Below, in pieces: positions 1 to 64,000 of a DNA stretch of 64,000 nt (position 1 is the stretch's first letter; every line of letters begins with the position of its first letter). The notes beneath the pieces are model-generated. The model made no database searches and was not told the origin of the DNA. It saw only the letters and a list, made by a program, of their open reading frames with translations. The stretch covers positions 3,100,001 through 3,164,000 of the forward strand of contig NZ_CP132942.1 of the NCBI RefSeq assembly GCF_040359615.1, in the 5' to 3' direction. The translations under genes were made by a program, and so were the position numbers. The DNA is from Tunturibacter psychrotolerans. Lineage in GTDB: Bacteria > Acidobacteriota > Terriglobia > Terriglobales > Acidobacteriaceae.

Positions 1-559
1 GGCCGACGTGAACGATGTGGGGAAAGTTTGCAATGGCTTCACCGCGCGCTCCGGTCACGCCATAACGGGCTCGAACCATGTCGCCGTGCGATACCAGTTG
101 GGGGCGAACGCTATCCGGCAAAGATGCCAGAAGGCCGGCACCTTTCGCGATCGTGTCCGGATTTGATTCGATGTCCTGGCCTGCTGCCGTTACCAGCAGG
201 CCCAGAATCCAGATCGCTCCTTTGTGGGAGTTGCTTCCACCAGTTACCTGAAGCATCGCGAATTCAGCAGCGCGTCCGATGGCGGCAACCTCGGTACGCA
301 ATGCATTGCTGAATGGCATGGATTGCGCAGCCGTCGCCATATCTGCAAAGAAGGGAGCTATCGCTGACGCAGATCGCCGCATAAGATCTAACGAAAGATC
401 GGAGTGCGCTCCAGTTCCTCTTCGATCCACCAGCCCTGGCTTCGGAGTGAGTTCAGCTTCGGCGACCAGCGCCTGCCGTGCCAATTCCGCGAGATGCTCG
501 GCGGCAAACACTTCTCGAACAGGTGCGACCTGTCGAAGAATTGGAAGTACGTTTGCCAT
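1..559 (-). CDS. mdcB: Triphosphoribosyl-dephospho-CoA synthase MdcB/CitG (partial, runs off left edge)
   Basis: The first 186 codons are present; the 3' end lies outside the window. The family makes the 2'-(5''-triphosphoribosyl)-3'-dephospho-CoA precursor of the prosthetic group carried by the malonate decarboxylase acyl carrier protein. Visible family motifs are LTPKPGLVDRRGTGAHSDL near residue 40 and GGSNSHKGAIW near residue 105. The ATG overlaps the mdcA stop by one base (TAATG), so translation is probably coupled to mdcA. A CitG of a citrate lyase system is the alternative by family, but the mdcA neighbour decides for MdcB. The reading frame is open and intact to the edge. Confidence 0.9.
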   Translation of the reverse strand, partial: MANVLPILRQVAPVREVFAAEHLAELARQALVAEAELTPKPGLVDRRGTGAHSDLSLDLMRRSASAIAPFFADMATAAQSMPFSNALRTEVAAIGRAAEFAMLQVTGGSNSHKGAIWILGLLVTAAGQDIESNPDTIAKGAGLLASLPDSVRPQLVSHGDMVRARYGVTGARGEAIANFPHIVHVG

Positions 560-2235
560 TACCAGCTCCTGAACTTTGCGGGAGGTTGATACAGACCACC
601 GGACCAGGCGACCAGGTCTTCCATACTGCGGGCCGCGAGAAGGGCGCGATTTGCCTGGAGCCGCTGCACTCCAATGTCTTCCGGGTATGCAACAATGCCT
701 TTGCGACGAAGTTCAGCCGTCTCCGCGGGCTTAGCATTCAGACCAACGGGGCTAATGCCTGCAACGGCTGCTAATGCTCGACGGCGCTCCTCGATTCCTT
801 CCGTCTTATAGAGGTAAGCGATCCCTTCCTCAGTGACGACATGGCTGACATCATCGCCATAGATCATGATCGGCGTGATGGGCATGCCAGCTTTCTTTCC
901 AACTTCAACCGCATCGAGCGTTTCGACGAAGGCAGGAACTCCACCTTTGGAGAAGGTCTCCAGAGTCTGGACGACAAGTTTTCTGCCGCGAGCGTTCGGG
1001 CTCGGGTCCGTTTTGAGGTCGAGCCACGCAGGTGTCGAATGACGGCGCCCGTGGGGGTCATGTCCCATATTCGGCGCGCCCCCGAAACCGGCCAGACGGC
1101 CAGTTGTTACGGTCGATGAATTGGCATCGCCATCCATCTGCAGGGTTGCACCGATAAAGGCGTCGACCGCGTACTGTCCGGCAAGCTGGCACAACACACG
1201 GTTGGAGCGGAGACTTCCGTCACGGCCGTTAAAGAAGATATCGGGTCTGGCGCGAATGTAGTCATCCATGCCGACTTCGCTGCCAAATGAGTGGACGCTC
1301 TGGACCCAGCCGCTCTCGATGGCCGGGATAAGCGTCGGATGCGGATTGAGCGCGAAGTGCCGGCAGATTTTCCCGCGCAGTCCCAACGACTCTCCATACG
1401 TCGGCAGCAACAGTTCGATGGCCGCGGTATCGAAGCCGATGCCGTGATTGAGCGACTGGACCTGGTGCCGTTCATAGACACCACGAATGACCATCATTCC
1501 GGTAAGGATTTGAAGCTCAGTGATGTGGCGAGGGTCGCGGGTAAAGAGCGGCTCGACTGCGAAGGGTTTGTCGGCTTCCACAACAATGTCCACCCAGGAC
1601 GCTGGAATGTCTACGCGTGGGAGCTTGTCAACGATCTGGTTTACCTGGACGATAACAATCGCATCGTGAAAGGCTGCGGCCTCCACAATCACCGGCGTAT
1701 CTTCAGTGTTTGGGCCTGTAAACAGGTTTCCTTCCTGGTCAGCCTGTTCGGCGCATACCAATACGACGTTAGGGACAAGGTCAACGAGTAGTCGGGCATA
1801 AAGCTCAACATAAGTGTGAATTGCACCGATCTCGAGGACGCCATCCTCCAGAAGCTGGGCTACTCGAAGGCTCTGGGGTCCCGCAAACGCGAAGTCCACT
1901 TTCTTCGCGATACCGAGCTCAAAGAGTGTCAGATGCTCGGGCCGGCTGATGCTTGAAATGATGAGGTGAAGGTCGCGGATCTTCTTCGCATCGACCTGCA
2001 CAAGGGACCGGGACAAAAAGTCGGCTTGTTTCTGATTGTCACCCTCCATGACGATTCTGTCACCCGATGCTATGACCGACTCAAGGGCTTCAACGATCTT
2101 TTCCTGTGCTAATACTGGCCCCTTCATCCATGGCTCGACTGACTGCATGCGTCGCGCTTTCTCATCGCGACGAGTCGTCCAGGAGACCGGACGCTGCTGT
2201 TGCGTCTGCTCACTCAAGCTGAAGTTTGTTTTCAT
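559..2235 (-). CDS. mdcA: Malonate decarboxylase alpha subunit (acetyl-S-ACP:malonate ACP transferase)
   Basis: A CoA-transferase-type subunit that exchanges acetate for malonate on the ACP of the malonate decarboxylase complex. Family signatures are visible throughout: WTTRRDEKARR near the N-terminus, a central TGPNTEDTPVIVEAAAF, and GGAPNMGHDPHGRRHSTPAW in the C-terminal half. The ATG at 2235 is chosen because GGAG lies 8 bases upstream; an in-frame ATG at 2256 has a poorer site. Length (558 aa) is normal for MdcA. It sits 34 bases downstream of an ECF sigma factor gene and overlaps mdcB by one base. In known mdc operons mdcC, D, E, G and H follow; here only B is visible, and relics of G and H lie 23 kb away. 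Confidence 0.93.
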   Translation of the reverse strand: MKTNFSLSEQTQQQRPVSWTTRRDEKARRMQSVEPWMKGPVLAQEKIVEALESVIASGDRIVMEGDNQKQADFLSRSLVQVDAKKIRDLHLIISSISRPEHLTLFELGIAKKVDFAFAGPQSLRVAQLLEDGVLEIGAIHTYVELYARLLVDLVPNVVLVCAEQADQEGNLFTGPNTEDTPVIVEAAAFHDAIVIVQVNQIVDKLPRVDIPASWVDIVVEADKPFAVEPLFTRDPRHITELQILTGMMVIRGVYERHQVQSLNHGIGFDTAAIELLLPTYGESLGLRGKICRHFALNPHPTLIPAIESGWVQSVHSFGSEVGMDDYIRARPDIFFNGRDGSLRSNRVLCQLAGQYAVDAFIGATLQMDGDANSSTVTTGRLAGFGGAPNMGHDPHGRRHSTPAWLDLKTDPSPNARGRKLVVQTLETFSKGGVPAFVETLDAVEVGKKAGMPITPIMIYGDDVSHVVTEEGIAYLYKTEGIEERRRALAAVAGISPVGLNAKPAETAELRRKGIVAYPEDIGVQRLQANRALLAARSMEDLVAWSGGLYQPPAKFRSW

Positions 2236-2269
2236 GATGCGGTTCTCCACTCTCATTTGTTGACATGCC

Positions 2270-2989
2270 CTAATTTTCTAGCAAATCGGACACTCTCGCA
2301 TCCGCACTGGCTTTCCACAAGATTGATATCTCATGAACGGTCAGCAGATTGATCGTCTGATAAGACTTCAGGTTGTTATCGCGTAATAAGGTGCGCAAGG
2401 ACAACCTCGCACGCAAGAGTCGCGATTTAGCAGACGCCTTGGAAATGCCGAGAGAATCAGCTATCTCCTGCATTGAATACTCCTGCGAATATCGAAGTTC
2501 CACTGCATTTCGAAGATACGGACGCAACCGAACAATTGCTTCCCTGAGCAATTCCGATCTTTCGTGTCTCGTATAGACGCGCTCAGGATCTTCCCTGAGG
2601 TCCCGCATTTCCCATCTATCATCGGATCCGCAACAATTGTCGTCAACGTCGATCGACTGGTCATTGTTTGCGCGTTTCTTTCTCAAAATCGTAAGCGACG
2701 TGTTGATTGCGATTCTGGTGATCCACAACGAAAAACTGGATCTGCCTTCAAAACTATTCAGATGAGTAAATGCCTTAAGAAAAGAATCCTGGAGTGCATC
2801 CTCCGAATCTTCCCGGTTTCTGGTGATCCGATATGTCGTTCGCAGGATTGCACGGAAGTGACGGTCTCTGAGTTCAGCGAAGGCGTTGACATTTCCGTCT
2901 TGTGCGGCCACGACCAACCACTCGTCGCTCATCTCCTTTAAACTGTGGCTGATTACAGTTTCGTTGTTTGCCAGTATTGGTTGAGTCAT
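2270..2989 (-). CDS. RNA polymerase ECF-type sigma factor
   Basis: A sigma-70 family protein of the small ECF kind (239 aa). Region 2 is seen around residues 25-100 (DRHFRAILRTTYRITRN, EDALQDSFLKAF, SFSLWITRIAINTSL). The region 4 helix-turn-helix lies around residues 150-200 (LRNAVELRYSQEYSMQEIA, SLGISKASAKSRLLRARL). A C-terminal tail of about 35 residues follows region 4 and is unassigned. No anti-sigma gene is adjacent. It lies 34 bases upstream of mdcA on the same strand, so the two are probably cotranscribed. That is unusual for an mdc locus, which is commonly controlled by LysR or GntR regulators. Confidence 0.88.
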   Translation of the reverse strand: MTQPILANNETVISHSLKEMSDEWLVVAAQDGNVNAFAELRDRHFRAILRTTYRITRNREDSEDALQDSFLKAFTHLNSFEGRSSFSLWITRIAINTSLTILRKKRANNDQSIDVDDNCCGSDDRWEMRDLREDPERVYTRHERSELLREAIVRLRPYLRNAVELRYSQEYSMQEIADSLGISKASAKSRLLRARLSLRTLLRDNNLKSYQTINLLTVHEISILWKASADARVSDLLEN

Positions 2990-3081
2990 TGGGATCGTCC
3001 ATTCTTACGGTCTAACCGCAGGCGATAGCATCTTGGGCGCGCATGGATTGGATAGGCGTCGGGTGCATATAGTAGTCCGAA

Positions 3082-3858
3082 CTACTTCGAGACCGCACGT
3101 GCAGCATTCTCAATTACAACTGCAACTTCCTTGGGATGCGACACATAGACGCAATGGCTGGCGCCCGCGACTTCGACCGTGTGGCTATGAGCTCGCTTGG
3201 CATACCATCGTTCAAGGTCAGGGTTGATGGTTCTGTCTTTTGACGCTACCAACATCCAGCTTGGTTTGCTTCTCCACGCCGCCGTCGTGATGACTGCCTT
3301 GAAATTCTCCGCCGCGTTGAGTACCTGCGATCGCGCCATGAATGCCGCCTGCTCCGCAGAAAGATCGGCTGCAAAGTACTCACGAAACTGCGCGGGATCG
3401 AGGTACGTGAATCCATCTGGCGTCTTCTTGAGCGCACTAGACTTGCCGAGGTCACTCGGAAAGCGCTTCCCGTCGTCTCCTTCGTTTTCCCCAGCGTCTG
3501 GCATGTGCGCTGCAACGTACACCAATCCGGCAACTGATGGATCCGTGCCTGCTTCCGTAATCACGGATCCCCCATAGCTGTGGGCGACAAGGATGCTCGG
3601 TCCGTCTTGCAGCGCGAGGATCCGCTTCACGGCGGTCACATCATCGTGGAAGGACGTCTCCGGCTCTTGGGCGATGCTGACATTGAAGCCGTCCCTGACG
3701 AGAATGTTGTAGACGCCTTTCCATCCCGAACCGTCCGCCCAGGCACCGTGGACGAGGACGATGTTCTTCACTTCAGACTTCTGAGCTTGTAACTTCGGTG
3801 TGCTCGATAAGGCAGCAGCACACAACATCGTGGCGAATAGGGCAAATTTATTGACCAT
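3082..3858 (-). CDS. Secreted alpha/beta hydrolase
   Basis: A 258-residue alpha/beta hydrolase with an N-terminal signal peptide (hydrophobic FALFATMLCAAALSS, cleavage likely after LQAQ). The fold is shown by VLVHGAWADGSGW (oxyanion region), the nucleophile elbow AHSYGG near residue 95, and a late His in GASHCVY. It resembles small periplasmic esterases/hydrolases of the salicylate esterase-like group; the substrate cannot be read from sequence. GGAG stands 6 bases before the ATG. Upstream are a decayed SnoaL-like reading frame, a sigma54-type promoter and a regulator-site motif, so its expression probably depends on the adjacent sigma54 regulator. Confidence 0.85.
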   Translation of the reverse strand: MVNKFALFATMLCAAALSSTPKLQAQKSEVKNIVLVHGAWADGSGWKGVYNILVRDGFNVSIAQEPETSFHDDVTAVKRILALQDGPSILVAHSYGGSVITEAGTDPSVAGLVYVAAHMPDAGENEGDDGKRFPSDLGKSSALKKTPDGFTYLDPAQFREYFAADLSAEQAAFMARSQVLNAAENFKAVITTAAWRSKPSWMLVASKDRTINPDLERWYAKRAHSHTVEVAGASHCVYVSHPKEVAVVIENAARAVSK

Positions 3859-3901
3859 ACCTATCTCCAGTTGCTTCTTTGTTGAGTTCTGCAGCGCGTT
3901 T

Positions 3902-4042
3902 TCAAAGACTCAGACCGTCACTGCTGGTGAGGCTCTCATCCAACGGTTGCCTCTGATGCCTTACCCTTCGAAGAACGCAGCTTCCTTCGCCGTTCTCAAG
4001 TCCCTTGAAGATCTCGCGAACACTGTCTGATGTAATTGCCAT
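3902..4042 (-). pseudogene. Truncated, frameshifted SnoaL-like gene (relic)
   Basis: The first 18 residues (MAITSDSVREIFKGLENG) are identical to those of the intact SnoaL-like gene at 12014-12418, including the AAGGAGAG ribosome site. After that the sequence slips out of frame and homology fades near 3955. The remaining frame ends at 3902, leaving about 46 codons instead of 134. It lies between a sigma54 promoter (4095-4112) and the alpha/beta hydrolase. The transcript may still run through it into the hydrolase gene. Confidence 0.8.
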
Positions 4043-4094
4043 TTGAAACTCTCCTTGTCCTTTGCGATTTGTCTTCTGCGCTTTGCAATTAGAT

Positions 4095-4112
4095 AAGCAG
4101 GTATCGTGCCAA
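4095..4112 (-). promoter_or_regulatory. Sigma54 (-24/-12) promoter
   Basis: On the minus strand the sequence reads TTGGCACGATACCTGCTT, a near-consensus sigma54 element with GG and GC separated by exactly ten bases. It lies 53 bases before the start codon of the SnoaL relic and 58 bases downstream of the 22-bp motif at 4169-4190. The adjacent regulator gene carries the GAFTGA sigma54-contact motif. Confidence 0.75.
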
Positions 4113-4168
4113 TTGCTAAGTTGCTGAAAACGAGCTGGCTTCATCATCAGAGCCATGCTGCACGCTCA

Positions 4169-4190
4169 GCAAAATGACGAGCGCTCAGCA
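4169..4190 (-). promoter_or_regulatory. Putative upstream activator site, copy A
   Basis: A 22-bp motif, TGCTGAGCGCTCGTCATTTT plus GC, identical to the one at 11865-11886 and nearly identical to 10896-10917. In each case it stands 57-59 bp upstream of the GG of a -24/-12 promoter. It contains the palindrome GAGCGCTC. It is probably the binding site of the sigma54 regulator encoded at 4306-10539; that assignment is inference. Confidence 0.6.
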
Positions 4191-4305
4191 GAACGTGCGG
4201 AAACCAAAGACTGACCGGCGACGGATGGACTTACTTTTCGAGTCCAAGGATAGACAAGAGAATTTGGGGGCAGGCGCCGCTCGTCGGGAGCGAGAGCCTT
4301 TCCAA

Positions 4306-7300
4306 TTAGGACGATTGATGTTTCAGATCGTACTTGCTAATTTTCAAACGCCTGATTTTCGATTCAAGTGTTTGTCGCGGAATCCCGAGTTTGGCAGCCG
4401 CGCCTGAAGGTCCGGAAATGCGGCCATGGCAGTCAGCGAGGGCAGCTTCGATCATCCCTACTTCGCGATCTGACAGCGTCGAAAGCCCTTCGCGCGGCTG
4501 CCGAGACTCTGCCGACTCACGTTTTAGCCAGCTCTCATCAACGAAGAATGTGTCCGTTTCACCTAGAATGACCGCCCGTTCCACGACATTCTGCAATTCA
4601 CGGATATTACCTGGCCAGCCGTAGGCTGTTAACTGCTCCAGTGTTTGCCTACCGATATGTTGGATTTTCTTGCCTGCCGCCTTAGCGTAACGCCCAACGA
4701 AATATTCGACGAGCAATGGAATATCCGCCGCTCGCTCGCGGAGCGGTGGAACAACAATCGGAACAACATGGAGTCTGTAGAAAAGATCCTGGCGGAAGGT
4801 TCCAGCAGCGACGGCAGCAGGCAGATCCCGGTTCGTGGCTGCTATTAGCCGGACGTCTACCGGAATCGGATGGTTGCTTCCCACTCGCTCAAACTCGCGC
4901 TCCTGTAGCACGCGCAGGAGCGCGATCTGCGTCTCCATCGGGAGATCGCCGATTTCATCAAGGAACAGTGTCCCGCCGTCAGCGGATTCAAATCTTCCCA
5001 GACGTCTCTGCAGGGCGCCCGTGAAGGCGCCTTTCTCGTGCCCGAAAAGCTCAGAGGCAATCAGTGATTGAGGGATGGCGGCGCAGTTCACACGGACGAA
5101 GGCTCTCGCTGCACGGTTCGATCTCCGATGGAGCGCGCGCGCAATCAGTTCTTTACCTGTTCCGGTTTCGCCGAGGATGAGAACGGTCGAACCCGACGGT
5201 GCGACTTTTGCCACTTGCTTCAACACCTGGCGCATGGGTTCGCATGAACCTACAATTTCCTCAAACATCGAGAAGCGATCGATTTCTTCGCGCAACGTAA
5301 CGTTCTCGTTTTGGATGCGCTGCTCCGCCACCTTGCGATCCTCAATGTCTACTGCTGTCGCATACCAGCGCACGAGGCGTCCCTCTTCGTCGCGGAAGGG
5401 GTTATAACGAAGGAGGAACCAACGATACTTGCCGTCTTTTCCGAGAACCCGCTGTTCGGTCTCAAACGGAACACCATTTAGGAGCGCGTTTTGCCGTACT
5501 TCTTTGAACATCTCGGTGTCTTCAGGATGAACGACGCGATCGCGGAAACTTTCCGCCCGCACCTCCTCAATCGACAAACCGGTGTACTCGAGCGCTACTC
5601 GATTTGCATAGACCGGCCGGCCATTGGGACCCAAGACGACAATCACTTGCGCTATGGCATCGGCAATGTGGCGAAGTTCGTGATCATCTCGCCGGCTCTT
5701 CTCCTCCGCCTGTTTTGCTGCGGTGATATCGGTCACGGCACCTACAAATTCAAGGTTCCCAGATGAGGTCGTCAACACGCGAGCGGAAATGTGGAGGTGC
5801 TTGATTGAACCGTCCGGCATCAGCAAACGGTGTTCAAGATCAAAGTCGGCTTTTGCTTCACACGCTCGGTCGAGGGTTTGCTGCACGAGATCTTTGTCGT
5901 CGGGATGATATCGCGGCAGTATCATCTCCAGCGTAGGCTTTACCGCTCGATCGAGTTCAAAGATATTGTAGGTTTCCGCCGACCAGTAGATTTCTCCGCT
6001 GGCCACTCTCCAGCCGAAGCTGCCAGTGTGGCTTATGCTCTGCCCTTCAGTGAGGAAAGCTTCGCTGCGTTGCAGATCTGAATAGAGGCTGGCGTTCTCG
6101 AGCGAAATTGCGGCTTGTGAAGCCAGGAACTGCAGCACGGCAACCCGGTCCGGCGTGAAGGCGCACGCAGTCAGATTGTTCTCCAGATAGAGTGCGCCGA
6201 CAAGCTGCGCCCGCTCGACGATGGGCAGGCAGAAGATGGACCTGGAGCGCTTCTGCCGCACATATTCGTCCTTTGAATACACCTCGTCGGCCGAAGCATC
6301 ATCCAGAAGCACGCTCTCCTGCGTCCGGATCACGTAATGCAGCGCGGATTGAGGGAGATCAGACGGTGTAACCTGCTCCTGGCGAACGACCAGCTCGATC
6401 CTGCCCGGACCAGTAGTGGCTTCGGCTTCTATCCACGGCTCGCGGTCCCGAATCAGGATCAACAAACCCCGCTCGGCCCCGGCATGCTCCACCGCGATTC
6501 GCACGAGCTTCTCGATGAGACTGGAGAGGACCATCTCACTCGAAAGTGCCTGCGAAGCTTTAACCACAGTCTCGACGTCGAGTTGCCCTGCCAGTGGCGC
6601 AATCGCGGTCGAGGAGGTGTGAGTCCGTTCGTCGCGAAGGCGCGGGTAGAGTTCGTCGAGTTGCTTTACTTTTCCGTCGGCTCCCCAACGCGCATAGAGA
6701 GACCGAGCCTCCTTCAAATACGCCTTTGCGACCTTCTCCAATCCCCGGGCTCGATAGAAACCCGCTGCCAATTCGTTAGCGAGCGCTTCGTTGTGAACAA
6801 AACTATTCGCTTGTGCGGAGCGGATGGCATCTTCGTAAAGTTTTTCGGCGTCGAGCGTGCGGCCTTCGATGCGCGCAATTTCCGCCCCCACCAGAGCGGC
6901 GCGGTTTTCGAAATTCTCCGGGCAGTTTTCCGCCCATATTTGGAGGTGTTTGTAGTGAGCTTCGAGAGCATCGTAATGCTCCCGGCTTTGGCACGCCGTT
7001 GCGGAATCGCAGAACGCTGCACGGGCAAGCGCGCTGTAAAATTCATACTCTGCCGGCGCAAAATTCGGTAATGTCGCAAGCAGCGGGCGGGCCTTCAATG
7101 AGGCCTCGATGGCAGAAGCAAAGTCACCGGCAAAGAAGTGGGCTTGTAGCTTTCGGACCCAGTACCCCCAACGGGCCGCCGGCGGGTAGCTCTCCAGACG
7201 ACGCTCGAACCCTATTTCGTCGAACTCTGCATGCTCAAAGGAACCGAATTTTGTCGTCAGGCCCCTGAGCGTTCGGATAAGACAGAGCTGCAGATTAGCC

Positions 7301-10300
7301 ATGTCAGCGGCGAAACAGATCTTCGCCTTCTGTGCAAAGCGAAGGCCATTCTCGACTTCCCTTTGCACTTCAGCGAGCGGATCTCCCGTCGCGATAAGCA
7401 GGGTGTTCAGGCTGATACGGCTGTACGCTGCGTAGGTGAGGTCGCCGATTGTCTTTGCAATCTCGAAGGCTTGACGCGTCACATTACAGCAAGCCGAGAG
7501 ATGCTGCATCCATGGCATGATGCCATTTGCGAAAGCGGCATAGGTCGCAGCCTGGAAGCGCTTCAAACCACGCTTTTCAACCAGATCATAGCCGAGCTGA
7601 CCGAATCGAAGTGCATTCTTGTAGTCGCCGAACCTATGCCCCGCTACGAAGCTAAGCCAAACATAGTGGACGCACGAACCGTCGTTGTTGCCGTGCTCGA
7701 TGCTGAGACTAACCGCCCCACAGACGACCAGGGCAAAAAGATTCGTATCCGTAAACACTGCAGAGCTCAATACCTTCGTCAGAACATCCAGAGTCGCGAT
7801 AGATGTGGGGTCGCTCATTAGCGGGAAATCAATGACCTCCTCGATGGCGCGGCTTCCGAGTTTTGACCAGGTCCGCTCGTATTCGCTTCGTACTTGTTCC
7901 TCCGTTGGATGGAGCGGCCAGTCGATACCGACATGGCGCAGGTAGTCGAGGCCGATAGCGATTGCACGGTTCGTCTGAGAGATCGCCATATAAACATCGA
8001 TACCCAGACACGTGGCCATCGCTAGTTCGACGGTATTTGAGGCACGCGATCGAAGCATTTCCACGCGCTTGGCCGCGATGGCCAGCTCGCCAGTCAGGAA
8101 CTCGCATTCGGCCCGCTGCAATTCCAGTTGGAAAATCAGATCGTGGTCGCGCTTCCAGGCCGCATCCGCCAAAAGCGCTTGGCCAGCGACGAAATACTGA
8201 AGAGCTGAGGCGTAGGCGGTAGACCCCTTGGCCCGTTTGCCGGCGATCAGGTTCAACTCAGCAACCTGGAAACGCTCCTCTTCTGAAACGATGAGCTCAG
8301 CTCCGCGATTCAACTGATTGACGATCTCGAATACGGCCTCCTCACGCTTTTCAGGCGGGGTGTGCGCATGGAGCAATCGCCCGATTCGTAGATGTGCTTC
8401 AGCGCGGGCTTCTTCCGCAATAAGCGAATAGGCTGCTTCCTGTATGCGGTCGTGCGCAAACCGGTAAGAGTTCTCCGAGCGGACAATCAGCTCCTGGTGG
8501 AGAGCCTCCCATAGTTCCGCTTCGGTCTCTTGCTCGGACGCCTCAAGAACAGCAGAAAGTGTGGCGGCTTCGGCGCTGTTTCCAATGCAGGCAAATTGCT
8601 GCAGGGCCTTTTGAATTGCAACTGGAAGCCGGTTCAGTTTTGCAACCATAAGGTCTACAACGTTGTCGGTATAACCCTTAGCCCGAATGGCATCCAGATC
8701 CCAGCGCCATCGGGCATCTCTATGGTCGAAAGTGATGAGCCCCTCTTCAACCAGGGCATGGATAAACTGACGGACAAAAAACGGGTTGCCGGAAGTCTTC
8801 TCGTGCAAGAGTTGCGCCAGCAACAGCGCAGGCTGCGATTCACAATGGAGGGCATCTGCAATCAAGTGTGCCAAATCGGCGGGGCTCAGCGGCGTCAGAC
8901 GGATCTCCTGCTCAGCGGCTCCGGCTTGACGGATTGCTGACAGCTTCCGCATCAGCGGATGCTCCGAGTCGACCTCGTTGTCTCGATAAGCGCCGACCAC
9001 GAGAAGGCGTGCCAGATCCTGCTGGACCAGCAAATCCTCTAGAAAGTCGAGTGTTGCCACGTCAAGCCATTGCAAATCGTCGAGAAACAGGACCAGCGGA
9101 TGTTCAGGGCGCGCGAAAACGCTGATAAACCGCCGAAATGCAAGATAGGAGCGAGTTTTCGCGTCTTGAGGCGGTAAAGCGGCAACAGGCGACTGCTCTC
9201 CGATGATTAGCTTCAATTCAGGGACGAGATCGATAAGGAGCGATCCATTCGGACTTAACGCCAATAGAAGGTCATCCCGCCATTTGCTCAGCTGGCCTTC
9301 AGGCTTACTCATCAGTGGGCGCAAAAGGCTCTGGAAAGCTTGCGCTACAGTTGCGTAAGGAATATCGCGCTTGTACTGGTCGAACTTACCCGACGCAAAT
9401 AAGCCACGCGGCGGAACAAGGAATTTGCGAAGTTCATTGACAACAGCGGATTTGCCAATGCCAGAGTATCCGGAGACAAGAACCAATTCCGGCCTTCCGC
9501 CGGCAACAACACGCTCGAACGCCGCAAGCAGAGCATTGACCTCGCGCTCCCTCCCGTAAAGCTTCTCGGGTATCAGCAACTGGTTTGGGACATCGTGTGT
9601 CCCCAGCTGGAACGGTTCAATGCACCCTCTTGATTCCCATTCCCCGAAGCACTTTTGAAGATCGGCCTCAACGCCTAAAGCGGTCTGATAACGGTCCTCG
9701 GCGTTCTTGGCCAGGAGCTTCATAACGATCGCAGACAATGGCTCGGGCACTGCAGCGCGATCCCGAGGCGGTGTCGGCCGGCGTGCAATGTGGCAGTGGA
9801 CCCATTCCAGGGGGTCGGCTGCGTCAAATGGCAGTGCGCCGGTGAGCATCAGATACAAGGTGACTCCCAGGGAGTAAAAATCGCTTCGGGCATCGACCGA
9901 ACGGTTCATGCGGCCGGTCTGCTCGGGTGCCATGTAGGCCAGCGTGCCGGAAATAATCTCCGGCGGTGCGGGCGGCTGGAGCTCGCGGGGCAACCGCGAT
10001 GCAACTCCGAAGCCAGTAAGCCATACGCAGTCGGCGTCGTCGACGAGCACGTTTTCAGGCTTGATGTCCTTATGTATGAGTCCGTGCCGATGGACTTGGC
10101 AGAGCGCCGCCGTCAAGCCGATCGCGATGCGCAGGGCGCGGGTCAGATCGAGCGGTTGTCCCTGGCCTCGCTCAAGAATCAGATCCAGAGGATCACCGCC
10201 AGGGTCTTTGAGTACGAGGATCGCTCGCCCTTCGTGACGAGTGAGCGCCAGAGGCTTGGCTGCCCATGCGGAATCGACTTCGCCTGCGAGCGAGTATTCG

Positions 10301-10539
10301 TGCTCCAGCCGCCGGAGACTCTGAGGCGATGGGTGTTCTGCCGCGAGCGCCACTACCAGAACGGGGGATGGGTTGTCCTGCTGCCGGCCGCGGTAAAGGG
10401 TGAAGTCCGCAGCTTCCCGGAGGGGTACGAGCACGTACCCAGAAGGCTTTGTTCCGGAAGGTGTCCTCGTCGCCACGGCTGCAGCTCCCAGATCCCGCGC
10501 GTCTTGCGAAAATGGAATCCCAAGTGGCAATGTAGTCAT
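4306..10539 (-). CDS. Giant sigma54-dependent regulator: pseudokinase-AAA ATPase-GAF-PAS-PAS-AAA+(sigma54)-Fis
   Basis: A 2077-residue cytoplasmic signalling protein. Domains in order: protein-kinase-like (about 35-300, HKDIKPENVL near 158), AAA ATPase/STAND-like with P-loop GYSGIGKS (about 360), a long helical TPR-like sensor region (about 690-1300), GAF (about 1350-1480), two PAS domains (about 1495-1735), a sigma54-interaction AAA+ domain with Walker A GETGTGKE (about 1791) and GAFTGA (about 1836), and a Fis-type helix-turn-helix (about 2035-2065). The kinase part looks inactive: the usual VAIK-type lysine is missing in VLVVALAAEHP and the DFG motif reads GFG. The ATG at 10539 is chosen for the GGGGG site upstream; a TTG 18 bases earlier is also open. 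It probably activates the nearby -24/-12 promoters. Confidence 0.92.
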   Translation of the reverse strand: MTTLPLGIPFSQDARDLGAAAVATRTPSGTKPSGYVLVPLREAADFTLYRGRQQDNPSPVLVVALAAEHPSPQSLRRLEHEYSLAGEVDSAWAAKPLALTRHEGRAILVLKDPGGDPLDLILERGQGQPLDLTRALRIAIGLTAALCQVHRHGLIHKDIKPENVLVDDADCVWLTGFGVASRLPRELQPPAPPEIISGTLAYMAPEQTGRMNRSVDARSDFYSLGVTLYLMLTGALPFDAADPLEWVHCHIARRPTPPRDRAAVPEPLSAIVMKLLAKNAEDRYQTALGVEADLQKCFGEWESRGCIEPFQLGTHDVPNQLLIPEKLYGREREVNALLAAFERVVAGGRPELVLVSGYSGIGKSAVVNELRKFLVPPRGLFASGKFDQYKRDIPYATVAQAFQSLLRPLMSKPEGQLSKWRDDLLLALSPNGSLLIDLVPELKLIIGEQSPVAALPPQDAKTRSYLAFRRFISVFARPEHPLVLFLDDLQWLDVATLDFLEDLLVQQDLARLLVVGAYRDNEVDSEHPLMRKLSAIRQAGAAEQEIRLTPLSPADLAHLIADALHCESQPALLLAQLLHEKTSGNPFFVRQFIHALVEEGLITFDHRDARWRWDLDAIRAKGYTDNVVDLMVAKLNRLPVAIQKALQQFACIGNSAEAATLSAVLEASEQETEAELWEALHQELIVRSENSYRFAHDRIQEAAYSLIAEEARAEAHLRIGRLLHAHTPPEKREEAVFEIVNQLNRGAELIVSEEERFQVAELNLIAGKRAKGSTAYASALQYFVAGQALLADAAWKRDHDLIFQLELQRAECEFLTGELAIAAKRVEMLRSRASNTVELAMATCLGIDVYMAISQTNRAIAIGLDYLRHVGIDWPLHPTEEQVRSEYERTWSKLGSRAIEEVIDFPLMSDPTSIATLDVLTKVLSSAVFTDTNLFALVVCGAVSLSIEHGNNDGSCVHYVWLSFVAGHRFGDYKNALRFGQLGYDLVEKRGLKRFQAATYAAFANGIMPWMQHLSACCNVTRQAFEIAKTIGDLTYAAYSRISLNTLLIATGDPLAEVQREVENGLRFAQKAKICFAADMANLQLCLIRTLRGLTTKFGSFEHAEFDEIGFERRLESYPPAARWGYWVRKLQAHFFAGDFASAIEASLKARPLLATLPNFAPAEYEFYSALARAAFCDSATACQSREHYDALEAHYKHLQIWAENCPENFENRAALVGAEIARIEGRTLDAEKLYEDAIRSAQANSFVHNEALANELAAGFYRARGLEKVAKAYLKEARSLYARWGADGKVKQLDELYPRLRDERTHTSSTAIAPLAGQLDVETVVKASQALSSEMVLSSLIEKLVRIAVEHAGAERGLLILIRDREPWIEAEATTGPGRIELVVRQEQVTPSDLPQSALHYVIRTQESVLLDDASADEVYSKDEYVRQKRSRSIFCLPIVERAQLVGALYLENNLTACAFTPDRVAVLQFLASQAAISLENASLYSDLQRSEAFLTEGQSISHTGSFGWRVASGEIYWSAETYNIFELDRAVKPTLEMILPRYHPDDKDLVQQTLDRACEAKADFDLEHRLLMPDGSIKHLHISARVLTTSSGNLEFVGAVTDITAAKQAEEKSRRDDHELRHIADAIAQVIVVLGPNGRPVYANRVALEYTGLSIEEVRAESFRDRVVHPEDTEMFKEVRQNALLNGVPFETEQRVLGKDGKYRWFLLRYNPFRDEEGRLVRWYATAVDIEDRKVAEQRIQNENVTLREEIDRFSMFEEIVGSCEPMRQVLKQVAKVAPSGSTVLILGETGTGKELIARALHRRSNRAARAFVRVNCAAIPQSLIASELFGHEKGAFTGALQRRLGRFESADGGTLFLDEIGDLPMETQIALLRVLQEREFERVGSNHPIPVDVRLIAATNRDLPAAVAAGTFRQDLFYRLHVVPIVVPPLRERAADIPLLVEYFVGRYAKAAGKKIQHIGRQTLEQLTAYGWPGNIRELQNVVERAVILGETDTFFVDESWLKRESAESRQPREGLSTLSDREVGMIEAALADCHGRISGPSGAAAKLGIPRQTLESKIRRLKISKYDLKHQSS

Positions 10540-10895
10540 GTGGATCCCCCGAGCCAATTGCGCTTATGGCAGTCGCAGTCTTTCCGTATTCGAGCTTCGA
10601 ATTGTCTCGGGCGTTCAGGGATTGCTACGTGCCTTCGCTTGGATCGAGCCATGTCTGCCATGCTCGATACTTTTGAAGTGAGTATCAAGGAAGGTTCGGA
10701 AGATTGTATCCCCCAAAGGAATGGATTTTCAACGCCAGTGACTGGTGCGTATCGGATACCACTATTTAGGGGATTTGATGCCCAAGCATGTGTACAGCAT
10801 CCAGCGATTGCCGGTCACATGACGTTCTGCTCTCCGTGCGCTTCGGGCACGTACAGCTATCAACAGCTAGCCTCAGGTTCAGGAGCCAGGCAACT
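10540..10895. other. Intergenic region upstream of the sigma54 regulator
   Basis: No gene-like frame is supported on either strand. The region must hold the promoter of the regulator (minus strand) and leads into the activator-site/promoter unit on the plus strand that starts at 10896. The long plus-strand frame that crosses it from 9790 is a shadow of the regulator gene. Confidence 0.5.
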
Positions 10896-10917
10896 GGCTG
10901 AGTCCTCGTCATTTTGC
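10896..10917 (+). promoter_or_regulatory. Putative upstream activator site, copy C
   Basis: GGCTGAGTCCTCGTCATTTT plus GC differs at only a few positions from the 22-bp motif found twice more in the window. It lies 57 bp before the GG of a weaker -24/-12 element at 10973-10988. A trailing GCAGC block about 8 bp further on is also shared with the other two copies. Confidence 0.55.
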
Positions 10918-10972
10918 CGAAAAGGCAGCACGAAGAATTGATGTAGTCCATTTTGCTTCAGTTGTTTACGAA

Positions 10973-10988
10973 TGGCCCTCGCCATGCC
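10973..10988 (+). promoter_or_regulatory. Candidate sigma54 promoter (weaker match)
   Basis: TGGCCCTCGCCATGCC keeps GG-N10-GC but departs from consensus in both hexamers. Its position relative to the activator motif (57 bp) equals the spacing at the two stronger promoters, which is the main reason to believe it. It lies about 70 bp before the SDR relic. Confidence 0.45.
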
Positions 10989-11059
10989 TACCCGGATACT
11001 GCAGGAACGTGGATTCGCGAATCTGTTACCGGTGATGAGTTGATAAAGAGGAGCAAGTA

Positions 11060-11209
11060 ATGACTTCTTCACCTTCCATCCGGATTACTCGCGCTTTCAA
11101 TGGGATTGGCGTTGTCTATGCCGACCGCTTCGCCACGCGGGGCCATGCTCTCGTATCGGTAGCCCACGACCGCGCCCGAAAGGAATGGTCAACCAATGTT
11201 GAGGATTGA
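11060..11209 (+). pseudogene. Short-chain dehydrogenase (SDR) relic
   Basis: A 49-residue frame with a good ribosome site (GAGGAG) covers only the first nucleotide-binding element of a classical SDR: ITRAFNGIGVVYADRFATRG, then HALVSVAHDRAR. It aligns with the usual TGxxxGIG...YADRLAxRGHDLxLVARDRxR. The glycine motif is damaged (TGAS replaced by TRAF) and about 200 further residues are missing. It was probably a target of the sigma54 promoter just upstream. Confidence 0.7.
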
Positions 11210-11483
11210 AAAGGAGTCGGACGGAGACACTACGAGCCTGCGGTTCAGTGGCCGAATTCAATCGGACAATATCGCCAACATACGGGCTCAAATGGACGAT
11301 CACAACGTTCACATACTCCTGGACTTGGGTGAGGTCACTCTTGTGGACGTTGAGGTTGTACGATTCTTAAGTGACTGCGAGAACGGGGGGATTGCATTGG
11401 TTCATTGTCCTCCTTATGTGCGCGAGTGGATTCTTCGCGAGCGAGCCGAAGGGGCACAGCCGCAAGTTTCGGATAACATCTGA
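11196..11483 (+). CDS. STAS-like small protein
   Basis: 95 residues with alternating strands and helices resembling a STAS/anti-anti-sigma fold: LRFSGRIQSDNIANIRAQM, then ILLDLGEVTLVDVEVVRFL, then a conserved-looking CPPYVREWILRERAEG end. The phosphorylatable serine of SpoIIAA-type STAS proteins (D-S-S-G) is absent; the position reads DVEV. The start overlaps the end of the SDR relic by 14 bases. It may belong to the same sigma54-driven transcript. Function unknown; a role as a scaffold or signalling partner is only inference. Confidence 0.65.
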   Translation: MLRIEKESDGDTTSLRFSGRIQSDNIANIRAQMDDHNVHILLDLGEVTLVDVEVVRFLSDCENGGIALVHCPPYVREWILRERAEGAQPQVSDNI

Positions 11484-11863
11484 TTCGTTCGTGTCGTCCG
11501 GGCAATTGAACAAGGCAACGTCGTCCGCTGGTATGGAATCAACGCCGATATCGATTACCGGAAACGCCGAGCAGAAACTGCAGGAAGATGAGCGGAATCT
11601 GCGCGATCACCGATGTTTATTCGCCAACCATCCTTGCCCTGGCGCGCTGCGAAAAACTTGGGATTCCCCGACAAACGGTTGAATCGACGATCAGACGTCT
11701 GTGAATCAACAAGTACGGTCTGAAACCTCAATCCTTCCAATGGGACGGCTCTCGTTTCCGACGAGCGGCTCCTGCCATCACATTCTCTTTCCGTCTGCCC
11801 AGACCAAGCGCCCTCGAAAGGTTAGTCCATCCGTTGCTGATTCAGTTTTTGATTTCAGCACTT
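11484..11863 (+). pseudogene. Relic of a second sigma54 regulator 3' end plus its downstream spacer
   Basis: From about 11652 the plus strand reads EKLGIPRQTVESTIRRL then a stop, then INKYGLKPQS. This matches the Fis-type C-terminus of the 2077-residue regulator (AAKLGIPRQTLESKIRRL, ISKYDLKHQS). The bases after the stop also align with the spacer following the real regulator (for example CGACGAGCGGC and TAGTCCATCCGT blocks). Upstream of 11640 no further regulator sequence is recognisable, so nearly all of that second gene is gone. Confidence 0.75.
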
Positions 11864-11864
11864 C

Positions 11865-11886
11865 TGCTGAGCGCTCGTCATTTTGC
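11865..11886 (+). promoter_or_regulatory. Putative upstream activator site, copy B
   Basis: Identical over 22 bp to the motif at 4169-4190. It lies 58 bp upstream of the GG of the sigma54 promoter at 11942-11960. See copy A for the proposed role. Confidence 0.6.
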
Positions 11887-11941
11887 TGAGGATGCAGCAT
11901 GAATCTGATGATGACGCTGTCTCTTCTCAGCACCTTAGCAA

Positions 11942-11960
11942 ATGGCAGGATACCTGCTTT
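11942..11960 (+). promoter_or_regulatory. Sigma54 (-24/-12) promoter
   Basis: ATGGCAGGATACCTGCTTT has GG at 11944-11945 and GC at 11956-11957, ten bases apart. It predicts transcription starting near 11969 and a leader of about 45 bases before the SnoaL-like start at 12014. It is nearly identical to the promoter at 4095-4112. Confidence 0.7.
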
Positions 11961-12013
11961 ATCTAATTGCGAAAGCGCAGAAGACAGATAGCAAACGACA
12001 AGGAGAGATTCAA

Positions 12014-12418
12014 ATGGCAATTACATCAGACAGTGTTCGGGAGATCTTCAAGGGACTTGAGAACGGCGACGGCGCTGCGTTCTTCGAACGGGTAGCCGAC
12101 GACGTCGCCTGGACAGTGATGGGCACCCACCCCCTCGCCGGTCACTACTGTAGCAAGAAGGCTTTCACGGAGGGCACCTTCTCCAAGTTGAGCCAGGTTC
12201 TCCCACACGGCGCGCAGCTCCATGTGGAGGATTTGATCGTAAAGGACGACGAGGCGGTAGTTGAACTTCATTCTCTAGCGACAGCAAAGAACGGCATGCG
12301 CTTCGACAATCGCTACTGCTGGGTAGTTTATTTCCGAGAGGGATTGATCGTGCGAGTTCGTGCCTACCTCGACTCGGCAATGGTCGCCCGGTTGTTCGAG
12401 GAGAATCCGATTGCCTGA
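12014..12418 (+). CDS. SnoaL-like / NTF2-family protein
   Basis: 134 residues with the cone-shaped NTF2/SnoaL-like pattern: an N-terminal helix, DDVAWTVMGTHPLAGHY, then FDNRYCWVVYFREGLIVRVRAYLDS. The family includes ketosteroid-isomerase-like enzymes and many stress-related proteins; no substrate can be assigned. The ATG at 12014 follows AAGGAGAG; an upstream in-frame ATG at 11942 lies inside the promoter and is rejected. It stands under a sigma54 promoter with an activator-site motif and is the intact relative of the relic at 3902-4042. Confidence 0.85.
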   Translation: MAITSDSVREIFKGLENGDGAAFFERVADDVAWTVMGTHPLAGHYCSKKAFTEGTFSKLSQVLPHGAQLHVEDLIVKDDEAVVELHSLATAKNGMRFDNRYCWVVYFREGLIVRVRAYLDSAMVARLFEENPIA

Positions 12419-12530
12419 TCGGCTGCGATGATCTCCCATTTCTGCCGCCTCCAATATGAACCAGACGGAATGACGGTCGACCGTTATTGATCGGCGTTGA
12501 GATCAGTTGAGAACGCTTGAAGGAGCCGTG

Positions 12531-13391
12531 ATGACGCTTCCGAAGTTGCAACAATCGATTCTTTCGCTGAAGAGTTGGCTGTTCACACCAGCGACCAAAT
12601 CTGACAGATTTGCCCGTGCAGCCGAGGTACACGCCGACGCCCTGATCGTTGATCTTGAAGACGCAGTGGCGCCTTCCGCAAAGAAAGAAGCGCGCGAGGC
12701 AGCACTTCGCTACCTTGCAGTGACTCACGCAGACCATCTCCCTTGTGCGCTGAGAATTAATTCCCCGGACACGATGTTCGGGTTCGATGACCTAGAGGCT
12801 CTATTAAGCTCTCCGGCCGATCCTGATTATCTGATCTTACCGAAATGCGGATCGTCCGCTCTCATTGGCTTGGTAGGAAATCTGCTGCGAGAGACGGGCA
12901 AGACGGCGCAGATTATCGCGCTTATCGAGAGCGCCAAGGGTGTGGGGGCTCTTGATGAGATAGTCCGAGGAGACGCCAAGCCAGCTGCCTTGCTCTTCGG
13001 CGCGGCGGACATGGCCGCGGATCTTGGGGCGGAAACTGCGTGGGAGCCCCTGCTTTGGGTACGGTCGCGCGTCGTTCAATCTGCTGCATCAACCGGGATA
13101 GCGCTCTTGGATTCGCCCTATTTCAATATTGGGGACACAGAAGGCCTCAAGCAGGAGACGAAAGCCTCGGAGAGTCTGGGATTTCACGGCAAATGTGCAA
13201 TCCACCCGGCACAAATTGCAATCATCAATGAGGTCTTAACCCCGAACGAACAACAAGTAGCCAAGGCACGCCAGATTCTTGTCGTGAACCAGAAGGGTGT
13301 AGGTTCTGTGGATCACCAGATGGTGGATGAAGCCGTTGCACGCAAGGCGAGACTCGTCCTTGAACGAGCTGGAATCGCTGTTGAGAAATAA
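12531..13391 (+). CDS. CitE-family CoA-ester lyase, probable (S)-citramalyl-CoA lyase
   Basis: A 286-residue HpcH/HpaI/CitE TIM-barrel lyase. Motifs are SWLFTPATKSDRFARAA, LIVDLEDAVAP, an arginine in ALRIN, LPKCGS, IALIESAKGV, LLFGAADMAADLGAET and GKCAIHPAQI. The family cleaves 3-hydroxyacyl-CoA esters such as citramalyl- or malyl-CoA. Together with the MaoC and CoA-transferase genes that follow, it matches the RipC/Ccl enzyme of itaconate breakdown, which releases acetyl-CoA and pyruvate. The start has AAGGAG five bases before ATG. Malyl-CoA or methylmalyl-CoA lyase activity remains possible. Confidence 0.85.
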   Translation: MTLPKLQQSILSLKSWLFTPATKSDRFARAAEVHADALIVDLEDAVAPSAKKEAREAALRYLAVTHADHLPCALRINSPDTMFGFDDLEALLSSPADPDYLILPKCGSSALIGLVGNLLRETGKTAQIIALIESAKGVGALDEIVRGDAKPAALLFGAADMAADLGAETAWEPLLWVRSRVVQSAASTGIALLDSPYFNIGDTEGLKQETKASESLGFHGKCAIHPAQIAIINEVLTPNEQQVAKARQILVVNQKGVGSVDHQMVDEAVARKARLVLERAGIAVEK

Positions 13392-13446
13392 GTCTTGCCA
13401 TCTGGAGCGGAAATTAGTGAAAGAAACGCAACGAGAAGGAGAGGAC

Positions 13447-13971
13447 ATGGAGAAGACACTATCGGCATACCGGGAGCTAGGCCCGAAGCACTATCGCGAG
13501 ACATCTGGCCTTTACTACGAGGATTTCGAAGTTGGGGACGTATTCGAGCACCGTCCGGGAAGGACGATCACAGATGTAGACAACATCTGGATGACGTTGC
13601 TGACCCTGAATGTGCAACCTGTCCATTTCGATGCCGCCTACGCCTCGCAGACAGAGTGGAAGAAGATGCTGGTGGACAGCACGTTCACCCTCGCACTCGT
13701 CACTGGCATGAGCGTCCGAACCATCAGCGCCAAGGTCGTTGCCAATCTGGGATGGGACAAGGTCAAGGCGACGCACCCGGTTTTCGCAGGTGACACGCTC
13801 TACGCGGAATCGACGGTTTTATTCAAGCGCGAATCAAAGAGTCGCCCCACGCAAGGGATCGTGACGGTTTCCACACGCGGGCTGAATCAGGATGGCAAGG
13901 AAGTGATGAGTTTCGAGCGCACGATGCTGATTTACAAGCGGGGTCACCAACCGGACTCCGCGAAATACTAG
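13447..13971 (+). CDS. MaoC-type enoyl-CoA hydratase, probable itaconyl-/mesaconyl-CoA hydratase
   Basis: 174 residues with a hot-dog MaoC fold: YYEDFEVGDVFEHRPGRTIT, DNIWMTLLTLNVQPVHFDAAYA (hydratase 2-like active-site helix with D/H), and HPVFAGDTLYAESTVL. The ATG at 13447 follows AAGGAGAGG; the longer frame from 13327 would overlap the lyase gene and lacks a good site. In RipABC/Ict-Ich-Ccl sets a MaoC protein hydrates itaconyl-CoA to citramalyl-CoA, the substrate of the lyase encoded just upstream. It is separated from that gene by 55 bases. Confidence 0.83.
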   Translation: MEKTLSAYRELGPKHYRETSGLYYEDFEVGDVFEHRPGRTITDVDNIWMTLLTLNVQPVHFDAAYASQTEWKKMLVDSTFTLALVTGMSVRTISAKVVANLGWDKVKATHPVFAGDTLYAESTVLFKRESKSRPTQGIVTVSTRGLNQDGKEVMSFERTMLIYKRGHQPDSAKY

Positions 13972-14034
13972 ATCTTACACAAGCCCGAACTACGCACGAA
14001 TCGTCAACGCGGATCGGATCCGGGGGGAAAAATC

Positions 14035-15360
14035 ATGATGGAACCCAAATCGTTTTATCGATCGAAGCTCACCACGCCCGCAGACGCGGTAGGGCGGATT
14101 GCCTCGGGAGCCACCCTGTCGATGGGCATGGCCATGACCGAGCCGCCGGCGTTACTCAACGCACTGGCGGACCGTGCCGCCGCGGGCGAAGTCGATGATC
14201 TGAAGATCTACTACTTTGAGTCCACGCGTATCGCGGGCGAGTCGATTCTGCGCTATGAGCTTACAGGCCGCATTCATCCCTATTGCATGTTCGTCACGGG
14301 AGTCGAGCGTGCCCTGATCAAAAAAGGGATACAGGACGGGGGGCGCAAGGTGCTCACCTACGTTCCAAGCAACTTCCATCAATCCACCCGGCTCCTGACG
14401 GAACATATCTGCATCGACACCTTTCTCGTGACCGTGTCGCCCATGGATCGCCATGGGTACTTTACCTTTGGCACGGGGAATGACTACTCCAGCAAGGTAG
14501 CTCGCGCGGCCAAGCACCTGATCGTGGAGGTGAACGATCAGATGCCGCGGGTCTATGGTTCGCTGGCGCAACTACATATCTCAGAAGTCGATGTCATCGT
14601 CGAGAACAACGCACCGTTATTGGAGTTACCAGTTCCTGAGTCTGCACCGGAGGACGCCACGATTGGCGGGATCATCGCCGAGATGGTGCCGGATGGTGCA
14701 TGCCTGCAGATGGGCGTCGGTGCGCTACCAAACCTGGTCTGCACGCAACTCAGTGGCCGGAAGGATCTCGGCATTCACACGGAGGCGCTCTGTCCCGGGA
14801 TGATCGACCTTATCGATGCGGGCGTGGTGACCAACCGGCGCAAGCGGCTCAATTCCGGAAAGACCGTCTTCACCTTCGCCATAGGGCAAAAGGCTATGTA
14901 CGACTTCCTTGACGACAACCCGTCCGTCGAGAGCCACCCGGTCGATTATGTCAACGACCCGCACATCATCGCCCAAAACGATAACGTCGTCTCGGTCAAT
15001 GCCGCCTTGCAAGTCGACTTGACCGGAGCTGTCAACGCTGAACACATGCTCGGTCACCAGTACAGCGCAACGGGAGGCCAACTCGACTTTGTGCGTGGCG
15101 CTTACGCCTCCTTCGGAGGCAAGTCGATCATTGCCTGCCATTCGACTGCGGCGAAAGGCAAGGTGTCGCGAATCGTGGCTCGGCTGGACGGCCCGGTGAC
15201 CACTCCGCGCACCGACACGCAGTTTGTCGTCACAGAATTCGGTTGGACGGACCTAAAAGGTAAGTCATCGACGGAGCGGGCCAAAGCATTGATCGCCCTG
15301 GCCCACCCCGAGTTCCAAGGTGAGCTCACGGCGGCGGCCAAGGGAATGCACCTGGTTTGA
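14035..15360 (+). CDS. Acetyl-CoA hydrolase/transferase-family CoA-transferase (RipA/Ict-like)
   Basis: 441 residues of the 4-hydroxybutyrate/succinyl-CoA transferase family. The expected catalytic glutamate is E250 in LGIHTEAL, followed by the usual LIDAGVVTNRRK. GVGALPN and the C-terminal VVTEFGWTDLKGKSS are also family features. The protein would activate a dicarboxylate by moving CoA from succinyl- or acetyl-CoA. Third in a series lyase-hydratase-transferase, it fits itaconate CoA-transferase. Codon choice is more GC-rich here than in the genes before the operon, a mild sign of different origin. Confidence 0.85.
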   Translation: MMEPKSFYRSKLTTPADAVGRIASGATLSMGMAMTEPPALLNALADRAAAGEVDDLKIYYFESTRIAGESILRYELTGRIHPYCMFVTGVERALIKKGIQDGGRKVLTYVPSNFHQSTRLLTEHICIDTFLVTVSPMDRHGYFTFGTGNDYSSKVARAAKHLIVEVNDQMPRVYGSLAQLHISEVDVIVENNAPLLELPVPESAPEDATIGGIIAEMVPDGACLQMGVGALPNLVCTQLSGRKDLGIHTEALCPGMIDLIDAGVVTNRRKRLNSGKTVFTFAIGQKAMYDFLDDNPSVESHPVDYVNDPHIIAQNDNVVSVNAALQVDLTGAVNAEHMLGHQYSATGGQLDFVRGAYASFGGKSIIACHSTAAKGKVSRIVARLDGPVTTPRTDTQFVVTEFGWTDLKGKSSTERAKALIALAHPEFQGELTAAAKGMHLV

Positions 15361-15388
15361 GAAGTTCAGGACAACAGGGCCAACAACC

Positions 15389-16378
15389 ATGCTAGATACC
15401 ATTTTGAGCGCACTCCTTCCGATGGTCGTCACCTTTTTACTCGGTTTCGTGTCGGCCTGGCGACACGATTTTGGGTCAAAGGATGCCTCGACCCTGAATC
15501 GGATGGTGCTTCAATACGCAGTACCGCTGGCGCTTTTTGCCGGAACCGTTATGACGTCGCGCAAGGCACTCAGTCAGGACGTGCCGCTAGTTATTACCCT
15601 GTGCGTCAGCATTATTGGCTTCTACTGTGTGGTGTTTCTGTTTTCCCGACTAGTTCTTCATATGCAAGTGAGTAGTAGCGCGCTGGCCGCGCTGACGGCT
15701 TCCGCACCAGCAGTGCCTTTCGTTGGCCCAGCCGTGCTCGGCGATCTATTCGGAGGGCTCAGCGCCATTCCGATCGCGATAGCCAGCCTGGTCATCAATC
15801 TCACGGTCGTGCCAATCACGATTCTGCTTCTCGCATTGGATTCGACAGGGAGAGATTCAGAGAACAAAAGTTCTGTTCTGCAGGCAGGAAGGGATTCAGC
15901 ATCGGCTCCTAAATCATACGTCTCGGTGTTCACTGGCAAACTCGTGGAAACCGTCAAAGAACCGATCGTTTGGGCACCGGTCCTCGCTTTCGTTATTGTG
16001 TTGAGCGGCCTCCGCATTCCTCAACTCATCGTCCACTCGCTTGCCCTGCTCGGCCACGCATCCGGAGGCGTCGCGCTCTTTGCCTGCGGGATCGTACTTG
16101 CATCCGGAAAGATCAAAGTCAACCGATATGTCTTGTTCTTCGTATTCCTGAAAAACATCATTCAGCCCGCCCTGGTTCTGGGTGGTTTGCGATGGATGGG
16201 CTATGGCAATCCTGTAGTCAGTGAGGCTGTACTGACGACGGCCATTCCAGCCATGCCTATTGTGCTCATGCTTGCTTTGCAGTACCGCGTCGCACAGGAG
16301 GAGGCAGCATCCTCCGTATTCCTCAGCGTAATGGGCTCGATCGTCACGATGGGAGTTTTCATCGCCCTGACGCACTAA
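15389..16378 (+). CDS. AEC-family transporter
   Basis: 329 residues, strongly hydrophobic, with about ten membrane segments in two halves joined by a polar loop near residues 150-175. The auxin-efflux-carrier/MdcF family is recognised by MLDTILSALLPMVVTFLLG at the start and by ASAPAVPFVGPAVLGDLFG. Members move malonate, malate or other organic acids. Its place between the CoA-transferase and the PrpD-type gene suggests transport of the acid the operon degrades. A malonate transporter role (MdcF) is the alternative, given mdcA in the same region. The ATG at 15389 begins a normal-length protein. Confidence 0.8.
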   Translation: MLDTILSALLPMVVTFLLGFVSAWRHDFGSKDASTLNRMVLQYAVPLALFAGTVMTSRKALSQDVPLVITLCVSIIGFYCVVFLFSRLVLHMQVSSSALAALTASAPAVPFVGPAVLGDLFGGLSAIPIAIASLVINLTVVPITILLLALDSTGRDSENKSSVLQAGRDSASAPKSYVSVFTGKLVETVKEPIVWAPVLAFVIVLSGLRIPQLIVHSLALLGHASGGVALFACGIVLASGKIKVNRYVLFFVFLKNIIQPALVLGGLRWMGYGNPVVSEAVLTTAIPAMPIVLMLALQYRVAQEEAASSVFLSVMGSIVTMGVFIALTH

Positions 16379-16417
16379 ACAAAATGGACTTACTTCTAGA
16401 AACGGAGAACTCAAATC

Positions 16418-17815
16418 ATGACTCAAGTTGAAGCTCTCGCAAAGTATGCCGCCCGCGCCTCCTTCGCCGACCTTTCGGCCGAATCACGCAGGCAGTTACC
16501 AATCCACATTCTAGACTCGCTAGCTTGCTGCATCGCCGCACTGGGCGCCGCCCCGATCAAGGCTTGTCACGAGCAGGTCGCGGAGTTCGGCGGCTCCAGC
16601 CCCTGCACGTTGATCGGCGGCGGGCAGGCGAACCCCATCTACGCAGCGTTCTGGCACACCGCACTCGTACGCTACGTCGATTTTATGGACAACTTCCTGG
16701 CTCAAACCGAAACCTGCCATACCGCGGACAATTTCGGCGTGGCGCTCACCATCGCCGACTACGTTGGCGGCAGTGGACGCGATTTGATGCTCGCAGTGGC
16801 ATTAGGCTACACGGTGCAGTCACGTTTTGTTGATCGCGCCAACTTCATGAGCAGCGGCTTCGACCACACCGCGCAACTGGCCTTCTCGCACAACGCCGCC
16901 GCTGGCCGGCTACTCGGTCTGAGCGAGCAGCAGATTGGACATGCCATCGCGATGGCCGCGGTCAGCGACGCTTCTTTCGCTGTTGTTCGTGCAAAGCCGC
17001 TGTCGCAGTGGAAGGGCCTTGCATCGTCCCAGTCGGCGCTCGGCGCCATGAACACGCTGTTCCTGGCCCGTCGAGGGGTGCAAGGGCCGCTGCAAGTCAT
17101 TGAGGGCCCCTTGGGCATTGATCACCTCCTGAGGATGAAGATCAACGTCGATTGGGACAAACAGGGGTACGAGGGCGTCGTGGAGAGCACCATCAAGAAG
17201 TACAACGCGATGATCCACACCCAGTCCGCGGTCCATTGCATGGTCGAACTTGCGAAGCAGAACAAAATCGATCCCGACACGATTGTCTCGATTGAGGCAG
17301 AGGTGTTCCAACTCGCCTTTGACTTCGCCGGTGGAGGCCTCTACGGCGTGGACAAAGTCATCCGCATTAAGGAACAGGCGGATCACAGCCTGCCGTACCT
17401 GCTTGCGGTGGCCCTGCTTGACGGCGACGTGATGCCGGCGCAATTCAAACCAGACCGAATCATCAAACCCGACGTGCAGGGGCTACTGAAGAAGGTTTCG
17501 GTCCGGCCAAACCACGAATACACGGAGCAATACCCCAAGAAAATGCCGGCCAAGATCACCGTCCGGCTGCAGGACGGGAGAGTGATTGAGCACGATGTCC
17601 AAGACTACCCAGGCCTCGCTTCCCATCCGTTCACATGGGAAGACGCGGTCCACAAGTTCGACGCGCTCGTGACCGGTCGCGTCGACGAGAGGCTATGTCG
17701 CGAGATCAAAGATGCCGTGTATTCGGTAGAAAATATCCAGGTCCGGGATCTGATGAAACTGCTCGGCGCCGTCAAGGCAGGCCACGCGACACTAGCGTCA
17801 TCGAACGCAGCCTGA
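16418..17815 (+). CDS. MmgE/PrpD-family protein
   Basis: 465 residues. The family comprises 2-methylcitrate dehydratases (PrpD) and cis-aconitate decarboxylases (CadA/IRG1), cytoplasmic lyases on tricarboxylates. Visible family signatures are HILDSLACCIAALG, ETCHTADNFGVALTIADYVGG (active-site His region) and SQWKGLASSQSALGAMNTLFLARRG (Lys region). Because the preceding genes look like an itaconate pathway, an activity that forms or isomerises an itaconate-related acid is attractive, but sequence alone does not separate dehydratase from decarboxylase. GGAG stands ten bases before ATG; 39 bases separate it from the transporter. Confidence 0.82.
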   Translation: MTQVEALAKYAARASFADLSAESRRQLPIHILDSLACCIAALGAAPIKACHEQVAEFGGSSPCTLIGGGQANPIYAAFWHTALVRYVDFMDNFLAQTETCHTADNFGVALTIADYVGGSGRDLMLAVALGYTVQSRFVDRANFMSSGFDHTAQLAFSHNAAAGRLLGLSEQQIGHAIAMAAVSDASFAVVRAKPLSQWKGLASSQSALGAMNTLFLARRGVQGPLQVIEGPLGIDHLLRMKINVDWDKQGYEGVVESTIKKYNAMIHTQSAVHCMVELAKQNKIDPDTIVSIEAEVFQLAFDFAGGGLYGVDKVIRIKEQADHSLPYLLAVALLDGDVMPAQFKPDRIIKPDVQGLLKKVSVRPNHEYTEQYPKKMPAKITVRLQDGRVIEHDVQDYPGLASHPFTWEDAVHKFDALVTGRVDERLCREIKDAVYSVENIQVRDLMKLLGAVKAGHATLASSNAA

Positions 17816-17915
17816 GAAACCGCAGAAGACAGATCGAAGATACGTTTGCAGTAACCGGTTAAATTGGGCGCGAAATCATTAGCAGGCATGGATGGGGAAC
17901 ACAAGGAGTAGAGCC

Positions 17916-19637
17916 ATGGCAAAGGTAGCAGAAGTACTTGTTCAGACGTTGATAGAAGCCGGTGTCAAGCGGGTGTACGGAGTTGCCGGCGATTCACTAA
18001 ACGGCATGATGGAAACGATCCGCAAGAGCGACAAGATTGAGTGGTTACACGTACGCCATGAGGAGGTGGCCGCCTTTGCGGCAGGAGCCGAGGCACATCT
18101 CACGAACGAGATCGCTGTCTGTGCCGGCAGTTGCGGTCCAGGAAACCTCCACCTCATTAACGGGCTCTTTGATTGCCATCGCAACCGTGTCCCTGTCCTT
18201 GCAATCGCAGCACAGATTCCGAGCCACGAGATCGGCAGTGGGTACTTTCAGGAGACCCATCCGGAACACCTGTTCAAGGACTGCAGTTACTACTGCGAAC
18301 TGGTGTCACAGCCGGAGCAGATGCCGCGCGTCCTGGCCATCGCCATGCGAACAGCCATTACCAAACGCGGTGTAGCTGTTGTGGTGATCCCCGGAGATAT
18401 TGCATCGCGTGAATGTCCTGCACCGGCCATCTCCTTGGGAATTCTGGGATCTGCATCGACAGTCCGTCCCTCGGACGGCGAGTTACAGAAGGCAGCGAAA
18501 ATTCTAAATAGTGCAAGCAAAGTTACTATCCTCGGCGGAGCTGGATGCGAAGGAGCGCATGATGAACTGGTCGCTGTTGCTCAGCGGCTGAAGGCGCCCA
18601 TCGTGCATGCGATGCGCGGAAAAGAGTTCATCGAGTATGACAACCCATTCGATGTAGGAATGACGGGACTCCTCGGATTTTCCTCCGGCTACCACGCCAT
18701 GATGAACTGCGATGTGCTGCTCATGCTCGGCACCGACTTCCCCTATCAGCAGTTTTATCCAACGAATGCAGAAATTATTCAGGTTGACATTAGGGGCGAG
18801 CAGATCGGGCGACGCACACCTGTCAGACTTGGGTTGATCGGCAAGGTAAAGGACACCCTGGAAGCACTCACTCCTCTGCTCGAAGAGAATACCGATGCGT
18901 CCTATCTGGACAAATGTATCAGCCATTATCGCCAGGCACGCCGGGGACTGGACGATCTCGCGATAGGAGAGCCTGGACGAACTCCGATTCATCCGCAGTA
19001 CGTCGCTAAGATCGTTGACGAAATTGCCAGCGAGGACGCAGTCTTCACCTGCGATGTGGGCACGCCGACGATCTGGGCCGCTCGTTATCTGCGAATGAAC
19101 GGCAAGCGAAGGCTTCTCGGTTCTTTGATTCACGGCTCGATGGCAAATGGCCTGCCGCAGGCGATCGGCGTACAGACGGCGTATCCCCGGCGGCAAGTAA
19201 TCAGCCTTTCAGGCGATGGCGGGTTGGCGATGCTGCTCGGAGACATATTGACCCTCAAGCAATTGAATCTTCCAGTGAAGCTGGTGGTATTCAACAACAG
19301 CACACTGGGTTTCGTAGAGCTTGAAATGAAGGCCGCCGGCCTTATTGACTATGGCACAATCCTAGTGAATCCCAATTTCGCGAAGCTGGCCGAGTCGGCA
19401 GACATACTTGGCGTCCGAGTGGAAAGTCCGGAGGATTTGAGACCGGCTCTCGAACGCGCCTTTGCACATAACGGACCGGCTCTGGTCGAAGTGATCGTGA
19501 ACCGGCAGGAACTCTCGATGCCTCCCACGATCAGTGCGGAGCAGGCATTGGGTTTTGGCCTTTATATGATCCGCGCCGTCATGAACGGTCGAGGAGACGA
19601 GGTCATCGACCTCGCCAGAACGAATGTCTTTCGTTGA
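17916..19637 (+). CDS. poxB: Pyruvate oxidase / ubiquinone-dependent pyruvate dehydrogenase PoxB
   Basis: 573 residues, the same length as E. coli PoxB and closely similar along its length. The N-terminal domain has [21 protein letters not shown] and [20 protein letters not shown]. The thiamine diphosphate motif is [11 protein letters not shown] ... FNNS. The C-terminal amphipathic, membrane-binding segment ends [20 protein letters not shown]. It oxidises pyruvate to acetate and CO2 with electrons passed to quinone. AGGAG lies seven bases before ATG. As the citramalyl-CoA lyase upstream would yield pyruvate, PoxB is a sensible last step. Its leader is partly repeated downstream at 19695-19737. 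Confidence 0.92.
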
Positions 19638-19694
19638 GCGAGGAAGATAGGAATTTTTCCAAAAAGATGCCTGCGAGCACAGAAAGTCTGGGAG

Positions 19695-19737
19695 ATGAAA
19701 ACACAAGGATTACTCCCATGGAAAGGTAGCAGAGTAT
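19695..19737 (+). repeat. Partial duplicate of the poxB leader and start codon
   Basis: ACACAAGGATTACTCCCATG aligns with ACACAAGGAGTAGAGCCATG at the poxB start, and the following AAAGGTAGCAGA is identical. The frame is broken at once by a one-base deletion after ATGG. It looks like the trace of a duplicated poxB that was then lost. Confidence 0.6.
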
Positions 19738-20107
19738 GGAGGATCGCGTGTGCCTGCACTCTACTCCCGTTCGTTGCGTATGCGCAGCGTGCTCCCGGTT
19801 CCTGACCGTCCGTGGGAGAGCGGCCGCCTGATCCGGCGCTGGCCGCCCTTGTCGTGCCTATTCCTCAAGCAGGAGCCAACGACCCACCTATTGTAAGAAT
19901 CGCTGTTTCTCTGGCTACTCTGAGCGCCTACCTGCGTGAGGATGTTTTGCTCGATCTTATTTTCTAACGGCTCTTCAGCGGAATCGTCCGTGGTATAGGC
20001 AGTATGCAGATGAGCGCCCCTAGTGCTCAAGAAACCTGGAGCTGATAGAGCTTCGGAACGCAATGGCACAGTGTGCAAATATCATTCCTCAATCCAACGA
20101 ATACCAG

Positions 20108-20190
20108 CTTGTATAAATGCGAAACCGCAGACGTCAGATCGCCGAACGGGAAAGGAGAGATTCAAGTGGCAATTACATCAGACTATTGAG
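20108..20190 (+). pseudogene. Third relic of the SnoaL-like gene start
   Basis: GCGAAACCGCAGACGTCAGA, AAAGGAGAGATTCAAGTGGC and AATTACATCAGAC correspond to the leader and first codons at 12014, with GTG in place of ATG. A stop follows after seven codons. The sigma54 promoter seen in the other two copies is not preserved here: the GG is lost in the aligned CGAATACCAGCTTG. Confidence 0.65.
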
Positions 20191-20430
20191 CAGGCCTGAA
20201 AGATGGCGCTCAGAAATCAACTGTCCGATATGCCCGGCCAACCGGACAATTTATCAAATAAGTGTAGGCATATTCAGTTGGTGACAGATGGCCGAGTCAG
20301 TCAATGAGAGGCAATGTGAGTTTCTTCATTCCAATAGAGCGCAGCGAAGCCTTCGGTCAGAGTCATGCATCTTAATCGTGTGCGAATGGCGGTTCCTGCT
20401 CCACTCTGCAGCTAAGAAAGGAAGTGCTTT

Positions 20431-21300
20431 ATGAATTCAATCCATATCGATGCCCTGCGAACGATACTGGCGACCAAGAACGGCACTCTCGTGCCTGGTG
20501 CACCTAATGCATTGGCGGCACGTATCATCGTCGACCTCGGGTTCGAGGCGGTTTATTTGACCGGCGCCGGGTGGACCAACATGCATCTGGGCCTGCCGGA
20601 TCTCGGCTTTATGGATCTAAGCCAGCTCGTGGACCATACGATAGCGATCCGCGGTGTCGTCGATATGCCGTTGATCGTCGACGCTGACACTGGTTTCGGA
20701 AATGCGTTGAACGTCGCCCATACCGTCAGGACATTGGAACGTGCGGGAGCAAGTGCGGTGCAACTGGAAGATCAGGTAACGCCAAAGCGTTGCGGGCATT
20801 TCTCTGGCAAAGAACTTGTCCGCTCCGAGGAAATGGTTAATAAGGTCAAAGCCGCCGTCGATGCGCGGCGCGAGAATGTCGTCATCATTGCGCGAACCGA
20901 CGCCCGAGCTGTCGACGGCTTTGAGGCCGCTCTCGAGCGCGCCAGCCGTTACATCGAAGCAGGCGCTGATATGACGTTTGTCGAAGCGCCCGAAGAACTT
21001 GACGAGGTCAGCCAGATCCCCACACGGCTCGCAGTTCCGCAGATGCTTAATATGGTCGTTGGTGGCAAGACACCTATTGTTGGGCGCGAGCAAGCCGCAG
21101 AGATGGGGTTCAGCCTGATCCTTTACGCGAATGCCGCCCTTCAGGGCGCTGTGCAGGGCATGCAAACCGCGTTGCGGGCGCTCCGTGAAAGAGGCTCGCT
21201 CGACGAAGCGTCCGGCCTCGTTGCCACGTTCGTTGAACGCCAGCGCCTCGTCAATAAGCCACAATTTGATGAGATGGAGAGACGCTACGCGCATGCCTAA
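20431..21300 (+). CDS. Isocitrate lyase/PEP mutase-family protein (methylisocitrate- or dimethylmalate-lyase-like)
   Basis: 289 residues. Signature elements are LIVDADTGFGNALNV (metal-binding Asp cluster), PKRCGHFSGKELV (the KRCGH active-site loop of 2-methylisocitrate and related lyases), ARTDA and FVEAPE. The family cleaves C-C bonds of 2-hydroxy dicarboxylates; methylisocitrate lyase would give pyruvate and succinate. GAAAGGAAG lies before the ATG. It is separated from poxB by a decayed stretch and faces a LysR regulator tail to tail with 16 bases between. Whether it shares a pathway with the PrpD-type protein is undecided; no methylcitrate synthase is present. Confidence 0.85.
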   Translation: MNSIHIDALRTILATKNGTLVPGAPNALAARIIVDLGFEAVYLTGAGWTNMHLGLPDLGFMDLSQLVDHTIAIRGVVDMPLIVDADTGFGNALNVAHTVRTLERAGASAVQLEDQVTPKRCGHFSGKELVRSEEMVNKVKAAVDARRENVVIIARTDARAVDGFEAALERASRYIEAGADMTFVEAPEELDEVSQIPTRLAVPQMLNMVVGGKTPIVGREQAAEMGFSLILYANAALQGAVQGMQTALRALRERGSLDEASGLVATFVERQRLVNKPQFDEMERRYAHA

Positions 21301-21316
21301 ACGCCGCTATGGAAAC

Positions 21317-22234
21317 CTATACTGACTCAACTTTGAGTGAGCTTCGGATGAACTTCTTCTTGCTGCGAATGAAATCCAGAAATGCCGTCTTCACTACGTC
21401 GTCCCGCTCCGGCGACCATGCCATGACCAACTCGATCGTGCCAGTGGGCTTTGTTAGAGGACAGATGGCCAGATCAGAGAAACGGAAATGCTGAAGACTG
21501 CTTGGAATCAACGTCACACCTTCCCCCGCCTGGATTAGAGTGAGAACGCTCGAAATTAAATTGGACGTCTGCGCGATCTTTGGTACAAATCCGGCCTGAG
21601 CACAGAGCGCAATGATCTTGTCGAATATCGTTGGCGCTGCGCTTCGATCGCACACGACGAACCGTTCGTCAGCCAGTGCAGCAAGTTGGAGAGGCCTGCC
21701 TGCTTGTCGATGACCTGCTGGCAGCACCGCTACCAGCGGATCCATATAGAGCATTTCGGAACGCAATTGCCTGTCATAGGGAGGTTCAAGAGGCCGCGTG
21801 AACGCCACGTCGATCATCCCTTTGAGGAGCGCCTCTGACTGCGTCACAGACATCATCTCCATCAGGGATAAGTGCACGCCGGGGTACAGCTCCCGGAACG
21901 CGCGAATGACACCGGGAAAGAATGTGCCGGTTCCCCATATAAGGAAACCTATCGAGAGCGAGCCGATCTCTCCCCGCGCCGTGCGTTGCGCCACGTCCAC
22001 GGCTCGATCGGCCCCCGCCAGCAATCGACGTGCCTCCTCAAGAAATTTCTCCCCGGCAGGAGTGAGGCTCACTCGGGATTGCGCGCGATTGAACAGTGTC
22101 ACGCCAATCTCCTGCTCGAGATCCCGGATCTGTGCGCTGATCGATGATTGAGAAGTATGCAGCGCTCGTGCCGCGCGATTGAATCCATTCCAGTCTGCGA
22201 CCGCACAGAAATAGCGAAGATGCCGCAATTCCAT
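21317..22234 (-). CDS. LysR-family transcriptional regulator
   Basis: 305 residues. The N-terminal winged helix-turn-helix is typical (LRHLRYFCAVADWNGFNRAA, LHTSQSSISAQIRDLEQEIG, LFNRAQSRVSLTPAGE). An effector-binding domain follows from about residue 90. It is transcribed towards the isocitrate-lyase-family gene and away from the isochorismatase-like gene, so either the divergent pair or the catabolic operon could be its target. Effector unknown. Confidence 0.9.
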   Translation of the reverse strand: MELRHLRYFCAVADWNGFNRAARALHTSQSSISAQIRDLEQEIGVTLFNRAQSRVSLTPAGEKFLEEARRLLAGADRAVDVAQRTARGEIGSLSIGFLIWGTGTFFPGVIRAFRELYPGVHLSLMEMMSVTQSEALLKGMIDVAFTRPLEPPYDRQLRSEMLYMDPLVAVLPAGHRQAGRPLQLAALADERFVVCDRSAAPTIFDKIIALCAQAGFVPKIAQTSNLISSVLTLIQAGEGVTLIPSSLQHFRFSDLAICPLTKPTGTIELVMAWSPERDDVVKTAFLDFIRSKKKFIRSSLKVESV

Positions 22235-22668
22235 AGACTTACCCCTATCTCTATTATAGAACGCTCCGTTCGAAACAAAGCGTCGCTACCTATCGCTCAA
22301 AACCTAATCTATTTGATTGTCGGTTCCGCGCAAGAACAAATACCGGACTGCCACGGCTACGACGATGAACCTTCTTCCTTTGGAGGGAACGACCGATCAT
22401 GTGGATCATAAAATTGCGCTCACGCGGCCTTATATCTTCATCATGCTCCGCACTGCTGATTCTTGTCCCCAGCTTTCCGAACATCGACATTCCTCGTGGT
22501 GTCGATGGCATTCGGCGGAAGAGATACTGCGCATCTTTCAAAACCGTTATGCGGGCGGCGTCCTGCGGGTCAAAGCTCTAGGAAGAGACTGGAGCACAGC
22601 GAAACTTTCAAAACTCTAGAGCAAAGATCTCATCTCTCACGCAACAACAAAAATCGAAAGGAAAAAAG
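22235..22668. other. Divergent intergenic region between the LysR and isochorismatase-like genes
   Basis: 434 bases between two divergent genes with no supported reading frame. LysR proteins usually bind such regions, but I could not pick out a clear T-N11-A palindrome or -35/-10 pair. AAAGGAAA just before 22669 is the ribosome site of the next gene. Confidence 0.4.
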
Positions 22669-23244
22669 ATGACCACAGCATTCATTGGTTTGGATTACAT
22701 ACACGATATCGTGCACCCAGATGGCAAGATCTCACACACTGCAGAGCATGCACTTAGCCGCGGCGTAATCGAGAAGGCGAATCGCGCCCTCGCGATAGCT
22801 CGTGGCAAGGGCTGGTTGACGATTCTTGTTAAGGTCGGTTTTGCGAAGGGTTATGTCGACCATCCGAAGCACTCCCCGTTCTTCGGGCGGCTGCATGAGA
22901 TCAAGGCGCTTGAGATGGGATCGCCGGGATTGGACTTTCATCCCGACATCCGTGACGAACTTGCTGACCTGGTGATTGTGAAACCGCGCATCAGCGCTTT
23001 TTATGGCACATCGCTGGATGCCGCGCTGCGCGCGCGTAAAGTGGACCGAGTAGTCGTGGCGGGTGTGAGCACAGCGTGGGCGGTTCAGAGCACGGTGCGC
23101 GATGCGCATGATCGCGACTACGAGGTGTACGTGCTTGAGGACGCTTGTGCGGCGGCGACTGAGGCGCAGCATGACTCCTCAATGGAGTTGCTGGGCGCGA
23201 TTGCCAAGGTGATCCGAGAGAATGATCTGGAAGGTCTCTCGTGA
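22669..23244 (+). CDS. Isochorismatase-like hydrolase lacking the catalytic cysteine
   Basis: 191 residues with the isochorismatase Rossmann-like fold. Two of the usual triad positions are present: D9 in FIGLDY and K105 in IVKPRISAF. The nucleophile position in the motif GVxTxxCV is alanine (A138 in GVSTAWAVQS), so cysteine-dependent amidase or nicotinamidase chemistry is not expected. Isochorismatase proper also lacks the cysteine, so activity on an ester or ether-type substrate remains possible. Overlaps the FUSC gene by four bases (GTGA), so the two are coupled. Confidence 0.82.
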   Translation: MTTAFIGLDYIHDIVHPDGKISHTAEHALSRGVIEKANRALAIARGKGWLTILVKVGFAKGYVDHPKHSPFFGRLHEIKALEMGSPGLDFHPDIRDELADLVIVKPRISAFYGTSLDAALRARKVDRVVVAGVSTAWAVQSTVRDAHDRDYEVYVLEDACAAATEAQHDSSMELLGAIAKVIRENDLEGLS

Positions 23245-24698
23245 GTCCGAAACTACGCTACGGGTTCGAGGTAGATCGCGTAGCGGTCGCGCGTTCCGTG
23301 ATGGTGCTCGCTCCCATTGTTTTGCTGGCTTTGATTTCCGGCAAGAGCATTTGGTTAAGCACTGCGATTGTGACCATCTCTAGCTTTATCGCCATGGAAC
23401 GATCGGGACTGGCGCCGCTTGGCGTGGTTCTGCATGGCCTGGCAATTTCTGTCGGCTACATCGCCCTTCTGGCGTCGCAGGCCACGCCTTCGTTGTTTGT
23501 GGCCTGCTGCGCCTTGCTCGCGGTGGCTCCGATTCGATTGCCAGGACAGGATGAGAGGTTGCGATCGGCGGGGAGCTTCACGTTTATTCCGTCACTTTAC
23601 CTAGCCTGCGAAACAGAAGAGTGGAGTATGCGGGGAACTCCGCTGCATCGCGGGGTGCACTTTCTTCCGATGATGCTCGTGGCTCTAGTGCCGGTTCTTG
23701 TGCTATCGGCAATGGAGCATTTGAAGGATCGCGTTGCCGATACGAGCTATCGACAGCATTTCGGGAGAATGCTTCGGTGGGAGATGGAAAATGGGGCGCA
23801 GCCGTATGCCGAGGCTATGATTACGGTGATTCTTGCCGTAGCAGTCGCAGCCGCTACAGTTGTGTGGCGGCATCTGGATCATGGGCAATGGGTAATATGG
23901 TCGGCTGCCAGTGTCATCACGGGGGACCTTGCCAGCGGGCGCAAAAAGATGTGGGACCGACTAGCGGGCGCCACGATTGGTGTTCCAGTAGGAATTGGCG
24001 CAGGGCTTTTGCTACCTCACGGCCACTTTGCGTATGGATTGGTGTCCCTCGCCGGAATACTGACGCTGGTCGCGCTGCGCCCGTATGTATTCGCTTTCGG
24101 GACGCGTTGTGCGTGCGTTTCGCTGGCATTGGTGCTAACGGGAGAAACCGCTCTCACCGCCGCGGAGCGAGCTTCACATGTGTTTCTCGGGGGGCTGATC
24201 GGGATCGCTCTGACCATCGGAGTACGAATTGTAGAACGTGGCACCATTCGGAGGAAGGTTATGTGGACGAGATTATGCGCAGTCTGTAAGACACTTATGA
24301 CAAAACTGCGATTGTGGATTCGCAGCAGTGGCGGACGATGCAGCAATTGCAATCGACAGTGTCTATTTGAAGGGAACATTGGGAACTATCACAACCCTCG
24401 CGCGGACCGGCCAGCGCTCGAAGTCATTGGCGAGTTCACGACCTGTGCGGCGAAGTTGTATTGGATCGCTCTCGTCCTCACTGGTGATGAGAAGACGGCG
24501 GCGAGAGCCACGGAATCTGGCATAGATGGCGTCGCTAATTCACGCACAGTGTTTGGGGACTGGCTGTGCGCATGGTCTGTGCGCGATGTCATCGAAGCCT
24601 GTGTCGCGCTCCGCGAAGAGGACCTGAGGATAGAAGAGGCTCGGGCGTATATTGGCGTGCGAAACGGGTCGAAGGATCGACCATCGCAGTGCAGCTAG
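23241..24698 (+). CDS. FUSC-family (fusaric acid/aromatic acid exporter-like) membrane protein
   Basis: 485 residues with two hydrophobic blocks, about residues 15-165 and 190-335. The second carries the FUSC-type pattern WVIWSAASVITGDLASGRKKMWDRLAGATIGVPVG. Family members export aromatic carboxylic acids. The C-terminal 130 residues are soluble. GTG start inside the end of the preceding gene. The pairing suggests removal or processing of an aromatic or chorismate-like compound, which is inference. One should check the stretch after residue 335 for a repaired frame, since its composition (cysteine- and arginine-rich) differs from the rest. Confidence 0.78.
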   Translation: MSPKLRYGFEVDRVAVARSVMVLAPIVLLALISGKSIWLSTAIVTISSFIAMERSGLAPLGVVLHGLAISVGYIALLASQATPSLFVACCALLAVAPIRLPGQDERLRSAGSFTFIPSLYLACETEEWSMRGTPLHRGVHFLPMMLVALVPVLVLSAMEHLKDRVADTSYRQHFGRMLRWEMENGAQPYAEAMITVILAVAVAAATVVWRHLDHGQWVIWSAASVITGDLASGRKKMWDRLAGATIGVPVGIGAGLLLPHGHFAYGLVSLAGILTLVALRPYVFAFGTRCACVSLALVLTGETALTAAERASHVFLGGLIGIALTIGVRIVERGTIRRKVMWTRLCAVCKTLMTKLRLWIRSSGGRCSNCNRQCLFEGNIGNYHNPRADRPALEVIGEFTTCAAKLYWIALVLTGDEKTAARATESGIDGVANSRTVFGDWLCAWSVRDVIEACVALREEDLRIEEARAYIGVRNGSKDRPSQCS

Positions 24699-25009
24699 CC
24701 CCACTTTCAACTGAGCGACTGCGACGGGCACTTCTGCTACCTCCCTTTGTTTCCAAGGTTCGTATATGTGCTACGGGTTCTGGAGGGGTATTCATTGCCG
24801 AATGTTGCGTCGATCCTGCACGTCGATAAAGAAGCGTGCCAAGCCGCCCTAGACTATTCTTTCGGAGCGTTCGCACAAGCCTTGATGCCTTTTGCGAGTC
24901 TCTAAATGCTTGTCTGCATGAATATTTATGGGCGTTTGAACGCGATGGAACCCTGCGAAGGATGACACGCAATCTTAAGGTTCTCCATCTGGCCAAAATC
25001 TAGCCGACT
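24699..25009. other. Gene-free stretch
   Basis: I see no supported gene, repeat or RNA in these bases. They precede the mdcG relic and may contain further unrecognisable parts of it. Confidence 0.4.
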
Positions 25010-25292
25010 TCACTTGAAATCGACCTTCAGAAATACCGGCTGTCCACGCTGACAGTGATTTAGACTTCATACTTTCTGCGCCACAAAAGTCGACATTACT
25101 GAGGCACAGGATTTGTGGCGCATGATCCGCAGTGCTCCGGGAAAGGTCGATGCATTGGTAGAGACACCGTTCTGTGGTTTTTCTTTAGAGGAGTTCGTGA
25201 CAGCATCGCCTCGTAAGAATCTGCTTCGCACTAGTGACGGCTGTATTCTAGGCTCTAGTCCCTGGAACCTTTCGAATGGGAAGGACAGCTAA
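25010..25292 (+). pseudogene. mdcG: mdcG relic (phosphoribosyl-dephospho-CoA transferase of malonate decarboxylase)
   Basis: One frame gives HADSDLDFILSAPQ, matching the DSDLDLL motif of MdcG nucleotidyltransferases. At CAAAAG the frame shifts by one base, and the continuation reads VDITEAQDLWRMI, then DALVETPFCGFSLEEF, then LLRTSDGCILGSSPW, all typical of the MdcG C-terminus. The stop at 25290-25292 is followed at once by mdcH sequence, the order of normal mdc operons. The N-terminal half is missing. Confidence 0.75.
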
Positions 25293-25293
25293 C

Positions 25294-25464
25294 TTGAATA
25301 CTGCATTTTTGTTCCCGGGACAAGGAGCGCAGAAACCTGGAATGATTCACGAACTCGTTGATGATCCCGCTGTCGAATTGACGCTCGACGAGATCAGCGA
25401 CGTTTTGAGAAACGATGTTCGTCTGCTGGACTCGCCTGAGGCTTTGAATTCCACAGCAGGGTAA
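25294..25464 (+). pseudogene. mdcH: mdcH relic (malonyl-CoA:ACP transacylase, malonate decarboxylase epsilon subunit)
   Basis: From a TTG start with a GGAC site, the frame reads TAFLFPGQGAQKPGMIHEL, then LTLDEISDVL, then LLDSPEALNSTAG. This is the N-terminus of an MdcH/FabD-like transacylase (family pattern FxFPGQGAQ...M). It stops after 56 residues, where about 300 are expected, and is joined to HxlR sequence within a few bases. The nucleophile motif GHSxGE is absent. Confidence 0.8.
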
Positions 25465-25831
25465 GTGGAGGATACACATCCTCTGCATGATGAGAGACGG
25501 ACCTGTTCGTCTTGGTCAACTTGGACGACGGATTCCGACGGCATCGAAGAAGGTTTTGACCGAAAATCTTAGAAACCTCGAATCTGCTGGACTGGTGGTT
25601 AGAACGGATAAGAGTCGCCAAGTCCGGCACGTCGAATACGATTTGGCGGAAGCCTCTAAGTCGGCAACGCATGAACTCCTAGATCACCTAGGAAATGGGG
25701 AGAGGTTTATGACCTTCCCAGGCGGCGGCGTCCGCTGGAGCCCTAAACAAGGCTATTTCCGCGAGCCACACACCGTCGTCACAATTCTCAATTTTCTGCA
25801 ACCGTTACAAAAACAGTTACAGTGGCAATAA
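25460..25831 (+). pseudogene. HxlR-family regulator lacking its N-terminus
   Basis: The frame reads GKWRIHILCMMRDGPVRLGQ, then ASKKVLTENLRNLESAGLV, the winged helix-turn-helix of HxlR proteins. The first 20 or so residues, which normally carry the family cysteine, are replaced by the mdcH relic; a stop codon lies at 25445-25447 in this frame. An ATG at 25487 could restart translation but would cut into the domain. Best read as a deletion junction between mdcH and an hxlR-type gene. It could still give a truncated product. Confidence 0.6.
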
Positions 25832-25833
25832 AT

Positions 25834-25859
25834 AAGGCCAGCCGGTTAGGTCTGGCCTT
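25834..25859 (-). terminator. Rho-independent terminator of tRNA-Leu
   Basis: An 8-bp perfect stem (AAGGCCAG / CTGGCCTT) with a ten-base loop. On the minus strand it is followed by TTATTTATT, and it starts 26 bases beyond the tRNA 3' end. Confidence 0.65.
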
Positions 25860-25884
25860 CTCGTAACTTATTGATTCTTTGGAT

Positions 25885-25969
25885 TGGTGCGGAGGAGGGG
25901 ACTTGAACCCCTATGCCTTGCGGCGCTAGCACCTCAAGCTAGTGCGTCTGCCAATTTCGCCACCTCCGC
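25885..25969 (-). tRNA. tRNA-Leu (anticodon GAG)
   Basis: An 85-base class II tRNA. The acceptor stem GCGGAGG pairs with CCTCCGC, then discriminator A and an encoded CCA. The anticodon stem CTAGC/GCTAG encloses the loop TTGAGGT, giving anticodon GAG. The T arm is GGGGTTCAAGTCCCC and a long variable arm (CGCCGCAAGGCA region) is present. It reads CUC and CUU leucine codons. Its 3' end points towards the accessory region on the left. Confidence 0.95.
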
Positions 25970-26191
25970 GCTTTGTCTCGACGCTTGTGAGCGCGAGGTG
26001 CGGTAAGCAATCCGAAGGTAAGTATAGCATCTGCGACGGGTTGAATGGGAGTGGGTGTGGATAAGGTTTTACGAAGCCACGCAAGAAGAACTGGCTGCCT
26101 CACAAAATGGTGAACCAAGCGAATAGACCGGGAGGATGACATCTGCTGAGAGTTGACGTCATCCTTCCTAGGCAAGACTTTGCTGATAGTT

Positions 26192-26887
26192 CTAGTTCGC
26201 TGACGCGGAACGCTTCGGCGATGCTTTCCGTAGGATGCTGTCCAAGGCTTTTCCTGCCGGTGTTACGGTTACGGCACCCTCGCGGACGATCTCTGTCGCG
26301 GTGATGTTTTTTCCGTAGACGGCCTTGTTGGCGTCATCGTCGGTGTCCATGGAGGCGCTGGCGATAGAGGCTCCGGCAAACAGACCGCCTTTGGCTCTGG
26401 AGTAAGTGAGGACGTCGACGCCTGGATCGTTGGCAGCGACTGCCTTCGCACCGGTTGGCCCGGCTACGGCGGTTGCGTCAGCACCCAGTTTGAGCTTGCC
26501 GGATAAGATCTTCTGTGCCCCGGTTTTGGTTTCGACCAGCAGGACGTAGTCTGTGGAGGAACTGCCCAGTTGCAGCCCTAAGCTGCCGACATCCAGTTTG
26601 TACATCGCGGGAGCCGACCAGGGACCGTTCATGTCAGTGCCAGAGCGGCAGATAATGACCCCACGTCCGTAGGTTACGCCGATGCCAATCCCAACTTTCT
26701 TGACAGCGGGAAACACGAGAACACATACAGATTTATCGAGCAGATTTTGAGGGATTCCATCTTCCTTGGCAAGGATCTGTTTCAGAACCTCGGCTGAGTC
26801 ACCCAGGCGATTGTCGATCTTGTTTTGCGCGACGGCGGGCAAGGTGACTGCAGAGCATACCAGAGCGACTAGTAGTTTCTTGTTCAT
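26192..26887 (-). CDS. Secreted SYLF-domain (YSC84-like) lipid-binding protein
   Basis: 231 residues with a signal peptide (LLVALVCSAVTLPAVAQ). The SYLF domain spans roughly residues 35-215: IPQNLLDKSVCVLVFPAVKK, GIGVTYGRGVIICRSG, WSAPAMYKL, and YSRAKGGLFAGASIA. SYLF domains bind phosphoinositides in eukaryotes; bacterial members are periplasmic and of unknown role, often upregulated under stress. It stands alone, with a tRNA downstream and a decarboxylase terminator upstream. Confidence 0.88.
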   Translation of the reverse strand: MNKKLLVALVCSAVTLPAVAQNKIDNRLGDSAEVLKQILAKEDGIPQNLLDKSVCVLVFPAVKKVGIGIGVTYGRGVIICRSGTDMNGPWSAPAMYKLDVGSLGLQLGSSSTDYVLLVETKTGAQKILSGKLKLGADATAVAGPTGAKAVAANDPGVDVLTYSRAKGGLFAGASIASASMDTDDDANKAVYGKNITATEIVREGAVTVTPAGKALDSILRKASPKRSASAN

Positions 26888-27078
26888 CGGAGGACCTTTC
26901 TTGGTTTGTTTTTCGGAATATTGGCCGGTCGTCGTAGCTGTTCAATGCACATAGAATTGACCAGCCTCAACCGGTGAAACTTATCGAAAATACCAGGCCG
27001 TGATGCAAATGGGAGGAAGAGTTCGGCAACGGTAAGACAGAGATCAACCGCCATCGACTATGGTGGCAAGTTAAAGGG

Positions 27079-27110
27079 AAAGACCTCTTCTGTCAACAGA
27101 AAAGGCCTTT
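27079..27110 (-). terminator. Terminator downstream of the Orn/Lys/Arg decarboxylase
   Basis: A 15-bp stem with two mismatches (left arm AAAGACCTCTTCTGT, right arm ACAGAAAAGGCCTTT) and a tiny loop. On the minus strand it ends TCTTTCCCTTT, 35 bases after the decarboxylase stop. Confidence 0.6.
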
Positions 27111-27144
27111 GGACTTGGTTGAGGGGGCACGGGTTACAAGCAAG

Positions 27145-29577
27145 TTACCGTTCTGACCCCAGCCCGCTACCGGGGGTGACAGGGGAGGTCGCAGGTGTGC
27201 GCTTCCTCTTCTTGACCGGCGGTGCTGCGTTTGGCGGGCGCTGTTTTCCGTGGCCGTTACCGTTTTTCTTTTTGCCGGGGGTTTCGATCACTGCGCGCAT
27301 CCAGTAGTTTCCTTCTGCATCGGTCTCGATGCCGTGAACTTCGCGCTCGAAACCGGGGAAGCGCTTGCCAAACTCCTCCATCGCCAGAATGAGCTTGATG
27401 ACAGGGCTTTCGGCACTGCCGAGGCGCTCGCCGGGCATGGACATGGGGATACCTGGAGGGTAGGGAACGAGCATGACTGCGGCGATTCGGCCAGCCATCT
27501 CGGAGAAGCGGATTTTTTCTGTTTCGTGGCGAAGAAGCTTCTGGTAAGTCTGGGCAGGAGTGAGGATGGGGTCGAAGTCTTCGTCGCAGGCGTCGTTGAC
27601 GAGGCCGGAGAGGTTGAGCTGAACCATCGCGGCGTGCATCTCGTCGGAGAGCTCTTTGAGGGAGACGTTGCGATAGCGGTGGGGAAAACGGGAGACGAGT
27701 TCCGGCAGGGCCTCTTCGAGGGACGCTTCTGAGTCGTAGAGACGTTTGAACTCGAAGAGGTTTTCGAGCAGGGCGCCCCACTTGCCTTTCGAGGTACCGA
27801 CCGAGAAGAGGACGAGAACGGTGTAGTCGCCGGTGCGGGCGATCTCGACGCGGCGGCCGTCGAGGAACTCGGTGACGATGGCTGCGGGGATGCCCCAGTC
27901 GCTGACCTTGCCCTGAGCGTTGACGCCTGGGGTGAGGATGGTGACCTTGGTGGGGTCGAGCATGCAGTAGTCGTCGGCGATGTCCTCGTCCTGGAAGCCG
28001 TGCCATTCTTCGCCAGCTTTGAGGGTCCAGGCGCTGGAGCGATTGGTGAGGAGGCCGTCGGCAGCTTCTTCGAGGAGATAGGTCTGTTGGTCGAGGGGAT
28101 CGAAGACGTATTCGGGTTGATAGAGGCGGAAGAACCAGCCCTGCTCGGCTGCGCGGAGACGATGGCCGATGGAGGACATCGCTTTGCGAAAGCTGATGGC
28201 GTCATGCAGGGTCTCACTCATCAGAGTGGGTCCGGCGGGGTCGTCCATCATGGCTGCGGCTACATCGAGCGAAGCGATCAATGGGTAGAACGGCGAGGTG
28301 GTGCCGTGCATCATGAACGACTCGTTGAACTGATCGAAGTCGAGGTTGGCGCGGGGGCTGAGCTTGACGTGGATCATGGAGCCCATCGAGAAGGCCGCCA
28401 GCATCTTGTGCGTGGATTGCACCGCGAAGATTGTGGGGCGGTCGGGCATGTCGTCCGGTACGCCCATGGCGAAGCGTCCCTGGTAGATCTCGTGAAACTT
28501 GGCGTAAGCGTACCAAGCCTCGTCGAAGTGGATGCGGGGGACGGATTTCGAGAGCTCGGTCACGACACGGTTGACGTCGTAACAGAGGCCGTCGTAGGTG
28601 GAGTTGGTGACGACGGCGTAGGTGGGGTTCTGGTTGGCGACGCCAGTGGTGAGTGGGCTCTTATCTATGATGCCGCGGATGAATTCGGGACTGAATCGCT
28701 TGAGGGGGACGAGGCCGATCATGCCGTAGCCGTTGCGCGTTGGCTTCATATAGACCGGGCGTGCGCCGGTGACGGTGAGGGAGTGGCAGATGGACTTGTG
28801 GCAGTTGGCGTCGGCTAGAACGATGTCGTCCTGTGCGATGACGCCGTGGCCGACGATCTGATTGGATGTGCTGGAACCACCGAGTACGTAGAAGGTCCAG
28901 TCGGCGCCGAAGATACGGGCTGCGTTGCGTTCGGATTCTCCGGGAGGCCCAAGGTGGTCGAGCCAAGAGCCGAGCGGCGCGGTGGAGATGCCGAGGTCCG
29001 AGCGCATGATGTTTTCGCCGAAGAATTTGTGAAACTCCATGCCGACGGGGTGCTTTAGATAGGCCACGCCGCCCATGTGGCCGGGGGCGTCCCAGGAATA
29101 AGCGCCCTGGTCGTTGTACTTTTTTAGCTCGCGGAAGTAGGGCGGAAGGAGTTGCTCGTGGTAGCGCTCGACGGCGAAGTCGACGCGGTTGGCGATGAAG
29201 GCGGGGGTGTCGCCGAAGAGATGGATGTACTCGTGAACCTGCTTGACCACTTCGAGAGGAAGTTCGCTGACTAGAGTGCGGTCGGCGATGAGAAAGATGG
29301 GAATTTTTTTGTTGCGGCGACGAACGGCGCGGAGGATGGCAAGCGCGGCTCCTTCAGCAAACTGGTTCTCGCCTTCGAGATCCCAATCCAGAAGGATTGT
29401 GCTGTAGGAAGGATCGGAGGTGACCAGGGACAAACCGTCCTCCGGCGTCGAGGTGCGGACGACCTCGTAGCCTTCGAGACGGATGGCCTCGACGAGGCGC
29501 TCCATGGCGCGGTCTGAGACGGAATCCGTACCGCCAACTTCACTCGCAATCAATAAAACCCAACGACCTTCGCTCAT
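27145..29577 (-). CDS. Orn/Lys/Arg decarboxylase (class I, PLP-dependent)
   Basis: 810 residues. An N-terminal response-regulator-like wing domain (about 1-135) is followed by the PLP fold-type I major domain. The PLP lysine lies in STHKMLAAFS near residue 390. GSSTSNQIV, HFDEAWYAY and the C-terminal domain with PPGIPMSMPGE confirm the family. It decarboxylates ornithine, lysine or arginine to putrescine, cadaverine or agmatine; sequence does not settle which. It is about 50-90 residues longer than E. coli inducible enzymes, with a basic, proline-rich C-terminal tail (GKKKNGNGHGKQRPP) of low complexity. Stands alone with its own terminator. GC content is clearly higher than in the regions to the right. 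Confidence 0.92.
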   Translation of the reverse strand: MSEGRWVLLIASEVGGTDSVSDRAMERLVEAIRLEGYEVVRTSTPEDGLSLVTSDPSYSTILLDWDLEGENQFAEGAALAILRAVRRRNKKIPIFLIADRTLVSELPLEVVKQVHEYIHLFGDTPAFIANRVDFAVERYHEQLLPPYFRELKKYNDQGAYSWDAPGHMGGVAYLKHPVGMEFHKFFGENIMRSDLGISTAPLGSWLDHLGPPGESERNAARIFGADWTFYVLGGSSTSNQIVGHGVIAQDDIVLADANCHKSICHSLTVTGARPVYMKPTRNGYGMIGLVPLKRFSPEFIRGIIDKSPLTTGVANQNPTYAVVTNSTYDGLCYDVNRVVTELSKSVPRIHFDEAWYAYAKFHEIYQGRFAMGVPDDMPDRPTIFAVQSTHKMLAAFSMGSMIHVKLSPRANLDFDQFNESFMMHGTTSPFYPLIASLDVAAAMMDDPAGPTLMSETLHDAISFRKAMSSIGHRLRAAEQGWFFRLYQPEYVFDPLDQQTYLLEEAADGLLTNRSSAWTLKAGEEWHGFQDEDIADDYCMLDPTKVTILTPGVNAQGKVSDWGIPAAIVTEFLDGRRVEIARTGDYTVLVLFSVGTSKGKWGALLENLFEFKRLYDSEASLEEALPELVSRFPHRYRNVSLKELSDEMHAAMVQLNLSGLVNDACDEDFDPILTPAQTYQKLLRHETEKIRFSEMAGRIAAVMLVPYPPGIPMSMPGERLGSAESPVIKLILAMEEFGKRFPGFEREVHGIETDAEGNYWMRAVIETPGKKKNGNGHGKQRPPNAAPPVKKRKRTPATSPVTPGSGLGSER

Positions 29578-29960
29578 TACACCTCACACTTCTTCTGGTT
29601 TAGTCCTCTTAGATGTTACAGGGAAGTTTTGTGCGAGGTTTATGGAGTGTTAATGTGTGGGGATTTTATTGCTTTACGGCGCTGGCGCACCGGGAGAACG
29701 CAAAGGAGAGGTCTTCGGCCACGGCGTTCAGGAGCTTCGTTTCGACGCAGCGGCAGTTGAGATAAACGTGCGTCGAGCAGGTGCCGCAGACGAGAGTGAG
29801 CTGCTTTTTGAGGGCTTGACGTGCACGATGATTAGCGCTTTGCCGAATATCTTCCGCAGTCGCAGTGGAGTCAACTCGCCTGCGCAGCAACGAAAAAAGA
29901 GCTCTCGCTGATGCAAAAGCCCGATGAGGACGTTCGTGGACATGTTTCGAGAGGTAGGAA
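29578..29960. other. Intergenic region; unsupported frames only
   Basis: Two overlapping minus-strand frames of 105 and 116 codons cross this stretch. The first contains HRARQALKKQLTLVCGTCST and two further cysteines, which is suggestive but matches nothing I recognise. Neither has a convincing ribosome site, so I leave them uncalled. The decarboxylase promoter must lie near 29580-29650. Confidence 0.35.
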
Positions 29961-29986
29961 GCGGTGTGAGATCGTCTCCACACCGC
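29961..29986 (-). terminator. Hairpin after the cysteine-rich peptide
   Basis: An 8-bp perfect stem (GCGGTGTG / CACACCGC) with a ten-base loop starts ten bases beyond the peptide stop codon. The following tract (TTCCTACC) is only weakly T-rich, so termination may be partial. Confidence 0.5.
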
Positions 29987-29995
29987 TCCGGTTCG

Positions 29996-30094
29996 TTATT
30001 TGGGTGCATTGCAACTGCAGTCAGCGTCGCAACACGAGCATTCGGCGCAGGCGCAGATAGGCCAGCAAGAGCATTCACAGTTTTTCACAATCAT
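29996..30094 (-). CDS. 32-residue cysteine-rich peptide (metallothionein-like)
   Basis: A very short frame with ten cysteines in 32 residues, arranged mostly as CxC pairs (MIVKNCECSCWPICACAEC, then SCCDADCSC). The ribosome site is ideal: AAGGAG six bases before ATG, and a hairpin follows the stop. Such composition suggests binding of a soft metal such as Cu, Zn or Cd, or an iron-sulfur or thioether role. It matches no metallothionein family that I know. It is too short to be found by ordinary gene callers. The start signal, composition and terminator together make it likely to be real. Confidence 0.65.
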   Translation of the reverse strand: MIVKNCECSCWPICACAECSCCDADCSCNAPK

Positions 30095-30189
30095 AAAACT
30101 CTCCTTGTGTCCGGATTTAAGATGCGAACAAAATAGAGGGCGGAAGAAGGCCGAAATCATTACAGTTGGAGAGTGGAAAAGGGATGTCG

Positions 30190-30912
30190 CTAAAAGTGTT
30201 GGGTGAGATCGGCGAAGCTTGCCAGTTCGAGAAGTTGTTGGCCAGCCGGGGGCTGGTTGACGACTTCGTGTTCGAGGACCCAGGTGAAGTCGTGGGGGAT
30301 AAAGATGGCGTTCAGACCTGCAGAGAGTGCGGGATTGACGTCAGAGCGTGGACTATTGCCGATCATCCAGGTTTTGCATGCATCGCAGCCGTGCTGAGAA
30401 GCTAGCGAGAGATAGGCCTGAGGGTGTTTTTCAGAGAGCACCTCGACTGCAGTGAAATGGGGGGCGAGGCCGGAGCGATGCAGTTTGTCGGTCTGTTCGG
30501 TTTGATCTCCCTTGGTGACAAGGATGAGGCGATGGCGGGTGGCGAGTTCGCTGAGGGTGGGTGCCACATTGGGCAGGAGCTCGATTTCCTGCTCGGCGAT
30601 TGACTGGGCAAAGCTTTCGATGCGGTGGTGCTTCTCATCGGTCATCGGAGTGTCGGTAAGTTGCTCGAAGCAGGTGATCAACGATTGGCGGAAGCTGTGA
30701 AGTCCGTAGCCGTGGGTACGGATGGTGTCGTGCTCGACTTGATTGAGATGGCTTCGCACCTCTTCGGCCGTGTGGACGCGGTGATCGAGGTAGGAGACGA
30801 AACTGGTAATCGCACGTTCGAAGTAGATGTTGTTCTCCCAGAGAGTGTCGTCGGCGTCGACGAGCAGGGTCTGGTTGGCGGGGCGGCGAGTGACCTGATT
30901 GGGGGAGTTCAC
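30190..30912 (-). CDS. HAD-superfamily hydrolase
   Basis: About 240 residues. Motif I is LLVDADDTLWENN, motif II ILVTKGDQ, the motif III lysine lies in the VLSEKHPQAY region, and motif IV is MIGNSPRSDVNPA. This is a haloacid-dehalogenase-type phosphatase with an inserted helical cap after motif I. The substrate is unknown. The GTG at 30912 is chosen because the conserved part starts just after it; a longer frame from 31029 is open but composed of unlikely sequence. A TATAAT box ends seven bases before the GTG, so the mRNA may be leaderless. Confidence 0.8.
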   Translation of the reverse strand: MNSPNQVTRRPANQTLLVDADDTLWENNIYFERAITSFVSYLDHRVHTAEEVRSHLNQVEHDTIRTHGYGLHSFRQSLITCFEQLTDTPMTDEKHHRIESFAQSIAEQEIELLPNVAPTLSELATRHRLILVTKGDQTEQTDKLHRSGLAPHFTAVEVLSEKHPQAYLSLASQHGCDACKTWMIGNSPRSDVNPALSAGLNAIFIPHDFTWVLEHEVVNQPPAGQQLLELASFADLTQHF

Positions 30913-30918
30913 AGGCTG

Positions 30919-30924
30919 ATTATA
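30919..30924 (-). promoter_or_regulatory. -10 box of the HAD hydrolase, possible leaderless start
   Basis: TATAAT on the minus strand, with six bases between it and the G of the proposed GTG start. That puts the expected transcription start at the start codon. No good -35 box or ribosome site is visible. Confidence 0.4.
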
Positions 30925-31273
30925 AGGCGAATAGTGCTCCCGATTCGACGCAGTCAGAGAACGAACAAGGGCGGATGCCACGCTTGGGGGATGTATCCCC
31001 GGCGTGGGGTATGCCAGAGTTGAAAGCAATGATTAGTAGTGTTCTCGCGCACATGGAGATGACGAATGCAGGATTTACTCACGATCGCAGACCCTCTGTG
31101 AATGTGGGTTATAGAGTATGGAACCCTTTCGAAGTAGAACTTAGAACTTCCATCGATGGTCAGTATGATCAAGTCGCACAAGATCTTACGCTTGCGATTT
31201 CTGTTGTGAAGTAACGCAGTTCGGACGTATGAGTGTTGATCGACGCTGAAAAGATAGAAGGCAGACCAGAGGC

Positions 31274-34200
31274 ATGATTCCAGAGAATGGCCAGAGGTTC
31301 GGTCCGTACGAGATCCTGGGCAGACTGGGCAGCGGCGGTATGGGCCTCGTCTTTCGTGCGTGGGATGAGCGGCTGCATCGCCAGGTCGCGGTGAAGCTGC
31401 TCCATGAGAGCTACAAGATGCCAGGGATGCGTGAGCGCTTTCTCCAGGAGGCGCGGGCGGCATCTGCGTTGAATCACCCCAATATCTGTACGGTGTTCGA
31501 TATCGGCGCACAGGAGGGCACGCCATATCTGGTGATGGAGTTGCTCGAGGGCGAGACAGTGAAGTCCCGGATTGAGCGTGGCGCGCTTTCGTCGGAGGAG
31601 ATTGTCCGCTATGCGTTGGAGATCTCCGACGCGCTGGCGGCAGCGAACACCAAGGGCATCGTACACAGAGATATTAAGCCGGCAAATATCTTTCTGGTGA
31701 AGATGCCGAATGGAAAGAGCCAAGCGAAGGTGCTGGATTTTGGTCTGGCGAAGATCGGGCTTGAAGAGCGTGGGGGGTGGGAGTCGCGGACGCTGGATAT
31801 GACGCTGTCCGGGGCGACGGTGGGAACGGTGGCGTACATGTCACCCGAGCAGGCGCGAGGCGAGTCGCTAGACGCACGATCGGACTTGTTTTCGCTGGGT
31901 GTCGTGTTGTACGAGATGGCGACTCGGCGGGTTCCATTTGAAGGAACGACGAGTGCGCTGATGTTTGTTCAACTTCTCAGTCACACGCCGGATTCGGTGC
32001 GCACCTGGAACGAATCGATTCCGCGTGAATTGGAGCGCGTCATCTTTAAACTGATGGCGAAGGACCGGACAGACCGATTTCAAACGACAAAGGAGTTGCA
32101 GGAGGCCTTGAACAAGGTCGGCGGCAAACTGGGTCGAGGAGGATGGCTGCACAAGGGACCGATGTCGGCCGTTCCGCTTGTTCGTGCCTATGATCCGGTG
32201 GCTCCGCATAAGGGGCCGAAACGCAGGTCCGAGTCGGGTCAGGGCGGTAAACCGGCGTCGCCGCAAGCAAAGTCTTCAGGTGATAACAACAGCCTCGTCC
32301 GTATTGCTCCCGATTCTGGAAAAGACTATGCGAGTGTTATAGATGGCTCGCGTTCGATGCAAGCAGGGGCTCCGGCATTTGAAAATGCGTATCCTCAGTC
32401 GCAGCTTCGTTCGGCGTACAGTGTTGCGACGCGAGGCGACTCTTCGCAGGATGCCGTCGACGAGGAGGTTGATCCAGCTGCGTTGGCGGCAGCGAGTTTG
32501 CGACACGGGGCATCAGTTCCGCTGCGGTCTTCGCCCGTACTGACGACGTTTGACGGCATTGAGGACCTCGTTGGGAAAGAGCTACCGGAGTGGTCGCGTT
32601 CCGAGGACGAATCCTTCGCGGAGTTGGTGGCGGAGCAGACGAAAAAAACGCGAGTTCGGATGGCAGTCGCAGTGGCCGTAATCCTTGGCGTCGCGGCGGG
32701 GGCCTCTCTGCTGATGGGCAGAAGTCTCTTGCGACCGATGGTGCTGAAACGGAGTGATCGTTTGCTGCTGACTCTTATCCAGAACAAGACCGGAGATCAG
32801 ACACTGGACGGAACGGTGATTCAGGGTCTTGAGATCGCGCTGCATCAGTCAAAGACTTTGAATGTGCTCGGTGGTGACGCATATCACGGGGGAGTGAGCC
32901 AGATCGAGACGGAGAGCAGCGGCGCAGTGATTACGGCGCCTGTGCAGAGTGTCGCACAGAAAGTTGGTGCGAGGGTCTATTTGTATGGAGAGATCACTGG
33001 ATCCGAGGCACCCTACACGATTAGTGTGGATGTTCTGAGGGTAGATTCGAACGACAAAGTGGCGAGTCTTGATGTGATTGCTGCGAGCAGGGAAGAGATT
33101 CCGGCTGCGATCGGTCGACTAGCCTTGGCGGTGCGAAAAGAGATTAGTGAGGATAGTAAAGCCGACGTCGAAAGAAGTGTTCCATTTGTCGAGGATGCTT
33201 CGGCGAACCTGGAAGCGTTGCATGCGTATTTTTCAGGTGCGACGGCAGAGCGGGATGGGCGAATCTTCGATGCATTGAAGGCCTATCGAGAAGCCGTCAG
33301 TTTCGATCCAAAGTTTGTTCAAGCCCAGATGCGGTTGGCGTGGCTCTATCGCGAAGAAAAGGCCGAAGTTTCATCGGCAAATGCAGCTGGATTGGCGCGT
33401 GAAGCGGCTGCTCGCGCTAGTGATGCGGTGAAACTGCTGGCTCAGTTTTGTTTTGAGATGAACGGTAGTGGAGATCTGACGCATGCTACCCGGACGATCC
33501 ACGAATACGTGCTGAGGTATCCGCTCAGCGTTGACGGGCAAAAGGGTCTAGCGTTGACGTTGCGAATGCAGGGGCTGTTTCCGGAGGCTCTGCAAGCGGC
33601 GCAAAAGGGATATGAGGAAAACCCGTTCGATGCGGAGACGTATGTGGAGGCGGAGCGAGATCTGATTGGGACGAATCGGTACGGCAGTGTTCTCGAATTG
33701 AACTCACAAGCGGAACGCACTGGCGTTGCGAGGAATGCCAACATTTTGACAGCGGCTCGCCTAAATGGAAGGGAAGATCTTGTGACCGCACAGGTAGCAG
33801 AGTTGGAAAATGCACTCGCTATCTCAACGCCGGCCGATCGCATGCAGGTGACGTACGCGAATTTGGCCAATTACGCCATGTTTCTGGATAACACAGGAAG
33901 GAGAAGCACTGCGGTGGAACTGTGGCGGAAGACCGCCGCGAGAGTTAGCGACGATAGCCAACTTTTGGGCACGCAAGCATATTTTTTGGCGCAGGGTGCA
34001 CTGGATCAAGCTTTGGCTGAGAATTGCACTGTCGCTCTCTCGATGGTTGAGGATGTGAAGGGCTTGCAAAAAGGACCCAATGCGGTGTTTGACGCGGGGA
34101 TGGCAGCCGCTCTTTGCGGTGATCAGCCGTATGCGGTGAAGACTGCCGCTACGCTGCAACAGGATTTTCCGCGAAATACTGTGGCGATCCAAGACTATGT

Positions 34201-34567
34201 TCCCGAGTTGCGGGCTGCGGCTGAGATTGGGATAAACGAGCCGGAGAAGGCCCTTCCGGGTTTAAACACAAGCGCACAATACGATCAGTCATTACTGGCG
34301 GTATATTTGCGTGGGATGGCTCATGCAGCGTTGGGCCAAGCGCCGCTAGCCGGCATTGAGTATGAGTCGTTGTTGGCTCGCCAGGGTGAGGCGTCGATGC
34401 AGCAAGGAGATGTTTATCCGATGGCGGAGATAGGCGTAGCGCGGGCCTACAAAAGCGGTCGTAATCAACTCGAAAGCATCGAGGTGTATCGCAGGTTCTC
34501 AAAGTTATGGAAGGATGCTGATCAGAATGATCCTCTAGTAACTGAAGCAGTGGCTAGGAATAAATAG
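31274..34567 (+). CDS. Membrane-anchored Ser/Thr protein kinase with C-terminal TPR-type region
   Basis: 1097 residues. The kinase domain (about 10-275) looks active: glycine loop GRLGSGGMGLVF, VAVKLL, HRDIKPANIFL (near 130), LDFGLAK and GTVAYMSPEQARG. A disordered linker follows, then one membrane helix (about 462-485, VAVAVILGVAAGASLLMG). The extracytoplasmic part begins with an alpha/beta domain also seen in other acidobacterial kinases (LLLTLIQNKTGDQTLDGTV, GARVYLYGEITG), then TPR-like helices from about 640 to the end. It probably senses something outside the membrane and phosphorylates targets inside. No obvious partner gene is adjacent. Confidence 0.9.
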   Translation: MIPENGQRFGPYEILGRLGSGGMGLVFRAWDERLHRQVAVKLLHESYKMPGMRERFLQEARAASALNHPNICTVFDIGAQEGTPYLVMELLEGETVKSRIERGALSSEEIVRYALEISDALAAANTKGIVHRDIKPANIFLVKMPNGKSQAKVLDFGLAKIGLEERGGWESRTLDMTLSGATVGTVAYMSPEQARGESLDARSDLFSLGVVLYEMATRRVPFEGTTSALMFVQLLSHTPDSVRTWNESIPRELERVIFKLMAKDRTDRFQTTKELQEALNKVGGKLGRGGWLHKGPMSAVPLVRAYDPVAPHKGPKRRSESGQGGKPASPQAKSSGDNNSLVRIAPDSGKDYASVIDGSRSMQAGAPAFENAYPQSQLRSAYSVATRGDSSQDAVDEEVDPAALAAASLRHGASVPLRSSPVLTTFDGIEDLVGKELPEWSRSEDESFAELVAEQTKKTRVRMAVAVAVILGVAAGASLLMGRSLLRPMVLKRSDRLLLTLIQNKTGDQTLDGTVIQGLEIALHQSKTLNVLGGDAYHGGVSQIETESSGAVITAPVQSVAQKVGARVYLYGEITGSEAPYTISVDVLRVDSNDKVASLDVIAASREEIPAAIGRLALAVRKEISEDSKADVERSVPFVEDASANLEALHAYFSGATAERDGRIFDALKAYREAVSFDPKFVQAQMRLAWLYREEKAEVSSANAAGLAREAAARASDAVKLLAQFCFEMNGSGDLTHATRTIHEYVLRYPLSVDGQKGLALTLRMQGLFPEALQAAQKGYEENPFDAETYVEAERDLIGTNRYGSVLELNSQAERTGVARNANILTAARLNGREDLVTAQVAELENALAISTPADRMQVTYANLANYAMFLDNTGRRSTAVELWRKTAARVSDDSQLLGTQAYFLAQGALDQALAENCTVALSMVEDVKGLQKGPNAVFDAGMAAALCGDQPYAVKTAATLQQDFPRNTVAIQDYVPELRAAAEIGINEPEKALPGLNTSAQYDQSLLAVYLRGMAHAALGQAPLAGIEYESLLARQGEASMQQGDVYPMAEIGVARAYKSGRNQLESIEVYRRFSKLWKDADQNDPLVTEAVARNK

Positions 34568-34592
34568 CCCGCCACGAGTCAGGACGTTTAAT

Positions 34593-34632
34593 TCTAGTTA
34601 TAGACGCAGCAGAAGTTCGTGCAATAACTAGA
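34593..34632. terminator. Bidirectional terminator candidate between convergent genes
   Basis: A perfect 9-bp inverted repeat (TCTAGTTAT / ATAACTAGA) with a 22-base loop lies between the ends of the kinase gene and the radical SAM operon. A second small hairpin (ATATT-GAAA-AATAT) follows. The stems are AT-rich, so confidence is limited. Confidence 0.4.
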
Positions 34633-34650
34633 TTATATTGAAAAATATAT

Positions 34651-35703
34651 TCAGATGACCTGGGCGTCCGGAGTGTTCCTTGCCAGTCTGTAGTTCAACG
34701 AACATACACATCGCTTGCAGATTGCGTTGGTCTCCACATCGAACGAAGCCCTGAACTCTCTTGCCCGATCTCCATTGACTACGTCTTCTAGAGTCGAGTG
34801 AGTCATGTTTCCTATTGAGTTGTGAAAGAAGCAAGGACGGACCTCACCGTCGATTTCAACGACGGCTGAGACCCAGGGAGCGTTGCAAAGGGGAGCCTGG
34901 GGAGAGAGTAGTCCGAGATGCTCGCGGAAGCGACGTGAGATCCTTCGCAGCTTCGCCGCTGACTCGGCAATAAATCTTCGGTTGATGTCCATTTCAAAGT
35001 CTTGAATCATCAGTTCGATTTCAGCTTCAAGATCAATTGTCTCTTTGAGGGTCAGACCAATTTGGTTTTGTTTTTCGGTAGGCCATATCAGAAGACGGTT
35101 GAAGGCCTCGGAGGTTAGATCTGCTGCGAGAAACGAGATGGAATTCAAGCCCCAGGTTTTTGCTGCAGTGACTGTCTCTCGCAGATGACGATGATTTGCT
35201 TTTTGGACGGTGGTTCGGCAAGTTATCGGTATGGATGGATTCCAGCGACGAACGGCAGCGACGCCCTCGTGGATGAGATCGAAAGCTCCATTGACACGGC
35301 GTATACCGTCGTGAACCTCTCGCGGTCCATCCAGCGAAATGATGATGTCATCGAAAAGAGTTGCAACCTCAGAGGCACGCTTCAGCAGCAGGAGACCTGT
35401 GGTCAGTAGAGTTATCCGAATCGGCTGATCGCGGAAAAATGTACAAAGCTCTGCGAGATCACTATGGAGGAGCGGTTCGCCCCCGGTTAAAACTATTTGT
35501 CGAACTCCGAGTCTTTGCAACGAAAGGCGGTGGCGCTCCAGATTCTCTAGGCGAATCTGTTCTTTAGTCTCACGTTTCCAGATATCGCACATGACACAGC
35601 GACAGTTACAGAGGCTATGCACATTCAATATCAAAATCGGCAGCTGTGTGATCCGTTCGGCCTGCGGAAATCGTTCGGTTGATGACTCATGCAGCACTGG
35701 CAT
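34651..35703 (-). CDS. Radical SAM protein with SPASM/twitch-type C-terminus
   Basis: About 350 residues. The cluster motif CxxxCxxC is present in CNCRCVMCDIW, preceded by LILNVHSLCN, and LTGGEPLLH is the usual radical SAM strand. The C-terminal region has further cysteines in the pattern of auxiliary-cluster domains (APLCNAP, EVRPCFFH, CKRCVCSLNY). Such proteins modify peptides or small molecules. The ATG at 35703 with AAGGTGG before it overlaps the upstream gene by 17 bases; it is the last gene of the nine-gene operon. Substrate unknown. Confidence 0.85.
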   Translation of the reverse strand: MPVLHESSTERFPQAERITQLPILILNVHSLCNCRCVMCDIWKRETKEQIRLENLERHRLSLQRLGVRQIVLTGGEPLLHSDLAELCTFFRDQPIRITLLTTGLLLLKRASEVATLFDDIIISLDGPREVHDGIRRVNGAFDLIHEGVAAVRRWNPSIPITCRTTVQKANHRHLRETVTAAKTWGLNSISFLAADLTSEAFNRLLIWPTEKQNQIGLTLKETIDLEAEIELMIQDFEMDINRRFIAESAAKLRRISRRFREHLGLLSPQAPLCNAPWVSAVVEIDGEVRPCFFHNSIGNMTHSTLEDVVNGDRAREFRASFDVETNAICKRCVCSLNYRLARNTPDAQVI

Positions 35704-37636
35704 GTTCCACCTTCTTTCCGCCGACTCGCAGATCTCTTCCAAGAGTTTTTCTCGCCTGGGCCAACAGACTATCAATCGGAGCGCGTAACCATCGCCTTAT
35801 GCCATCTACGAATAGGGGCTGCAGCCCGGCTTGAAGCGAGTTGGGAAGAGAAGCAAATAGAGAATCGCTTGCGAGTTGGACTCTGCCGCCTAATATGACT
35901 AGTTCAACCTGATCTACTGTAAGTTGCGCAACGGTTTCTGCCGGTGTAAGGCCCTTGTCGCGGACTGCGATAAGATCGGCTACGGCGCCCGGACGAAGAC
36001 GCCCCTCCCCGTTCCGGAGACGCAGGACACTGGCCGATCTTGCGGTGACCATGTCGAAGAGAGACTCGGCATCGAGGCCAATCTCATTGCGCGCAAAATT
36101 TATTTCATCGAGCAGATCACCAGCAGATGTGAGTGGAGAATCACTGCCTAGAACGACTGTGTGAATAGATTTGATCAAGGTTGCGGAAAGAGCAGAATGA
36201 AATAGGAATTGATTCGAAGTCGGGCAAATTACGAGTGCTGAGCGACGTTGATTAAGAAGTGAAATTGCTTTGTGATTCAGGGCCAGGCCATGTACAAGTA
36301 CAGTCCGTTCATCGAGAAGTTCCAGCCGATCCAGATCAAAGATCTCTTGTGCGCTTTTTGCATCGACACCTTCAGCGGCGTGAACCACGAAAGGAAGATT
36401 CGGTGGTGTATGGTCAAAGTTGTGTAGGAGATTTGGATCCATGGCAAGAGAGTGTGCCCACCCGAATCTGGCGAGTACACGCACTGGAAAATCAGCAGCG
36501 ACCAGGTCCCGCGAGAGAGGGTTGTGGTGGCAGACCGTAGTCACGCCGCAGAGGAGATTGCGGATCGCTCCCCATCGCAACCGGGTCTGCTTTGGCACCT
36601 TGCGATGGGAGGCAATTGTGGTCGCGTGGGTCCGATGGATCTCTCTCGCCCACTCGGTTGAATTCAGATACGGTCCGACACCGAGATTTGGGAAGAGGCT
36701 GAACTCAAGATGATCGTGAGCGTTGATCAAACCCGGAAGCAATATGTAGCCGGATAAGTCTACGGTTTCCTTCCGCCCTGTTTGGGGCTCCCCGATGAGC
36801 GGCCATTTGGCCGAGAGGGAGCGTATGTGTCCGCGTTCGACCTCAATCGACCCTTCGGTTGCCGACCTAGGTCCGAGAGCATATCTGGCTCCGGAGAGAT
36901 GAAGTGCCTGAGAGCTTTCGCTTGCATCAGAGAGCTTTGATAGGGGCAATCTTTTTTGCAGTTGCAGAATGTAAACAGCAGGCAGGCCGGCGGATTCTTC
37001 ATAGAAAGGTAGTTTGTCGTTTTCTTCGAAGATTTTCCGCTCCTCTAACTCGAAGGTGGGCTGGATGTTCGCAAGCAGTACAAATCCACAAGCTTTGAAA
37101 GTATCGATGATTGCCTGGAGGGAGTGTCCATTGACACGGAGTCTCTCTGTCGATCCATCGTGAGTGAAGGACCTTGTCCAGTCACAAGTGATCGCAGTGT
37201 CCGGATGCATGTCCGTCAAAAAGATGTGGCCGTCTGGACGGGTAACTCGGTATAGCTCCCGAGCGAAGTCCTTCAGGCTTTCGAGATAACTCAAAACGAA
37301 GGAAGACACAACGAGATCGATTGTGCCGTCAGGTATCGGTAGAGCAACGCAGGTTCCCTGCCGCAGGGAGCAAGCTTTACCAATCTTGTTTGCTGCACGA
37401 TGCAGCATCTCTGTCGACGAATCCACGCCGATCAGACTCGCCGCGCCACGTGGCGCTAGGAACTGAAGCCATCGGCCGGTCCCACAGCCGGCATCCAGTA
37501 CGTGCAGGCCGTTGATATCTGGGAGCATCTGACTCAGAAAGCGTTGCTCTAGCATAAGGAGCGGATTAGGCTGCTCATCATAGACCTGCGCCCAAGTATC
37601 GAAGACATCAAGGGAAGACAAAGCGGTTGCAGTCAC
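35687..37636 (-). CDS. Methyltransferase-amidohydrolase fusion protein
   Basis: About 649 residues. Residues 1-225 form a class I SAM methyltransferase (LHVLDAGCGTGRWLQFLAP, DLVVSSFVLSYLE, LYRVTRPDGHIFLTDM). From about 245 a cytosine-deaminase/chlorohydrolase-like amidohydrolase follows: GLINAHDHLEF (metal HxH), VVHAAEG, VLVHGLALN and LGSDSPLTSAGDLL (metal Asp). An ATG at 37684 would overlap the upstream gene by 52 bases; the GTG at 37636 overlaps the upstream stop in the GTGA pattern common in this operon and is preferred. A single protein joining these activities is uncommon and suggests consecutive steps on one intermediate. Confidence 0.82.
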   Translation of the reverse strand: MTATALSSLDVFDTWAQVYDEQPNPLLMLEQRFLSQMLPDINGLHVLDAGCGTGRWLQFLAPRGAASLIGVDSSTEMLHRAANKIGKACSLRQGTCVALPIPDGTIDLVVSSFVLSYLESLKDFARELYRVTRPDGHIFLTDMHPDTAITCDWTRSFTHDGSTERLRVNGHSLQAIIDTFKACGFVLLANIQPTFELEERKIFEENDKLPFYEESAGLPAVYILQLQKRLPLSKLSDASESSQALHLSGARYALGPRSATEGSIEVERGHIRSLSAKWPLIGEPQTGRKETVDLSGYILLPGLINAHDHLEFSLFPNLGVGPYLNSTEWAREIHRTHATTIASHRKVPKQTRLRWGAIRNLLCGVTTVCHHNPLSRDLVAADFPVRVLARFGWAHSLAMDPNLLHNFDHTPPNLPFVVHAAEGVDAKSAQEIFDLDRLELLDERTVLVHGLALNHKAISLLNQRRSALVICPTSNQFLFHSALSATLIKSIHTVVLGSDSPLTSAGDLLDEINFARNEIGLDAESLFDMVTARSASVLRLRNGEGRLRPGAVADLIAVRDKGLTPAETVAQLTVDQVELVILGGRVQLASDSLFASLPNSLQAGLQPLFVDGIRRWLRAPIDSLLAQARKTLGRDLRVGGKKVEHASAA

Positions 37637-39096
37637 AGACTTTCTCGCTTTGGTTTGCGGAGGCTGATGAATTCGTTGGCCCATTGAAGTTCAACCGGAA
37701 AGCGATAAACTCCGAGAGCGTATCGCCAAGCACTGAGAGTTTTTAGCAAAATGCGGCTCCACTTCGGCGCACGGATGTCCTGCACTGTTGGCCATCGCGA
37801 GCCAATGACAATCTCAAAGTTGTCTATGAGATCTTTTGTTTTACGTTGAAGCCACGGAGCTTGTGTGTCGATGCGGAGAGTGAAATCCATCCAACGCTTT
37901 GACGCCCACTCTGCGGGCGTCGATGGCCATGCTATCTGGCCGTCCACGTTGCCGTACATGTCTCCAGGTTGAGGTACCGGCGTGTAGTGGTAGATGATGA
38001 TCTCAGAATCAGGGTTAATCTTCTTCAGTTTGCGAATGAAGGCGAGAGTCTCCCGTGTGTCACGTTCTGGATCGCCGGGGTTTCCGATGACGAAGGAGAA
38101 CTCAGGAATGATACCGAACTGTTTTGTTCGTTCTGCGATTGTGACTGTTTGTTCTGTGCTGATGCCCTTCTTCATCTCTTTAAGAGCCCAGTCAGAGCCT
38201 GACTCTGCGCCGAAGAAGATCATCGTGCAACCGGCGCGTTTGAGTGCAGCAAATGTTTCGTCAGAGTACCGAGACATCACATCGACCCGGGCTTCGCACC
38301 ACCAGCGAAGATTCAAATGTTCAATTCGCTTGGCAAGTTCGAGGGCGTGATCTTCTCTAAGAAAGAAATTCATATCGTAGAACTGAACCGAATCCGCACC
38401 GTACTCGGTCACTAAATGGGAGAGAATGGCGGCGGTACGCTCCGGAGACTCCATGCGCTCTTTGTTCCCGTACGCGGCGTGGACACCACAGAAGCTGCAG
38501 TTAAAAGGGCAGCCAATGCTTGCGTGGTGGACGGCAGTACGTTTCCCAAAAAAAGAAGGGCGAAGATACTTTTCGACAGGCAGTCGATGGAATGGCGACC
38601 AAGGAAATTCATCAGGCCCCTTCATGGGCCGCTCTGCGTTATTCCTCGGGAGACCGAAGATGTCTTTGTAGGAGAGCCCTAGAATGGAATCGAACGCTCG
38701 CTTGCCGCGCATTGCATCTAGAAGTTCAAGTAGGGTGTCTTCGCCTTGGCCGCGAACGATGTAGTCTACATATTTTGCATTGAGCGCGGCATCTGGATAG
38801 ACGGAAGGGAAGTAGCCACCCCACACGATCTTGACATGGGGATAGGCCCGACGTATTTCACGGGAAGCGTCCATCGCCGCGACCATCTGCGGTCCAGGCA
38901 TGACCGAGACGCCAAGTAGTTCAACGTCGTATTGTTCGATTAGCCGCGAAATGGAGGCCACGGGATTGTCATCTACGTTGCCGTCGACAATCTCGTAGTC
39001 TTCGCGGTCCTCAAGTACGGCGGCAATAGCCAATACAGCAAGGGGAAGCCGTCGGTTGCGTGGTTTTGTGGCTCGCGGATTAAAGAGAACGATCAT
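37633..39096 (-). CDS. B12-binding-type radical SAM protein (fifth of the operon)
   Basis: 487 residues. An N-terminal cobalamin-binding-like Rossmann domain (about 1-140; LPLAVLAIAAVLED, VKIVWGGYFPSVYPD, YIVRGQGED) lacks a clear DxHxxG axial-ligand motif. The radical SAM barrel carries CPFNCSFC (CxxxCxxC). The C-terminal segment ALGVYRFPVELQWANEF resembles the ends of the proteins encoded at 43831 and 45327, so the three form one subfamily. Start overlaps the upstream stop (ATGA). Enzymes of this class methylate inactive carbons or rearrange rings; substrate unknown. Confidence 0.85.
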   Translation of the reverse strand: MIVLFNPRATKPRNRRLPLAVLAIAAVLEDREDYEIVDGNVDDNPVASISRLIEQYDVELLGVSVMPGPQMVAAMDASREIRRAYPHVKIVWGGYFPSVYPDAALNAKYVDYIVRGQGEDTLLELLDAMRGKRAFDSILGLSYKDIFGLPRNNAERPMKGPDEFPWSPFHRLPVEKYLRPSFFGKRTAVHHASIGCPFNCSFCGVHAAYGNKERMESPERTAAILSHLVTEYGADSVQFYDMNFFLREDHALELAKRIEHLNLRWWCEARVDVMSRYSDETFAALKRAGCTMIFFGAESGSDWALKEMKKGISTEQTVTIAERTKQFGIIPEFSFVIGNPGDPERDTRETLAFIRKLKKINPDSEIIIYHYTPVPQPGDMYGNVDGQIAWPSTPAEWASKRWMDFTLRIDTQAPWLQRKTKDLIDNFEIVIGSRWPTVQDIRAPKWSRILLKTLSAWRYALGVYRFPVELQWANEFISLRKPKRESL

Positions 39097-40091
39097 TTTT
39101 GTACTCGGGCACTATAGATTCGAAATTGAGATGGTTCACGTCTACCCTGCATTTTGGCGAATAATGGCCGCATGAGCCAGCGGATGCCGTAACTCGGCGT
39201 GTGCACCTGCCAATGAAGTGCGAAGCGCGCTTCCAGTCTTTGGAGACGTTGATCGGTGAGGAATTCGAGACTGTTGAGACTGTCGGAGGCAATGCCATAA
39301 CTTTGAGTGAAAGACCTCCGACGTTCGATTACCATTTGTTGACCGCTTGCTTCGTTGCTATACCATGGGGTGTCAGCAATAAGAATTGTGCCCCCCGCGC
39401 GCGTGCAACGTAAGGCTTCAGCAATGGTCTTCTCGTAATCTTCGGAATAGTGAAATGAAGCGTTGAAAATGACAAGATCGAATGCGTCGTCCATGAGGGG
39501 AAGCACGTCCAATTCGGCCTGTACGCGCGGAAAGAGCGTAGTAAGCTGCTTCTGATAGTGAATTGCGGCGCCAAGCCCGTCTCTGTCGTTGGTAAGCAGA
39601 TCCACTGCCACAGGCGCGTGCCCTCCGAGAGCGAGCCGATAGCTCATCCATCCGTTACCTGCGCCGAGGTCCAAAATTCGAAGCCGCTTTCTGTTATCGA
39701 GTTGCAAGTCAGGGAGAATATGTCGCTCGATATAACGAAACGTCTTTGCACGTATGATCCATTGTTGACTGTTGCTTCCTGACAGATCGCGATAAGGTAG
39801 CGCGAAATAGTATTTCGCATCCACGCTGCCACGGCCTTCCGCAGAGCGAATAAACTCATAGTCACGAATGAAGCGGGAGAAGTGAGAGACGCGTTCGGGA
39901 AGCAAAGCTCTCCAAATACCGCCCTCGCTCGACAGCTTTAAGCAACAGTCGGAACAGACCAATATGGCTTCAGCAACATTCGTATACGGCAAACTATTGA
40001 TCCATCCCCTGCATCGAGGGCATCGAAGACGAAAGTCGTTGTCTTCGTCCGCACGAAAATCGATGGATTCTTTATGAGCCATCGCGATCAT
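39093..40091 (-). CDS. SAM methyltransferase with N-terminal zinc-ribbon-like segment
   Basis: 332 residues. The first 55 residues hold CPRCRGW and CSDCCLKL, a four-cysteine ribbon like that in some Trm112-type or RlmA-like methyltransferases. The class I methyltransferase domain has LRILDLGAGNGWMSYRLA, DVLPLMDDAFDLVIFNASF and TRAGGTILIADTPWYS. Starts and ends with four-base overlaps with its neighbours, so it is strictly coupled in the operon. Substrate unknown. Confidence 0.82.
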   Translation of the reverse strand: MIAMAHKESIDFRADEDNDFRLRCPRCRGWINSLPYTNVAEAILVCSDCCLKLSSEGGIWRALLPERVSHFSRFIRDYEFIRSAEGRGSVDAKYYFALPYRDLSGSNSQQWIIRAKTFRYIERHILPDLQLDNRKRLRILDLGAGNGWMSYRLALGGHAPVAVDLLTNDRDGLGAAIHYQKQLTTLFPRVQAELDVLPLMDDAFDLVIFNASFHYSEDYEKTIAEALRCTRAGGTILIADTPWYSNEASGQQMVIERRRSFTQSYGIASDSLNSLEFLTDQRLQRLEARFALHWQVHTPSYGIRWLMRPLFAKMQGRREPSQFRIYSARVQK

Positions 40092-40906
40092 ACCTGGACT
40101 CTCTCGAAGCTAATGAGCATGTGATCGCCAATCACTCGAAACCCCGGGCACGCCGAGAGGGCTTTGTCGATCGTATCCATGACATGCAGCAAGTTTGGAA
40201 ATTTGCGGATCCATGGTTCAACGTAAGAAGGAGGGACGGTGATGCCGATGCCGACGCAGGAACGCATAACGAAGGCGGGCGAGAACGACTTTTGCAGCTG
40301 ACGGAGTGTTGGATAGTAGACATCGACAACGAATTCACCTACTTTAGCTGCAGCATGGCCCGAGCATCTGCGAAACGCTTCGTGGGGCCTTCCGTGAATC
40401 AGAAACCAGATGATTTCTGAGATGCAGAAGCGGGTTGAAAGACAAATAATAAGGGGAGCACCCGGCGGAATGAGAGTTGCCAAGTTTTCTGCTGTTTGAC
40501 TAAGATCAGCGACGCAATTCAGACCTGAAAAGTTTGAGAAGACCCCGTCGAAAGCGCTTTCCGTTCGAATCTCAGCAATTTGCTCGATTGGTAGTTGGGC
40601 GAACTTCACGGAAGTAGTGGGAGCTTCGGTACGAAGGCGCTGCTGGGCATACTCGATCATTTGTTCTGAGGCGTCGCAGGCAACCACAGAGACTCCTTTC
40701 CCAGCAAGGAAAAGGGCGTCTTCGCCTGTACCACAGTTCAATTCCAGAATGTGGTCTCCGGATCGAAACGCCTGCGCGATCACTCTCCAGACCGCATTTC
40801 GTTGAGCGCGCCCGATGAGAGATCTTGTAAACAGATCGTCGTAGCGCCTCGCCAATTGGTCGAAGGCGAGAATGGCTTGTGGCTGGGCGGTCGCCATCGG
40901 AATCAT
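40088..40906 (-). CDS. Class I SAM-dependent methyltransferase
   Basis: 272 residues. Motifs are HILELNCGTGEDALFLAGKG, VVACDASEQMIEYA and FDGVFSNFSGLNC. The Gly-rich loop (ELNCGTGED) is typical of UbiE/BioC-like small-molecule methyltransferases. ATGA overlaps at both ends tie it to the upstream radical SAM gene and the downstream methyltransferase. Substrate unknown. Confidence 0.83.
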   Translation of the reverse strand: MIPMATAQPQAILAFDQLARRYDDLFTRSLIGRAQRNAVWRVIAQAFRSGDHILELNCGTGEDALFLAGKGVSVVACDASEQMIEYAQQRLRTEAPTTSVKFAQLPIEQIAEIRTESAFDGVFSNFSGLNCVADLSQTAENLATLIPPGAPLIICLSTRFCISEIIWFLIHGRPHEAFRRCSGHAAAKVGEFVVDVYYPTLRQLQKSFSPAFVMRSCVGIGITVPPSYVEPWIRKFPNLLHVMDTIDKALSACPGFRVIGDHMLISFERVQV

Positions 40907-42300
40907 GCTTCCACCTCGGTCTGCGTTGAGAGCAAAGCCGCACGGGCGAGCGCGATCTCGCGGCGCAGGCTGGACGCGCGGTCGGATTCTGCGTCAGGAG
41001 TTTCGGCCATGCGAGCGAGTTGGACCTCATCTCGAAGGAGTTTGTCTGCGTAGCTGTAAAATTTTTGCGAGTGACGTCCCTTAATCTTGATCTCGCGATC
41101 CGAACTAACCCCCCACGGCTTCAACTGAACGAGGCGACTGGAGATTTTCTGGTAGTAGGGTGTCCCTTTGATGGGATAAGAGACGGTAGTGAAGAATACA
41201 TCTGGTTTGGAGATGCTGACGTGCTTGATCGTTGCCTCGATGTCTTCTAGCTCTTCACCTTCGTAGCCCCACATAAGGAACATGCCGCTTTCGATGCCTC
41301 TTTCGCGGCTCATAGCGACAGCTTGTTGTACCTGCTCAATTTTTACTCCACGGTCCATGGAGTCGAGGATGCGTTGCGACCCGCTTTCAGAGCCGATCCA
41401 GATCCGGAAACAACCAAGTTCAGCGAGAAGGTCAAGCATCTCTGGATTCAGACGATCTGCTCGAGAGATGCATTCAAAAGGAATGCGAAGGCCGCGCAGC
41501 CGCATCTCTCGCGCGTAATCGCGAAGCCATTGATGATTGATAGTAAAGACGTCGTCAGATACCCAGACCATGTCCGGAGAATAAGTTTGGAGGAGCCACT
41601 CCACTTCATCGACGACGAGCCGTGGAGTACGACGGCGATGAGTTTGGCCGAAGACTTGATGGCTGCACCAACGACATTTATAAGGGCATCCGCGAGCCGT
41701 AATGAAGTTGATCGAACCTTTACCATGTGCGTCGCGCCATGTCTTGACGTAGCGGGCAATATCTATAGCGTGACGAGCTGGCCATGGTTGACTATCGAGA
41801 TCGGCTATCTGATTACGCGGTGGGTTTTCCTGCATGTTTCCGGTGGCATCAAGGTAGGCTAGTCCGGAGATGGTAGTGCATGCGGCGGTGTCATTAGCGC
41901 GAAAAGCTTCGAGCAACTCCTGCATTGTGAGTTCACCCTCACCAAAGACGACATAGTTCGCGCCCGACTGAAGATACTCAAGAGCGTACGCACCTGGTTC
42001 GGGGCCGCCTACGATCGTCTTCCAGCCTGCCTCATGCGCTACGCTCAGAATTTCTACTACATTGCTTCGTGTCATGAGATTGGCATAGATGCCAACGACC
42101 GAGGGTGTCTCGGTGCGCAGGTGATTGAAGAGCGCTTCACGACTGGAGAACGTGGTGTCGAAGACATCTACATCAAATCCTTGCTTCTGCAGATGAGAGC
42201 ATAGATACAAGATTCCGAGTGGGGCGTAGGGCTTCAGAATCTGAAGCTCCTTGGGGTCTTCATATAGGAAGTAGCCGTGAGTTAGTAGAAGCTCTGCCAT
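40903..42300 (-). CDS. B12-binding-type radical SAM protein (fourth of the operon)
   Basis: 465 residues. The N-terminal B12-binding-like domain begins AELLLTHGYFLYEDPKELQ and contains IVGGPEPGAYA and VFGEGELT. The radical SAM core has CPYKCRWC. It is a close paralogue of the next protein upstream (42301-43803): both start with a LTH-Y motif, share the ISRAD/QSRAD, GSESGSQRILDSMDRG and SYPIKGT/SYPLPGT regions. It begins one base after the stop of that gene. It probably acts on a related intermediate. Confidence 0.86.
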   Translation of the reverse strand: MAELLLTHGYFLYEDPKELQILKPYAPLGILYLCSHLQKQGFDVDVFDTTFSSREALFNHLRTETPSVVGIYANLMTRSNVVEILSVAHEAGWKTIVGGPEPGAYALEYLQSGANYVVFGEGELTMQELLEAFRANDTAACTTISGLAYLDATGNMQENPPRNQIADLDSQPWPARHAIDIARYVKTWRDAHGKGSINFITARGCPYKCRWCSHQVFGQTHRRRTPRLVVDEVEWLLQTYSPDMVWVSDDVFTINHQWLRDYAREMRLRGLRIPFECISRADRLNPEMLDLLAELGCFRIWIGSESGSQRILDSMDRGVKIEQVQQAVAMSRERGIESGMFLMWGYEGEELEDIEATIKHVSISKPDVFFTTVSYPIKGTPYYQKISSRLVQLKPWGVSSDREIKIKGRHSQKFYSYADKLLRDEVQLARMAETPDAESDRASSLRREIALARAALLSTQTEVEA

Positions 42301-43803
42301 TTATACTTGCCCCTCAGATGAGAGTAGCGTTTGCAGAGGAACAAACTTGTGTTTGCCTGAACCAGCGACCATCGCATCGAGGCAGAATGTTGCCGCGGAG
42401 TTTCTGCTGACGGCTTCAAGCTCAAAAACACGCTGCCAAAGAGTCACTAGGTCAATTGAATTCGCGACGGGGTCAGGACCCTTTTTCCAAGAGTCGACCT
42501 CAGCGTGAAGCGCGGTTCGTAGTGCCATGTAAAAGTCATTGTTATAGGCGGCGGAAAACATGACGCACAGGTCGTCACTATCGGTCCAATTTCGTTTGGT
42601 TCCGATCTGTTCCTGTACGCGCTCATAGAACGCTGTCCCTGGAAGTGGATAAGAGAAAGAGATGCCGATATCATCTGGGCGCATGCTACGTACTAGGCCA
42701 ATAGTCCCTTGAATGTCTTCCCATGTTTCGCCTGGGTAACCAAATTGCAGGAAAAAGCACGCGCGCATACCATTATCGGAAAGCAGGGTACGTGCCGTAA
42801 TCACGTCATTGACGGTTAATCCCTTGTCCATCGCATCGAGAATTCGCTGCGAACCAGATTCGACCCCCATCCATATCTCAGTGCACCCTGCTCTTTTGAG
42901 TCCCGCAACAGTCTTAGGTGTCATTAGATCGGCACGAGATTGGATCTTAAAAGGGAGAGCACATTCCATCGTTTCAATCTCGTCTGCAAGGTCTTGCACC
43001 CATTGATGGTTTAGTGCGAATACATCATCGCCAAACCAGATGTGCTCAACACCATAAACTTCTTTCAGCTCACGAATCTCAGCTGCTACGGCTTTGGCCG
43101 AGCGGATCTGAAACTTGTTGCCAGAAATTGGTTTTGCACACCAGTTACATCGGTAGGGACATCCGCGACTAGCTACGATGTTTGTTGAAAAGTGACCGTG
43201 TGCGGAGGACCACGCCTGGCGATAAAGTGCCAGATCAATCAGTTCGCGTGAGGGGCGCGGCAGACTATTCCATGAGGGGTTCTTTGGGATGCCGCCTGCA
43301 CTCTTTGATAGGGCCCCTCCCGCGTCAAGATATGCGAGCCCTGGTATGTCCAAGTGTGGGTCACCGGATAGAATCGCGGAACACAGAGCTACGAGCGTTT
43401 CTTCAGCTTCACCCAGCAAAATGAAATCGACGTTGTTGCGGAGGTAGGAGTCGGCCTGATCTGTCATGTCCGAACCGTGCGCTATTACAACTGCACCAGA
43501 TTGCTTTGCTTGGTGAGCGAGTTGCCAAGCGAGTTGGCGCATGCGCGTGAGGCACATTTTCGAGAGAAAATTGAAATCATCTTCGTAGATCACCACGAGC
43601 TTAGGGCCGTGCTCCAGCAAGGCCGCTGTAAAGCCCGAGTTGGGATCTTCGAGCATGGTATCGAACACGGCGACAGCGATATCTCCGGCTCTTAGAGCGG
43701 ACGCAGCATAGAGCGTACCCAGAGGCGGATACGGCTGCATCTTTCGCACCTGCTTGGGATCGTAGGGGAGATGGTAGGAATGTGTTAGCAGAACGTCAGC
43801 CAT
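42301..43803 (-). CDS. B12-binding-type radical SAM protein (third of the operon)
   Basis: 500 residues, paralogue of the protein at 40903-42300. CPYRCNWC is the iron-sulfur motif; the N-terminal domain (DVLLTHSYHLPYDPKQV, VIAHGSDMTDQADSYLR, LGEAEETL) has the B12-fold. SQRILDAMDKG and QFGYPGETWEDIQ are typical of BchE-like and related enzymes. A gap of 27 bases separates it from the upstream gene, the only non-overlapping junction in the operon besides the one-base abutment that follows. Confidence 0.86.
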   Translation of the reverse strand: MADVLLTHSYHLPYDPKQVRKMQPYPPLGTLYAASALRAGDIAVAVFDTMLEDPNSGFTAALLEHGPKLVVIYEDDFNFLSKMCLTRMRQLAWQLAHQAKQSGAVVIAHGSDMTDQADSYLRNNVDFILLGEAEETLVALCSAILSGDPHLDIPGLAYLDAGGALSKSAGGIPKNPSWNSLPRPSRELIDLALYRQAWSSAHGHFSTNIVASRGCPYRCNWCAKPISGNKFQIRSAKAVAAEIRELKEVYGVEHIWFGDDVFALNHQWVQDLADEIETMECALPFKIQSRADLMTPKTVAGLKRAGCTEIWMGVESGSQRILDAMDKGLTVNDVITARTLLSDNGMRACFFLQFGYPGETWEDIQGTIGLVRSMRPDDIGISFSYPLPGTAFYERVQEQIGTKRNWTDSDDLCVMFSAAYNNDFYMALRTALHAEVDSWKKGPDPVANSIDLVTLWQRVFELEAVSRNSAATFCLDAMVAGSGKHKFVPLQTLLSSEGQV

Positions 43804-43830
43804 CGACTGGCCTCCCCTCTCTTTATCTGG

Positions 43831-45333
43831 TCAGCATGCATTGGCGGGTTCCTTTGGAAGCTCTTGGCCAGTCACCAGTGAACGACGGAGTACTATGTGT
43901 TCGGATATGTTAGAGAGCCAGAGTTCCCAAGGGAATGAGTAGTTACTCGAACGGAGTCGCCACCTGATGGGCGCTTGAACGATAAACCTCACGGTGCGTC
44001 GTAGCCGTGAATAGCTATTTTGCTGGCGATCAATTTGATTGTTGAGGAGAAAATATCTGAGCATGCGTTGAAGTCTCGCTAACTCGTTGCCCTTAAGCCA
44101 CGGCAACATGTTTGCTCCCAATGGCATGTCCATCCATTCACGTAGATTCTGGGGCTCAGGGACACCAAGTTCTCGCAGTTGAGGCCAAATCGGAATTCCT
44201 GGATACGGAGTGAAGATATTTGGAGAGAAGCTGACGTTGGGGAACTGGCGGCCGATGTCGCTCATTGTCTGAAAAGTGATAATTCGATCCGCTTCTGTCT
44301 CGCCCGGATAACCGAAGATAAGATTGAACGTGACACGAATATCGCCCAACTGAGCCTTGCGCGCAGTTTCGTACATTTCATCGACACGCTGATGACGCTT
44401 ATTCATAAGCTTGAGAACGGAGTCCGATGTCGACTCGGTGCCGAAGCCCATGTGTGAGACACCGCTAGCGCCTAAGAGCCGCACATCATCTTCACTCATG
44501 CGGCATAGGAAATCTGTGGAGGCTTGGAAGGTCCACTTAAACTTGACTCCCGAATCGATGATGCCACGGGCAATCTGGAGTGCTCGCGGTAGCTGAACCG
44601 GGAAGTTAGAGTCCAGCAACGCTACTTCGTCGATGCGATACCGAGTTACTAGGTCAATCATCTCAGCCACAGTCCGGTCCGCCGAGAGTGCATTAAATCT
44701 GCGTTTATAGAAGATCATGTCCGTGCAGTAATTGCATGCGTAAGGACAACCAACGCTGGTGGCATAGGCGAGTTTGCGAACCCCAGAGATCTTCTCGTAA
44801 GCCTCAAAATTAGCGAGGTCGAATGCGGGGAGCGGCAGGGAGTCAAGAGGTTCTACTCTACGATCAGCATTGTGGACACGTCGCCCATTGCTTTTCCATG
44901 AAAGTCCCGCGATGTTGTTGAGGGATCTATGTTGTGCCAATGCTTGAACTGTTTCTACAAGTGTTATTTCACCCTGACCACGAACAACCATATCCACGAA
45001 GCTCTCGCTTAGGGTTTGGTCTGGAAGAAGAGAGGGATGCCATCCACCAAAAATAATCGGAAGCCACGGAGTATGGTTTTTGATCGTGTTTGCGACCTCT
45101 ATAGCGCCGCGGATCATCGGCCCCGTCAAAACGGAGATTCCAACGCAGAGAGCGTCTACAGACTCGCACTCGACGCGAGAGAGGTAGTTCGGCTCGATGG
45201 CGGCGTCGATCAGGACAGCGTCGAAGTTAGCTTCGCGTAGGCTGGCAGCAAGTGCGAGTAAGCAAAGAGGTGCGCCGAGCGGAGGTCCGTCATAGGGCGG
45301 ATAAAAGAGAACGACCTTACCTCTGCTCAGCAT
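43831..45333 (-). CDS. B12-binding-type radical SAM protein (second of the operon)
   Basis: 500 residues. B12-fold domain with GAPLCLLALAASLRE, IIFGGWHPSLLPDQTL and VVRGQGEITLVE; radical SAM motif CPYACNYC. It is a clear paralogue of the product of 45327-46844: GISVLTGPMIRGAI versus GISLVTGPMIRETV, GGWHPSLLP in both, and IFTPYPG in both. Like that protein it ends in a terminal Ala-Cys. The start overlaps the preceding gene by seven bases. Confidence 0.86.
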   Translation of the reverse strand: MLSRGKVVLFYPPYDGPPLGAPLCLLALAASLREANFDAVLIDAAIEPNYLSRVECESVDALCVGISVLTGPMIRGAIEVANTIKNHTPWLPIIFGGWHPSLLPDQTLSESFVDMVVRGQGEITLVETVQALAQHRSLNNIAGLSWKSNGRRVHNADRRVEPLDSLPLPAFDLANFEAYEKISGVRKLAYATSVGCPYACNYCTDMIFYKRRFNALSADRTVAEMIDLVTRYRIDEVALLDSNFPVQLPRALQIARGIIDSGVKFKWTFQASTDFLCRMSEDDVRLLGASGVSHMGFGTESTSDSVLKLMNKRHQRVDEMYETARKAQLGDIRVTFNLIFGYPGETEADRIITFQTMSDIGRQFPNVSFSPNIFTPYPGIPIWPQLRELGVPEPQNLREWMDMPLGANMLPWLKGNELARLQRMLRYFLLNNQIDRQQNSYSRLRRTVRFIVQAPIRWRLRSSNYSFPWELWLSNISEHIVLRRSLVTGQELPKEPANAC

Positions 45334-46844
45334 GCGGCCTCGACCTGCTCGGGGCTGGGCTCCAATCGGCGCGCATCGACGACTGGTTTGAATCCCGCGG
45401 TCCTTGCTTTTAGCTTGTCATTCAACCAGAGCTCGGCCGGAAAACGATACAGTCCATGATCAAGTCGGAAACGCGCTGGAAAAGAAATGCATTTCTGAGC
45501 GAGACGAGTGATGCGGGTTCGGCGGTCAACTCCGATCGGAATCCGATCAAAAGCGATTCGAAGGTAATCGCGCATAATTTGTAATTCTTCGTGATCACGT
45601 CCGTTCAGCCATGGGAGCTTGGTATAGCGTGGAAAAAACTCGGCCCATTTTTCGAGCGAGTCGGGGACTTCTATCCCAAGCTCGGCGGCCCTGTTCATTA
45701 CGTTGGTTCCGGGATAGGGAGTGAAGATATTCGTCCAGAACTCGGTGCCTGGAAAACGCCGGCAAACATCCATAATAAAATTCATGGTCTCTCTACGTTC
45801 TTTGGGTCCCTCTCCAGGGTAGGCGAAGATGATGTTGAAAGAGGGGCGCATTCCTGCGGACAGACATCGTGCCGCGCTCTCGTAGATATCCTCAAAGTTT
45901 TGAAATGTCTTGTTCATAGCCTTCAAGATCTTCGGAGACCCGGAGTCTACACCTTGACAGATTTGGTGAAGTCCGCTGCGGCGCAACAATTTCAGATCCT
46001 CTTGAGAAAGCCGTGAGGTGAGATTTGTGGTTGCTTGAATGCTCCACTGAAACTCTGCGCCTGCTCGCACCAGACCTTCGCCTATGGCTCGTGCGCGATC
46101 GAGATCCACGAGAAAGTTATCGTCGACGATCCAAAGCATACTCAGGTTGTACCTTCGGCTCAGGTCAACAGTCTCTTCAACGAATTGCTCTGCTGGAAGA
46201 GCGTTCCATTTGCGCTTATAGACCGCACCGTTAGTGCAATAAGCGCAATCAAACGGACAGGCCAAGCTAGAGGTGTACATCGCCCAACGCTTCCCACACA
46301 TTCGTTCATAGGCATCGAAATCTGCGATTTGATAGGCCTTGGGAGGCTGCTCTACGATGGGCCGCAGTGCACGTTCGGGCGTAAATGTGAGTTTGTTATC
46401 TCGCTTAAAACCGATACCCGAGACGAAGTCCGGAGCGGACTGATTCTCAATGTGTCCGACCAGCTCAAGGAAGGACTCTTCTCCCTGTCCGCAAATGACG
46501 TAGTCGATGTATGGGGCTTCAAGTGTCTGTGTAGGTAGAAGGGAGGGGTGCCAGCCGCCGAGGACAATAGGGAACTTGGGATCTCGAGCTTTGATTGCTT
46601 TGGCAATCGCGACAGTTTCCCGAATCATTGGTCCGGTCACCAAAGAAATCCCGAGACAGATCGCATCCTTCACTTCTTCTAGGACGCGTAGCTTATAGTT
46701 CGGGGTGATCGTAGAGTCGATGAGCACAACCTCATAACCAGCGCGGATCAGCGGAGTGGCAACAGCGAGAATACCTAGGGGCGCTGTGGCATCGGAGCTC
46801 GCGAAAGATGGAAAGAAGAAGACGACTTTGCGGGCTTTAGGCAA
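45327..46844 (-). CDS. B12-binding-type radical SAM protein (first of the operon)
   Basis: 505 residues. TTG start preceded by GAGGGA. The B12-fold domain holds TAPLGILAVATPLIRAGYE, VLGGWHPSLLPTQTL and YVICGQGEESFLE; the radical SAM motif is CPFDCAYC. The C-terminal LYRFPAELWLNDKL segment is shared with the second and fifth radical SAM proteins. It opens the nine-gene operon; the promoter must lie in the 118 bases before it, shared with the divergent HPr-kinase-like gene. No axial-histidine motif (DxHxxG) is visible, so cobalamin, if bound, may be base-off without a protein ligand. Confidence 0.86.
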   Translation of the reverse strand: MPKARKVVFFFPSFASSDATAPLGILAVATPLIRAGYEVVLIDSTITPNYKLRVLEEVKDAICLGISLVTGPMIRETVAIAKAIKARDPKFPIVLGGWHPSLLPTQTLEAPYIDYVICGQGEESFLELVGHIENQSAPDFVSGIGFKRDNKLTFTPERALRPIVEQPPKAYQIADFDAYERMCGKRWAMYTSSLACPFDCAYCTNGAVYKRKWNALPAEQFVEETVDLSRRYNLSMLWIVDDNFLVDLDRARAIGEGLVRAGAEFQWSIQATTNLTSRLSQEDLKLLRRSGLHQICQGVDSGSPKILKAMNKTFQNFEDIYESAARCLSAGMRPSFNIIFAYPGEGPKERRETMNFIMDVCRRFPGTEFWTNIFTPYPGTNVMNRAAELGIEVPDSLEKWAEFFPRYTKLPWLNGRDHEELQIMRDYLRIAFDRIPIGVDRRTRITRLAQKCISFPARFRLDHGLYRFPAELWLNDKLKARTAGFKPVVDARRLEPSPEQVEAAC

Positions 46845-46962
46845 TTCGATCCCTCACTCATTTTGGACGATATGACTAGCGGCGGCAGCAGTTGTCATAT
46901 CCATGTCAGCGCTTTGTAAAGTTTTTCGGGGGTGGTGAAAATCCCGTATCCCTTGCGATAGA

Positions 46963-47964
46963 GTGAAGTTCGGCGGTGTTCCGATGAAGTCAGTTTCGGT
47001 CGATCCAGCGATTCTGCCCTATGCCCAAGAGCTTCGTTTCGCGGGTGTGGTGTGTGATCTGATCACAAACTCGTTCGAACTACGAGCTCTACTAAGCCAG
47101 CTTTCCCACGTCGAGAAATGCGAACCTGGAAATCGATTTAGCATGCGCGTTGTAGTGAACGAATCTTCATTCGATCCGATTGAAGAGCCCCACTTCCGCG
47201 GTTTACGCCATGTCGTGACAGCTTCGTTTGGCACTGGCAACATCTTTATCTTCGATGTGTTGCGCCGCACACTTAGCGCCAGTATCTCGAGAGTCGCAGC
47301 TACAGACCTCCGTTTCTGGAGGGAAAAGCTTATCCCAATCTCTCTGGGAGTGTTAGGTGCAGCCATGGGGTTGGTTCCCATGCATTGCGCGTGTCTTGAG
47401 CGGAGTGGTGACGGACTACTAATAGCAGGCTTGTCAGGTGCGGGAAAATCTACGTTATCTGTCGCCCTTGCACAAAACGGATTCAGCTACGTCTCCGATG
47501 ATTGGACCTATATGTCACGGCATCAGAGCTCTCTGGTAGCGTTCGGCACATCAGCTCCAGTCAAGCTGTTGCCAGATGCTACCAATCACTTTCCTAGTTT
47601 GACGAGCTATTGCCCACAGAAGTCAATGAATGGAGAGTTAGCCTACGAGGTTGACATCGCCGACGCATTCTCGGTCCGAATTGAAAGAGCATGTGAACCG
47701 CGATGGGTGATTTTTTTGGAGCGAATACTAGATTTCAAGGTTGAGTTCGCTTCCGTGGCGTCGAGTAAAGCTAGAAATTATCTCAATTCTAGCGTGGAGA
47801 GATTGCCCACGGAGCTGTATGAAGCTTCTGTGATGCGAGATCTCACTCTCGAAATGGTATCAAGACTACCATGTTGGTTGCTCCGGTATGGAGGAACTCC
47901 TCAGGTCGCCGCCGAGTATCTTGTTGAGTTTGTCGCTAATCAGACGCGGGAGATATTTGCTTGA
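46963..47964 (+). CDS. HPr-kinase-like P-loop protein
   Basis: 333 residues. The C-terminal half resembles the HPr serine kinase/phosphorylase catalytic domain: LVPMHCACLERSGDGLLIAG, then the P-loop GLSGAGKST near residue 157, and FSYVSDDWTYM. Relatives of this kind (HprK-related kinases) occur in exopolysaccharide loci together with a nucleotidyltransferase, as here. GTG start at 46963; an ATG at 46984 is an alternative. The next gene overlaps its stop (TTGA). No HPr gene is adjacent, so the substrate is unknown. Confidence 0.75.
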   Translation: MKFGGVPMKSVSVDPAILPYAQELRFAGVVCDLITNSFELRALLSQLSHVEKCEPGNRFSMRVVVNESSFDPIEEPHFRGLRHVVTASFGTGNIFIFDVLRRTLSASISRVAATDLRFWREKLIPISLGVLGAAMGLVPMHCACLERSGDGLLIAGLSGAGKSTLSVALAQNGFSYVSDDWTYMSRHQSSLVAFGTSAPVKLLPDATNHFPSLTSYCPQKSMNGELAYEVDIADAFSVRIERACEPRWVIFLERILDFKVEFASVASSKARNYLNSSVERLPTELYEASVMRDLTLEMVSRLPCWLLRYGGTPQVAAEYLVEFVANQTREIFA

Positions 47965-48350
47965 AACTCAATGCGACACGGTCTCCAGACCTTTTGCGAC
48001 GGTTCGTGGCAACGCCATATGTGTTCGCCGATTGCGTCGGTCCCAGTCGTTATTCTGTCCGATCAAATGACTTAGGAATTGCGTTGGCAGTTCGGCGCTC
48101 CTGGAGCACCCAAAGAGCTGAAAATCTGCCTGCTGTGGTTTCTTGGCAGCTTATTCGAGAAGTATTTGCGGCGAATGATAATGCCGAGACCACTTTGCTC
48201 TCCGGGGGAGAACTACGAACGTTGATTGTTGGAACGGAGACGGTTCTATTCTATGACGCTCAAAGGTCGGAATTTCTGGGATTTGTCTCTTCTGCGATTA
48301 CGATCAAACACTTGGTTTCAGAATTAATTCCTACCCTGCTGAAGATTTGA
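47961..48350 (+). CDS. Unknown small protein coupled to the HPr-kinase-like gene
   Basis: 129 residues, TTG start overlapping the preceding stop. I do not recognise a domain. In other loci an HprK-related kinase is followed by a PqqD-like protein; the size and the pattern YDAQRSEFLGFVSSAITIKH are compatible with that position, but the PqqD signature is not visible. No signal peptide or membrane segment. Confidence 0.6.
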   Translation: MKLNATRSPDLLRRFVATPYVFADCVGPSRYSVRSNDLGIALAVRRSWSTQRAENLPAVVSWQLIREVFAANDNAETTLLSGGELRTLIVGTETVLFYDAQRSEFLGFVSSAITIKHLVSELIPTLLKI

Positions 48351-48538
48351 CTGACCAACCCAATGGCTGGATAGCCTTTTACAAATAAGTGACAAATAGC
48401 ACATTGCACAATGACAACTAAACCAAGTGAGTCAACTAAGGTCAAGAGCATTGGATATGTCTACATTCCAGTCTCGAAATGAATGGCGGATGTACCTTTT
48501 GATGATGTTCGCAAAACCAGGAAAAGGTGGTGTCGTGA

Positions 48539-48907
48539 ATGAAGTACTGGATTTCAGCCAAAGCAATTCTAGTGAGTATGTTATCTGTCGGCTCATTCGT
48601 TGTGCCGGGATTTGCTTCAACGTCCGATGTTCCCGTTACGATCAATGTTTCGGTGAAGCGTTTCGCCTACGAGCCGTCACAAATCACCCTGAAGAAAGGT
48701 GAGCCGGTAGTAATCAAGTTGACAACTGAAGACGTTGCTCATGGCTTAAAATTCAAGGAATTGAACCTTAACACGAAGATTGAAAAGGGGAAGCCGGCGG
48801 AACTCGCATTCACGCCCACACAAACCGGTGACTTTGTAGGCCACTGCTCAGTGTTCTGCGGATCTGGTCACGGCTCAATGACTTTAACGCTTCACGTGAC
48901 AGAGTAA
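48539..48907 (+). CDS. Secreted CuA-type cupredoxin (cytochrome oxidase subunit II-like domain)
   Basis: 122 residues with a signal peptide or anchor (ILVSMLSVGSFVVPGFAS). The rest is a single cupredoxin domain with a full CuA ligand set: H68, C103, C107, H111 and M114 (HGLKFKEL and GHCSVFCGSGHGSM). In cytochrome c oxidase this binuclear copper centre receives electrons from cytochrome c. Here the two N-terminal membrane helices and the rest of the oxidase are missing. The next gene, three bases on, encodes a cytochrome c, so the pair looks like a split version of a CuA-cytochrome c subunit II. Confidence 0.85.
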   Translation: MKYWISAKAILVSMLSVGSFVVPGFASTSDVPVTINVSVKRFAYEPSQITLKKGEPVVIKLTTEDVAHGLKFKELNLNTKIEKGKPAELAFTPTQTGDFVGHCSVFCGSGHGSMTLTLHVTE

Positions 48908-48909
48908 CA

Positions 48910-49380
48910 ATGCGCAAGACCCGTCCAATCTTGATGCTGCTCTATTTAGTAGTAATGACTGGATGTAAATCTTCACCTCCCGGCAGGATAGAGGACAGTG
49001 TTTTGACTTGGAGCAAGCACTCCTTATTCATTCGCAACCGCACGCAACGTAGTCCGCTCCAGCGCTCTGACGCAAACATCGCCGCGGGGCGGGAGGCTTT
49101 CACGCACTATTGCGTCGCATGTCATGGAATGGATGGCCAAAACACTGGTGTCCCGTTCGCAGGTGCCATGTCGCCTCCGGTACCTCTGCTTAGCTCTAGT
49201 GAGATTCAGTCCTACACGGATGGGCAACTCAAATGGGTGATCGATTATGGTATTGCACCATCCGGCATGCCGGGCTCGAAGGGCATTCTGAGCGATGACG
49301 AGATATGGTCGATTGTTTTGTTTATTCGGAACCTGCCGCCCGCAGGTAGCCTCGGTGATCCAGTTCTTTACGACAAGTAA
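48910..49380 (+). CDS. Lipoprotein cytochrome c
   Basis: 156 residues. A lipoprotein signal ends in LVVMTGC (C19). One heme-binding motif, C68-V-A-C71-H72, and a probable distal ligand M120 in PSGMPGSKG mark a class I cytochrome c. It follows the CuA protein by two bases and is probably cotranscribed and functionally paired with it as a periplasmic electron shuttle. Confidence 0.88.
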   Translation: MRKTRPILMLLYLVVMTGCKSSPPGRIEDSVLTWSKHSLFIRNRTQRSPLQRSDANIAAGREAFTHYCVACHGMDGQNTGVPFAGAMSPPVPLLSSSEIQSYTDGQLKWVIDYGIAPSGMPGSKGILSDDEIWSIVLFIRNLPPAGSLGDPVLYDK

Positions 49381-49419
49381 TCACTGGTAAAAACACCAAC
49401 ATGAAGGAGAGTGCTGCGA

Positions 49420-50724
49420 ATGAACTACCAATTGGCGGAGGCAGTGATTGCAACCTTTCGACAAGAAGATCCGAGCACCCACCATGAAGCCCTTTCCAAG
49501 TTTAATTACCGGGCGTGGCAGGGGACTTACAGGTGGTTGGATGCCAGTGGCCTCGCGCTTTATTTGTTGAATCGCCTCGAAGTCTTAGGCATTCAAGCAG
49601 CAATTCCTGGGCCCGTTTTGCTTCGTCTCCAGGAGAATGCAGAAGATAATCAGGCGAACACCATGCACCTGTTTCAAGAGTTTATGGTGATTAATAGAGA
49701 GTTCACGAGAGTGGGTCTGTGCTACGCCAACCTTAAAGGCTTCACTTTGGTTCCCGATGCATTCAGAGAAGTCGGGCAACGTCTTCAGCTCGATCTAGAT
49801 TTTTTGGTAGACCGCTCTCATATTTTTCAGTGCCAACGGACGTTAGAGCGCCAGGGGTATTTGCTGACCGGGGAGGGACCTAACGTAAAGGAGTTTAAGG
49901 CTGGTAATGGACGGTTGCCCAGTTTGAAAGATCTCTATAAGCCTAAACTTCAACGTTGCGTAGAAATTCACTTCGACGACGTTAATGGCTCAGCTGGAAG
50001 GGCGTTCCGGCACGATAGGTTAGCCAGAGCGGGTCTAAGGCGCTGGGAAGACTTAGAACTGCCAATCCTCTCTGATTGTGATCGGTTTATTGCGCTTGCA
50101 GATCACTTATTCAAACACCTCAAGGGTGAATGGACGCGTGCGTCGTGGATTCTTGAATACGTCAACTTCGTCAACGTTAACGAAGAGAATTATGCACTGT
50201 GGGCCGAGGTTCGGCGGTGTGCGTCGGAAAGCGAAGAAACCAAGCTGGCAATAGGGGTTGCGACACGGGTTTCGCTGCAGATGTTCGACATACGCCGGAT
50301 GCCGGACGCGCTGGCCTGGACAATTCGGGAACTGCCTCCGACGGTTAGTCTGTGGCTAGATAGGTATGGAAAAAAAGTCGTCTTTGCGAGGTTCCCTGGA
50401 ACAAAGCTCTATCTATTGCTTCACTGGGCCATGGCGCGCGATGGAATTGTGGGATCCCGAGAGGCTAAAAGCCCGTTTCCTTTACATAGACCGGCGAGAA
50501 TCACTGTCAAGAACCCGAGTTCAAGTTTACTAGTGAACCTAGGCAAGGTGCTCGAGGAATTCCGGTTCTTTCTGTTTAGGTTGTACTTCCATCTTGAGCA
50601 AGGTTGCTACTACATGCTCGAAGCAGCCCACTGGAAGAGGAGCGTCGCGTTCTTACGAAAGGCAGATCCGCACCAGGGTGAGCTACAGATAAGAAGTCTC
50701 GATACTTTAGAAAGTAAGGAATAG
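49420..50724 (+). CDS. Nucleotidyltransferase-family protein
   Basis: 434 residues of the large nucleotidyltransferase-fold family found in exopolysaccharide loci. Likely metal-binding residues lie in LQLDLDFLVDRSH, after YANLKGFTLVPDAF; CVEIHFDD follows. AAGGAG stands ten bases before the ATG; a GTG three codons earlier sits too close to it. The HPr-kinase-like gene upstream is the usual companion of such proteins. The group transferred is unknown. Confidence 0.75.
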   Translation: MNYQLAEAVIATFRQEDPSTHHEALSKFNYRAWQGTYRWLDASGLALYLLNRLEVLGIQAAIPGPVLLRLQENAEDNQANTMHLFQEFMVINREFTRVGLCYANLKGFTLVPDAFREVGQRLQLDLDFLVDRSHIFQCQRTLERQGYLLTGEGPNVKEFKAGNGRLPSLKDLYKPKLQRCVEIHFDDVNGSAGRAFRHDRLARAGLRRWEDLELPILSDCDRFIALADHLFKHLKGEWTRASWILEYVNFVNVNEENYALWAEVRRCASESEETKLAIGVATRVSLQMFDIRRMPDALAWTIRELPPTVSLWLDRYGKKVVFARFPGTKLYLLLHWAMARDGIVGSREAKSPFPLHRPARITVKNPSSSLLVNLGKVLEEFRFFLFRLYFHLEQGCYYMLEAAHWKRSVAFLRKADPHQGELQIRSLDTLESKE

Positions 50725-53676
50725 GTGAAAGCTCTCCAGATGAGTGTCTTCGAACAATTGAAATGGAGTGTGATCGCCCTTGGCTGTCTAATGTTATCAA
50801 CAGTCGCCGTGCAGTCACAGCAACTGCAGGCACCAAGTTTGCCGACTGGGCTACCTTCTGCTTCGCCCTCGAGTTCTACGACTCCTATGTCACCGGACGC
50901 AAACATTTCCGACGATGGTGGGAGCGACCGCACAAAGGAGGAAACGGCAGGGAATAGTGCCAATCAAAGTCCAAACGGCACCTTAACCGCTAGCCAAATT
51001 CTGATGATTGTGCAATCGCGGCCCGAGTTGGTCGTAGATCTTAAACAAGTGATGGCCGACTATCTGCAACAGGGAGGAACGATTGTTCAAGTAGATTCCA
51101 TTACTGACGACATGTTGTATCAAGGCATATCTTCAAATGCGGGATTGCGTGGAGCAATCAGCGTGTGGTTGAGGGCTCGCGGATATCTGGATGATCTCGA
51201 TTTAGAAGGACAGAGCACAGGAACACAAGGAATCGACGATGCCACTCTCTCTCCTACACTATCAGAGCCAGGAGTCATAAGTTCTTCTAGAGGTGCTGGT
51301 CTGACAAGTACAATCGGCACTGACTCCGGAGGATCGGAAACTCCTAACTCAGATGGAATTCCAAGAAGAAATTCACCAGCGTCGCGGGATGACGTAGGTC
51401 GTTCGTCTCAGAGCAAGTCAGACCGGAACAGTGGCAATACTACGGAAATCATTCATCAGGCAACCCCCTACAATCTTCAGGCACTTCGCGATCTTTACTC
51501 TCAGGTTCCTGAACAGACTTCGAAACTTAGGCGCTTTGGTTCAGACATGTTTCTTGAGCGTGGCTTAGCTACAAAACAGATGTCGATTGATGTGCCCATC
51601 GGACCAGACTACATTTTAGGCGCTGGTGATGGCCTGATTATCAATTTCTGGGGCGGTATATCGCAGAGTCTTCCGAGAACTATCGATCGAGAAGGAAAGG
51701 TCGTTCTCCCTGAAGCTGGTGCAGTTTCAGTAGCCGGATTGTCGATCCAACGGGCTCAGGAGGTGGTCCAACAGGAACTGAGTAGGCAGTTCAGGGATAC
51801 GAAGGTAGCCATCACTATTTCGCGATTACGGACCATACGAGTGTACGTAGTTGGCGACGTGCAACGGCCGGGCGCGTACGATATCAGTTCATTGTCGACC
51901 CCTCTCAACGCACTCTATGCAGCTGGTGGCCCGACACGGTTCGGCTCACTGCGCATAGTTCGTCAGTACCGTGGACAAAAGCTGGTGCGCGAGGTCGATC
52001 TTTATGATTTTCTTCTCCACGGTATTCGATCTGAAGAGGATCGGCTCGAAGCGGGCGACACGATTTTGATTCCCCCTCTAGGAAGGCAGGTTGGGGTCAC
52101 GGGAATGGTTAAACGTCCGGCTACCTATGAACTAAAAGATGAGAAAAAGCTGTCGGAGGTGTTAGCCGATGCCGGAGGGCTGCTTGTGGCCGCTGCGGTG
52201 ACCCGCACCAAGATTGAGCGAATCGACCCACAGGGTCATCGGGCGACGCTGAGCCTTAACCTTCCCGAAGGGATTACGAAGGAGGCGTCGCAAGTAACAA
52301 TGGATGAGTTTGAAATTCAGGACGGCGATCGGATTACTGTGGATCCGATTCTCCCGTATAGCGAGAAGGCAATTTACGTAGAGGGACATGTTGTCAGACC
52401 GGGGAAATTCTCGTATCACGACGGTATGAAATTGACTGACGTCCTTCGTTCCTATCAAGACCTTCTTCCGGAGCCAGCGGATGGCGGAGAAATTATTCGT
52501 TTACTCCCCCCTGATCTGCGCGCTGAAGCTATCTCGTTTAACGTTCCCGACGTCTTGTCTGGTAATGAAGAGATTAGCCTGCGGCCTTTCGACACGATTC
52601 GTATCGTCGGTCGCTATGAGGCTGACGCTCCAAAGGTTCAGATACATGGAGACGTGATTCATCCAGGAGAATACGCACTTTCTCAAGGAATGACGGCTGC
52701 ACAACTCGTTCGTATGGCAGGCGGTTTTAAACGTAGTGCGCTCCTCGATAACGCAGACCTCGCTAGTTATGACGTAAAAGATGGAAGAGAAGTCATAAGC
52801 CGGAGACAGGCGGTTCGGATTGGAGCAGCAGTGAACAATTATGATTCCAACTCCGATGCAACGCTGAAAGTTGGTGATGTGCTCACCGTCCACCAAATAT
52901 CTGGGTGGAACGATATTGGAGCTTCAGTAAACTTTGCCGGTGAGGTGACCTATCCCGGGTCCTATGGGCTACAGGAAGGGGAGCGGTTGAGCTCAGTGAT
53001 AAAACGAGCGGGCGGCTTCCGATCAACCGCCTATCCTTCGGGAGCTGTGCTGATCAGACTTCAGGTGAAAGACCTTGAAGACAAGAGCCGAAACGAATTG
53101 ATACGTCAAATCGAGACAACGTCAGCGGGTGCGAAGCTTGCTCCAAGCCTCTCTGCGCAAGACGACGCCGCGACGTTGCAGTTACTTGTTCAACAGCAGA
53201 AAGAAGTAGTCTCTCGGTTGCGCAATCAACCTGCAATTGGACGCCTAGTCATCAAAATAAGCACTGATATAGCGAGTTGGGAAGGCACACCCGCAGATAT
53301 CGAAATGCGAAACGGAGACGTTCTCACCATCCCCAAGAAGCCAGGTTTTGTCCTAGTTACTGGTCAGGTTTATAACGCTTCAGCTATCACTTTTGTTCCT
53401 GGGAAAACCGCGGGGTGGTATCTCCAGCACGCAGGGGGTAGTACAGAAGGCGGCAACAGAAAAGAAATTCTCGTCATTCGAGCGAATGGTCTAGTGGTCG
53501 GAAGGCGGTCAAACAATTGGCACGAGCCAGGGGTTCTTGACTCAAAGTTAGGTCCTGGTGATGTCGTTGTCGTCCCCCAAAAAGTGTTTGGTGGATCGGC
53601 TTTGTGGCGAAACCTTTTCGCGTCGGCCCAGGTGTTCTCCTCGATTGGCTTCGCAGCAGCACTAGCATTACATTAA
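50725..53676 (+). CDS. Polysaccharide-export outer-membrane protein with multiple SLBB domains
   Basis: 983 residues. A signal peptide (IALGCLMLSTVAVQS) is followed by a Ser/Pro-rich disordered stretch to about residue 240. The poly-export domain lies at about 285-370 (GPDYILGAGDGLIINFWGG). Repeated SLBB domains follow (VYVVGDVQRPGAYDI, VGVTGMVKRPATYEL, IYVEGHVVRPGKFSY, VQIHGDVIHPGEYAL, VNFAGEVTYPGSYGL, VLVTGQVYNASAITF). It is a Wza/GumB-like export channel of the long form. GTG start directly after the preceding stop, with AAGGA before it. Confidence 0.92.
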   Translation: MKALQMSVFEQLKWSVIALGCLMLSTVAVQSQQLQAPSLPTGLPSASPSSSTTPMSPDANISDDGGSDRTKEETAGNSANQSPNGTLTASQILMIVQSRPELVVDLKQVMADYLQQGGTIVQVDSITDDMLYQGISSNAGLRGAISVWLRARGYLDDLDLEGQSTGTQGIDDATLSPTLSEPGVISSSRGAGLTSTIGTDSGGSETPNSDGIPRRNSPASRDDVGRSSQSKSDRNSGNTTEIIHQATPYNLQALRDLYSQVPEQTSKLRRFGSDMFLERGLATKQMSIDVPIGPDYILGAGDGLIINFWGGISQSLPRTIDREGKVVLPEAGAVSVAGLSIQRAQEVVQQELSRQFRDTKVAITISRLRTIRVYVVGDVQRPGAYDISSLSTPLNALYAAGGPTRFGSLRIVRQYRGQKLVREVDLYDFLLHGIRSEEDRLEAGDTILIPPLGRQVGVTGMVKRPATYELKDEKKLSEVLADAGGLLVAAAVTRTKIERIDPQGHRATLSLNLPEGITKEASQVTMDEFEIQDGDRITVDPILPYSEKAIYVEGHVVRPGKFSYHDGMKLTDVLRSYQDLLPEPADGGEIIRLLPPDLRAEAISFNVPDVLSGNEEISLRPFDTIRIVGRYEADAPKVQIHGDVIHPGEYALSQGMTAAQLVRMAGGFKRSALLDNADLASYDVKDGREVISRRQAVRIGAAVNNYDSNSDATLKVGDVLTVHQISGWNDIGASVNFAGEVTYPGSYGLQEGERLSSVIKRAGGFRSTAYPSGAVLIRLQVKDLEDKSRNELIRQIETTSAGAKLAPSLSAQDDAATLQLLVQQQKEVVSRLRNQPAIGRLVIKISTDIASWEGTPADIEMRNGDVLTIPKKPGFVLVTGQVYNASAITFVPGKTAGWYLQHAGGSTEGGNRKEILVIRANGLVVGRRSNNWHEPGVLDSKLGPGDVVVVPQKVFGGSALWRNLFASAQVFSSIGFAAALALH

Positions 53677-53784
53677 AACTATCCATGCTGAACCTACAAG
53701 TTACAGCAATTCAACTCGCGTGTGGCTGCAGCTCTTGACAGTTATCTGGAAACAAACCTACGAGCGACTACCGAGGTGTAAGCA

Positions 53785-55068
53785 ATGCACAATCTCTTAG
53801 AGCCGACATCTCGAGCGTTTCCACTAAGCCAAGACGTGAGTCCTGCAGATGTTGTGAAGAGACCAACCTGGATTGCGAACGCGTCGTTGTTTTGGGATAA
53901 TCGGCATCTGATGCTTCGTGTGGCGGGAGTCGTCTTCGGACTTAGTCTGCTACTCGCGTTTACGCTACCCAAAGAGTATGAATCTGGCGCGCGACTTATG
54001 CCTCCCGAACAGGGTGGAAACGGCGCAGCGATGCTTGCTGCACTAGTTGGTAAGAGTTCGGCGAGCGGTCTGGCAGGCCTAGCGGGAAGTCTCATCGGAG
54101 CGAAAAACAATAGCGCCTTGTTCGTTGCTCTATTGCATAGTGGAACAATATCTGGTCATCTCATCGATAAGTTTGATCTGCAGCGTGTATATCATAAGCG
54201 ATATCGAGATAGTACGGCTAAACGACTCGCACATTTGACCAAGATAACCGAGGATCCTAAGAATGGCGTAATCACAATCGTTGTGACAGACGAAGATCGC
54301 AATCGCGCAAAAGAGTTAGCTCAGGCTTATCTCGATGAGCTAAACGGACTAGTCGCTAGAGTCAACACTTCATCTGCTCATCGTGAACGTGAGTTTATTG
54401 AACAGCGACTCAGCACCGTCCAGGCAGAACTACAACGTGCCCAGCTTGAACTCAGTGACTTCTCCAGCAAGAACACTACGATTGATCTAAAGGAACAGAC
54501 GAAGGCTACCGTAGACGCCGGAGCGAAGCTTGAAGGGCAGCTAATAGCGGGCGAATCTGAACTGAGCTCGTTGCGTCAGATTTATGGCGATCAAAATGTT
54601 CGAGTTCGTGCGGCGGAGGCAAGGGACGCGATTCTGCGACGCGAGCTACAGCGTGCGAACGAACAGAGTAGCCAGGGAGCAGAAGGTGAGAATCTGGATG
54701 TGGCTCATCCATACCCCGCATTAAGAGATCTCCCTCGACTGGGCGTGCACTGGGCGAATCTTTATAGAACTGTTCGTATTCACGAGACGGTATTCGACCT
54801 GCTTTCAGAAGAATATGAAACGGCTCGTATTGATGAGGCCAAGTCGATTCCAACGGTCGGGATTATAGACTTCCCCAGCCTTCCTGAGCGAAAGTCTGGT
54901 CCCCATCGATTGTTAATAGCTCTGACCGCGACTGTGTTGTCAATCATCCTGACGGCAATATACCTTTTGGCGAAGCAATTCTGGGAGGAATTGGATGCTT
55001 TCGATCCACGACGAGAACTAGTTATTCACATCAAGTCGACAATAACCAGCGAGCGGGTTCGAAAGTAG
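53785..55068 (+). CDS. Wzz/GumC-type chain-length and export protein
   Basis: 427 residues with membrane helices near both ends (about 45-63, VAGVVFGLSLLLAFTLP, and about 375-397, LLIALTATVLSIILTAIYLL). A long coiled-coil periplasmic part lies between (ERQL-type helices around 195-295). This is the Wzz/polysaccharide co-polymerase layout. No fused tyrosine kinase domain is present. It works with the SLBB channel to set polymer length and drive export. Confidence 0.88.
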   Translation: MHNLLEPTSRAFPLSQDVSPADVVKRPTWIANASLFWDNRHLMLRVAGVVFGLSLLLAFTLPKEYESGARLMPPEQGGNGAAMLAALVGKSSASGLAGLAGSLIGAKNNSALFVALLHSGTISGHLIDKFDLQRVYHKRYRDSTAKRLAHLTKITEDPKNGVITIVVTDEDRNRAKELAQAYLDELNGLVARVNTSSAHREREFIEQRLSTVQAELQRAQLELSDFSSKNTTIDLKEQTKATVDAGAKLEGQLIAGESELSSLRQIYGDQNVRVRAAEARDAILRRELQRANEQSSQGAEGENLDVAHPYPALRDLPRLGVHWANLYRTVRIHETVFDLLSEEYETARIDEAKSIPTVGIIDFPSLPERKSGPHRLLIALTATVLSIILTAIYLLAKQFWEELDAFDPRRELVIHIKSTITSERVRK

Positions 55069-55121
55069 GGATTGAGCAATTATTGTTGGCATGGAATGCA
55101 CCCTCGGAAGAGCGAAATTAT

Positions 55122-55973
55122 ATGACCAAACCCTTATCCATCTCGATTGTGACGCCATCACTAAATCAGGCAAGCTTTATTTATGAAGCTCTGGAAAGTG
55201 TGGTTATACAGAACTATCCGAACTGCGAGCACTTAGTGATCGACGGGATGTCAACCGATGGAACTGTAGAGTTATTGCGGAACTTCCGGATCGACGCCTC
55301 ATCAGGCATAACTTGGGTATCCGAACCTGATAGTGGTCAGAGTGAGGCGTTAAACAAGGGGTTTCGAAAAGCGACGGGAGACATTATTGGTTGGCTGAAT
55401 GCGGATGACCGCTACCGGACAGGATGTTTTGAACGCGTGGCAAAAATGTTTGAAGAGGATCCGGGGCTCGACATTCTGTACGGAGACTATCGTGTCGTAG
55501 ACGAATTTGGCGGGCTCGTTCGGATTAAACCAGAAATTACATTTAGTGCCTTTGTTCTCTTTTATCATCGGGTTTTATATATCCCGACCACTACCACGTT
55601 TTTTCGCCGTCGAGTCTTTGATGAAGGAAATTGGATCAATGAGAACCTTCAGTATGTGATGGACCTAGAACTGTTTATTCGGTTGGCCGTAAAGGGATAC
55701 AGGTTCAAGCACATTCCGGAGCTTCTTGCCGATTTCCGATTGCAACCTGCCAGCAAGACATGCCGCAATCCAGAAAAGCAACAATGGGAGCACAGACGCG
55801 TAATTTTCGCCACCGTGCCGTTGCTTCGTCGGTTGAAGTCTGAGCGACTAAAAAGAGCCGCGCTGTTTTTCTGTCGGCCTATCGCTGGTTTGAGACGATA
55901 TGGAGAAAAGGCAATCCGCGGCTCCTATTGGGCACAGTTACAAGCGAACTCGTTCGACAGATTCGGATCGTAA
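55122..55973 (+). CDS. Family 2 glycosyltransferase
   Basis: 283 residues, GT-A fold: SISIVTPSLNQASFIYEALE, LVIDGMSTDGT, SEPDSGQSEALNKG and the metal-binding region IGWLNADD. It adds a sugar during repeat-unit synthesis on the cytoplasmic face. The ATG at 55122 follows GGAAGAG; the earlier ATG at 55083 is less good. Eleven bases before the next gene. Confidence 0.9.
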   Translation: MTKPLSISIVTPSLNQASFIYEALESVVIQNYPNCEHLVIDGMSTDGTVELLRNFRIDASSGITWVSEPDSGQSEALNKGFRKATGDIIGWLNADDRYRTGCFERVAKMFEEDPGLDILYGDYRVVDEFGGLVRIKPEITFSAFVLFYHRVLYIPTTTTFFRRRVFDEGNWINENLQYVMDLELFIRLAVKGYRFKHIPELLADFRLQPASKTCRNPEKQQWEHRRVIFATVPLLRRLKSERLKRAALFFCRPIAGLRRYGEKAIRGSYWAQLQANSFDRFGS

Positions 55974-55983
55974 GAGCAGAGTT

Positions 55984-57153
55984 ATGAATATTCTCATTAC
56001 CGCACTCTCATCATCAACTGGCCCTTCCGGCATTTGCAGGCACGCGTATAGCCTCGTGTGCTGTGCGGCTAGTCGGAGAGAGATCTCTGAAGTCACCTTG
56101 GTCATCGGGAAATGGCAAGAGGAATATTTCAGGCACTCATTTCGGATAGAAGGCACCAAGGTAAATATCGTAACAGTTGACACTCGTAACGATGCGTTTA
56201 CGCGCAATTTGTGGTACCTATGGGAGCTGCCAAAACTCCTGGATGCTCTGGCCGCAGACATCCTTCATCTTTCCTTTCCTGTGCCGATTCGTCGGAGCGC
56301 GCTAAATTGTCCTGTGGTCGTATCGCTACACGATCTGTATCCTTACGACGAGCCACATAATTTCGGATTTCCAAAAGTGTTTTTCAATAGAGCGTTCTTG
56401 CAACGTTGCCTCGAAGAGGCTGATTTGATCGCCTGTGTTTCTGAGACCACGTTGTCCCGATTAGCGACGCGATTTCCCAAGATTGCCCAACGGAAGAGCG
56501 TAGTAGTCCACAACTGTGTCAACATCGACTCCGATAGACCGAGTGCGCCTGTCATTAAGGGGCAACCGTTTTTCTTAATGGTGGCTCAGCACCGGGCGAA
56601 CAAAAATATACCACTGGCGCTTAGGGCGTTTGGAACGCTATTGGAAAAAGGTAGGATAGAAAGACGGACGTTGCTGGTTTTATTGGGGAACCACGGTCCA
56701 GAGACAGGCGCGATCAAAGCCGTCATAGAGCGAGAAGCCTTGGGAGATCGCGTAAAGATGATGGACAGTGTGAGTGATGAAGAATTGGCGTGGCTTTACA
56801 AAAGCTGTGACTTATTGTTAGCTCCGTCTTTGATGGAGGGGTTCGGTCTACCTGTAGTCGAAGGGCTGCTTTGTGGAAGTCGTGTTGTATGCTCTGATAT
56901 TCCGACGTTCCGTGAGATAGGGGGAGAGGCCTGTCACTATTTTGACCTGAACTCGGGGAAGGAGGTGTCAGCTCTGGCCGCGGTAATTTGTGATGCACTT
57001 GATACGCCTAGGCGAATCTCAGAGAATCTGGATAGATTTTCGTTGGGAGAAATTGCTAATAAGCTCATGGTTGTTTATGTGGATCTTCGAGAAGGATCGA
57101 TGCAGGCGGCGAAGAGAAATGAGACGGTGGAGCTCCACCCAGCCGGTTCTTGA
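55984..57153 (+). CDS. GT4-type glycosyltransferase
   Basis: 389 residues of GT-B fold. Features are MNILITALSSSTGPSGICRH (acceptor domain), VVVHNCVNID, and the nucleotide-sugar motif SLMEGFGLPVVEGL with both glutamates. DIPTFREIGGEAC follows. It probably builds the polysaccharide exported by the neighbouring SLBB/Wzz pair. The sugar cannot be told from sequence. Confidence 0.9.
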   Translation: MNILITALSSSTGPSGICRHAYSLVCCAASRREISEVTLVIGKWQEEYFRHSFRIEGTKVNIVTVDTRNDAFTRNLWYLWELPKLLDALAADILHLSFPVPIRRSALNCPVVVSLHDLYPYDEPHNFGFPKVFFNRAFLQRCLEEADLIACVSETTLSRLATRFPKIAQRKSVVVHNCVNIDSDRPSAPVIKGQPFFLMVAQHRANKNIPLALRAFGTLLEKGRIERRTLLVLLGNHGPETGAIKAVIEREALGDRVKMMDSVSDEELAWLYKSCDLLLAPSLMEGFGLPVVEGLLCGSRVVCSDIPTFREIGGEACHYFDLNSGKEVSALAAVICDALDTPRRISENLDRFSLGEIANKLMVVYVDLREGSMQAAKRNETVELHPAGS

Positions 57154-57337
57154 TTCGGCGTGCCGCCGATAATATTCGGAGCAGCTTCAATGAGGATAAC
57201 AATTATTCGTGTTTCTGTTCAGAACTCCTGAGGACCTAACTCACGCCTATTTAGTTTGGTGGTGCATCTCAGTTGGGCGCAAAATGTCTCTGAGATGTCA
57301 GGGCTTTGTCATTTGATGATACGAGTGAGATACTTGT

Positions 57338-57349
57338 GCGGTTAACCGC
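57338..57349. promoter_or_regulatory. 12-bp palindrome upstream of the two-component system
   Basis: GCGGTTAACCGC is a perfect palindrome in the 273-base gap before the response regulator gene. It could be an operator, perhaps of the regulator itself, but a single copy is weak evidence. Confidence 0.3.
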
Positions 57350-57426
57350 CAGAGAAACCTCATGATCTCGATAAAATAAAGAAGTTGGGAATCAGATCCG
57401 ATATTGAGATTCCTGAGGAGCAAAAA

Positions 57427-58110
57427 GTGAGCTTGATTCTGGTTATTGAAGACGATCCTCGCATACAGAAAGCGCTTCATCGGCAGTTCACCACCGAAGG
57501 TTATGACGTACATGTGACCGGCGATGGCGCGCAGGGCTTAGCGACCTGTAAGAGCCTAAAACCTGCCGGTGTTGTTCTCGACCTCATGCTACCGAGCATG
57601 TCGGGCCTCGAGGTCTGCAAAGGCATCAAGAGCTGGTCCGCGAGTACTCCAGTTGTTGTTCTTAGCGCAGTTTCTGAGGTCGCCGATAAAGTTTTGTTGT
57701 TGGAGTTGGGCGCGGACGACTATGTAACAAAACCCTTTAGTCCGCGCGAGCTCATGGCACGGGTACAGGCGGCAATTCGAAGGACTCGAAAGCCGGCAGC
57801 GATCAGCCGGGTTAGTTTCGGAAACGTGACAGCGGATTTCTCCGGGATGGAGGTTTTCAAAGACGGTGCTCCAGTGGTCCTTACAGCGCACGAGATCAAG
57901 CTTCTCCAGTATTTTGTCGAACATGCTGAGCGAGTCATTACGCGGGAAGAGCTGCTCAACGATGTCTGGAACTACACGTCGTACCCGACAACGCGCACAG
58001 TGGACAACCACATTATGAAGTTAAGGCAGAAGTTGGAGGTGGATCCAGGAAAGCCTGTATACTTCCGCACTATCCATGGCATTGGCTACAAATTCGTCCG
58101 CGGAAACTGA
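57427..58110 (+). CDS. OmpR/PhoB-family response regulator
   Basis: 227 residues from a GTG preceded by GAGGAG. The receiver domain has the acid pocket (VIEDD), the phosphoacceptor D52 (VVLDLMLPSMSG) and the lysine in DDYVTKPFSP. The C-terminal winged helix is of the OmpR type (LTAHEIKLLQYFVEH, TVDNHIMKLRQKLE). It pairs with the histidine kinase 31 bases downstream. Confidence 0.93.
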   Translation: MSLILVIEDDPRIQKALHRQFTTEGYDVHVTGDGAQGLATCKSLKPAGVVLDLMLPSMSGLEVCKGIKSWSASTPVVVLSAVSEVADKVLLLELGADDYVTKPFSPRELMARVQAAIRRTRKPAAISRVSFGNVTADFSGMEVFKDGAPVVLTAHEIKLLQYFVEHAERVITREELLNDVWNYTSYPTTRTVDNHIMKLRQKLEVDPGKPVYFRTIHGIGYKFVRGN

Positions 58111-58141
58111 TTTCGCCGCCGCTCATGGGAGGACGAAGTTG

Positions 58142-59959
58142 ATGGATAGGCTACGGATGAGAACGACGTTGCTTATCCCGCTGGTCGTCCTATCATTTGG
58201 TTGCACGCTACTCAGTCTTCTCGTAATCCGAACAATAGTGCAGCAGCAGACGAAGGCGGACCTCGCATCCGACCTCCGGCACTCAGTAAAGACCTACCAG
58301 AATATTCAACATCAGCAGCGTGAACTGCTTGCGCGCGAATCTGCTCTCCTCGCCGACTTGCCTAGTCTAAAGTCACTGATGACCACCTACGATCCGAGAA
58401 CGATCGCGGATGGTGGGATAGAATTCTGGCAGGTGAGCGGATGCGATTTCTTCGCGTTGCTTGATCAAAACGGGAAGCTCATTGTGTCCTACAATCGAGG
58501 TGCCGCGCTAGATCGTTCAGGCGTGGCACGTGGGCTTGAGGCAGACCGCCACAGACCAGGCGAGCCAATTCTGCTCTCTCTCGGCGACCGTATCTACGAG
58601 ATAGCGACCCAGCCACTCTATTTTGGACCAAAAGAGCACGGGACCTTTCTCGGATCTGTGGCTGTGGGATATCCCATTGATGAGTATGTTGCCCGCGAGG
58701 TGAGTGAAGCAGCTGCGGCACAGGTTGCATTCGCAGTTAACGGCAGAGTAGTAGTCAGCACGCTAGGTCTGGGATTACAGCAACAGCTCGTTGCGCGGGG
58801 TGGGAATCTGTTGCAGATATCGACCCAGGACAAGAAAATTCAACTTGGAAAGATGGAATATCTGGCGGCATCGGAACGACTCACGAATTCCGTTGGAGAG
58901 GAGAGTCCAACGGAGATTCCACAGCTTGTTGTGCTTAAGTCCTTTGAACAGGCGACGCAATTGCTGGATCGAGTGAACCGTTGGGTGTTGGCGCTTGCTC
59001 TCGCAGCGTTGGTCGTGGGATCCGGAATGCTGGCCTCGATCTTACGCAATCTCACGCGTCCTATTGGCACGCTGGTGGAAGGGACTCGGGCTCTCGCTCA
59101 AGGCAACTTTGACTATAAACTCAGTGAAGACGGTGCGTCGGAGATAAGGGAGTTAAGCAGGGCTTTTGAACGTATGCGTATTCAGTTACGCCGCACACAG
59201 CGGGAGCTTCTGGACTCGGAGAGACTTGCGACGATCGGAAGAATGGCGAGTTCCATCTCACATGATCTGAGGCACTATCTTTCCGCAATGTATGCAAACG
59301 CCGAATTTATGAGCGGCGCCAATATATCTCAGCCGGAACGAGAAGAGCTGATGCTCGAAGTACAGACGGCCGTACAGGGAATGACCGATCTTCTCGATTC
59401 GCTCCTTCTCTTTACTCAAACCGGGAGGGCACTCCATCCGGAATTCGAATCGATTACGCTTATGATCCAGAGAGCGGTAAACATGGTCCGCTCCCATCCT
59501 GCGGGCCGGGACGTCAAAATAACCTTGAACGGCCTATCGTCGCTCGAAGCGTGGGTCGACGCAAAAAAACTGGGACGTGCGGTTTACAATCTGCTCCTTA
59601 ACGCATGTCAGGCCGCAAAGCGTGGTCAGGGTCCGGCCGCAGTGACTCTGGCTCTCATCGAAAGCGAGCGGTCGATTCAGATTAGAATTGCCGACAATGG
59701 TCCAGGTGTACCCGCTCTTGTTCGTCAAAAGATATTCTTGCCGTTCGTAAGCGAGAGCAGGGAGAGCGGCACAGGGCTTGGCTTAACCCTTGCCCAGCAA
59801 ATTGCGCAAGAGCATGGCGGCGGGATCGAACTCGAGGAGACCACGGCAGGTAATACCGTTTTCACGATTAACCTGCCAAGAGCAGCGCTACAGGCGCTTG
59901 GCGTCGCGGTTGAGAAGAAGACCTCGGTCGCACACATCCCAGTCCATGAAAAAGGTTGA
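58142..59959 (+). CDS. Sensor histidine kinase with periplasmic sensor and HAMP domain
   Basis: 605 residues. Membrane helices near 12-32 and about 280-300 flank a large periplasmic sensor (dCache-like; CDFFALLDQNGKLIVSYN). Then come HAMP (about 300-355), the phosphoacceptor H374 in SISHDLRHYL, N box LLLNACQAAK, and G boxes DNGPGVP and GTGLGLTLAQQIAQEHGGG. The ATG at 58142 follows GGGAGGACG; the longer frame overlaps the response regulator. Its place inside the exopolysaccharide/redox locus suggests it controls that locus. Confidence 0.92.
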   Translation: MDRLRMRTTLLIPLVVLSFGCTLLSLLVIRTIVQQQTKADLASDLRHSVKTYQNIQHQQRELLARESALLADLPSLKSLMTTYDPRTIADGGIEFWQVSGCDFFALLDQNGKLIVSYNRGAALDRSGVARGLEADRHRPGEPILLSLGDRIYEIATQPLYFGPKEHGTFLGSVAVGYPIDEYVAREVSEAAAAQVAFAVNGRVVVSTLGLGLQQQLVARGGNLLQISTQDKKIQLGKMEYLAASERLTNSVGEESPTEIPQLVVLKSFEQATQLLDRVNRWVLALALAALVVGSGMLASILRNLTRPIGTLVEGTRALAQGNFDYKLSEDGASEIRELSRAFERMRIQLRRTQRELLDSERLATIGRMASSISHDLRHYLSAMYANAEFMSGANISQPEREELMLEVQTAVQGMTDLLDSLLLFTQTGRALHPEFESITLMIQRAVNMVRSHPAGRDVKITLNGLSSLEAWVDAKKLGRAVYNLLLNACQAAKRGQGPAAVTLALIESERSIQIRIADNGPGVPALVRQKIFLPFVSESRESGTGLGLTLAQQIAQEHGGGIELEETTAGNTVFTINLPRAALQALGVAVEKKTSVAHIPVHEKG

Positions 59960-59962
59960 AGA

Positions 59963-61540
59963 ATGAGAGAGATCAGTGTTTTACTTCTCACTTGTCTGAT
60001 ACTAGTTGGAGTGTGCGCTTCGTCGCACGCGCAATCGACAATACTTGCACAGGTTCCAGCATCTTCGTCCTCTTCACCTGCAAATGGTCCGTCTTCAAAA
60101 ATGGAGCAAAGACTGCAAGCAATATCGTCATCACTAGATGAAGCTAATCAGCAGCTCGAGCAGTCTCGAAAGGAAATTCAACAACTACGACAAGAACTCT
60201 CCCAGATCAAAGGACAGCTCGCTGCAACCAAACCGATTTCCGAACAGTCTCTCCACAAGGATGAAGTCGACACGGCAAGGACGACAGCTTCGGCGATCGA
60301 AGACCTACAGGAGAGGCAGCAAACTCTGGAAGAGCAAGTCAAGCTTCATGAGCAGACGAAGGTCGAAAGCGATTCGAAGTATCCCGTTCGCGTTACGGGC
60401 CTGATCCTTTTCAACTCTTTTATTAACAAGGGTATTGTCGATAATATCGATCTACCTGAGGTTGCCCTCGCCGGAAGCAACGACTCGGGCGATGGCAGTG
60501 CTGGGGCAAGTTTTCGTCAAACCATTCTAGGTCTGCAGGGTTTTGGACCTAGGATCGCTGGCGCAAGAACTTCTGCTGACGTGAACCTGGACTTCTTCGG
60601 TGGGCTCGCTTATGGCAGCACTGCAACCTCAGCTGGCATCGTCCGCATGAGGACTGCTAGTATCAATTTCGATTGGGATCACGATTCAATTCAGGCAGGG
60701 ATGGTAGGGCCTTTGATCTCTCCGTTGTCGCCCACCTCTTATGCAACTGTTGCCGAGCCCAGCCTGGCGGGTGCAGGAAATTTGTGGACTTGGTCGCCTC
60801 AATTGCGCTATGCACACCAGATCCCGCTTCATTCGACAAGGAAGCTGCAATTCGAGTTAGGTTTGTGGGATCCGCCGACCGCCGGTTACAGCACGAATCT
60901 GCTATTCCGAGCTCCCAGTCCTGGGGAATATTCCAAACAACCGGCTTATGAATCGCGCATATCCTATGGGACCCCGACCAAAAACTCTTACGGAGATTCA
61001 TTCAACGAACATCCTTTTCAGGTCGGGCTCAGCGGATATTACAGTCGACAGAGTTATCCCTACGGAGAAAATCTGGATACTTGGGCGGTTACAACGGACT
61101 GGCGAGTACCACTCGGCGACCATTTTGAAGTCAGTGGAGAGGGATATCGTGGCTTGGGTCTGGGCGGGTTGGGCGGCGGGGTTTATAAAGACATTCTCAT
61201 TGGTGTCAATCCTGTCACTGGAGGAAACCCCTATCGCGGCTTGAACGCGATAGGCGGTTGGACTCAGTTTAAAACGCGCTTCGGCCGGTCCCTCGAGGCG
61301 AACGCGAGTATTGGTCTGGACGACGGCTTCGCAGGCGATTTTCACAGCCTCCAATTTCCGGCGACTGCCACAGAGGTGCAACTGCGCGCACGTAACAAGA
61401 TGGTCGTCGCCAACCTAATTTTCAAGCCCAAGACCTATATCATCTTCTCCCCTGAGTATCGAAGAATATGGACCTGGCCTATTTATGGTGCTGGTACTTC
61501 GGCGGACATCTTCTCGCTTTCGGCGGGATATCAGTTCTAG
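59963..61540 (+). CDS. Outer-membrane porin-like beta-barrel protein with N-terminal coiled coil
   Basis: 525 residues. Signal peptide (LLLTCLILVGVCASSHAQ), then a coiled coil (about 50-130) and a barrel of alternating polar/aromatic strands ending in Phe (SAGYQF), the usual end of outer-membrane barrels. The layout resembles DcaP-like or LbtU-like porins of 400-500 residues. It starts three bases after the histidine kinase, so it is in the same transcript. Substrate unknown. Confidence 0.85.
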   Translation: MREISVLLLTCLILVGVCASSHAQSTILAQVPASSSSSPANGPSSKMEQRLQAISSSLDEANQQLEQSRKEIQQLRQELSQIKGQLAATKPISEQSLHKDEVDTARTTASAIEDLQERQQTLEEQVKLHEQTKVESDSKYPVRVTGLILFNSFINKGIVDNIDLPEVALAGSNDSGDGSAGASFRQTILGLQGFGPRIAGARTSADVNLDFFGGLAYGSTATSAGIVRMRTASINFDWDHDSIQAGMVGPLISPLSPTSYATVAEPSLAGAGNLWTWSPQLRYAHQIPLHSTRKLQFELGLWDPPTAGYSTNLLFRAPSPGEYSKQPAYESRISYGTPTKNSYGDSFNEHPFQVGLSGYYSRQSYPYGENLDTWAVTTDWRVPLGDHFEVSGEGYRGLGLGGLGGGVYKDILIGVNPVTGGNPYRGLNAIGGWTQFKTRFGRSLEANASIGLDDGFAGDFHSLQFPATATEVQLRARNKMVVANLIFKPKTYIIFSPEYRRIWTWPIYGAGTSADIFSLSAGYQF

Positions 61541-61552
61541 GAGATTGAGAAA

Positions 61553-62293
61553 GTGCGTAAGCTGCCAAGGTCGAGAACCGTCCCATACTGGTGCCTCCTG
61601 GCGGCGCTTGCGATGCCACAGTTACGAGCCCAGGGCGTGGAGGTGTCCACAAAGATCCTCGTGCGTGCATCGTCATCTGCAAGTGCCAGGAAGGATCATG
61701 AGACACTCAGCACCGGCAATGTAGTCATATGGCTCTCCTCTTTGAAGCCAACAACTACGATATCTCCGTCGCCGGTGAGTCAACCGGTATACCGTCTCGT
61801 CCAGAAGCACAAAATGTTCACGCCTCATCTGCTTGTCGTCGCCACCGGCGCCTCCGTGCAATTTCCTAATGAAGATCCCTTCTTTCACAATGTTTTTTCA
61901 CTTTTCAACGGCAAACGGTTCGATCTAGGCCTATATGAATCGGGCACAACCCGTTCCGTGCGTTTCGATCGCGAAGGTGTCTCCTATATCTTCTGTAACA
62001 TTCATCCGGAGATGGGAGCAGTTATCCTGGCGCTGAGCACTCCCTACTATGGGATCTCAGGAGAGAACGGCACGGTTTCCATCCACAATGTACCGCCCGG
62101 AAACTACCGGCTGAATGTGTGGAGCGAAAACGGTCAACCGGCCGATCAGACCACGGCTGAACGCATCATCCAGGTTACGTCTCAACCTCTACGCCTCGAC
62201 GACATCACGCTACAAGCTACAGGCGACGCGCTAGCAAACCATAAAAACAAATTTGGGGAGGAATATAAACCGAATCAAGAGATTCGATATTAG
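61553..62293 (+). CDS. Secreted cupredoxin-domain protein
   Basis: 246 residues with a signal peptide (WCLLAALAMPQLRAQ). A plastocyanin-like domain around residues 85-170 shows a type 1 copper set: His in NEDPFFHNVFS and Cys-His-Met in FCNIHPEM. A small carboxypeptidase-regulatory-like beta domain follows (GTVSIHNVPPGNYRLNVW). GTG start 12 bases after the porin gene. It may pass or bind copper near the outer membrane; association with the porin and sensor kinase is seen, function is inferred. Confidence 0.82.
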   Translation: MRKLPRSRTVPYWCLLAALAMPQLRAQGVEVSTKILVRASSSASARKDHETLSTGNVVIWLSSLKPTTTISPSPVSQPVYRLVQKHKMFTPHLLVVATGASVQFPNEDPFFHNVFSLFNGKRFDLGLYESGTTRSVRFDREGVSYIFCNIHPEMGAVILALSTPYYGISGENGTVSIHNVPPGNYRLNVWSENGQPADQTTAERIIQVTSQPLRLDDITLQATGDALANHKNKFGEEYKPNQEIRY

Positions 62294-62349
62294 TGATCGG
62301 GTCGAGACCTGCTGCGCTGGATAATGTTCGCAAAAATTATTAGACCCTT

Positions 62350-64000
62350 TTAGTTAATGCTTTTTGTGAGGTTGTAGTAAATCACCGGCGTTACGACGAG
62401 GCTGAGAAAGATAGATAGCAACAGACCGCCTATAACAGCTATAGCAAGAGGTTGAAGCATCTGCGAACCTGCACCTAGTGCGAATGCGAGGGGAAGCATT
62501 CCGCAGATAGCCACAACGGCAGTCATGAAGATTGGCCGGAGGCGGCGCTGTGCAGCATGCAACATGGCTTCACGAGCAAGATCCGTATCGGCTCGGTCGC
62601 TGGTATTGCTCAACACCACATCCGGCCGATCGGACAGCCTATTCCGGCCATGAAGTTTTCCCTCATTGCGATATCTTTCGTCTGCATCGAGCAACAAAAT
62701 GCCATTTTTCGCGACGATACCGATGACCATAATGAGCCCCATAAAACTGGCGACATTAAAGATGGTGCCCGTGAGAAGGAGCGCAACCACGACTCCCGTC
62801 ATAGATAAGATTGAACTGGTAAGGATAGCGACCGGGGCAGCGAAGTTGCGAAATTCTGCTAGGAGAACGCCGAAAACGAGAGCTAGAGCCAGAACCAGCA
62901 CTCGGGCAAGGTCACCAAAAGACTTCTGCTGCTCCTGGTAGGTCCCACCATACTCTACTCGCACGGTGGGCGGTAGGTTGAGGGACTGAACGGTGGAACG
63001 AACACGCGTCATCGCAGTGCCAAGATCGGAGCCTTCGAGGCGACCACTAACGAGAACAAGCTGTTGTAGGTTCTCGCGGCGGATCTCATTCTGTGGGGGA
63101 AGCTGAGTAACTTGAGCGAGGGACCCGAGGCTGGCCATGCGGCCGGTACTTGAGTTGAAAACCGTGTTCTGAATGGAATCGAGCGAAATTCGTGAGTCGT
63201 CGGGAAGGCGAACGCGGATTGTATAGGGTCGGCCGTTGACGATCATAGGGTCGTTGGTGGGAAGGCCGTCGAGGATCGCCGTCGCATCCTCAGAAACTTC
63301 TGTTGGTGTAAACCCGAGCCTTCCAGCTACTACTGGGTCGACCTGAAAGCTGGTCGCCGGACCTGAGATTGTATTGTCGACGCCGTTCTGCGTGTCAACT
63401 ACGCCGGGAATTTTTGAGATAGCATCTGCAACCTTCGGCCCGAGTTCGTGGAGAAGATTTGCGTCGGACGCAAAGAGCTTGACCTGGATGGGCTCGGGTG
63501 AGTTTGAGAGATCGCCAATCATGTCTTGGAGGACTTGTGTGAATTCCACGTCAAGGGCTGGTTCCGTTTTCTTGATCTCCTCGCGAACGTCTGCGATCAC
63601 TTCGTCGATTGAGCGTGAGCGTCGCTTCTTGAGTCGAACGGTGAAGTCACCGAAGTTAGCCTCGGTGACAGCCGCAAGCCCCATCTGCAGACCAGTCCGG
63701 CGAGAAGTTATCTCTACCTCTCGCGTATTGTGCAGAATTTGCTCCACATGAAGCAGAATGCGATTCGTTTCAGAGAGTGAGGTGCCGGCTGGCGTCAAGT
63801 AGTCGAGGACAAAGGCGCCCTCGTCCATCTCGGGTAACAAGTCTGTTCCAAGTGCACGATAGCTGAAATATCCGACAATGACGACGCCAAGACAAGCCAC
63901 GCTAAGAAGAAAGGGCCGCGCCAGAGCCCACATCAGCAAGCGACCATGAAGACGGAAGATTTTGCGCATGACCAGACCAAATTCATGGCCCTGAATTTGA
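62350..64000 (-). CDS. RND efflux pump inner-membrane subunit, C-terminal half (partial at right edge)
   Basis: 550 codons, still open at the right window edge with no stop, so it is the C-terminal part of a roughly 1000-residue HME/CusA-CzcA-like pump. Visible parts are ALGTDLLPEMDEGAFVLDYL, the second periplasmic loop, VEYGGTYQEQQKSF, and the membrane block LVFGVLLAEFRN to VVTPVIYYNL. A low-complexity insertion of about 28 residues (LSDRPDVVLSNTSDRADTD) sits in the cytoplasmic loop between GILLLDADE and RLRPIFMT. The ATG at 63969 inside the frame is not the true start. Confidence 0.88.
   Translation of the reverse strand, partial: QIQGHEFGLVMRKIFRLHGRLLMWALARPFLLSVACLGVVIVGYFSYRALGTDLLPEMDEGAFVLDYLTPAGTSLSETNRILLHVEQILHNTREVEITSRRTGLQMGLAAVTEANFGDFTVRLKKRRSRSIDEVIADVREEIKKTEPALDVEFTQVLQDMIGDLSNSPEPIQVKLFASDANLLHELGPKVADAISKIPGVVDTQNGVDNTISGPATSFQVDPVVAGRLGFTPTEVSEDATAILDGLPTNDPMIVNGRPYTIRVRLPDDSRISLDSIQNTVFNSSTGRMASLGSLAQVTQLPPQNEIRRENLQQLVLVSGRLEGSDLGTAMTRVRSTVQSLNLPPTVRVEYGGTYQEQQKSFGDLARVLVLALALVFGVLLAEFRNFAAPVAILTSSILSMTGVVVALLLTGTIFNVASFMGLIMVIGIVAKNGILLLDADERYRNEGKLHGRNRLSDRPDVVLSNTSDRADTDLAREAMLHAAQRRLRPIFMTAVVAICGMLPLAFALGAGSQMLQPLAIAVIGGLLLSIFLSLVVTPVIYYNLTKSIN

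Follow-up and report, generated by a model that had tools for sequence, protein, structure and literature searches.

A nine-gene operon with five B12-fold radical SAM paralogues in Tunturibacter psychrotolerans, possibly part of a dispersed pathway to a glycosylated small molecule

Introduction

Radical SAM enzymes with a B12-binding fold carry out chemistry that is hard to achieve otherwise, and few of them have known substrates. In the asparenomycin carbapenem cluster TokK is encoded together with two more such genes, according to the available part of PMC8992657. For pseudoiodinine/toxoflavin, a single operon brings a GTP cyclohydrolase II gene together with genes for a deaminase and for methyltransferases (available part of PMC9911603).

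Here we describe an operon that would bring five B12-fold paralogues into one pathway. It lies in a 64,000-nucleotide stretch of the Tunturibacter psychrotolerans chromosome (the window), whose first letter is position 1. Judging from sequence comparisons, the operon may supply the radical chemistry for a larger, dispersed pathway whose product, a small molecule or lipid-linked glycoconjugate, would be glycosylated, methylated and exported, a reading that we favour tentatively. The core of the product is perhaps nucleoside-like and acted on by a fused deaminase-type hydrolase.

Results

Nine genes in nearly gap-free succession

Nine open reading frames (ORFs) occupy positions 34651-46844 of the minus strand:

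I, 45327..46844, minus strand: B12-binding-fold radical SAM protein, 505 aa, first operon gene, TTG start
H, 43831..45333, minus strand: B12-binding-fold radical SAM protein, 500 aa
G, 42301..43803, minus strand: radical SAM protein with a degenerate B12-binding fold, 500 aa
F, 40903..42300, minus strand: B12-binding-fold radical SAM protein, 465 aa
E, 40088..40906, minus strand: class I methyltransferase, 272 aa (PF13649/PF13847)
D, 39093..40091, minus strand: class I methyltransferase, 332 aa (PF08241), N-terminal CxxC...CxxC (zinc-ribbon-like)
C, 37633..39096, minus strand: B12-binding-fold radical SAM protein, 487 aa
B, 35687..37684, minus strand: fusion of class I methyltransferase and amidohydrolase, 665 aa as listed
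A, 34651..35775, minus strand: SPASM radical SAM protein (PF04055 and PF13186)

Coordinates and Pfam domains agree with a preliminary description of the locus, which counted five B12-fold and one SPASM radical SAM protein, two methyltransferases and one methyltransferase-amidohydrolase fusion on one strand. Its claim that seven of eight junctions overlap or abut was borne out by measurement, the single 27-base gap lying between H and G. Among the ORFs as listed, I and H overlap by 7 nt, G and F abut (0 nt), F/E, E/D and D/C overlap by 4 nt each, C/B by 52 nt and B/A by 89 nt. B probably starts later, at GTG 37636, giving a 4-nt overlap and 649 aa, a common length among the proteins listed; A likewise probably starts later, at ATG 35703 (17-nt overlap). 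Spacing and conserved gene order suggest that the nine genes are co-transcribed, and on spacing the earlier proposal of a single unit holds; scanning for promoters and terminators gave no more than chance would (5 promoters versus 8.8 in shuffles, 11 terminators versus 11.4). The genome has 25 PF04055 (radical SAM) matches in 5.64 Mb, so that an even spread predicts 0.05 per 12.2 kb, and the operon contains six.

In line with the earlier statement, Pfam detects neither NRPS nor PKS domains among the nine proteins. Among the best 25 NCBIfam models per protein no match reaches its cut-off, and single-family labels were therefore dropped for all nine. No operon enzyme has a characterised close relative, a point against the reading that we favour. 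Consistent with the preliminary description, the open-licence PMC literature, in its available text, yielded neither a paper describing the nine-gene set nor a described pathway with this composition.

Paralogue groups and the altered cobalamin loop of G

The CX3CX2C motif is present in all six radical SAM proteins, and all five B12-fold proteins pass the PF04055 cut-off in Pfam (I with 73 bits). Among relatives the motif occurs in 23/23 sequences of C, 33/34 of F, 33/33 of G, 10/11 of H and 21/21 of I, counted without loci L014, L020, L033, L036, L037, L038 and L046. Two paralogue groups recognised earlier by eye, I/H/C and G/F, are reflected in pairwise identities of 37.8% (I/H), 29.4% (H/C), 28.1% (I/C) and 35.1% (G/F), versus 20-23% between the groups. 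In a tree limited to sequences of 400-700 aa and built without the first six of these loci, H and I represent the youngest duplication among the B12-fold paralogues and C is a distant paralogue of both; identities and tree support the suggested origin by repeated duplication.

The claim of five B12-fold radical SAM proteins stands for the fold and the radical SAM domain of all five, but G scores only 21.9 bits for the B12-binding domain (PF02310, cut-off 32.1), whereas C (67.6), F (57.6), H (62.0) and I (67.8) pass. The cobalamin loop of I reads GGWHPS. Excluding the same six loci, the GG loop is found in 92/92 sequences of C, F, H and I and in 0/34 of G, the I-type and G sequences of L046 being counted twice in these totals because this locus overlaps L030 in one genome. 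G, which lacks this loop, may not bind cobalamin. G and its relatives would offer a test case for loss or change of a cofactor within a B12-binding fold.

Matches to BchE, HpnJ, BzaD, ApyD, AprD4, MgmA and TIGR04072 all fall far under the curated cut-offs among the best 25 models per protein. BchE (cut-off 481.35) is the best model for I (113.5) and has its top score with F (155.8); HpnJ (cut-off 577.6) scores 118.7 with C and 114.6 with G, and TIGR04072 (cut-off 360) 100.4 with I. The nearest solved relatives of F by sequence are 9ccb (MgmA) and 6fd2 (AprD4), and the nearest solved folds of G include MgmA, OxsB, TsrM and CysS. The closeness of G to the sugar dehydratase AprD4 differs by tool: VIA-align 2 places AprD4 first by 3 Z units, whereas Foldseek ranks TsrM and MgmA above it. 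The repeated radical methylation suggested earlier is a putative role for the B12-fold proteins; G, the only one of them at the reduced loci L027-L029, has both the altered loop and this VIA-align 2 placement.

A, D, E and the fusion protein B

A contains a radical SAM core (PF04055, 53.6 versus a cut-off of 29.5) and a C-terminal SPASM domain (PF13186, 48.0 versus 21.5). The best of the 25 NCBIfam models considered for E is CpaM (65.6 versus 180). A zinc-ribbon was rejected as a defining feature of D because the CxxC pattern occurs in just 12/23 relatives (again without the seven loci above).

The predicted structure of B has a pLDDT of 90.2 and a pTM of 0.89, and its metal-binding and catalytic residues (H323, H325, H435, E438, H465 and D515) are conserved in 94-100% of 31 sequences. 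Of the 18 family genomes that have a match, 15 encode hydrolase and methyltransferase as one fused protein; at L030, L041, L042 and L043 the two are separate, adjoining genes.

The closest folds and profile matches of the hydrolase half appear to be MTA/SAH/adenosine deaminases, and it might destroy inhibitory SAM co-products (5'-deoxyadenosine, SAH and MTA) and act on no pathway intermediate, in which case the methyltransferase fusion would serve product clearing. The families of the other operon enzymes would yield SAH and/or 5'-deoxyadenosine, as this explanation expects. It also draws support from an acidic residue three positions past an invariant Trp in 11/12 hydrolases: HMMER, in a sequence alignment, sets the conserved W-x-x-[DE] of B on the WPAE stretch of 3lnp, and the Glu of the WPxE motif is, we assume, a ribose-binding residue. 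We nevertheless consider co-product destruction unlikely. Between the metal-binding strands B has about 44 residues fewer than 4dyk, in a stretch that presumably holds the SAH-binding arginines, which leaves its substrate uncertain and also weighs against our favoured reading. Moreover, at the reduced loci L027-L029, where less SAM chemistry remains, the hydrolase keeps its place next to G, D and E, and B falls far short of the cut-offs of the listed models for adenosine-type deaminases (PRK07228 40.4/522, PRK09045 56.2/540, PRK06038 33.9/609).

Conservation and reduced variants

A neighbourhood search across Acidobacteriota, as the preliminary description had proposed, located the full nine-gene set together at 8 other, related loci (in L024 with H moved) and reduced sets elsewhere in the phylum. 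Some variants are without H, some are without D, and some are reduced to G, the hydrolase, D and E. H is missing at six otherwise complete loci, and an H-like gene is unlinked in G094, G155, G163 and G337 (sequence retrieved for three). Because L027-L029 keep G alone of the five B12-fold proteins and six loci do without H, action in successive steps, which had been thought probable, does not follow from paralogy. Variants that drop single enzymes should make steps assignable by comparison.

Eighteen of the 38 genomes of the same family carry the operon, 15 of them from one genus, and 20 lack it. Matches to F and/or G occur in 41/396 genomes, a count of either gene because the two cross-match. 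Outside the family F/G are often present without B, a further observation against the reading that we favour. Searching named genomes gave five close relatives, along with a methyltransferase match at L038 that is partial and on which no gene-content claim rests. L034 and L035 duplicate the records L013 and L015 and do not figure in the mapping of loci. Plasmid searches returned only distant homologues, with G (151 records, all <60% identity) and with a stand-alone hydrolase (3 records). A distant G retrieved many homologues, some from other phyla, without gene context. The operon is conserved in cultured soil Acidobacteria.

Co-distributed partner genes

Within the family, a GT87-type protein is found in 16/18 operon genomes (3 of them with the reduced form) versus 0/20 operon-free genomes, and a sugar O-methyltransferase, a flavin-reductase-like protein and a PhyH oxygenase in 10-11/18 each versus 0/20. 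This co-distribution is phylogenetically dependent, with 15/18 operon genomes from one genus, and the partners are absent in part (GT87 from 2/18, the other accessory genes from 7-8/18); both facts sit uneasily with the favoured reading. In some relatives GTP cyclohydrolase II, GT1 and an MsbA-like exporter are added. Glycosyltransferase-, sugar O-methyltransferase- and oxygenase-type partners, together with the linked exporter in relatives, lend support to the small-molecule product envisaged earlier, and the pathway probably extends beyond the operon.

RibA (GTP cyclohydrolase II) homologues occur at 7 related loci. RibA is absent from the nine-gene operon itself, and this genome has only two RibA matches, the number also seen in each of the seven operon-free genomes that were checked; these observations, too, count against the favoured reading.

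The same partners bear on a membrane-lipid pathway, in which the operon would contribute to membrane-spanning iso-diabolic, ladderane- or hopanoid-like lipids. Acidobacteria make unusual lipids, according to the available part of the literature, and HpnJ and the ladderane-type B12-radical SAM model TIGR04072 score comparatively well among the NCBIfam matches that stay below cut-off (best 25 models). These matches are far under cut-off, however, the operon is missing from over half of the family (20/38), and its partners are of glycosyltransferase, sugar-methyltransferase and oxygenase type, so that a lipid pathway appears highly improbable.

Divergent neighbours and glycan-type genes

Upstream of I, genes of the opposite strand follow:

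HprK-like kinase, 46963..47964, plus strand: divergent neighbour; HprK_rel_B 44.9 and HprK_rel_A 43.2, both below the NCBIfam cut-off of 200
PF14907 nucleotidyltransferase, 49411..50724, plus strand: 93.5 bits versus a cut-off of 31.2
Exopolysaccharide-type genes, 50725..57153, plus strand: SLBB export protein, Wzz/GNVR-like protein, GT2 (by eye) and GT4

The kinase gene, with BLAST matches at 14 of the loci mapped, is probably associated with the operon; the nucleotidyltransferase gene is possibly so. A 129-aa ORF at 47961 had been labelled PqqD-like from its position, a label dropped because it has no Pfam or NCBIfam match.

In some lasso-peptide clusters a kinase and a nucleotidyltransferase decorate the peptide. 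A RiPP pathway, with the SPASM and B12-fold proteins maturing a peptide that the HprK-like and PF14907 proteins then decorate, would fit these adjoining genes, and A and the HprK-like protein are weakly similar, always below cut-off, to SynChlorMet-cassette proteins. Yet no precursor stood out by eye among ORFs of at least 20 aa in 46840-48560, in line with the preliminary description, the neighbouring genes scanned gave no recognition-element, protease or lasso-cyclase match, and PF14907 is present in 12/20 operon-free as well as 18/18 operon-bearing family genomes. We regard a peptide product as very unlikely.

The main rival is modification of a surface polysaccharide or lipid-linked oligosaccharide, with the radical SAM enzymes deoxygenating or C-methylating sugars and the product remaining cell-bound. 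Exopolysaccharide-type genes come after the kinase and nucleotidyltransferase genes in the window, with the same kinds at L070, L071 and L079. Outside the family, BLAST or Pfam points to glycan-type genes at 9/30 loci among the ORFs scanned, which fits a glycan product equally well: GT4 or GT2 (BLAST) at L030, L040, L043, L054, L057, L060 and L063, a flippase at L041, an epimerase and PIG-L at L042 and an O-antigen ligase at L040. Co-distribution of the sugar O-methyltransferase and GT87, and the VIA-align 2 placement of G nearest a sugar diol dehydratase, point the same way. Against this, the Foldseek ranking for G disagrees, no exopolysaccharide gene is labelled in the 20 kb retrieved at L022, L025 and L026, and at L059 and L062 Pfam gives no match for three genes whose products resembled chain-length or polymerase proteins by eye. 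Since a surface glycan would also leave the adenosine/isocytosine-deaminase-type hydrolase and the extra GTP cyclohydrolase II unexplained, we think it somewhat unlikely.

Discussion

In the dispersed small-molecule pathway that we tentatively favour, C, F, H and I would C-methylate a small polar core if they bind methylcobalamin, and G, with its altered cobalamin loop, would dehydrate or rearrange it. A might catalyse an oxidation or a coupling of the SPASM type. Methyl groups from SAM would be transferred by D, by E and by B through its N-terminal half, and the C-terminal half of B would take an amino group off a nucleoside- or nucleobase-like intermediate. The dedicated GTP cyclohydrolase II of some relatives may supply a nucleoside-like core, and GT87/GT1, the sugar O-methyltransferase, the PhyH-type oxygenase and the MsbA-like exporter, linked or unlinked, would finish and export the product.

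A bolder version, which we consider decidedly doubtful, is that Acidobacteriota secrete a novel class of glycosylated metabolites resembling nucleosides or pterins: a team of B12-fold radical SAM paralogues would build the core, one of them, G, would no longer bind cobalamin and would catalyse dehydration or rearrangement instead, and B would couple methyl transfer and deamination on one nucleotide-derived intermediate. The co-distribution list names concrete partner genes. Some of them are unlinked and would escape a survey confined to the operon, and the list points to export of the product in a phylum of which little chemistry is known.

With the cobalamin-dependent enzymes BchE, HpnJ, BzaD, MgmA, OxsB, TokK, CysS and TsrM the B12-fold proteins share a Rossmann-type N-terminal domain, a radical SAM barrel and CX3CX2C. 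The B12-binding domain exceeds its Pfam cut-off in C, F, H and I, whereas G is without the GG loop and no listed NCBIfam cut-off is reached. Compared with the radical SAM 1,2-diol dehydratase AprD4 (6fd2), G scores 82.4 against a family-model cut-off of 500 bits, and Foldseek prefers TsrM and MgmA. B shares its fold and metal-binding and catalytic residues with MTA/SAH and adenosine-type deaminases (TM0936, 4f0r, 4gbd, 4dyk) and with isocytosine/guanine deaminases; it differs from 4dyk in its shortened stretch and in being mostly fused to a methyltransferase.

A reduced acidobacterial variant that joins RibA, the hydrolase and two methyltransferases resembles the toxoflavin/pseudoiodinine operons. 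The pseudoiodinine operon, as annotated in the available part of PMC9911603, has a RibD-type deaminase and no radical SAM or glycosyltransferase gene, and the operon in the window is without RibA. As in carbapenem clusters, several B12-radical SAM genes stand together in one cluster; Pfam finds no carbapenem core gene among the nine, and the operon instead combines five B12-fold proteins with a SPASM protein and a hydrolase fusion.

Architecture of the operon

The nine minus-strand ORFs and their order (transcribed I, H, G, F, E, D, C, B, A) agree with the preliminary description, and Pfam identified six radical SAM (rSAM) proteins, three methyltransferase domains and one amidohydrolase domain among them. 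From I/H to B/A the junctions measure -7, +27, 0, -4, -4, -4, -52 and -89 nt. Starting B, the methyltransferase-amidohydrolase fusion, at GTG 37636 changes the C/B junction from -52 to -4 nt and gives a product of 649 aa, a common length among homologues; starting A, the SPASM rSAM protein, at ATG 35703 changes the B/A junction from -89 to -17 nt. The whole genome holds 25 rSAM matches in 5.64 Mb, and the six within 12.2 kb of operon are far above the 0.05 expected under an even spread. The source genome is Edaphobacter-like; at 90% identity, a protein of Edaphobacter lichenicola X5P2 is the closest relative of B from a named organism.

Distribution and history

Among 396 Acidobacteriota genomes, B matched in 27 (E <= 1e-30), the B12-binding-fold rSAM protein F in 41 (E <= 1e-70, with its paralogue G included among the matches) and G in 40. 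An F/G match was present in 25 of the 27 B-bearing genomes, the exceptions being G066 and G116. The full set of nine genes lies together at eight more loci (L013, L014, L015, L016, L017, L024, L033, L036). Six others (L018-L023) are complete except for H, and four of these six genomes have an H-like gene elsewhere (three fetched). L025 and L026 are without D, a methyltransferase gene, while in a reduced form (L027-L029) G, D, E and a hydrolase corresponding to the C-terminal half of B are all that remain of the nine, with RibA, GT1 and GT87 genes alongside.

The two paralogous groups proposed by eye for the five B12-fold proteins were borne out by pairwise identity: I, H and C form one (I/H 37.8%, other pairs 28-29%), and G and F the other (35.1%), with 20-23% between groups. 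In a midpoint-rooted FastTree phylogeny of 126 sequences, several inner nodes of which are weakly supported, F had separated from G, and C from H/I, before the genes spread over the phylum. H and I diverged afterwards, in the lineage leading to the window's family (Acidobacteriaceae) and one other, f29. Genes at distant loci labelled I or H (30-35% identity) form a separate clade beside C (support 0.90) and are therefore not true I or H. Because the reduced variant's G falls inside the window's family in the tree, this variant probably derives by loss.

Product and partner genes

Seven loci (L018-L021, L027-L029) have a RibA (GTP cyclohydrolase II) homologue next to the cluster, and all three homologues that were scored exceed NCBIfam cut-offs. 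Genomes with RibA at the cluster (G094, G155, G359, G130, G049) contain three or four PF00925 matches, and the remaining 18 of 23 genomes examined contain one or two. Since RibA is absent from the window's operon, we infer a GTP-derived core for the product from relatives only. In G130 the cluster homologue (L028:9837-10484) is two ORFs with one in-frame TAG between them; the gene may be inactive, or the TAG may be a sequencing error.

The main alternative is that the product is a cell-surface glycan. The operon's divergent neighbours are followed by exopolysaccharide-type genes (SLBB, Wzz/GNVR-like, GT4 and, by eye, GT2), similar to genes at L070, L071 and L079, and BLAST or Pfam, covering a minority of the ORFs there, found a glycan-type gene at 9 of 30 loci outside the family (L030, L040, L041, L042, L043, L054, L057, L060, L063). 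Three candidate glycan-type genes at L059 and L062 gave zero Pfam matches. We hold the inferred product class with moderate to low confidence.

Partner genes were counted in 38 genomes of the family, 18 with the operon (three as the reduced form) and 20 without.

Partner genes in operon-bearing versus operon-free family genomes
GT87/PD40 membrane protein: 16/18 versus 0/20
Putative sugar O-methyltransferase (query 81.3 bits, TIGR04371 cut-off 44): 10/18 versus 0/20
Flavin-reductase-like protein (borderline, 27.2 of 27.0 bits): 11/18, one a fragment with a stop, versus 0/20
PhyH-type oxygenase: 11/18 versus 0/20
PF14907: 18/18 versus 12/20, hence a less specific partner

Fisher tests for the first four gave 7e-9 to 9e-5, values that ignore relatedness, with 15 of the 18 operon-bearing genomes belonging to one genus. 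At L078 and L085 these partner genes, RibA and an MsbA-like ABC transporter (below the MsbA cut-off) adjoin the operon. In the window's genome the partners are dispersed away from it: GT87, sugar O-methyltransferase and flavin-reductase-like genes near 5.27 Mb (L068), and PhyH with another copy of the sugar O-methyltransferase gene near 1.44 Mb.

C1:1436000-1455999 (L080, window's genome), cobM, cobK and cobF homologues near two of the partner genes

The cobM, cobK and cobF homologues, about 6 kb and several genes from the PhyH/sugar O-methyltransferase pair, exceed NCBIfam cut-offs, so the B12 pathway is at least partly present in the organism. The biosynthetic pathway to which the operon belongs probably extends past its nine genes.

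Other features of the window

4306-10557, minus strand, 2083-aa ORF (by eye)
12507-21300, gene row with a LysR-type gene behind (by eye, ORF list)
31274-34567, plus strand, TPR protein with a Ser/Thr-kinase-like part (by eye), convergent with gene A at the end of the operon
47961-48350, plus strand, 129-aa ORF between HprK-like and cupredoxin-like genes
48539-49380, plus strand, cupredoxin-like and cytochrome c-like genes (by eye) between HprK-like and nucleotidyltransferase genes

The TPR gene keeps its position in close relatives (L013-L016, L033, L036, L037) and is not at that place in the other mapped loci. The 129-aa ORF, without a Pfam or NCBIfam match, is kept at the same position in L013-L016 (42-51%). 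The cupredoxin-like/cytochrome c-like pair, found again in L015, L016, L023, L024, L029 and L079, could possibly serve electron transfer. By eye, the 2083-aa ORF unites Ser/Thr-kinase-like, ATPase/GAF/PAS and sigma-54-activator-like parts. The row at 12507-21300 comprises CitE-like lyase, MaoC-like hydratase, CoA-transferase, permease, MmgE/PrpD-like, TPP-enzyme and isocitrate-lyase-type genes, and resembles a cassette for degrading a branched dicarboxylate (itaconate-like).

Comparison with described systems

In the accessible parts of the open-licence literature, including PMC11796369, PMC8992657 and PMC9911603, we found no description of this gene set, which does not in itself prove absence. 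The operon is a real, uncharacterised and widely conserved biosynthetic unit.
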